Source: a virus. From it: a stretch of 26,349 nucleotides of DNA. Location: IMG/VR virus record IMGVR_UViG_3300045970_000474, positions 1 to 26,349 of that record. The stretch is one strand, 5' to 3'. The translations under genes and the position numbers were made by a program. Under the pieces are notes generated by a model that saw only the letters and a list, made by a program, of their open reading frames with translations, was not told the origin of the DNA and ran no database searches. Of this stretch, positions 1 to 26,349 are shown in pieces. Each line of letters opens with the position of its first letter. Position 1 is the first letter of the stretch.

Positions 1-4
1 TGTA

Positions 5-337
5 GTGGGCAAAGGTCCTGATGGGGCGGCTGTGGGTGGAAAGACCAAGAGGGCTTTCGAGCGGGAATTGCCGGAGGTTCTAAAGGTGGCGCTGAAGCTA
101 TCTAGGCGACATGGCAAGAAGACCCTTGTGCAGGTCTGCCAGGAGCTGGACCTAAAGACCGAGCAGGTGAAGGCGCTGCGTAAGGCGTTGAGCTTCTTTA
201 TGGAGGCCCCTGGGTGGCGCAATTCCTTGCACCATAGGGCTTGTGGCGCGCCCTACGCTTCGGAGGAACGGTGCATCTGCGCTGGGGACCGCAAGGCAGC
301 CTTTGTTAAGGCAATGCTTGCGGGTAAGAAACGCTGA
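5..337 (+). CDS. Hypothetical small basic protein (possibly truncated at 5' end)
   Basis: The 110-residue product is not recognised. The first 65 residues are basic and predicted mostly helical, with a stretch around residues 40-65 (LVQVCQELDLKTEQVKALRK) that reads like a helix-turn-helix. The C-terminal third carries four Cys and two adjacent His (HHRACG, then CICAGD), so a small metal site is possible. The GTG at 5 is the first start in the window, but the frame is open to the left edge, so the true start may lie outside and no ribosome binding site can be judged. It is followed by a 77-nt gap before the next gene. A DNA-binding role is only an inference. Confidence 0.55.
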   Translation: MGKGPDGAAVGGKTKRAFERELPEVLKVALKLSRRHGKKTLVQVCQELDLKTEQVKALRKALSFFMEAPGWRNSLHHRACGAPYASEERCICAGDRKAAFVKAMLAGKKR

Positions 338-356
338 TGAGTCCTGCGGATCCACT

Positions 357-386
357 TTGACGACCAATATAGTTTCAATCTAGGTT
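357..386 (+). promoter_or_regulatory. Candidate sigma70-like promoter ahead of the gene at 415
   Basis: TTGACG (357-362) and TAGGTT (381-386) are separated by 18 nt. The -35 matches the consensus at five of six positions; the -10 is weak. A start site near 393 would leave a short leader and then a strong AAAGGAGGG ribosome binding site at 401-409. A very similar arrangement (TTGCTG, 18 nt, TAGGTT) precedes the giant gene at 4988. No transcription data support it. Confidence 0.3.
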
Positions 387-414
387 CCACTCCATTTCAC
401 AAAGGAGGGAACCC

Positions 415-651
415 GTGCCCTTGAAAGAGCCTATGCCTTTAGAAGGTGGATGTGGGAAATCGAGTTGCTGCGCCTCTACTGGAATCCACGACCCCCATAC
501 TGACGTGCTCAGCGGCATGACGTTCGGTAGCGGCATGTTGGACGAGTGCGGCTATTGGGAGTTCCCCTGTCACGCGTGTGCTCGCGCCTTTGAAAGACTG
601 CATCCCGAGGCAGTGCCATGCTGGCCTTATGGTGAGGATGCGGTTTCGTAG
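415..651 (+). CDS. Small Cys-rich protein with CxxCA...ERLHP motif
   Basis: The 78-residue product starts at GTG, chosen because AAAGGAGGG lies 5 nt upstream. It has seven Cys, including CGKSSCC near the N-terminus and CHACARAFERLHPE at residues 52-65. The CxxCA spacing followed by an aromatic residue and ERLHP recurs in the product at 884, so the two are probably related. A zinc-ribbon or knuckle fold is likely from the Cys spacing, but no known family is recognised and no catalytic motif is visible. It sits in a run of small ORFs upstream of the DNA ligase. Confidence 0.6.
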   Translation: MPLKEPMPLEGGCGKSSCCASTGIHDPHTDVLSGMTFGSGMLDECGYWEFPCHACARAFERLHPEAVPCWPYGEDAVS

Positions 652-656
652 CGCCA

Positions 657-685
657 TTGACAACCGACTACCAATAGGGTACAAG
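657..685 (+). promoter_or_regulatory. Candidate sigma70-like promoter
   Basis: A perfect TTGACA (657-662) is followed after 17 nt by TACAAG (680-685), four of six matches to the -10 consensus. It lies in the 39-nt gap between two small ORFs. Transcription would start at about 692, right at the ATG of the next ORF (691). So either that message is leaderless, or the promoter really serves the gene at 884 and later ones. Sequence-only call. Confidence 0.35.
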
Positions 686-690
686 TAGGG

Positions 691-873
691 ATGCCGCCTC
701 GTACCACCTGCACCGCAGTTGTTAGACCGGTTTGGGAGACTAGAGCGCGACCTTGTGGGCTTATTGCTGTGAAGCGCAACTCTGAGGGGAAGCCCCGGTG
801 TCGTCGTCACGGGAAGGGTATCGCGCTTCCTTTAGAAACTGAAGGTATCGAGTCCGCTTCTAAACCGGAGTAA
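691..873 (+). CDS. Hypothetical 60-residue basic protein with Cys/His pair
   Basis: A short ORF starts at ATG 691, with only a weak purine run (AGTAGGG) directly upstream. The product has a C-G-x-x-A-V, Gly-Lys-Pro-Arg-C, then R-R-H-G arrangement (residues 22-41). This pattern appears in many tiny phage proteins and may bind one metal ion. It lies 10 nt upstream of the next ORF, in the same direction. Against it: the candidate promoter at 657-685 would place the transcript start on its ATG, and it has no relative in the window. It is kept because it fills an otherwise empty gap in a compact genome. Confidence 0.4.
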   Translation: MPPRTTCTAVVRPVWETRARPCGLIAVKRNSEGKPRCRRHGKGIALPLETEGIESASKPE

Positions 874-883
874 TGGGGGTGTT

Positions 884-1153
884 GTGGGGATAGCGAACGC
901 GCATTTAATTCGGGCGGCGGAGCAGGCAAGAAAAAAGTTTGGAGACAAGAGCAAGGAGTATCTTAAGGCAGCCGCCTTGGTGGATCAGTCCCAGGCCGAG
1001 TGCAAGCACACTGAAATTCGGGAGTGCATGGCTACTAAAAAGGGTAAGAACGTAGAGGAAGGGGACATGCTTCGTTGGTGCGTCCTTTGCGCCAAGCCTA
1101 TTGCGGTAAACGGAATCGCTTGGGAACGTCTTCACCCGAAAAAGAAGCACTAA
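884..1153 (+). CDS. Small Cys protein with CVLCA...WERLHP motif
   Basis: The 89-residue product begins at GTG 884; the ATG at 874 in another frame stops at once. The N-terminal half is helical and charged (ARKKFGDKSKEYLKAA). The C-terminal half has C-K-H, then C, then CVLCAKPI and WERLHP, giving four Cys and several His that could form a zinc site. The end closely resembles the product at 415 (CxxCA followed by an aromatic residue and ERLHP), so both probably share a small zinc-binding module. It is followed by palindrome copy 1 and then the ligase gene. No function can be assigned. Confidence 0.6.
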   Translation: MGIANAHLIRAAEQARKKFGDKSKEYLKAAALVDQSQAECKHTEIRECMATKKGKNVEEGDMLRWCVLCAKPIAVNGIAWERLHPKKKH

Positions 1154-1155
1154 CT

Positions 1156-1171
1156 GCGACCACGTGGTCGC
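1156..1171. promoter_or_regulatory. Intergenic 16-bp palindrome, copy 1
   Basis: GCGACCACGTGGTCGC is a perfect 16-bp palindrome with a CACGTG core. It lies 3 bp after the stop codon of the previous gene and 7 bp before the ribosome binding site of the ligase. Near-identical copies occur at 13785-13800 and 25936-25951 in the same setting. The symmetry suggests binding by a dimeric protein (operator-like). With essentially no loop, it is a poor intrinsic terminator and has no T-run. Confidence 0.75.
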
Positions 1172-1188
1172 TACCTCAAGGAGTATCT

Positions 1189-2295
1189 GTGAAGCTGCCT
1201 GTATTGTTCAAGTTAACTTCTACTGGGGCGGATCAGGAGTGGACGATTAGCGTCGAGGGCAACACCATAGTGACCCGGTATGGGCAGGTTGGTGGGAAAA
1301 TCCAAGAGGTTAGGGATGAAATTAAGGCAGGCAAGAATGTAGGTAGAGCTAACTCGACTACTCCTGAGCAGCAAGCTTTGGCGGAGGCTCAATCCCAGTG
1401 GGAACGAAAGCTGAAGAAGGGGTATACGCAGAACCTGGCTGCCGCCCGAGCAGGGGAGACAGACGCGGTTATTGAGGGCGGGATTTTTCCAATGTTGGCA
1501 TTTCCGTTCGAGAAACAAGGGCACAAAATTGTTTATCCCTGCTACGGCAATCCCAAGCTTGACGGGACTCGGTGTATCGCCCTAATTGAGAATGGGCATG
1601 CTACGCTTTGGACCAGGACGCGCAAGCCCATTACTTCCGTACCCCACATCCAGGCGGCACTGGAGAGGGCGTTCCCTACTGGAAGCCACGCGCGAGATGG
1701 GGAACTGTATTCTCATGCTCTAAACCAAGACTTCGAGCAGATTATTCATCTGGTGCGACAGGTGACTCCGACCGAAGGGCATGAGTCCATTCAGTACTGG
1801 ATTTATGACGTCCCAGGAGAGGGCACATTTTCGGAGCGGTACAGTGTTTTATCTGGTGGTTTTCCAGATTCCGAGCATCTGGTTTTGGTGGAGGCAACTC
1901 CTTTGTCCAGTGAAAGCGCTGCGATGGAGTATTTTGCGCAGTGTCAGCAGCAAGGCTTTGAAGGCGCGATTTTAAGAAATCGACTCGGGCTCTACGTGAA
2001 TAAGCGGAGTTCGGATCTCATCAAGCTAAAAACGATGCAGGATGCGGAATTCAAAATCAAAGGTATTGAGGAGGGTCGCGGGAAACTTACAGGGCACGTC
2101 GGGGCTTTTGTTTGCGAAACGAAGTCAGGCGCAGAATTTCGCGCGAAGCTTAAAGGCAGCACTTCCATACTACAAGCTTACTTCAGGAACCCTAGTTCCT
2201 GCGTAGGTAAGCGGCTCACGGTTCGGTATCAGAACCTAAGTGCTGATGGGATACCGAGATTCCCCATCGGGATAGTGGTGCGGGACTATGAGTAA
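1189..2295 (+). CDS. ATP-dependent DNA ligase with N-terminal WGR-like segment
   Basis: The 368-residue enzyme should seal nicks in duplex DNA through a ligase-AMP intermediate. The start is the GTG at 1189, because AAGGAG lies 5 nt upstream; an in-frame upstream start at 1075 would bury most of the previous gene. Residues about 6-45 look like a WGR domain (W, then NTIVTRYGQVGGK). The nucleotidyltransferase motifs follow in order: KLDGTR with the adenylated Lys at 123, DGEL at 170, EGAIL at 258 and IKLK around 278-281. A C-terminal OB-fold-like segment follows (about 285-368). All catalytic motifs are present, so it should be active. The next gene overlaps its stop by 8 nt. Confidence 0.92.
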   Translation: MKLPVLFKLTSTGADQEWTISVEGNTIVTRYGQVGGKIQEVRDEIKAGKNVGRANSTTPEQQALAEAQSQWERKLKKGYTQNLAAARAGETDAVIEGGIFPMLAFPFEKQGHKIVYPCYGNPKLDGTRCIALIENGHATLWTRTRKPITSVPHIQAALERAFPTGSHARDGELYSHALNQDFEQIIHLVRQVTPTEGHESIQYWIYDVPGEGTFSERYSVLSGGFPDSEHLVLVEATPLSSESAAMEYFAQCQQQGFEGAILRNRLGLYVNKRSSDLIKLKTMQDAEFKIKGIEEGRGKLTGHVGAFVCETKSGAEFRAKLKGSTSILQAYFRNPSSCVGKRLTVRYQNLSADGIPRFPIGIVVRDYE

Positions 2296-2896
2296 CTCCG
2301 AGCCTGTAACCGATTTAACTGACAAGAGATTTGGGCTACTTACGGCGGTTAAACCTGATGGACGGGATCAGTGGGGTCAGTGGTTTTGGGTTTGCGAGTG
2401 CGTTTGCGGTAACACAACCAGGTCCTTGGTTAACAATCTTAGTCGAGGGCTATCTAGATCTTGCGGCTGTCAGCGTGGTGTTAAGGCGGCAGCAACTCGT
2501 GGAACTATTGCACCGGGAACTCGGAACAACTTAAAGCCCCCTGGAGAGGTAGGATTTAGACAAGTTTTGAATCAGTATCGGGCTAATGCTCGTAATAGGG
2601 GGTTAGCGTTCGAGTTATCAGAAGCTAGATTCAGAGAGTTGACACAAGCAACCTGTAGGTACTGTGATTCCCCGCCTAGTCTTGTCGCTAAATCTACTGC
2701 GGCTAAGACTAAAGAATCTAGAGATAGGTCTAGGTACGTTTATAACGGGGTTGATCGCGTAGATAACACTCTAGGTTACACGGAGGCTAATGTCGTTCCG
2801 TGTTGCAAGATATGCAACTATGCGAAGTTGAGACTGTCTGAACTGGAATTTTTGCAGTGGATTGACCGGTTAGTGGCTGTTCGGGTGTCTAGATGA
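2288..2896 (+). CDS. Free-standing HNH homing-type endonuclease (copy A)
   Basis: The 202-residue product overlaps the ligase stop by 8 nt. Residues about 13-62 hold a small Cys module seen in phage HNH proteins (FGLLTAV, then CECVCG, then SCGC) that probably helps bind DNA. The C-terminal half is the nuclease: CRYC (about 119-122), then NGVDRVDN-x-GY and NVVPCCKICNYAK, the typical zinc-supported HNH fold with the His replaced by a GVDR/VDN-type core. It is clearly related to the gene at 3598. Such genes are mobile and usually cleave intron- or gene-free alleles; the target here is unknown. Its base composition looks more AT-rich than the ligase (judged by eye). Confidence 0.85.
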   Translation: MSNSEPVTDLTDKRFGLLTAVKPDGRDQWGQWFWVCECVCGNTTRSLVNNLSRGLSRSCGCQRGVKAAATRGTIAPGTRNNLKPPGEVGFRQVLNQYRANARNRGLAFELSEARFRELTQATCRYCDSPPSLVAKSTAAKTKESRDRSRYVYNGVDRVDNTLGYTEANVVPCCKICNYAKLRLSELEFLQWIDRLVAVRVSR

Positions 2897-3153
2897 CGTT
2901 CAAACTGGACTCGGAAAAGACCGGGGAGGAGCTGCTGTATTTGGTCAAGCTGCTTCGGGACCAGGTAAACACGTTGCAGAAAACCAATTTCAAGCTGTGG
3001 GAAGAGCGCAACGCTGCCATCGAGGGAGGGCTTAGTGGTGTCAAGGCGCTCTACGTCTCTGCGCAGGCTAAGGACAACGCCAGGTTAAATAGTCGGATTA
3101 ACGTATTGAATAAGCGGCTAGAGGCGCTTCTTGGGAAGGAGCTAGAGCCATGA
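2893..3153 (+). CDS. Hypothetical coiled-coil protein
   Basis: The 86-residue product begins at an ATG overlapping the previous stop by 4 nt (ATGA). Residues about 8-45 have a heptad-like Leu/Val pattern (LLYLVKLLRDQVNTLQ), and a second helical stretch runs near 62-80 (LNSRINVLNKRLEALL), so a coiled-coil dimer or hairpin is likely. There is no Cys, no signal peptide and no membrane segment. It belongs to a three-gene cassette enclosed by two HNH genes. No family is recognised. Confidence 0.65.
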   Translation: MTFKLDSEKTGEELLYLVKLLRDQVNTLQKTNFKLWEERNAAIEGGLSGVKALYVSAQAKDNARLNSRINVLNKRLEALLGKELEP

Positions 3154-3353
3154 GGGATGACGAAGATACCGTTGAGTTCGAAGACGTTACCGCCACGGCT
3201 GAGACCGACAAGGCGTTGTGTTGCCTCGTTGAGGGCGAGAGCCATTGGATTCCAAAAAGTCAGGTCCACGATAATTCTGAGATCTACAAGAAGGGACACA
3301 AGGGGCGGTTGGTGGTGAGCCAGTGGTTTGCGGAGCAGAAGGGGTGGGTATGA
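3150..3353 (+). CDS. Hypothetical small acidic phage protein
   Basis: The 67-residue product starts at an ATG overlapping the previous stop by 4 nt; AAGGAG lies 8 nt upstream. An acidic N-terminus (RDDEDTVEFED) is followed by a compact segment with KALCCLVEGESHWIP and, near the end, GRLVVSQWFAEQKGW. This layout resembles small proteins common in tailed phages, where a basic, aromatic C-terminus follows a WIP motif. I know of no established function for that type. Translation is probably coupled to its neighbours on both sides. Confidence 0.7.
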   Translation: MRDDEDTVEFEDVTATAETDKALCCLVEGESHWIPKSQVHDNSEIYKKGHKGRLVVSQWFAEQKGWV

Positions 3354-3601
3354 AGCTCCGAGTAGATTTTTTCAAAGCTACCACTGGAAAGTGGTACACG
3401 ACTGAGGACTTCGAACTAGGACCAGTCATGGACCCGAAGAGTGCGGGTCAAGCTCGCACCGAGATGTTCAAAACGTTCCTTACGCTGCATTTGCTTCACG
3501 ATGCTGAAGGTAAGGTGCGTATGCGGTACTCCGGCATGACTGCGGTGTGCTTGGATTGGGGCGGCTACCCCACCCTGACCACAGTTCCAGGACCTGCATG
3601 A
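3350..3601 (+). CDS. Hypothetical 83-residue protein
   Basis: The start chosen is ATG 3350, which overlaps the previous stop by 4 nt and follows a purine-rich AAGGGG; an in-frame GTG at 3323 lies inside the previous gene. The product looks like a single small alpha/beta domain (MKLRVDFFKATTGKWYTTEDFEL, then helices around TEMFKTFLTLHLLHD, then VRMRYSGM). There are no catalytic motifs. Its first 11 bases, ATGAAGCTCCG, are identical to those of the HNH gene that overlaps its end. Confidence 0.65.
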   Translation: MKLRVDFFKATTGKWYTTEDFELGPVMDPKSAGQARTEMFKTFLTLHLLHDAEGKVRMRYSGMTAVCLDWGGYPTLTTVPGPA

Positions 3602-4305
3602 AGCTCCGCAATAGAGTGAGTATGGTGGAGGATGCTGTGCTTCGTTCAGAGTACAGCAAGGGCATCGACGTAGTTGCTATCTCGATACCCCACAAGTCTG
3701 TGGGGTGGATTAGACAGCGTGCGCACCGATTAGGGCTTGCAACAAAAAGAGCCCAGGCGCGCCCAGTTGAGATAGGCGAGATTTTTGGACAGCTAACCGC
3801 ACTAGAGCGGATAAGCGTGCGCTCTAAAAGTGGTCCAATAAAGATAGTAGTTAGGTGTAAATGCGTGTGCGGACAGGAGAAACTTGTTGCGGCGACTAAG
3901 CTACGTTCTAGGCGTACTAGGAGCTGCGGATGCTCAACCGCCAAGTTAATATCTAACAGGAACCGGATGGCGACTGGGTACGCTGCTACAACTCAGCTTC
4001 TTAGGGCGTACAAAGTGGGGGCGGAAAGTCGCCAGTTAGTGTTCGAGCTGACCAGGGAGCACTTCTCCCAACTTATACTCCAGCATTGTCACTATTGCGG
4101 CGCGACTCCAACTAAGACCCGTCAACTGTGCTCGGGAGACTCTCTTTGCTGGAACGGAATTGATAGGCAAGACTCGGGAAAAGGTTACATGGTCACTAAC
4201 GTGGTTACCTGTTGTGTTACCTGCAACATGGCTAAGCGCAGAATGTCCTCCGGAGAGTTTCTTTCTTGGATTCGGCGCATAGCGCAGCACCAGGGGATGC
4301 TGTAA
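3598..4305 (+). CDS. Free-standing HNH homing-type endonuclease (copy B)
   Basis: The 235-residue product starts at ATG 3598, overlapping the previous stop by 4 nt; an in-frame TTG at 3547 lies inside that gene. Three parts are visible. Residues about 10-48 form a helix-turn-helix-like segment (LRSEYSKGIDV, then VGWIRQRAHRLGL). Residues about 59-115 hold the FGQLTAL, CKCVCG, SCGC module shared with the gene at 2288. The C-terminus is the nuclease with CHYC, NGIDRQD, GY and NVVTCCVTCNMAK. It is a diverged paralogue of copy A with an extra N-terminal DNA-binding segment. The next gene follows through a TAATG overlap. Confidence 0.85.
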   Translation: MKLRNRVSMVEDAVLRSEYSKGIDVVAISIPHKSVGWIRQRAHRLGLATKRAQARPVEIGEIFGQLTALERISVRSKSGPIKIVVRCKCVCGQEKLVAATKLRSRRTRSCGCSTAKLISNRNRMATGYAATTQLLRAYKVGAESRQLVFELTREHFSQLILQHCHYCGATPTKTRQLCSGDSLCWNGIDRQDSGKGYMVTNVVTCCVTCNMAKRRMSSGEFLSWIRRIAQHQGML

Positions 4306-4841
4306 TGCTGATATTTTTTACGTCGGATTCCCACTTCGATCACGGGAACATCATCAGCTACTGCGGTCGTCCTTTCACTTTTGGCGACGGAAGTCCAGAT
4401 GTCGGGTGTATGAACGCCGAAATTATCCGGAGGTATAACGACAGAGTTGGTACCGCAGATATCTGTTACCACTTGGGGGATTTTGCGTTTGCCCCCATAG
4501 CCCGAATTAGCGAACTACGAAGACAGCTTAATGGCAGAATAGTACTGTTGTGCGGTAACCACGATCGTGTGGGTAAATCCTTGTTGAGATCCGTATTCGA
4601 CGAGGTACATGGCTCTAGCTTGGTAACTGAGTTCGGTGGTAAGAAATTCCTGCTTGGGCACTATCCAGTGCCTGATGGAAGAGAATTTGAGCTGCTAGAT
4701 CGCCAAGGCTGTGACTTTAAGCTGTGCGGTCACGTGCACGAGGCTTGGTCTCGCAAAGGGCGTAACATCAACGTAGGAGTGGATGTTAGGGGCTTTAGGC
4801 CTATCTCCTCCGAAGAAGTCCTGGATATTGTGGCCAGCTAG
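4305..4841 (+). CDS. Calcineurin-like metallophosphoesterase
   Basis: The 178-residue protein begins at ATG 4305, sharing one base with the previous stop (TAATG), with AGGGGA 7 nt upstream; an upstream in-frame start lies inside the HNH gene. The full two-metal motif set is present: SDSHFDH (D8, H10, H13), GD (D59), GNHD (85-87), GHYP (H119) and GHVH (H143, H145), then INVGVD near the end. It should be an active phosphoesterase of the small phage/bacterial subfamily. The substrate is unknown; a nucleic acid or nucleotide end is possible given the nearby ligase. Confidence 0.88.
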   Translation: MLIFFTSDSHFDHGNIISYCGRPFTFGDGSPDVGCMNAEIIRRYNDRVGTADICYHLGDFAFAPIARISELRRQLNGRIVLLCGNHDRVGKSLLRSVFDEVHGSSLVTEFGGKKFLLGHYPVPDGREFELLDRQGCDFKLCGHVHEAWSRKGRNINVGVDVRGFRPISSEEVLDIVAS

Positions 4842-4845
4842 TTCG

Positions 4846-4907
4846 CTGGTACTAAATCAGTAACCAGTTGAATTAATTGTGGGTTTTACTCTTCCATTTA
4901 TGGAAGA
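4846..4907. other. Two short hairpins in the gap after the phosphoesterase
   Basis: The 146-nt gap at 4842-4987 holds two inverted repeats. The first pairs CTGGTACT (4846-4853) with AGTAACCAG (4859-4867), with one bulged base. The second pairs TCTTCCAT (4890-4897) with ATGGAAGA (4900-4907). Neither has the GC-rich stem plus T-run of a good intrinsic terminator, although a GGGTTTT stretch lies between them (4881-4887). They may be weak terminators or RNA processing sites. Confidence 0.3.
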
Positions 4908-4929
4908 AGCCTAGACCCTCATTGTTCCA

Positions 4930-4959
4930 TTGCTGTCTTCCACTTTGTAGTGGTAGGTT
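4930..4959 (+). promoter_or_regulatory. Candidate promoter and leader of the giant gene
   Basis: TTGCTG (4930-4935) and TAGGTT (4954-4959) are 18 nt apart, the same spacing and the same -10-like hexamer as upstream of the gene at 415. Both are followed by CCATTTCA (4970-4977 here, 392-399 there) just before the ribosome binding site. The consensus match is weak, so this rests on the resemblance between the two leaders. Confidence 0.28.
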
Positions 4960-4987
4960 CGCCCAGCTTCCATTTCAGGGGTGACCT

Positions 4988-7900
4988 ATGTTCCAGTGGA
5001 TAGGCGCGACAAACAGTCCAGTTATTGATTTGGATAAGCTCTTTGAGGCTTATATCCCGGTTGGGACTGTGAAGTTCCACAAAGGTCAGAAGGGCAAAGA
5101 CGGGCAGGCGATGGTGAAGGTTTCCGACGCGCCGGGTATTGGTAAGGCCGCTTGGAAATACTGGATGCACATCGAGAAGGCCAAGGCCAAGGGCATTCAA
5201 GACGGCGACATCGCGCATGTCACCAAGGGAATGAAGCCGCTTTACCCTGGAGAGATAGACCCGGACACCGGAAAGCCCGCTCCAGACCTGATTCACCCCA
5301 AGGCTCCCGCAGCCGCCACAAAACCTCCACTTCCTGCCGCTCCTGCTGCGGCTCCCATTCCAGCGGCTGCTGCTCCGAAACCTCCTCCTCCTCCTCCTCC
5401 TCCTCCTCCTCCTCCTGAAGAGCCCAAGCCCGAGCCGGTAAAGGCGCAAGAGCCCGTTAAAGCCCCCGAGCCTGTTGCAGCAACAGCGCCGGAACCTGAA
5501 CCTGTTGCGGCAGAACCCGAGCCAAAACCCGAGCCTGTAAAGGCTAAGGAGCCCGTACCTCCGCCCTCTAAGCAACTGAAAGCAGAGCCGGAGCCGGAAC
5601 CTGAGCCTGTTGCGGCAGCACCCCAGGCGGCGGCACCCGATAAGCAACCTCCTGTGGTGGGACCGGCTCCAATTTCAGATATAGAACCGCTTAAGAAGAA
5701 GGTTCCGCTGGGGACTATTCGGTATCACTCTCTGAAGTCAGGCGAGCCGGCGAAGCAGGTCTGGATTCGAGCTTCGGATGACCCTGCTACTCCGAAGGGT
5801 GGTTGGCGTTACTTGATGACAGTAAGCGCCGCGACCAAGCTGGGGTTGCATCACGACGACGTGCTCTCCTTCAGCTTGAGTCATGAGGGGAAGGTCGAGC
5901 TGCACAAGGACGATAAGGGGGCCATTAAGAAGATTAGCGCCGCAGGAGACTTACCGAAGGATGTCGAGGCCCCCAAAGAGCCTCCCAAGGATGAGGCGCC
6001 TCCTGAAAAACCTACTGAAGTGCCGCCGGAAAAAGCAGCAGAGACTGCTGCGGCAGTACCAGTGGAGATGGACCCAAAGCACAAGCAGATGATTGATTAC
6101 CTTAAGCAGCTACCAGGATTCGATAAGAACCCTGAGCCGTACTTGACGACGGGCCCGGAAAAGAAGCCCTCGCTGCTGGCTAAGGCCATGGCAGCAAAAT
6201 ACGGAGGGGATTGGTTCGATAAATGGGAGCTGTATCACTCGCTACACCATGATGCTTCCGCACCACCGGAGGCGGATAAGCAGGACGCCAAACCAGAACC
6301 TGGGGAGCAGAAGCCTGAGCCGGAACTAACGCCGTTCGACGCATTACCGGCGAGCGTAAAAGACAAGCTGACAGCTATGGGGGCGGTTCCCAATTCCCTG
6401 TTGGGGCTGACCGTTAGGGCTTTATTCGGTAACCCCAACCTGAATACTTTATTCGGTAACCCCAACCTGAATACGAAGGTGGTAGCCAAGCTGATTGGCC
6501 AGGAGGTAGGTACTACACAGGTAGCTATCGACCACCTAACCGATGCCGGGAAGGTAATTAAGGGCAAGGACGGCACTTACTCGTTAAGCAGCGACTGGAC
6601 TACCACGTCCCCAGTCGCCAAGGCAGCAGCAACCACACCCAAGGCCGCCACAACACCGCCCAAAACGGTGGAGATGCCCGCAGCTGTTCCCGAAGACCTA
6701 AAGCTCCTGCTTAAAAAGCACGACATTCATCCAGAATCGGATGCGGGGTTTATCATTCGCACCCTGCATGCGACGGCTGTCGTTAGTGCAAAGGAGCTGA
6801 AGGCTGCGCTACCCACTGTTTCGCTCACCTCAGCACTGCCTTGGCTAGAGAAACACGGGTTCATCGAGAAAAACGCAGCCGGAGACTACGCACTATCTCC
6901 GGTTTGGGATGGAGCCGCAGCTGTCTCAACTCCCCCCGAGGCGACTAAGCCTTCTCTAGTGGAGCCTGAGCCTGAACCGGATGAGCCTGAGTTGCCCAAG
7001 ACCAAGAAGAAGTCAAAGGCACTAGCGGCGCCTTCCGGCCCAGCAGCCGGAAAGGAGATGATGTTCTCTCCAGAGGATATTCCGGAGGCCAGTGAGCTGA
7101 CGTACGTAACTTCAGGCAATGAGAAGGGGTTGGGCGGGGCTGGCGAAAAACATATCTATAAGGACAAGAACGGCCAGGAGTGGATTTTCAAGATTGCCAT
7201 GACGAAGGGTGGTCAAGCAGAGAAGCCCTTCGCAGCACACGCTCAAGAAGGGTTCGCTAATATCGCCCGGAAGGTTAAGAACGTTCAAATCCCGGTAAAG
7301 ATTGTGCACATCAAGGGGAAGATGGGCACGATTCAGCCGCTAATCCCTAACTCCGGAGATTTGAAAGCCGCTCCTTCTCCGAGCAGTCTTTCTCCGCAGG
7401 AGCGAGAGGACGTCGCCTCAGAACACATGCTTGACTGGTTGATGAGCCAGCACGATTCGTTCGGCGCGAATCTGGTTCGTACTAAGACGGGGCGCATAAT
7501 TGGCGTCGACAAGGAGCAGGGATTTAGGTACTTCGGAGAGGATAAGCTGTCGACCGAGTACCAACCCAACACTGCGGTTCATGGCGAAAAGCCCCCGTAC
7601 TACAATCAGTTCTGGAAGGAGTGGGCGGATAAAAAGTTCGACTTCGACCCCTCCACCCTTAAAAAGTATGCGGATTCTATAGCGGATATTGATGACGACG
7701 AATTTGTAGAGAACTTCAAACCCTACGCTGAGAGCTTTTGGGAAGACAAGCCTAAGAAGCAGGCCGAGTTCCTTAATGAGGTCCGGAAGCGAAAGAAGAG
7801 TTTCCGTTCGGACTTCGAAGGTTTTTTGACTGAACTATACAAAAAACGCACAGAACAACCTGAGGGGGCTTTCACCTTCGACTCTGGTTGGGTTCCTGGA

Positions 7901-9592
7901 GTCAAGGCGGAGGCGGGAAAGAAAACAAAGAAGAAGTATTCTGCGGAGCAGATTGCTAGTGAGTACTCTATTTCGGTTAAGCCCTACATCCCGCTCACAG
8001 GTCCCGACCAAGGCAAGGAGGACCCCACTAAGGTTACCCTTAAGGCCGGGTTGGGCTCCGAGGGTGTAACTAAGCTGGAGAAGTTCATAAAAGAGCTAGG
8101 CTTAAAGCCCTTCTTGCCTGAGTACAACAAGAGTGTAGCTAACCCTTCCGGGGTTATCCCAGGTAAGACCTACAACATCGCCTTTTTCGACAAAAAGGAC
8201 TGGGATAGTGCTCATGTTGAGAAGACAGAGGAGCTAGGTAGCACTACAGGAAATACTGCGGCCAAACCGGAATATTTCCCCGAAGTGAGCACATCCCCGC
8301 AAGCTCACAGCAACCTTCATGAGCTAGATGGGATTCATCATTCGACTATTCCGGCACTAGGAAAACGGCTCACTCTTGATGGTGGGTTTGTCGAGGGGCA
8401 GTGGGCCAAGGCTAAAAAATTCAAGGATAAGCAAGGACAGACTTACTACCTGTTCCAGTTCAAGCTCAGGCAACAAACGTGGGAGTCTATCCACGGAGGG
8501 GTTGCTGGAAACTGGGCGTTTACTCACGCTAATTGGGACCCCAGTGAGCAGGTGTTTGTTGAGGGGGCAGGGCACTCGGACCAGTGCCCTACTAAAAAGT
8601 GGACCCACGAGGATTCAGACCTGCATCTAGCTACCGGGTCAGACAAGTGGTCCTATAAGGGCTCTGTGTACGCTCGAATTCGCCCAAAAAAGGGGCAGAC
8701 CCCTGCGCAGGCCCTCAGAGAGATGCTGGAAACCGTAAAGCCTGGATTGGCCGACAAGGTGCTTACGCCGCCGACCCCTGAGGAGCGCGAAGTGGTAAAG
8801 TTATCTCGCGTGCTTTGGAGTGTAGCTCCACAGGAGAGCGATAAGCTTACGAACAGCCAGCGCACGATTTTCGAACTGAAGAAGCGACTCAAGGTACACG
8901 GGTATGACGAGCAGAAGCTGTCAGCACTGCAAGAAGTAGAGGCTTTTCCCGGCTATGCTACGTGGGTTGCACCCAATAGACATAAAGCTTTGGCTAACGG
9001 AAAGCTTCGATACCTCTTCAACGGAATCTCTTCTACCGAAGCAGCATTAAGCATCATGCGCTACGGCCTGTTGGGTATTCACGAGCGCAATATGATGGGT
9101 ATTCATGCGTTCGGTGGCTCATACCCTCAAGATGTTGCTAGTGGTTCCGGAGACGGTATTCTGACCAGAATCGTCACGGACTCTGGACTCGAACACGTTT
9201 TTAATGACCACAACTTTCATGGCTCATACCAGGCTTTAATCGCACCAACTGAAGTAGACCGGTTGGATACTTATATGTACAACAAGGACACGTATGGGCA
9301 GTGCCGAGATGATAATTCGGATTGGCAGAATAGGTCGCCTATCGAGACCATGGTGCAGCAGCAGCAGAAGAAATACAGTGTCGGTGCTGAGATGTCTTTT
9401 CGTCGAGGAATCGGAAAAGACAAAATCCTTAGGATTGTGTGTGGAGAAGAGTCCAATAGAAAGTCGCTAATAAAGCAGGCGAAACAAGCCGGAATCATGC
9501 AGGTCAACGGCGTACCTATTGATGACTTTGTCGTTGTCTGTACCAACTTGAGTGCTGCTTACGATAAGTACGTTAAGCCGCTTGGCTTCTAG
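4988..9592 (+). CDS. Giant multidomain protein with kinase-like and ADP-ribosyltransferase-like domains
   Basis: The 1534-residue product starts at ATG 4988 after AGGGGTG. Visible parts: a domain at about 12-90 repeated at 235-318 (V/LGT-V/I-K/R-F/YH, then W-K/R-Y); Pro/Glu-rich linkers with a run of 12 Pro (132-143); winged-helix-like segments at about 447-538 and 562-641; and a kinase-like domain at about 691-958. That domain has a possible ATP-binding K735, a catalytic-loop-like QHDSFGAN (821-828) and a metal-binding-like VDKEQGF (840-846), as in PI-kinase/HipA-like folds. The C-terminus (about 1338-1534) has YLFNGISS, IMRYGL and a late E1468 in AEMSFRRG, resembling ADP-ribosyltransferases. 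It has no signal peptide. Lying between metabolic and head genes, it may be a virion-packaged effector like T4 Alt; that role is inferred. Confidence 0.7.
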   Translation: MFQWIGATNSPVIDLDKLFEAYIPVGTVKFHKGQKGKDGQAMVKVSDAPGIGKAAWKYWMHIEKAKAKGIQDGDIAHVTKGMKPLYPGEIDPDTGKPAPDLIHPKAPAAATKPPLPAAPAAAPIPAAAAPKPPPPPPPPPPPPEEPKPEPVKAQEPVKAPEPVAATAPEPEPVAAEPEPKPEPVKAKEPVPPPSKQLKAEPEPEPEPVAAAPQAAAPDKQPPVVGPAPISDIEPLKKKVPLGTIRYHSLKSGEPAKQVWIRASDDPATPKGGWRYLMTVSAATKLGLHHDDVLSFSLSHEGKVELHKDDKGAIKKISAAGDLPKDVEAPKEPPKDEAPPEKPTEVPPEKAAETAAAVPVEMDPKHKQMIDYLKQLPGFDKNPEPYLTTGPEKKPSLLAKAMAAKYGGDWFDKWELYHSLHHDASAPPEADKQDAKPEPGEQKPEPELTPFDALPASVKDKLTAMGAVPNSLLGLTVRALFGNPNLNTLFGNPNLNTKVVAKLIGQEVGTTQVAIDHLTDAGKVIKGKDGTYSLSSDWTTTSPVAKAAATTPKAATTPPKTVEMPAAVPEDLKLLLKKHDIHPESDAGFIIRTLHATAVVSAKELKAALPTVSLTSALPWLEKHGFIEKNAAGDYALSPVWDGAAAVSTPPEATKPSLVEPEPEPDEPELPKTKKKSKALAAPSGPAAGKEMMFSPEDIPEASELTYVTSGNEKGLGGAGEKHIYKDKNGQEWIFKIAMTKGGQAEKPFAAHAQEGFANIARKVKNVQIPVKIVHIKGKMGTIQPLIPNSGDLKAAPSPSSLSPQEREDVASEHMLDWLMSQHDSFGANLVRTKTGRIIGVDKEQGFRYFGEDKLSTEYQPNTAVHGEKPPYYNQFWKEWADKKFDFDPSTLKKYADSIADIDDDEFVENFKPYAESFWEDKPKKQAEFLNEVRKRKKSFRSDFEGFLTELYKKRTEQPEGAFTFDSGWVPGVKAEAGKKTKKKYSAEQIASEYSISVKPYIPLTGPDQGKEDPTKVTLKAGLGSEGVTKLEKFIKELGLKPFLPEYNKSVANPSGVIPGKTYNIAFFDKKDWDSAHVEKTEELGSTTGNTAAKPEYFPEVSTSPQAHSNLHELDGIHHSTIPALGKRLTLDGGFVEGQWAKAKKFKDKQGQTYYLFQFKLRQQTWESIHGGVAGNWAFTHANWDPSEQVFVEGAGHSDQCPTKKWTHEDSDLHLATGSDKWSYKGSVYARIRPKKGQTPAQALREMLETVKPGLADKVLTPPTPEEREVVKLSRVLWSVAPQESDKLTNSQRTIFELKKRLKVHGYDEQKLSALQEVEAFPGYATWVAPNRHKALANGKLRYLFNGISSTEAALSIMRYGLLGIHERNMMGIHAFGGSYPQDVASGSGDGILTRIVTDSGLEHVFNDHNFHGSYQALIAPTEVDRLDTYMYNKDTYGQCRDDNSDWQNRSPIETMVQQQQKKYSVGAEMSFRRGIGKDKILRIVCGEESNRKSLIKQAKQAGIMQVNGVPIDDFVVVCTNLSAAYDKYVKPLGF
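5381..5416 (+). repeat. (CCT)12 microsatellite encoding 12 prolines
   Basis: Twelve perfect CCT codons run in the reading frame of the giant gene and open a Pro/Glu-rich linker that continues as degenerate Glu-Pro-Val repeats to about 5640. A gain or loss of units would keep the frame and only change linker length. Confidence 0.97.
6421..6474 (+). repeat. Perfect 27-bp tandem duplication
   Basis: Two identical 27-bp units (6421-6447 and 6448-6474) encode LFGNPNLNT twice. The unit length keeps the frame, and identity at every base suggests a recent duplication. It sits in the first winged-helix-like segment of the giant protein, probably lengthening a loop. Confidence 0.97.
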
Positions 9593-9612
9593 CTCTGGCA
9601 ATCGAGAACTTT

Positions 9613-10056
9613 ATGCCTCTAGACTTTGTTAGCCTCTATGTGCTGTCCGATGTTAACCAGAACTTCATCAAGGTGCAGCAAATCGCCATGGCGCCTAGGG
9701 TGGTAAAGGTTAAGGACCCGAGCACCGGGAAACCGCAGGATGAGTGGCAGTTTTTGGTCCCCAGCGAGGTAAATATGGGGCACACCATCCTAGGGGAAAT
9801 AACTTCGGATGCGGATGGAGTCGTTGAGATTGCCGACAAAGGCCGCGATGGAGACGACGGAAAACCTGTTTTGTGGAAATTTGAGCCTCTAACCCTTGAG
9901 GCGTGGAACGCCATGGGGGAGCGCGGGGACATTGATGGGTGGGAGGAGTTGACTAAAGACTTCCACACTGATGAAGAGCTTTTGCGGTTCTACAAGCACG
10001 AGTGGTTGCTACCTAGACTAGAGTGGTGGAAGCAACACCCCGAGGACTCGAAGTAG
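9613..10056 (+). CDS. Hypothetical protein upstream of the terminase genes
   Basis: The product is 147 residues from ATG 9613, or 122 from an internal ATG at 9688. Neither start has a strong ribosome binding site; an AAGGTG lies 12 nt before the second. The middle is rich in beta-type residues and acidic turns (IADKGRDGDDGKPVLWKFEP). The C-terminus is helical and aromatic (LLRFYKHEWLLPRLEWWKQ). No motif points to a known family. It lies 20 nt after the giant gene and 38 nt before the candidate small terminase, in the same direction, so it probably belongs to the packaging operon. Confidence 0.6.
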   Translation: MPLDFVSLYVLSDVNQNFIKVQQIAMAPRVVKVKDPSTGKPQDEWQFLVPSEVNMGHTILGEITSDADGVVEIADKGRDGDDGKPVLWKFEPLTLEAWNAMGERGDIDGWEELTKDFHTDEELLRFYKHEWLLPRLEWWKQHPEDSK

Positions 10057-10094
10057 CCTGCATAGTAATTACTGCGCGTAAAGGACGGAGCACG

Positions 10095-10823
10095 ATGGAT
10101 CAAGAGAATAGGCCCCCGATACCGATACGCCCTATCAGCAGGGATACCGGTTGTACAAAGTTACGGATGCTGAAGTGCTTTGATGAAGTGCATCAGCAAC
10201 TCTGCGAAGGGCAGCCACTTATGACAGTGGCGAAGTTCATACAGGAGGATAGGGGTGAGTATCTAGAGGTGGAGCTAGCGACGTTGGTATCCACGCTGCG
10301 CTACTACCGTTCTACCATCCCTCCTGGAGAGTTAGCAGAGCAGCGGCTTCCTGCGGTGTTTAACGCCGCAGCCAAAAAGCTGCGTAAGGGTGTCGACGAG
10401 GTGAAGGAGCTGGAGTGGCTGTCGTTATTTCAGAAGCGTCGCCTTCGGATTGATGGAGAGACCGAGAAGAAGATAAATAAGCTTCTTCCTACGATGACCC
10501 AGGAAGTACGGGCCCACGTCGAGGTACTTAGAACCCTTGCGAGCGTCAAGATGGACCTTGGCGTGAACAAGCGGCATCTGGGTTCTCTAGAGGTAGACGC
10601 CACTCTTGTTGCTGACGTAGTAGGCCGGTACGGTACCGCTGGGGTGGGCAAGGTGCTTCAAAGCTCAGAATCACGTCAGAAAGTGATGGGTGTCGCTGAG
10701 CGGTTTATTGCGCTGGCGGCCAGGGAAGTTAGCGGGATAGAGGATGTAGAGGATGCGGAAGTAACAGAGCCCGAGACTACCCCGGAGCCGCAGCCGCCGC
10801 CCAAGCCGGTGCCAGGTGATTAG
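10095..10823 (+). CDS. Candidate small terminase subunit (by position)
   Basis: The 242-residue product starts at ATG 10095, preceded by AAGGACGGAG; an in-frame upstream GTG at 10023 would overlap the previous gene and has no such site. It is almost wholly helical. An N-terminal segment (about 25-75: LMTVAKFIQEDRG, then LATLVSTLRYY) could be a helix-turn-helix. Long helices follow (80-210), and a disordered acidic and Pro-rich tail ends the chain (about 212-242). It overlaps the start of terL by 8 nt. In T4-type phages a helical small terminase gene precedes the large one, so position and fold type fit, but no diagnostic motif is visible. Confidence 0.45.
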   Translation: MDQENRPPIPIRPISRDTGCTKLRMLKCFDEVHQQLCEGQPLMTVAKFIQEDRGEYLEVELATLVSTLRYYRSTIPPGELAEQRLPAVFNAAAKKLRKGVDEVKELEWLSLFQKRRLRIDGETEKKINKLLPTMTQEVRAHVEVLRTLASVKMDLGVNKRHLGSLEVDATLVADVVGRYGTAGVGKVLQSSESRQKVMGVAERFIALAAREVSGIEDVEDAEVTEPETTPEPQPPPKPVPGD

Positions 10824-13782
10824 CCACAAGGCGGGGCGTACTCGAAGTAAGCGCACCAAAGCCGAGCTGGAGGCGATGCTTCGACGCGAGATGGAGCATC
10901 TCAGTCCGGAGGAGCGCGAAGCCGTCCAGATTATTATTAGCGAGGTGACGCAGCCTCCGTCAGATGGCGCCTCCTTGCTGGAAGTGTTTGGTAAGGCTGA
11001 GTTTGAGCGAATTCCAGTAGATATGGACACATTTGTTAGGGACCCATACTACCTTGGCGCAACTTGCGACAATATTTATCCCACGCTTTTAGGGGACCTT
11101 AAGGAGCTATTTTCCGGTGGGTACCACGAAGCGGTTTTTACGGGATCAATCGGATGGGGAAAAACACATATCGCCACCATAGGGGTGTGTCGAATCTTGT
11201 ATGAGCTGTCTTGTATGAAAGATCCGCATAAGAGCTTCGGACTGGCTCGCGGGTCGAACATGTCCCTCGTCTGTACCTCCGTAAGCGAAACCTTAGCGGT
11301 TAAGGTGGTGTTCGAGTCTATTGCAACCAAGCTAACCTCTAGCCCTTACTTCGAAGAGCACTTTCCCTTTAAGGACACGAAGAAGGACTTGGTGTTTCCG
11401 AACGGCATCTGGGTGGCTGCGCGCTCATCTACCGATACTTCCGCTTTAGGTCTTAACGCCTTCGGCGCGCTGCTGGACGAATCTAACTTTTTGCCCAGAA
11501 CCATTAAGGATATTCAAAGCGGTGCGCTGGACCGAGCCGAGACTCTTTACAACACCATCCAGCGCCGTATGAAGTCCCGCTTCGAACGTCACGGCAAGCT
11601 CCCCGGCATGATTTTCATCGTGTCGTCCAAGAACACCATAAACGACTTCACCGCAAAGCGTATTCGCGAGTCAAAAGACGACCCAACCGTGTTTGTTAGG
11701 GACTATCCTCTTTGGGGTCCAAAACCAAAGGACCAATACTCCTCCAAAAAGTTCTGGGTGTTGTGCGGGAACGAGACTGTGCCGTCCAAAATAATCACGG
11801 ACGAAGAGCACGTTACGCTTTCCTCTACTCTGCCGGAAAACGTAGTTTTTGTAGATGTTCCAGAAGACTTTCGCAGGGATTTTGAACGGGATATCGAGGG
11901 AAGCATCCGAGATTTAGCGGGGATGGCCACCGTATCTATCAATCCGTTCATTCAAAGGCGCGAGAAGATTCTAGAGGCGGTGGACCCTGCTCGCGTTCAC
12001 CCGTTTTCGACTCTGGTTTATGACCCCTCTAAAGGAGGTCAGTTCCTTTGGCCGCTAATGGTTCAGGAGGTGTCGGAACGCGGGTATTCCGATATTAGCA
12101 CTAGGCAGCTTCGCCCTATTCTGAACCCCAAGGCGCTTAGACATATCCATGTGGACCCCTCCCTAAGGAATGACTCCACTGGGTTCTGCATGTCGCATAT
12201 TGGCGGCTACAAGAACGTAGCTCGTCGAGGGGAGGACGGGAAAGAGTACGTAGAGCGAGCGCCGATGTACGTGATTGACGTCATGCTACGGATTGTTCCT
12301 CCTACAGGCGGCGAGATTGTGCTGTCGGAGCTTAGGCACCTCATTTATGACTTAGGGGCTCACGGCTACATGATTGCGGGGGTAACGCTGGATAGCTGGC
12401 AGAGCGCCGACACGATTCAGCAGCTGAATCAGCGAGGGTTTAAGTCTGAAATTCTGTCGGTAGACACTTCTCCGGATCCTTACGACAACCTCAAGACTGC
12501 CCTGTATGAGGGGCGCGTGAGCTACTACAGTTACCCGCCTGTGGAGGAGGAGCTTCAGCAACTGGAGCGAAAGAGCAACGGACGCAAGACTAAGATCGAT
12601 CACCCACCTAAGGGTTGTTTTACCGGAAGCACTCGGGTGGCGCTCCTCGATGGGACGCTACCAACGTTCGAAGAGCTGGCTGTAAGGTTTAAGCCGAACG
12701 AGCAATTTGCAGTTTATTCTATAGGGCCAGAAGGGGTGTGTGCGGGTTGGGGTCGAAACTCGCGAGTCACTAAGCAGGTTACCGAGCTTGTAGAGGTAAC
12801 GCTAGACAACTACCAGGTCATTGAGTGCACTCCTGACCACCGCTTCATGCTACTGAGTGGGGATTGGGTTCGGGCAGAAAATCTTACACCAGAGATGTCA
12901 CTGATGCCTTTATACCGGTCTCGACTATCGACAGGTGGGTGGGCGGGGTATGAGCGCTTGTGGTGCCCCAGACGGAAACTCCGAGTACTCACACACCAAC
13001 TGGTAGGTCAACAGCTTTTCGGGAGCACATCCGGACAGCATGTTCATCACCGAAACGAAACGAAACACGATAACGCTCCAGGCAACCTCGAATTGAAATC
13101 AAGAGGTCAGCATCTGCGAGATCACACGCTATTGCGCCACGCCGATGCGACTTACGTTTCGAAGCTTAGGACTGGGCACCTGCGCTATCGCGAAAATGGA
13201 GGTAACGAGAAGAGCCGAGAGAACATTCTTAGGCTTTTTGAAGAAGGGAAGTTAAAACGAGGCAGAGCTGGTTGCTTGGTAGAGGGGTGCGCTAGCCTAT
13301 CGAGTGCTGGAGGTATGTGTGGTAAGCACTACCAGCACATACGAAGGGAACGACAAAAAGTAGAGCGTACGTCCTTACAAAGCAATCACCGTGCGATTTC
13401 GGTGCGTCGCATTTCCCGTATCGCTGATGTGTGGGACCTTACCGTTGAGGGCCTAGAGAATTTCGCACTAGCTTCTGGGGTGTTTGTCCATAACTCCAAA
13501 GACGTAGCCGACGCATTAGCGGCTAGCTGCTACGCGCTTTCGAACACGGGGATATCACAACCGCTTCCTATCATGCGTGGGCTGTCGTACAGTGGCGACG
13601 CTTGGATGGAAGAACAGCGTCAATCAGCATTGGCGGGAGCCCCTAGGGCGTCTCAAAACACTGACGTTTTACCTGCATTTTTAACCGGTGGTGGCGGGAA
13701 CGGGGGATGGAACAGCGGGAATGGCGGAGATGACGGTGGCGGTAGCTGGGGAAATGGCGGCGGCGGATGGTATCCAGGGTAG
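10816..13782 (+). CDS. Terminase large subunit, interrupted by an intein
   Basis: The DNA-packaging motor ATPase/nuclease is encoded as a 988-residue precursor; removing the intein (residues 601-893) gives a 695-residue enzyme. The GTG start overlaps the previous gene by 8 nt. The ATPase shows a Walker A GSIGWGKT (110-117) and Walker B LLDE (D221, E222). The RNase H-like nuclease shows HVDPS (D447), TLDSW (D526) and, just after the intein, SKDVADAL (D896/D899). These are the hallmarks of T4 gp17-type large terminases. The mature protein ends in an unusual Gly-rich tail with interspersed Trp and Asn (about 959-988). The nuclease site is complete only after splicing, so the intein must be active for DNA cutting. 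Confidence 0.95.
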   Translation: MISHKAGRTRSKRTKAELEAMLRREMEHLSPEEREAVQIIISEVTQPPSDGASLLEVFGKAEFERIPVDMDTFVRDPYYLGATCDNIYPTLLGDLKELFSGGYHEAVFTGSIGWGKTHIATIGVCRILYELSCMKDPHKSFGLARGSNMSLVCTSVSETLAVKVVFESIATKLTSSPYFEEHFPFKDTKKDLVFPNGIWVAARSSTDTSALGLNAFGALLDESNFLPRTIKDIQSGALDRAETLYNTIQRRMKSRFERHGKLPGMIFIVSSKNTINDFTAKRIRESKDDPTVFVRDYPLWGPKPKDQYSSKKFWVLCGNETVPSKIITDEEHVTLSSTLPENVVFVDVPEDFRRDFERDIEGSIRDLAGMATVSINPFIQRREKILEAVDPARVHPFSTLVYDPSKGGQFLWPLMVQEVSERGYSDISTRQLRPILNPKALRHIHVDPSLRNDSTGFCMSHIGGYKNVARRGEDGKEYVERAPMYVIDVMLRIVPPTGGEIVLSELRHLIYDLGAHGYMIAGVTLDSWQSADTIQQLNQRGFKSEILSVDTSPDPYDNLKTALYEGRVSYYSYPPVEEELQQLERKSNGRKTKIDHPPKGCFTGSTRVALLDGTLPTFEELAVRFKPNEQFAVYSIGPEGVCAGWGRNSRVTKQVTELVEVTLDNYQVIECTPDHRFMLLSGDWVRAENLTPEMSLMPLYRSRLSTGGWAGYERLWCPRRKLRVLTHQLVGQQLFGSTSGQHVHHRNETKHDNAPGNLELKSRGQHLRDHTLLRHADATYVSKLRTGHLRYRENGGNEKSRENILRLFEEGKLKRGRAGCLVEGCASLSSAGGMCGKHYQHIRRERQKVERTSLQSNHRAISVRRISRIADVWDLTVEGLENFALASGVFVHNSKDVADALAASCYALSNTGISQPLPIMRGLSYSGDAWMEEQRQSALAGAPRASQNTDVLPAFLTGGGGNGGWNSGNGGDDGGGSWGNGGGGWYPG
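12616..13494 (+). mobile_element. TerL intein with HNH homing endonuclease
   Basis: This in-frame 293-residue insertion begins with Cys (CFTGSTRVALL) and ends GVFVHN, followed by Ser as the +1 residue. Hint splicing blocks are visible: the N-terminal block, block B around ECTPDHRF, and C-terminal blocks VWDLTVEGLENFAL and VFVHN. Between them lies an HNH nuclease with HVHH (742-745), a DNAPGNLEL-type segment and H-x-x-x-H, then a Cys cluster (CLVEGC, CGKHY). It splits the nuclease motif between KG and SKDVADA. All catalytic residues for splicing and cutting appear present. Confidence 0.95.
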
Positions 13783-13784
13783 TC

Positions 13785-13800
13785 GCGACCACGTGGTCGT
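13785..13800. promoter_or_regulatory. Intergenic palindrome, copy 2
   Basis: GCGACCACGTGGTCGT matches copy 1 (1156-1171) at 15 of 16 bases; the inner 14 bp are a perfect palindrome. It starts 3 bp after the terL stop and lies just before the ribosome binding region of the next gene, which fits a reusable operator-like element. Confidence 0.75.
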
Positions 13801-13814
13801 GGTACAGGTGACGA

Positions 13815-14141
13815 ATGAACCTTGAGCTTCTCAAGAAATTCTTCCAAGTAGAGGCGGCTACCAACACCGGTAGTGTCCTGACTCTTCCCTCTGGGATTAC
13901 CAAGGGTTTAGCCCAGGAAATTACATCGCAAATGGCCCTAGAGCCTATTGTTCATGGGCTTGCGACGATTGTGGCAAAAGAGGTCGGAAATCGGTTGACG
14001 ACCATGGCGTTGCGCCCCTCAGACTATCTAGATATCAAGGAACTACCGGACGAATTAATCGAGCGAATCATCGAGGAGCTGGCAAAAAAGCCAGATCTCT
14101 TCTTCAAGACGTTTAGGGACAATCTCCAGCTTCAGGGCTGA
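13815..14141 (+). CDS. Hypothetical small helical protein between terL and portal
   Basis: The 108-residue product starts at ATG 13815 with AGGTGA upstream and palindrome copy 2 just before it. It is mostly helical with mixed charge (LELLKKFFQVEAAT at the N-terminus, LPDELIERIIEELAKKP near the C-terminus). It has no Cys, membrane segment or catalytic motif. Lying between the large terminase and the portal, it may be a small packaging or head accessory protein, but that rests on position alone. No family is recognised. Confidence 0.65.
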   Translation: MNLELLKKFFQVEAATNTGSVLTLPSGITKGLAQEITSQMALEPIVHGLATIVAKEVGNRLTTMALRPSDYLDIKELPDELIERIIEELAKKPDLFFKTFRDNLQLQG

Positions 14142-14161
14142 CAAGAGAGAGGGTATCGGAC

Positions 14162-17100
14162 GTGGGATTCGTAGCCAATACAGCCAACCGAGTTAGAGAG
14201 TTCTTCCGGCAGGACAAGGAACAACTCGCGCTTCGTATGGCGAAGGGTACAACTTCTGCTGGGTATCCGTCGGCCGGATACGACATGCTTCAGGCGTATG
14301 GGTATGACGTTCTTTCGGACTACCTTCGGTTAGAACACGACCTACTGTCTCGGTTTGTGGACTACGAGGAGATGGATGATTATCCAGAAATTAGCACCGC
14401 TATCGACATTTACAGCGATGACGCCAGCCAGCCTGAGACCCAGTTAAACCGAACGGTTTGGGTGGAATCTCAAGACGAAAGTGTACAGAAGGTTCTGGAC
14501 GACCTTCTTCACAAGACTCTTCGCATCGATGAAGAGATTTGGGAAATTGCACGAACACTCTGCAAGTACGGGAACGACTGCGAAGAGTTACTGGTCACAG
14601 AGCGCGGAGTAGAGGGGCTGAACTTCCTGCCTCCACCCACGGTACGCCGCATTGAGGGCCCTCGCGGGGAGTTATTCGGGTTTGTACAGGACTTCAAAGG
14701 TAAGTTCGGGTACTGCCTTGCCCGAGGTTCCAGAATTTGGAAGGTTGGGGGGCTGGTAGAGGTTCAGAACTTCAAGGACGGAGATGTAGTTGCTGCGCAT
14801 AAGAATGGGCAGCAGGTTCCTCTTCGAGTTAAAAAGCTGCACCACAACGGAACCAAGCGCGTCTTTAAGCTTAGGACGCGCCACCGTGAGCTGTTTCTGA
14901 CAGAGAACCACCCAGTACTGGTTCAGAGGCTAGATGGCACACAGGTATGGACGCAGGTCAAAGATTTGAAGTTGGTTCGGTTTAACGGCAAGAAACAGAA
15001 TATCGATTATTCCAAATCCGATAAGCTGGTTATCAGTACTCGGATGCCAGTAGGGGAGCTTCCCGAGTGGGCGTCTCTTCAGAGCTTCGACCCGTTCGCT
15101 CAAACTCAGGGCAATAAAGGTAGTCCTGTTGCGCTAACGCTCCCTCCGCGCCCATCTCCTGAGTTTTGTAACTTGTTCGGATTTTTGCTCGGGGATGGTT
15201 GGTTGGAGGAGGACCGCAGGGTTTCCTACGCTCGCGGCGTATACCCCGAGCTGAACGATAAGTACGACTCCCTGCTGCGGTCGTTCGGAGTAGAAGCCGT
15301 AGTAAGTGAGGACGGAACGCAGACACGTGTTGCTTCTGTACACCTTGCCCGGTTACTACAGTCGCTAGGGTGGATTAACGGGGCCTCTAAAAAGCGGGTT
15401 CCGGGGTGGGTGTTCGGGCTTCCAGAGTCTCACAGAGAGGCGCTGCTTCGAGGGTTCTTGGATGCAGATGGTTGGGTGCAGCACCAGCCTACCCGTCAGT
15501 ACGACTCCCACAGCTTTGAGATTGCCAATTACGACCTTGCCCGCGACCTGAAGAACCTAATCGACGGATTAGGCTATCGTTGCGGGAATGTCGGCACGCG
15601 TACTCGTAAGGTTGGGGGCATAATCAACGGTAAGACCGTGAAGACGCAGCAAGCGTGTTTCAACTTAACTTTCACCGAACACAAGTTCGATCAACAGTTT
15701 GTTGCAGAGAATCTACTCAACCTGTCCTACTACGAGGATACTGAGGTTTACGATCTCGAAGTCGAAGACGCCGCTCATAACTTTGTTACCGATGGTGTAG
15801 TCGTTCACAATTCCCCCCAGGAGTTCCAGCAAATTCTCGCCTCACGCGCAGCTATGCGCCTAGGCGGGACCGAGAAGCAGGGAATGGGCGGGCTAGACCG
15901 CATCGCCGCCCTAGAGGATTGGGAGGTAGTTCACTTCAGGCTTCGTGGAAAGCATCGTAGGTCGCTCTACGGGTACTCGGTACTTGAGTCTTCCAGGTGG
16001 ATTTGGAAGCGGCTAATGATGCTGGAAGATGCGGCTCTCATTTACCGGCTTCAGCGCGCCCCTGAGCGCTATGCCTTCTACGTGGATGTTGGTGACTTGC
16101 CTCCAGCGGAAGCGTTGGCTTTCGTAAACCGGGTTCGTCAGGGACATAAGAAGACCAAGTACTTTAATCCGACCTGCTTGACGGCGGATACGTGCATCAC
16201 TTGCCTAGATGGGGTAGAGCGCAGCATTGGGGAGCTGGCCAGGGATTACGCCGATAAGACCTTCGATGTCTTTTCGTACGACCTTGAGAATGGCAGGGTC
16301 GTTCCAGGCAAGGCTTCGGGGCCTCGTAAGACAGGTGAGCAGGTTCCCGTTTGGCGCGTGGTTCTTGATAACGGCGCAGTCGTACGTAGTACTGGTAACC
16401 ACCCGTTCCTCATGCGGGATGGCACGTATCGAGCGGCTAACACCTTGGTAGCTGGCGATTCGCTCATGCCTCTCTATATGAGCCGAGGCTACGAGTGCTC
16501 TGACTACTGGATGTATGAAGACCCTGCGTCTGGACAGCGCAAGCACGTTCATAAGATGGTTGCCGAAGCGGTCTATGGGGCCGAAGCCCTTCACGGGCTT
16601 CATGTTCACCACAAGGACGAGAATAAGGCCAACAATACTCCGGCCAATCTAGAAGCCCTGACGGCCTCAGAGCACATGCGACGTCACCCCGAAAACGCAA
16701 TGAAGGGTCGCGCAGCTTACGTGGCTCGCATTCAAACGGATGCGGCATTCGCCAAGGCGATTGTTAGCCGGATGGATGAGTATCGTGACCCTGTTACAGC
16801 GGGTAGGCGCTCCCAAGAGCTTCGGAGTTCGGAGGCGCGAGGTGGTCAGGCCCGGCTAGTGGAACTTCTAACCTCTGAAGTAGTTAGAGACCCTCTAGTG
16901 GTAGTCGAAGAAATGCTGGAGCGCCTGAACGCTAACGAGGAGTTTAAGAGTGTTTATGCGGCGCTGCCTACGACTCAGAAGTCAGAGATGTCCGTAGGGT
17001 GCTTCCATGCTTTTATTCAGCGTCAGGGCTTTGAGGGCTTCAAGGACTTTAAGACAAAGAAGTGCGGCGAGGCTAAGTGGGTAAACCGAACGTACGGCGC

Positions 17101-18232
17101 AGTGCCCACTGCCGACAAAAAGGTTGTGAATCACAAAGTTATTAGCGTGAGCTTTGATGGGTACGAGGATGTCTACAACCTCGATGTCGAGACGTATCAT
17201 AACTTCGCGCTTACTGCGGGCGTGTTCACGCACAACACGGGCAAGCTAGACCTCAAGTTCAATCCTATCTCGCAAGACGAGGACTTCTTTGTACCCAGCC
17301 GCAAGGGTCAGGATGGGACTCGCATCGAGGTTCTAGGCTCACCGTCCTGGCAGCACATGGACGACATTGAGTACTTCAGGGACAAGCTGTTTGCAGCGTT
17401 GAAGGTACCCAAAGCCTATATGGGGCAGCAGGAAGGCGTAGCCCGCGCCGTTTTGTCCTCCGAGGATGTTCGTTTTGCTCGTACGGTTCTTCGGGTACAG
17501 CGAGAGATTCGAAACGGGCTAGCCAAGGTTTGTCGCATTCACTTGGCTGCGCTGAACATCGACCCCTACGCGGTGGATTACGACATCAAGATGACGGTGC
17601 CGTCGTCCATCTTCGAGCTTGCTCAGCTTGAAGTTCGGAACGCCAGAGCGGACTTGGCGGGCCGTATGGGCCAGTTCGTTTCTTTGCACTGGACTCTAGC
17701 CAATGTGTTTGGTTTTAGTGACCACGACATCGAAGAAATTATCAGTCAGCAAGAAGAGGACGCATTGCGCGTCACGATGAACCAAACGAAAGCTGAAATT
17801 GCCGCCCAAAAATATCAACAAGAGCATGCACCGGCACCTCCCCCCGACCAGGCCCCAGGTCAAGCAGCCCCACCTCCAGACCAAGAACAGCCTCAGGCTG
17901 ACCAGGAGGGGGACCTTCCTCCTGCCGATGGGGTGCAGCTAGCTCCAGACACTGTTGCTGCGGATGCTCCTCCGCCTCCTGCCGCTAAGGCCACAAACGC
18001 CCAAAAGCTTTTGGCATATCGGAGCAAGAAGTATCCGTTAAATCAGTCGCGCCGGGTGCGCCGTACTGGCATAATTACCGAGCAGGAGTTATTTGCCGGG
18101 TCCAACAAGGAAAACGAAAAACGAGCGATGGATAAGCTGGAGACCTTGCTTAAGAACGACAAACAGCTTGCGGTTAGGCTTCTTGAGGTGCGGTCTCTTT
18201 TGGACGATGTGCGGTCCATTCGCGGAAAGTAG
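14162..18232 (+). CDS. T4 gp20-like portal protein with two inteins
   Basis: The 1356-residue precursor gives a 636-residue portal after removal of inteins at residues 185-550 and 672-1025. The portal forms the dodecameric ring through which DNA enters the head. The GTG start follows GAGAGAGGG. Family features include MDDYPEISTAIDIYSDDA near the N-terminus and, after intein 2, TGKLDLKFNPISQDEDFFVPSR, then DIEYFRDKLFAALKVPKAYM, matching the core of the gp20 family. The C-terminus adds a Pro/Gln-rich disordered stretch (about 1220-1275) and a charged helix. T4 gp20 is about 520 residues, so this one is longer mainly at the C-terminus. Confidence 0.93.
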   Translation: MGFVANTANRVREFFRQDKEQLALRMAKGTTSAGYPSAGYDMLQAYGYDVLSDYLRLEHDLLSRFVDYEEMDDYPEISTAIDIYSDDASQPETQLNRTVWVESQDESVQKVLDDLLHKTLRIDEEIWEIARTLCKYGNDCEELLVTERGVEGLNFLPPPTVRRIEGPRGELFGFVQDFKGKFGYCLARGSRIWKVGGLVEVQNFKDGDVVAAHKNGQQVPLRVKKLHHNGTKRVFKLRTRHRELFLTENHPVLVQRLDGTQVWTQVKDLKLVRFNGKKQNIDYSKSDKLVISTRMPVGELPEWASLQSFDPFAQTQGNKGSPVALTLPPRPSPEFCNLFGFLLGDGWLEEDRRVSYARGVYPELNDKYDSLLRSFGVEAVVSEDGTQTRVASVHLARLLQSLGWINGASKKRVPGWVFGLPESHREALLRGFLDADGWVQHQPTRQYDSHSFEIANYDLARDLKNLIDGLGYRCGNVGTRTRKVGGIINGKTVKTQQACFNLTFTEHKFDQQFVAENLLNLSYYEDTEVYDLEVEDAAHNFVTDGVVVHNSPQEFQQILASRAAMRLGGTEKQGMGGLDRIAALEDWEVVHFRLRGKHRRSLYGYSVLESSRWIWKRLMMLEDAALIYRLQRAPERYAFYVDVGDLPPAEALAFVNRVRQGHKKTKYFNPTCLTADTCITCLDGVERSIGELARDYADKTFDVFSYDLENGRVVPGKASGPRKTGEQVPVWRVVLDNGAVVRSTGNHPFLMRDGTYRAANTLVAGDSLMPLYMSRGYECSDYWMYEDPASGQRKHVHKMVAEAVYGAEALHGLHVHHKDENKANNTPANLEALTASEHMRRHPENAMKGRAAYVARIQTDAAFAKAIVSRMDEYRDPVTAGRRSQELRSSEARGGQARLVELLTSEVVRDPLVVVEEMLERLNANEEFKSVYAALPTTQKSEMSVGCFHAFIQRQGFEGFKDFKTKKCGEAKWVNRTYGAVPTADKKVVNHKVISVSFDGYEDVYNLDVETYHNFALTAGVFTHNTGKLDLKFNPISQDEDFFVPSRKGQDGTRIEVLGSPSWQHMDDIEYFRDKLFAALKVPKAYMGQQEGVARAVLSSEDVRFARTVLRVQREIRNGLAKVCRIHLAALNIDPYAVDYDIKMTVPSSIFELAQLEVRNARADLAGRMGQFVSLHWTLANVFGFSDHDIEEIISQQEEDALRVTMNQTKAEIAAQKYQQEHAPAPPPDQAPGQAAPPPDQEQPQADQEGDLPPADGVQLAPDTVAADAPPPPAAKATNAQKLLAYRSKKYPLNQSRRVRRTGIITEQELFAGSNKENEKRAMDKLETLLKNDKQLAVRLLEVRSLLDDVRSIRGK
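14714..15811 (+). mobile_element. Portal intein 1 with LAGLIDADG homing endonuclease
   Basis: The 366-residue intein begins with Cys (CLARGSRIWK) and ends GVVVHN, followed by Ser. Splicing blocks include ENHPVLV (block B) and VYDLEVEDAAHNFV near the end. The nuclease has two LAGLIDADG helices, LFGFLLGDGW (acidic residue D345) and LLRGFLDADGW (D436), both keeping the metal-binding Asp, so it should be active. It is inserted between FGY and SPQEF in the N-terminal half of the portal. Confidence 0.95.
16175..17236 (+). mobile_element. Portal intein 2 with HNH homing endonuclease
   Basis: The 354-residue intein begins with Cys (CLTADTCITC) and ends GVFTHN, followed by Thr. Block B reads GNHPFLM, and the C-terminal blocks read VYNLDVETYHNFAL. 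The HNH part has HVHH (814-817), ENKANNTPANLEAL and H-x-x-x-H. It resembles the TerL intein, sharing SLMPLY-x-SR ahead of the nuclease and the same HNH layout. It interrupts the conserved NPT/TGK motif of gp20-type portals. Confidence 0.95.
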
Positions 18233-18253
18233 TTGAAACTACAATCCCATTGC

Positions 18254-18283
18254 TTGACACTGCATTTGCTGAGCCTGTACATT
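18254..18283 (+). promoter_or_regulatory. Candidate sigma70-like promoter after the portal gene
   Basis: TTGACA (18254-18259) and TACATT (18278-18283) lie 18 nt apart in the 85-nt gap between the portal and the next gene. A start near 18290 would give a leader of about 28 nt with AGAGGT (18303-18308) as ribosome binding site. It could boost expression of the head core, protease and capsid genes. Sequence-only call. Confidence 0.4.
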
Positions 18284-18317
18284 TCGAACCTGCTTACTGA
18301 ACAGAGGTACTAAACCT

Positions 18318-19253
18318 GTGTCAACCCACTTCGTTCCTACGGAAGAGATTCAGAAGCTGACTTTGGGCAGCTATGAGTACCTTGCGTCCAAAATCGACGA
18401 AGCTATCTCCAAAAACGCTAAGCAGGTGTTCGGAGATGCTATTCCGAACAAGGTTGAGCGCATTGGTACTTTTGGGGACCATGTTTTAGTTGCCGCTGAT
18501 GACGGGCGTTTCGTGAAGGTCAAGTACGAGCGGTTGGTTGGTGGGGCCGTAAAGATTATGGAGTGCACTGCCGTAACGGTGCCTATCTTTACTGAGTCAA
18601 ACCTGGGCACGTACCTGATGCAAGAGGCGCGCGGTATTGTAGACTCAATACTGGCGCACGATAGCTCGCAGGTAGAGCTGAAGCTGCGGGCTTTAGCTCC
18701 GCTTGTATCAGAAACTCAGGCTCCTACTGCGGAACAGGTCGTCGCCTCCGTTATGGAGAGCGTGCGGGCGGACCGGCCCTGGAAGCGTCTATACCGTGAG
18801 CGCACCGCTCAGGTTAGTTCCTTTTTAGGTGAGTCCCTTAAGGGTATTGAGTCCAGGCGGCTTTCCACTAAGTTCGCAGCCTTGCTCGCGGAAGGCGCCT
18901 CAGAGGCGCAGAACAGCCTTCATAGGCCTCTAGTTTTGGCAGACCTGTCCTATATGGCTGAAGCTATTGGCGGGTGGTTGCGGCTTGTAGAAGATGCGGG
19001 CAACCTAAGCGAGCTTCAGTCTAAGGTTGAGGGCGAAGAGTCGGCGGTTGTGACTACTTTTGCGGCCTTTGCAGAAGATTTGAAGCTAGATCTCCAGAGC
19101 ACTAGAGAGGCCATTCAGGGGGTTGTTCAGGCTCCTGGCTCGGTAATTAGTCTTGGAGCACTGTATGATGCTCTAGCCGAAGAGTCCTTTCACTACGAAG
19201 TCGCCAGTATATTCGCGTCAATGATGATTGAAGGGCTTAGTAAGCCTGAGTAA
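18318..19253 (+). CDS. Hypothetical head-module protein
   Basis: The 311-residue product starts at GTG 18318 after AGAGGT. It is mainly helical, with a beta-rich segment at about 47-90 (VERIGTFGDHVLVAADDGRFVKVKYERLVGG), and acidic overall. Helices rich in Ala, Leu, Glu and Ser fill residues 100-311. There is no signal peptide, membrane segment or catalytic motif. Its place between portal and protease, in the region where T4 encodes its prohead core proteins, suggests an internal head or scaffold-associated protein; that is inference. Its ending (FASMMIEGLSK) resembles the FASMMSDVLEGL segment of the next product, hinting at distant relatedness. Confidence 0.65.
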   Translation: MSTHFVPTEEIQKLTLGSYEYLASKIDEAISKNAKQVFGDAIPNKVERIGTFGDHVLVAADDGRFVKVKYERLVGGAVKIMECTAVTVPIFTESNLGTYLMQEARGIVDSILAHDSSQVELKLRALAPLVSETQAPTAEQVVASVMESVRADRPWKRLYRERTAQVSSFLGESLKGIESRRLSTKFAALLAEGASEAQNSLHRPLVLADLSYMAEAIGGWLRLVEDAGNLSELQSKVEGEESAVVTTFAAFAEDLKLDLQSTREAIQGVVQAPGSVISLGALYDALAEESFHYEVASIFASMMIEGLSKPE

Positions 19254-19272
19254 TTTTCCGGGAGACCCTGCT

Positions 19273-20082
19273 ATGTCCAGCGGCAAGCTGTTTGCGGTCG
19301 GCACTATCGAAGAAGACTTCAAGAAAATTGGCATTTTTACTGAGGCTGCTCCGGTAGCTCCCGTCGAAACTATCGCTGAGAGCGCGCCTGCGGTGGACGA
19401 GGGCATTAAGCTGCTCAAGAAGGTCCGCCCTACCGGTAAGGTGCGGCTTATGCGGCGTAAGCAGAAGCTGCTGCGTCGGCGTAATCGTTCGAAGCTTAAG
19501 CGCAAGGCGAAGATGTTTCGCAAGAGCGCTCGCGGCAAGCGCTTCCTCCGGAAGTACAAGCAGGTGCTGAAGCGGTATCACGGCCACGCCCCTAAGAATA
19601 AGCGTATCTCTCTGAAGATGGGGCTCGATAAGGTTTCGAACCTGATTGAAGAGGTTTCGGAGATTGTCACCGCCATTGACGGCGATGCTCAGAAGGAAAC
19701 GGTCAAGACTTTCGCTAATCTTGCCCTGATTGCGAACAAGCTTGCAGAGAACTTCGCTTGCGCCTGTAACGACCTCGAAATTGTTGATGAGGCCGGCGAG
19801 GAGCTAGACCTTTGTGGGGCTGCTGAGCACTTTGAGTCGCTTGCCAGCACCGCTGCGGATTTGGCAGAGTCGCTTCACGCCTCTATTGCTGAAGGCGTGG
19901 AGTTTGAGGGTACCTCCGAGGAAGTTTCTGCAACCTTTGCCTCTATGATGTCTGACGTACTTGAGGGCTTGGATGTGTTTGCGGACATCAGCGAGGACTC
20001 TGATGACACTGAGCCGGAAGAGTCTGATGCGGCCGAAGAGGACTCCGAAGAGGGGGAATCAGAGGCGCGCCCTACCAAGTAG
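19273..20082 (+). CDS. Bipolar basic/acidic protein, candidate prohead core protein
   Basis: The 269-residue product starts at ATG 19273 after GGGAGA; an in-frame upstream ATG at 19228 lies inside the previous gene. Residues about 50-118 are extremely rich in Arg and Lys (LMRRKQKLLRRRNRSKLKRK and beyond). Residues 125-235 are helical and acidic, with two Cys in FACACND. The last 35 residues are almost all Asp, Glu and Ser. This split charge suits a protein that binds DNA or other head proteins at one end. T4 has charged core proteins (gp67, gp68) at this place in the gene order, and cleavage by the prohead protease would be expected for such a protein. No direct family motif is seen. Confidence 0.6.
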   Translation: MSSGKLFAVGTIEEDFKKIGIFTEAAPVAPVETIAESAPAVDEGIKLLKKVRPTGKVRLMRRKQKLLRRRNRSKLKRKAKMFRKSARGKRFLRKYKQVLKRYHGHAPKNKRISLKMGLDKVSNLIEEVSEIVTAIDGDAQKETVKTFANLALIANKLAENFACACNDLEIVDEAGEELDLCGAAEHFESLASTAADLAESLHASIAEGVEFEGTSEEVSATFASMMSDVLEGLDVFADISEDSDDTEPEESDAAEEDSEEGESEARPTK

Positions 20083-20180
20083 CGCCCGCACAGCAGGAAG
20101 CGAGGCGCTTTAGGCGACCCGTAGCATTTGGCGGAGGCACTCGAAACGGTAGCCCGAGCGCTGTTAGGACCAAAATAGGG
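20083..20180. other. Unassigned gap between core protein and small ORF
   Basis: I see no promoter, hairpin or start codon here. The reading frame of the small ORF at 20181 is stop-free back to 20028, so this stretch could be coding in that frame if an unusual start or a -1 frameshift from the previous gene were used. Confidence 0.4.
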
Positions 20181-20366
20181 GTGGACGATACAATAACTAC
20201 CCCGAAGCTGAGTGGCAACAAGACGAGTCGCAGGGTTGGGGTACGGCAGGTCGGGGCGAGTACTAGCGCCCTTGGTAGTGCGAGCGGAATGAAAGCTTCA
20301 CCGGTACCAAAGCCGCCAGGATTGGCGGGCACAAGTTTTAGGTCGACTTCCTTAAAGAGGCACTAA
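20181..20366 (+). CDS. Hypothetical small basic, Ser/Thr/Gly-rich protein
   Basis: A 61-residue ORF starts at GTG 20181 and ends 3 nt before the protease gene. The product is low in complexity and basic (SGNKTSRRVGVRQVGAS, then PKPPGLAG, then FRSTSLKRH), so probably disordered. The start has only a weak purine run (ATAGGGG). The same frame is open for another 153 nt upstream without a normal start codon. It could therefore be an independent small gene, the tail of a frameshifted core protein, or non-coding. Kept at low confidence because it fills an otherwise empty 287-nt gap. Confidence 0.35.
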   Translation: MDDTITTPKLSGNKTSRRVGVRQVGASTSALGSASGMKASPVPKPPGLAGTSFRSTSLKRH

Positions 20367-20369
20367 ACG

Positions 20370-21971
20370 ATGACGCAGCCAGCCAAGACCGAGACCCCGT
20401 CGCCTACCCCTGCTGCGCCAGCTCCGCTTTTGGAGCACGTTGGCCAGCTGCTTACGGATGTGACGTCCGTTAAGCTTCAGCTTATTGAGGGCGCAGACAA
20501 GACCGGTAAGGTGTTTGTGCGAGGGGAGTTTGGGCGCGCGAATTCGGCTACTGAGAACAAGCGCGTGTACCCAAGCAAGCTCTGGGAGCGGGAGTTCACC
20601 CGCCTAGAGCAGGCGCTTTCGCACCGTCAGGTTTTCGGGGAGCTGGACCACCCGACTGATGGTCGTACCTCCTTGAACCGGGTTTCTCACATCATTACCA
20701 ACCTGCACCTAGACGACAATAATATTGTCGTTGGTGAGGCTGAGATTTTAGATACAGAGCGCGGCAAGAACCTGATGGCCATGCTTAAGGCCGGATGCAG
20801 CGTAGGGGTTAGCAGCCGTGGTTACGGTTCTACTAAGCCTAACGACGCCGGCCAGGAAGTGGTTCAAGAGGACTATCGGCTTGTCACCTACGACTTTGTT
20901 GCGGAGCCTGCGGACACTAAGGCGCTGCCTAAAGTCTTCTTTGAGGAGAACCAGCACATGGCGGGTCCGGAGCTGGAAGCGAAGCTGAAGGAAGAGAAGG
21001 CTAAGCTCAAGGAGGAGTTCGCCAAGGAAATTATTGGTGCGCTCGCTAAGGTGAAGGTTGAGGCACTGGAGCAGGCTAAGGCGGAGATGCTTGCCGACCC
21101 AGACATTGCTGGAGCCAAGACCACTTTGGACCAGGTTATTGGGCTTGTTCGCCCCTTTATCCTTGGTGAGTCTGGAGAAGGTCTCTTGAAGGCTAAGGAT
21201 GATGAAATCCTAAAGCTTCAGGCGACCGTTGCGGAGCGGGACGCTCAGATTGAAACCTTGGAGAAGGATAGCGCCCAGCTTGCGGAGACTGCTCGCGAGG
21301 TGGGCTACAAGTTCTTCCTGGAGCAGCAGCTTTCTGGGGACCCGGATGCGGCGTACATCAAGAAGCTGATTGGTAATCCCAAGGATTACGCCAAGGCTGA
21401 GGACATCAAGACTAAGATTGAGGCCATTCGCGCAGAGCTGGATAATAAGCGCGAAGAGCAGGCCGCCATCGAGGCTAAGATTCGTGAAGAGGTTGCGAAG
21501 GCTTCGGCGGTGGGTCGCGCAGAGACGGAACGCGCAAATGCGGTGGTGGAGCGTGCCAAGCTGGAAACCACTAAGGCTCGCGAAGAGGCAGGTCAGCTGA
21601 AGGAAGCGCTTGAAAAGGCGTTGGAGGGCCAGAAGCACTCAGCTCTTCGGCTTTATGCTGAGAAGCGCCTCGCAAATCACCCCAAGGCCACTAAGGCTCG
21701 CTTAGTACTTGAGTCCGCTCATCCGTCCTCCAAGGCAGAGGTTGATGAGATTCTAAATTCCTATAGCCAAGAGCCGGCTCGGGATGCGGAGGATTTGGAA
21801 AAGGTCAGAGCACGTGTTCGCAACTTGACCAAAGGCGGGCATGGGTCTACAACTCTAGATGAAGAAACTCCCGCAGCAAATAGCAGGAGCAATAGGCAGC
21901 AAGCGGATTTCGCGGGACTTGGTGTCTCGCTAACCGAGATGCAAAGACTCTCCGGGATTAACCGGAAGTAG
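20370..21971 (+). CDS. T4 gp21-like prohead protease fused to a scaffold-like coiled coil
   Basis: The 533-residue product starts at ATG 20370 with AAAGAGG upstream. Residues about 35-195 form the serine protease domain that matures phage and herpesvirus-type proheads: GELDHP with catalytic His at 94, GVSSRGYG with the Ser at 148/149, and DFVAEP following. From about 205 to 470 there is a long Lys/Glu/Ala-rich coiled coil (KLKEEKAKLKEEFAKEII, AERDAQIETLEKDSAQLAET), and the C-terminus ends TEMQRLSGINRK. T4 encodes protease (gp21, about 210 residues) and main scaffold (gp22) separately; here one chain appears to do both, so self-cleavage should separate them. The capsid gene follows after 25 nt. 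Confidence 0.88.
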   Translation: MTQPAKTETPSPTPAAPAPLLEHVGQLLTDVTSVKLQLIEGADKTGKVFVRGEFGRANSATENKRVYPSKLWEREFTRLEQALSHRQVFGELDHPTDGRTSLNRVSHIITNLHLDDNNIVVGEAEILDTERGKNLMAMLKAGCSVGVSSRGYGSTKPNDAGQEVVQEDYRLVTYDFVAEPADTKALPKVFFEENQHMAGPELEAKLKEEKAKLKEEFAKEIIGALAKVKVEALEQAKAEMLADPDIAGAKTTLDQVIGLVRPFILGESGEGLLKAKDDEILKLQATVAERDAQIETLEKDSAQLAETAREVGYKFFLEQQLSGDPDAAYIKKLIGNPKDYAKAEDIKTKIEAIRAELDNKREEQAAIEAKIREEVAKASAVGRAETERANAVVERAKLETTKAREEAGQLKEALEKALEGQKHSALRLYAEKRLANHPKATKARLVLESAHPSSKAEVDEILNSYSQEPARDAEDLEKVRARVRNLTKGGHGSTTLDEETPAANSRSNRQQADFAGLGVSLTEMQRLSGINRK

Positions 21972-21996
21972 TTAACACGTAATACGGAGGCAACAA

Positions 21997-23496
21997 ATGA
22001 GCGTCGAAGCTCGGAAGATGATGGCAGAGGAAGGCAAGGGAACCATCGAGGACAAGACCCTCGTTGGCGCGCTTGTTAGGAAGTGGGCCCCGATGCTGGA
22101 AGGAATTCCGGATCGGACCGTTAGCGACAAGTACACCATGGGCGTCACTGCGATGCTCATGGAGAACCAGTCGCAGTACCTCCAGGGGTTGACTGAAGAG
22201 ACGAAGACCATCAACGTGGGCTCGTTTACCAAGTTCATCTTCCCTGTGCTTCGCCGGGTGTTTCCGAACCTGATTGCGAACGAGATTGTCTCGGTTCAGC
22301 CGATGACTGCGCCTGTCGGGGCCGTGTTCTTCCTCGACTACGTGTACGGGACCAACAAGGGCGGGACGAACGCAGGAAACGTCTTCCCTCGTGACTTCGA
22401 CAAGGATTACTCGTCGGAGTACATCAACGGCGAGCAGGCCGCTACCGGTGACGGCGCCAAGTACAGCGGCGCGGGCGGCGCGTTGTCAGTTAGCTGCGGC
22501 TTTAACCCCGTGCGTCCGCTGGACGCTTCGCGCGGCTTCTCGGTTATTATCCGAGAGTTGAACAAGACCTCGGGCTCGGTTGTTCAGACCGCTACCGATA
22601 ACGGCGCGGGTGGGTTTACTGGTGCGACTACTGCTGGCGCCATCAACTACTCGAATGGTGCCATCACTGGGTTCCTGTTCACCAATCCTCCGGCGAACGG
22701 CAACCCCGTCAAGGTGTACTACTTCTACGACGGTGAAATGTCGTCGAAGGTCCCCCAGATTCAGCTGGACGTCAAGAAGGCACCGGTCGAGGCTACGCCT
22801 CGCCGCCTGAAGGCCCTCTGGTCGTCGGAAGCTGCTGAAGACCTTCGCGCGTTCCACGGGCTCGACGCTGAGACTGAGATTGTCTCGGCAGTGGCTCAGG
22901 AAATCGCGATGGAAATCGACCGTGAAATCATCCAGAACCTGTTCGCAGCGTCTACCGGAACCTCGGCGACCTTCGACCGCGTTCCTCCGGCCGGTATCGC
23001 GGAGCTGGACCACCTCCGTTCGATGATTACCCAAATCAGCACTGTGTCGAACCTCATCCACAAGAAGACCCTGCGTGCGCCTGCGAACTTCATCGTTACC
23101 TCTCCTGAGGTTTCGGCCCTGTTCGCTCAGCTCACCACGCACGGCGACTTCCGCTCGGCTTACCAGAGCGGCGGCGAAGTGTACGGTGGCGGCATGGATA
23201 TGCCCCGCCCGATGAGCCAGCACGGTCAGTTCGGCATCTACAAGGTCGGAACCCTCCAGAACAAGTGGATGGTGTACGAGGATCCGTTCTTCGCACGCGA
23301 CCAGATGCTGATTGGCTTGAAGGGCAGCAGCTACCTAGACGCTGGGTACGTCTGGGCGCCTTACATCCCGCTTCAGGTCACGCCGACCTTCTTAGACCCG
23401 AACGACTTCAGTTTCAGGAAGGGTCTCCGCACTCGCTACGCAACTAAGTTGCTGCGCAGCGAATACTACGGACAGGTCCGCATTAACAACCTCTAA
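21997..23496 (+). CDS. Major capsid protein, T4 gp23-like
   Basis: The 499-residue product starts at ATG 21997, 6 nt after GGAGG. The core signature PNLIANEIVSVQPMTAPVG at about residues 88-106 matches the gp23 family, which has an HK97-like fold. Upstream of it, L65-T66-E67 fits the (L/I)xE consensus of T4 prohead proteases, close to the gp23 cleavage point (after Glu 65), so a propeptide of about 67 residues is likely removed. Codon choice differs from the neighbours, with many C-ending codons (TTC, AAC, GAC, ATC) as in highly expressed genes. A strong terminator follows directly, so this is the end of the head operon. Confidence 0.95.
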   Translation: MSVEARKMMAEEGKGTIEDKTLVGALVRKWAPMLEGIPDRTVSDKYTMGVTAMLMENQSQYLQGLTEETKTINVGSFTKFIFPVLRRVFPNLIANEIVSVQPMTAPVGAVFFLDYVYGTNKGGTNAGNVFPRDFDKDYSSEYINGEQAATGDGAKYSGAGGALSVSCGFNPVRPLDASRGFSVIIRELNKTSGSVVQTATDNGAGGFTGATTAGAINYSNGAITGFLFTNPPANGNPVKVYYFYDGEMSSKVPQIQLDVKKAPVEATPRRLKALWSSEAAEDLRAFHGLDAETEIVSAVAQEIAMEIDREIIQNLFAASTGTSATFDRVPPAGIAELDHLRSMITQISTVSNLIHKKTLRAPANFIVTSPEVSALFAQLTTHGDFRSAYQSGGEVYGGGMDMPRPMSQHGQFGIYKVGTLQNKWMVYEDPFFARDQMLIGLKGSSYLDAGYVWAPYIPLQVTPTFLDPNDFSFRKGLRTRYATKLLRSEYYGQVRINNL

Positions 23497-23521
23497 GCCC
23501 TCGTAGTTGCTTAGGAAATAC

Positions 23522-23560
23522 AAAAGCCCTCTTGGAGAAATCCAAGAGGGCTTTTCGTTT
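23522..23560 (+). terminator. Strong rho-independent terminator after the capsid gene
   Basis: AAAAGCCCTCTTGGA (23522-23536) pairs perfectly with TCCAAGAGGGCTTTT (23541-23555) around a GAAA loop, giving a 15-bp stem followed by CGTTT. It begins 26 nt after the capsid stop. The flanking A and T runs would let it act on both strands. It isolates the downstream fusion gene from head-operon transcription. Confidence 0.96.
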
Positions 23561-23662
23561 ATCTGGAGTTTGGGGCTCTATACTTTAAGTTACCAGCTGC
23601 GCTTAATTTGTTGTGCCCCAATAAAACTTGTACTGCTCGAACCAATATGAAATACTAGGTCA
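23561..23662 (+). other. AT-rich leader of the fusion gene
   Basis: This gap between terminator and next gene is AT-rich. A very weak promoter-like pair exists (TTGTAC at 23628 and AATACT at 23651, 17 nt apart), but it would put the transcript start on the ATG. Only AGGT (23657-23660) precedes the start codon as a possible ribosome binding site. No clear regulatory element is seen. Confidence 0.3.
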
Positions 23663-25909
23663 ATGGCCGACTCTGATTGTTTTATCTACGGGCTTGTAGA
23701 CCCCCAGTACCGAGACGACTTGGTTAGAGGTCTCCGGTACATCGGACAGAGCAGCGTTGGAATGAAACGCCCTAAATCCCATATGGAGGATTGGGCGCAA
23801 GAGCACGATACCAACAAGCACAAGGTTTACTGGGTTCGTAAGCTTAAAGGGTTGGGGTTAGAGCCAGAAATTGTAGTGTTGGCGCGTGTAGCTCTTCCCT
23901 CTGAGCTAGATGCTCTTGAGATTAAGCTGATTGCGCACCACAAATCTCTTGGGTGTGACCTAATTAATCTCACCGAGGGAGGTGGCGGTAGGAGGGGATT
24001 TGAGCACTCGGAAGAGACACGGAAGCTGATTTCGGATTCCAAGGTAGGTGTTTCTAAAAGCAGTACGGCGGGGTTTATCGATGTTACTGAAGTACTGTGT
24101 GACGCTTGGAGTCCTGTTAAAGCTTGGTGGTTGGGGGCTGCGTTTGGTCGCTGTACAGTGGATAACTCCATAGGGAGTCGTTGGGTTACCTTCTCTTCTG
24201 GTTCTTTGGAGTTAGTAGAGAAGTGGTCTAGCGTGCTCAGAATCGATGCCGCTCGCATACAGAAGCGAGCGGACTCTGAGTGTTGGACCCTGGAGTTCGG
24301 GGATGTGCGCCTCACTGAGTGGCTAGCACTGACCTATGGGTTAGACGCTAAGTACAATGGGACGTTGTTGTGGCCAAGGGACCTTCCGGAAGAGCTTAGT
24401 CACGAGTTTATTCGCGGACTTTGGGATGCTAAAGGCACTATCAGGCGCGTCACACGCCCGGGTAGGTCCATCACCGCACCTAGAGCCTCTTTGTTATTTA
24501 ATAGCGAGCCTTTTATTCTCAGTCTTGTGGCGCATACACAAGGTTGGCTATTAAAGACCGAGGGTACTCCTGCAAGCGGGGCTTACGCAGGCCGGGTTTA
24601 CTATGGAGCTGAGCGCTCTGGAGCGAAGGTACCCCCATTTCTTCAATGGGTATACGCCAATGCTCCAGAGCCTTTGCGACTTAACTCCAACTACGAGCTG
24701 GCACTTAAACTATGCGAGGAGTTTGAGCAGTTGCTGCGCTCTTGCGGCAAGTGCGGCAAACCCGCTGTGCTGGGAGCTGAGTTGTGTCGCGGGTGTTCGA
24801 AGCGAAAATGGGAGAATATTAGCTGTGCATGTGGGGCTCCTAAAATAGTAGCTAAGGGTTTGTGCCGCGTTTGCTACCAGCGTACTTGGGTCAAGTCTGG
24901 TAGGGCCAAACCTTGGCACAGTGAAGACCCTGCTATTGCGCGGTTAAACGCTTACGCGGTGCCTGAGTGGCAGAAACTGGCTCCAGAGCTACAAAAAGCA
25001 GAAACCTCCAAACTAGCGTCCGTATACAAAGGTAGGGGGTTCCCTTGGTACCTAACTGAGCGCCCAGAAGAAGACCCATTGGGCAAGGTCAGGAAGGGCT
25101 CCATTAAGGAGACCGACTCGATAATCGGCGCCGTCAGTTGGGTCGGACAGAGGACCTGCCTACGGTTTCACCCTCACAGGTTAGAGGCAAAACATCGCAG
25201 CAACATGGTTTCTGTTGCGGAAGCCTTTGATGACCCGAAATGGGTTGAGCGCGCTATACGGCTTCAATTACGGCATGGTGACCCTGTTGTACCGCTCAGA
25301 GTCTATAGGGCGATGTCTGCTATTTTGAAGGGGCCTCTCAATTTCCCTCCAGTACTAGCTCGCTGGATTGTAGACAAGTTTGCGCCAGAAAATGGAGTGG
25401 TTTTAGACCCCTGTGCTGGATACGGGGGCAGGCTGCTAGGGGCAGTTTCTAGCCGCAGAAACATCACTTATGTTGGGTATGATGTGGAGCCTAAGACGGT
25501 AGAGGGGAACCAAAAACTAGCTAAGCATCTAGAGGTGTCTTCGAGAGCAGGGGTGGAACTGCTCGGTGTGGAAGCTGTGCCCGAATATCCGAAGGCGGAT
25601 CTTGTGATGACTAGCCCGCCTTACTACAACGCAGAGTACTATGGCTCTTGTGCTGAGATTACTCTTCAGAAGTACACGAGCATCCGGGAGTGGCTTGATG
25701 GGTTTTTGAGAGTTCTAATCCGTAAAAGCCTGGCTGCGGCGCCACTCTTTCTGCTGAATATCGGTGCTGTCAAAGATTGCGACCTCCCTGAAGAGGCGGT
25801 ACGGCTAGCTACGGAGGAGGGGTTTAAGCTAAAAGCTCGTTGGACTTGGCAGACTGCCACCTTTGGTAACGTGGCCTCAAAGGAACGCTTGTTGTTGTTC
25901 GAGCGCTGA
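23663..25909 (+). CDS. GIY-YIG / degenerate LAGLIDADG / Cys-cluster / DNA methyltransferase fusion
   Basis: The 748-residue chain has four modules. Residues 6-107 are a GIY-YIG nuclease of the IYGLVDP/RYIGQS type with Y9, Y26, R36, H40, E86 and N102 in place, followed by a NUMOD3-like HSEETRKLISDSKVG (115-129). Residues about 150-290 resemble a LAGLIDADG domain (WWLGAAFG at 155-162, FIRGLWDAKG at 249-258), but both catalytic Asp positions are Arg/Lys. Two Cys clusters follow (C361, C364, C375, C378; C388, C390, C401, C404). Residues about 490-748 are a DNA methyltransferase with DPCAGYGG (582-589) and TSPPYY (650-655), typical of amino-methylating (N4-C or N6-A) enzymes. It stands alone behind the capsid terminator, as mobile cargo would. 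The biological role is inferred. Confidence 0.85.
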   Translation: MADSDCFIYGLVDPQYRDDLVRGLRYIGQSSVGMKRPKSHMEDWAQEHDTNKHKVYWVRKLKGLGLEPEIVVLARVALPSELDALEIKLIAHHKSLGCDLINLTEGGGGRRGFEHSEETRKLISDSKVGVSKSSTAGFIDVTEVLCDAWSPVKAWWLGAAFGRCTVDNSIGSRWVTFSSGSLELVEKWSSVLRIDAARIQKRADSECWTLEFGDVRLTEWLALTYGLDAKYNGTLLWPRDLPEELSHEFIRGLWDAKGTIRRVTRPGRSITAPRASLLFNSEPFILSLVAHTQGWLLKTEGTPASGAYAGRVYYGAERSGAKVPPFLQWVYANAPEPLRLNSNYELALKLCEEFEQLLRSCGKCGKPAVLGAELCRGCSKRKWENISCACGAPKIVAKGLCRVCYQRTWVKSGRAKPWHSEDPAIARLNAYAVPEWQKLAPELQKAETSKLASVYKGRGFPWYLTERPEEDPLGKVRKGSIKETDSIIGAVSWVGQRTCLRFHPHRLEAKHRSNMVSVAEAFDDPKWVERAIRLQLRHGDPVVPLRVYRAMSAILKGPLNFPPVLARWIVDKFAPENGVVLDPCAGYGGRLLGAVSSRRNITYVGYDVEPKTVEGNQKLAKHLEVSSRAGVELLGVEAVPEYPKADLVMTSPPYYNAEYYGSCAEITLQKYTSIREWLDGFLRVLIRKSLAAAPLFLLNIGAVKDCDLPEEAVRLATEEGFKLKARWTWQTATFGNVASKERLLLFER

Positions 25910-25935
25910 TACTCACAAGCTAAGGTGCTAAACTC

Positions 25936-25951
25936 GCGACCACATGGTCGC
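25936..25951. promoter_or_regulatory. Intergenic palindrome, copy 3
   Basis: GCGACCACATGGTCGC differs from copy 1 by one central base (G to A), leaving two perfect 7-bp arms around CA. It lies 26 bp after the fusion-gene stop and 9 bp before AAAGGA, the ribosome binding site of the next gene. Confidence 0.75.
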
Positions 25952-25972
25952 TGGCTACAGAAAGGACGTTAC

Positions 25973-26349
25973 ATGGCAACGGCATCGGACATTCTGAGAG
26001 AGCTAGAGGACATTGGGGCGGTAGGCGGAAAAGTAGTGGCGCCCGCACCTCGTAAGGTTGTTGTACCTCCCGCGCCTTTTATACCTACCGCTTCTGTAGA
26101 GGCTGTGGCGGCATGCGGGCTCTCTTCTCCGCCTAAGGTGAACAAGGTGCTCGTTGGTTTTGCGGACCAGCTAGAGCTTTTGGAGGGCGCCTTGAAGGGG
26201 ATGCTGTCTTGGTGCGCTCTGGCTAGGGAACAGCTTCTTCAGCAAGCTGTTGCGGTAGATGAACCTGAATATGAGGAGCAGCCGGAGCTAGATTTAGAGG
26301 GGGCTCGGGATAGCCGCGCAGCTGAAGATGAGGAAGCTGGGGAGGACGA
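25973..26349 (+). CDS. Hypothetical protein, cut by the right edge
   Basis: The ORF starts at ATG 25973 with AAAGGA 6 nt upstream and stays open to the window end (125 codons visible). The product begins MATASDILRELEDIGAVG, continues with a Pro/Val/Ala-rich stretch, then a helix around NKVLVGFADQLELLEGALKG, and becomes very acidic by residue 97 onward. There is no catalytic motif and no membrane segment. The palindrome just upstream suggests separate regulation from the methyltransferase fusion. Function unknown. Confidence 0.7.
   Translation, partial: MATASDILRELEDIGAVGGKVVAPAPRKVVVPPAPFIPTASVEAVAACGLSSPPKVNKVLVGFADQLELLEGALKGMLSWCALAREQLLQQAVAVDEPEYEEQPELDLEGARDSRAAEDEEAGED

Follow-up and report, generated by a model that had tools for sequence, protein, structure and literature searches.

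A phage gene joining a GIY-YIG nuclease, a LAGLIDADG-fold domain and a DNA amino-methyltransferase in one chain, and its relatives behind phage capsid genes

The question raised by this locus is why parts of homing endonucleases and a complete DNA methyltransferase should be encoded in a single phage gene. The gene lies at 23663..25909 (+ strand) of the window, by which we mean the whole analysed stretch of 26,349 nt from an IMG/VR record, and comprises a stop-free ORF of 748 aa with an ATG start inside an open frame of 752 codons. Upstream of it, the gene of a T4-type major capsid protein (gp23; 21997..23496, +; PF07068 Gp23, E=1.1e-73; phrog_138) is followed by an intrinsic terminator with a 15-bp stem, a 4-nt loop and a T-rich tail (23522..23555, +). 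Downstream, gene d (SDILRELEDIGAVG; 25973..26349, +), which is the conserved next gene in relatives, forms the right edge of the insertion slot. A scan of the window revealed neither Rfam families nor tRNAs. A first, sequence-only reading had described a 748-residue ORF behind a strong terminator, with nuclease and methyltransferase combined in a single protein; the uninterrupted ORF and the stem with its T's were found as described, and both enzymatic parts were matched by domain searches. Altogether, it is confirmed that a GIY-YIG nuclease, a NUMOD3-like motif, a LAGLIDADG-fold domain, CxxC pairs and a complete DNA amino-methyltransferase are joined in one chain. A viral scan with the single protein and a plasmid search gave no match, and the same holds for a PDB sequence search with its N-terminal part.

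The N-terminal GIY-YIG nuclease domain (aa 1-130; 23663..24052, +) matched the homing endonuclease family phrog_314 with E=1.9e-8 and phrog_7168 weakly in a PHROG profile search. In an alignment with two phage GIY-YIG proteins, the residues Y9, Y26/G28, R36, H40, E86 and N102 were invariant, and the domain shows a homing-type nuclease fold with an intact active site, as had been supposed when it was first described as plausibly active. Its end comprises a weak NUMOD3-like motif (aa 112-129; 23996..24049, +), which reached 14 bits for PF07460 compared to a Pfam cut-off of 20.4 bits.

The following part (aa 130-350) matched the endonuclease family phrog_4645 with E=2.1e-6. Based on an AlphaFold model with a pLDDT of about 90, the middle domain proper (aa 138-359; 24074..24739, +) is predicted to adopt the LAGLIDADG fold with its two LAGLIDADG helices. 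The best PDB fold match of the model was I-Tsp061I (2dch, E=2e-9), and further Foldseek matches were PI-SceI, I-AniI and I-OnuI. The LAGLIDADG-like domain of the sequence-only reading is therefore borne out with respect to its fold, but the catalytic residues, on which that reading made no remark, are gone: both catalytic Asp are replaced, one by R ('FGRC') and one by K ('DAKG'). In the alignment of the middle domain, each of the 24 phage relatives (24/24) has an acidic residue at the end of both motifs, 1 and 2, and the window alone differs. Two of its relatives are published free-standing proteins of Providencia phage PR1 and Brevibacillus phage Jenst, located between split DNA polymerase genes. 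Judged from the replaced residues, the LAGLIDADG domain is probably catalytically dead and serves only DNA binding. With both Asp lost, the GIY-YIG domain, which likely took over the cutting, is the only likely cutter of the protein, and two active nucleases in the chain are ruled out by the same loss. The Cys clusters noted before correspond to two CxxC pairs at aa 361-406 in a zinc-ribbon-like region (aa 360-410; 24740..24892, +) with weak matches to DZR_2 and phrog_20467; the region showed low AlphaFold model confidence and is presumed to contact DNA.

The C-terminal part of the chain (aa 420-748 including an N-terminal helical part; 24920..25909, +) was assigned to the SAM-dependent DNA amino-methyltransferases. 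It matched PF01555 above the cut-off, phrog_12517 with E=5e-16 and MTase_II of PADLOC, and its AlphaFold2 model reached a pLDDT of 93.6 and a pTM of 0.91. Both motifs that characterize an amino-methyltransferase (N4-cytosine or N6-adenine) are present, namely the SAM-binding motif I (DPCAGYGG; 25406..25429, +), for which D, G and R are invariant in 69 sequences, and the catalytic motif IV of the form (D/N/S)PP(Y/F) (TSPPYY; 25610..25627, +), for which both Pro are invariant in 69 sequences. From these two motifs a plausible active methyltransferase had been proposed, which agrees with the profile match and the model. The order of the motifs, I before IV, is permuted compared to PF01555. The same order occurs in viral cytosine-N4-type DNA methyltransferases of the same family or fold (phrog_12517; pithovirus, Bacillus phage G gp294, Staphylococcus Twort-like, Vibrio 2.058.O), whose compared phage members are stand-alone proteins of 320-390 aa, whereas the enzyme of the window is fused. 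Viral proteins named cytosine-N4 DNA methyltransferases were also the best full-length structural relatives (TMq 0.73, BFVD). The PDB matches to the core include the RNA methylases TrmN and Trm11, with TrmN leading. Since tRNA methylases are among these matches, a DNA substrate, indicated by PF01555, the viral N4-cytosine DNA methyltransferases and PADLOC, is likely, short of proven. The enzyme would act on an exocyclic amino group, probably that of cytosine (N4) and possibly that of adenine (N6).

The position of the gene was compared in 27 IMG/VR relatives of the window phage, which were retrieved by their capsid protein (67-85% identity) and which keep the capsid gene and genes d, e and f in the same order. 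The gap between capsid gene and gene d amounts to 2.48 kb in the window compared to about 90-142 bp in L123, L132, L133 and L140; the fusion gene is a discrete insertion missing from otherwise syntenic relatives. In L124, L125, L126, L135 and L139 the slot is occupied by a protein of 329-358 aa comprising an HTH and a LAGLIDADG domain with intact catalytic residues, which is homologous to the middle domain of the window (PF14528 in L124 and L125). L142 carries a GNAT and TnsA-like protein at this point, and other relatives carry unrelated ORFs. Since the slot is empty or differently filled in syntenic relatives, it represents a hotspot downstream of the capsid gene with alternative occupants, of which the fusion is one, and the homing-type placement of the sequence-only reading is upheld. 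As an alternative, that reading had suggested that a methyltransferase gene already resident at the locus was joined by the ORF of a homing nuclease. This was rejected, because none of the relatives of the window phage contains a stand-alone methyltransferase at the locus between capsid gene and gene d. In T4, the GIY-YIG gene segD is located between gene 23 (capsid) and gene 24 (PMC2988022).

A recoding of the capsid 3' codons only in those relatives that carry a homing endonuclease gene (HEG) alone (AATTTGTAG compared to AACCTCTAA/TGA) was suggestive, but L122, L124, L130 and L135 fit poorly, and the idea was set aside; the capsid 3' end of the window keeps AACCTCTAA. In L122, after position 9491, the codons of HEG carriers (AATTTG) are found at the capsid 3' end with no HEG behind, which may represent a site that lost its element. 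The occupant of L142 (2828-4262; capsid 84% identity) combines a GNAT/Mom-like acetyltransferase domain with a TnsA-like nuclease and CxxC motifs, and is another case of a DNA-modification-like enzyme joined to a nuclease. A gene resembling it (phrog_3339 homing endonuclease) precedes a fusion of Vsr and methyltransferase in LR756508.

The joining of nuclease and methyltransferase is not restricted to the window. By tblastn in phages, two ORFs of huge phages (LR745208, LR756508) were found in which other nuclease-like regions are fused to the same methyltransferase family. When viral and genome contigs were scanned on the basis of alignments, 188 methyltransferase ORFs were obtained, of which 154 remained after clustering at 95%. 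Their length distribution is bimodal, the stand-alone proteins comprising about 320-365 aa and some 35 fusions 614-1229 aa. In each of these roughly 35 distinct genes the methyltransferase is C-terminal to a nuclease region, the superfamily of which varies. HMM searches identified LAGLIDADG_2 in L010, L017, L019 and L111, HNH in L009 (phrog_374, E=4.5e-105), Vsr in L006 (with homing-endonuclease PHROGs in L013 and L021) and a TnsA-like nuclease in L113; the Vsr fusions carry MucR-type zinc fingers. For L023, L092, L187, L190, L198 and L199 a putative PD-(D/E)XK nuclease was assigned by a motif read by eye only; Pfam detected a nuclease in none of these six, its sole addition being a CGNR zinc finger for L199. 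The sequence-only reading had suggested searching for homologues of the same architecture. Such homologues exist in number, though the GIY-YIG version is so far known from the window only, as searches with GIY-YIG and window-subclade alignments found no second one. The window fusion is accordingly one member of a wider nuclease-methyltransferase class. Since the layout recurs in these distinct genes on independent contigs, including LR745208 and LR756508, an assembly chimera is ruled out.

In a quick maximum-likelihood tree of 90 methyltransferase domains the fused enzymes largely clustered, and the window paired with the HNH fusion L009 (SH-aLRT 100, 44% identity). The nuclease type among the fusions changed at least five times on this tree, of which some branches are long and the exact change counts soft. 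Motifs I and IV are intact in nearly all fusions. Some contigs contain more than one fusion: in L086, two different LAGLIDADG-methyltransferase fusions (4801-6771 and 7700-9739) lie behind one capsid gene with a 279-aa homing-type ORF between them, and in L091 two different ones (2510-4909 and 4918-6966) lie back to back with one capsid gene upstream. In L077, L247 and L258, N-terminal extensions of the same methyltransferase family resemble ParB-type domains by eye.

The location beside capsid genes is shared by most fusions. Based on the 27 fusions found without capsid bait (eight others fetched via capsid genes were left out) and a search for two capsid types, T4-type gp23 and phrog_2522, a capsid gene was located at most 2.6 kb upstream of 20 fusions, in nearly all cases within about 260 bp, compared to 3 of 106 stand-alone methyltransferases. 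The two capsid families next to fusions are unrelated, T4-type gp23 being the neighbor in the window and in L113. In L006, about 2 kb separate the fusion from a gp23-like gene upstream, and this interval contains another homing-type gene. The three Vsr fusions are preceded by a homologous 1400-aa protein, to which none of the libraries gave a name.

Around the phrog_2522 capsid gene, 80 loci were compared, which comprise empty, HEG-only and HEG-methyltransferase states. Between L012 (fusion) and L154 (empty) the homology resumes 112 nt past the capsid stop, and in L152, 37 nt from the 3' end of a fusion gene are left as a remnant; the pair and this trace of a deletion show that the slot has both gained and lost fusions. 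In L010/L014 a tract of raised identity covers the capsid 3' end and the nuclease half, with the methyltransferase half outside, which suggests local exchange. For the seven pairs of sister fusions with measurable dS, the pairwise dN/dS was 0.08-0.23 in the nuclease halves and 0.06-0.16 in the methyltransferase halves, showing that both halves are under purifying selection. Decay was observed as well: the methyltransferase of L174 is without motifs I and IV next to an intact LAGLIDADG part, motif IV of L006 reads TSIPYF, and L197/L201/L202 break at the methyltransferase start, with the methyltransferase frame lost in L201/L202. The methylase is therefore not always needed. The cases of L174 and L201/L202 would also be expected if homing genes were repeatedly read into an adjacent methyltransferase gene, leaving a dead or dying methyltransferase half in the window phage. 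However, the enzyme of the window keeps all motifs and folds with a pLDDT of 94, both halves of the sister fusions have a low dN/dS (0.06-0.23), and a stand-alone precursor is missing at the locus in relatives, so that we regard such an accidental fusion as very improbable.

Homing endonucleases are generally regarded as safe for their carrier, as insertion or recoding destroys the target, and ordinary HEGs need no methylase. This escape from self-cutting by site disruption counts against the need for a methylase as antidote, and the nuclease and the methyltransferase of the fusion may have different targets. Nonetheless, we lean, if only slightly, towards a free-standing nuclease for homing or exclusion that is equipped with a methylase for self-protection. 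In such an element the GIY-YIG domain would be the cutter, the dead LAGLIDADG domain and the zinc-ribbon-like modules would most likely hold the target DNA, and the C-terminal enzyme would methylate an exocyclic amino group in the same target. During a mixed infection the fusion protein would cut the unmarked genome of a rival, probably near the capsid gene, and the cut rival would either be lost or be repaired by copying the segment bearing the element. Methylation would spare the element's own genome, and neither insertion nor recoding would then be required to remove the target. The homing/restriction-modification hybrid of the sequence-only reading fits the recurrence with swapped nucleases and the homing-type insertion; self-protection by methylation is the part of it that we infer. 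That homing nucleases help a phage against coinfecting rivals is reported for phage PhiPA3 (PMC11620839).

The same architecture could belong to a compact type IIG-like restriction-modification enzyme, which would methylate a short, frequent site in its own genome and cut unmethylated DNA of rival phages or the host, with no homing involved and the slot merely tolerating cargo. Type IIG/IIC enzymes are defined by the combination of a nuclease and a methyltransferase in one chain (PMC3039593). The window protein has this layout with both motif sets intact, its methyltransferase half matches PADLOC type II methyltransferases and both halves are conserved. Still, we consider this explanation unlikely, since the nuclease and DNA-binding parts come from homing families that typically read long sites (LAGLIDADG, GIY-YIG with a NUMOD3-like motif, Vsr with MucR-type zinc fingers), plain LAGLIDADG HEGs occupy the same slot in relatives, and the scans revealed no target recognition domain resembling those of HsdS or type IIG enzymes. 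Curated type IIG models were unmatched, PADLOC giving only the generic MTase_II and mad2 on the methyltransferase part and HEase on the nuclease of L010, and no NCBIfam model scored above its cut-off. The known enzymes Eco57I, MmeI, AloI and BcgI, and the artificial RM.Eco29kI with its GIY-YIG nuclease, resemble the window protein in combining nuclease and DNA methyltransferase in one chain. Natural type IIG/IIC enzymes, however, contain nucleases of the PD-(D/E)XK type and a separate domain for target recognition (in part PMC3039593, PMC4833311), compared to homing-type nuclease and binding parts, a phage genome and a homing slot in the case of the window.

Another possibility would be that the methyltransferase is a cargo or host-benefit module, shielding from host restriction or serving other functions, and that the nuclease only moves the gene, each with its own site. 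Stand-alone members of the same methyltransferase family are common in phages and the enzyme is therefore useful without a nuclease; moreover, L024 and L031 carry a LAGLIDADG gene and a methyltransferase gene side by side and unfused. Mere linkage, however, would not require fusion, and the repeated fusion of one methyltransferase clade to at least five nuclease types at the same position suggests that physical coupling matters, which makes the cargo explanation doubtful in our view.

Returning to the self-protecting nuclease, we tentatively propose, with a confidence that falls a little short of even, that the fusions are selfish phage elements of a new class, namely homing endonucleases that mark their own genome. 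The methyltransferase lineage would be the fixed antidote, and nucleases of at least five unrelated superfamilies would be swapped in as the weapon against the capsid gene region of rivals. If true, the methylase within the chain would confer immunity by a second and general route, freeing the element from destroying its own target, and would link homing elements with restriction-modification systems. The recurrent combination of one methyltransferase lineage with nucleases of unrelated kinds, in most cases next to a capsid gene, offers many natural variants for testing modification-guarded nucleases between phages, and could be a source of single-chain enzymes that recognize long sites for cutting as well as for methylation.

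Among the known systems, the free-standing homing endonucleases of T4 (segA-G, mobA-E) share with the window gene the intergenic, intron-free location, the adjacent T4-type capsid gene (segD), the GIY-YIG fold and the patchy distribution among relatives. To our knowledge, the Seg and Mob proteins contain neither a methyltransferase nor a LAGLIDADG domain, whereas the window protein comprises both. The LAGLIDADG homing endonucleases of the phrog_4645 family, including the PR1 and Jenst proteins, are homologous to the middle domain and have the same fold; the window differs by the loss of both catalytic Asp and by the fusion to GIY-YIG and methyltransferase. A GIY-YIG domain and an NPPY-type methyltransferase in one chain are also known from prokaryotic Slx1-like proteins in Lactobacillales (PMC1564403), which are cellular, have the reverse order with an N-terminal methyltransferase, and belong to different GIY-YIG and methyltransferase families. 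No description of a fusion between homing endonuclease and methyltransferase was found in open-access full texts, and since subscription papers and preprints were mostly outside this search, the novelty is provisional.

The fragment of 26 kb contains at least five homing-type elements, comprising inteins, endonuclease VII/HNH-type ORFs and the fusion. Two endonuclease VII/HNH-type homing-like ORFs are located at 2288-2896 and 3547-4305, followed by a 1534-aa ORF (4988-9592) with no Pfam or PHROG match. A 988-aa ORF (10816-13782) shows an intein splicing domain and HNH (655-893). The ORF of the portal gene (Gp20; 14162-18232, 1356 aa) comprises intein splicing blocks with an HNH domain (683-1025) and a separate LAGLIDADG_3 match (426-471), and possibly represents a portal gene with two inteins.
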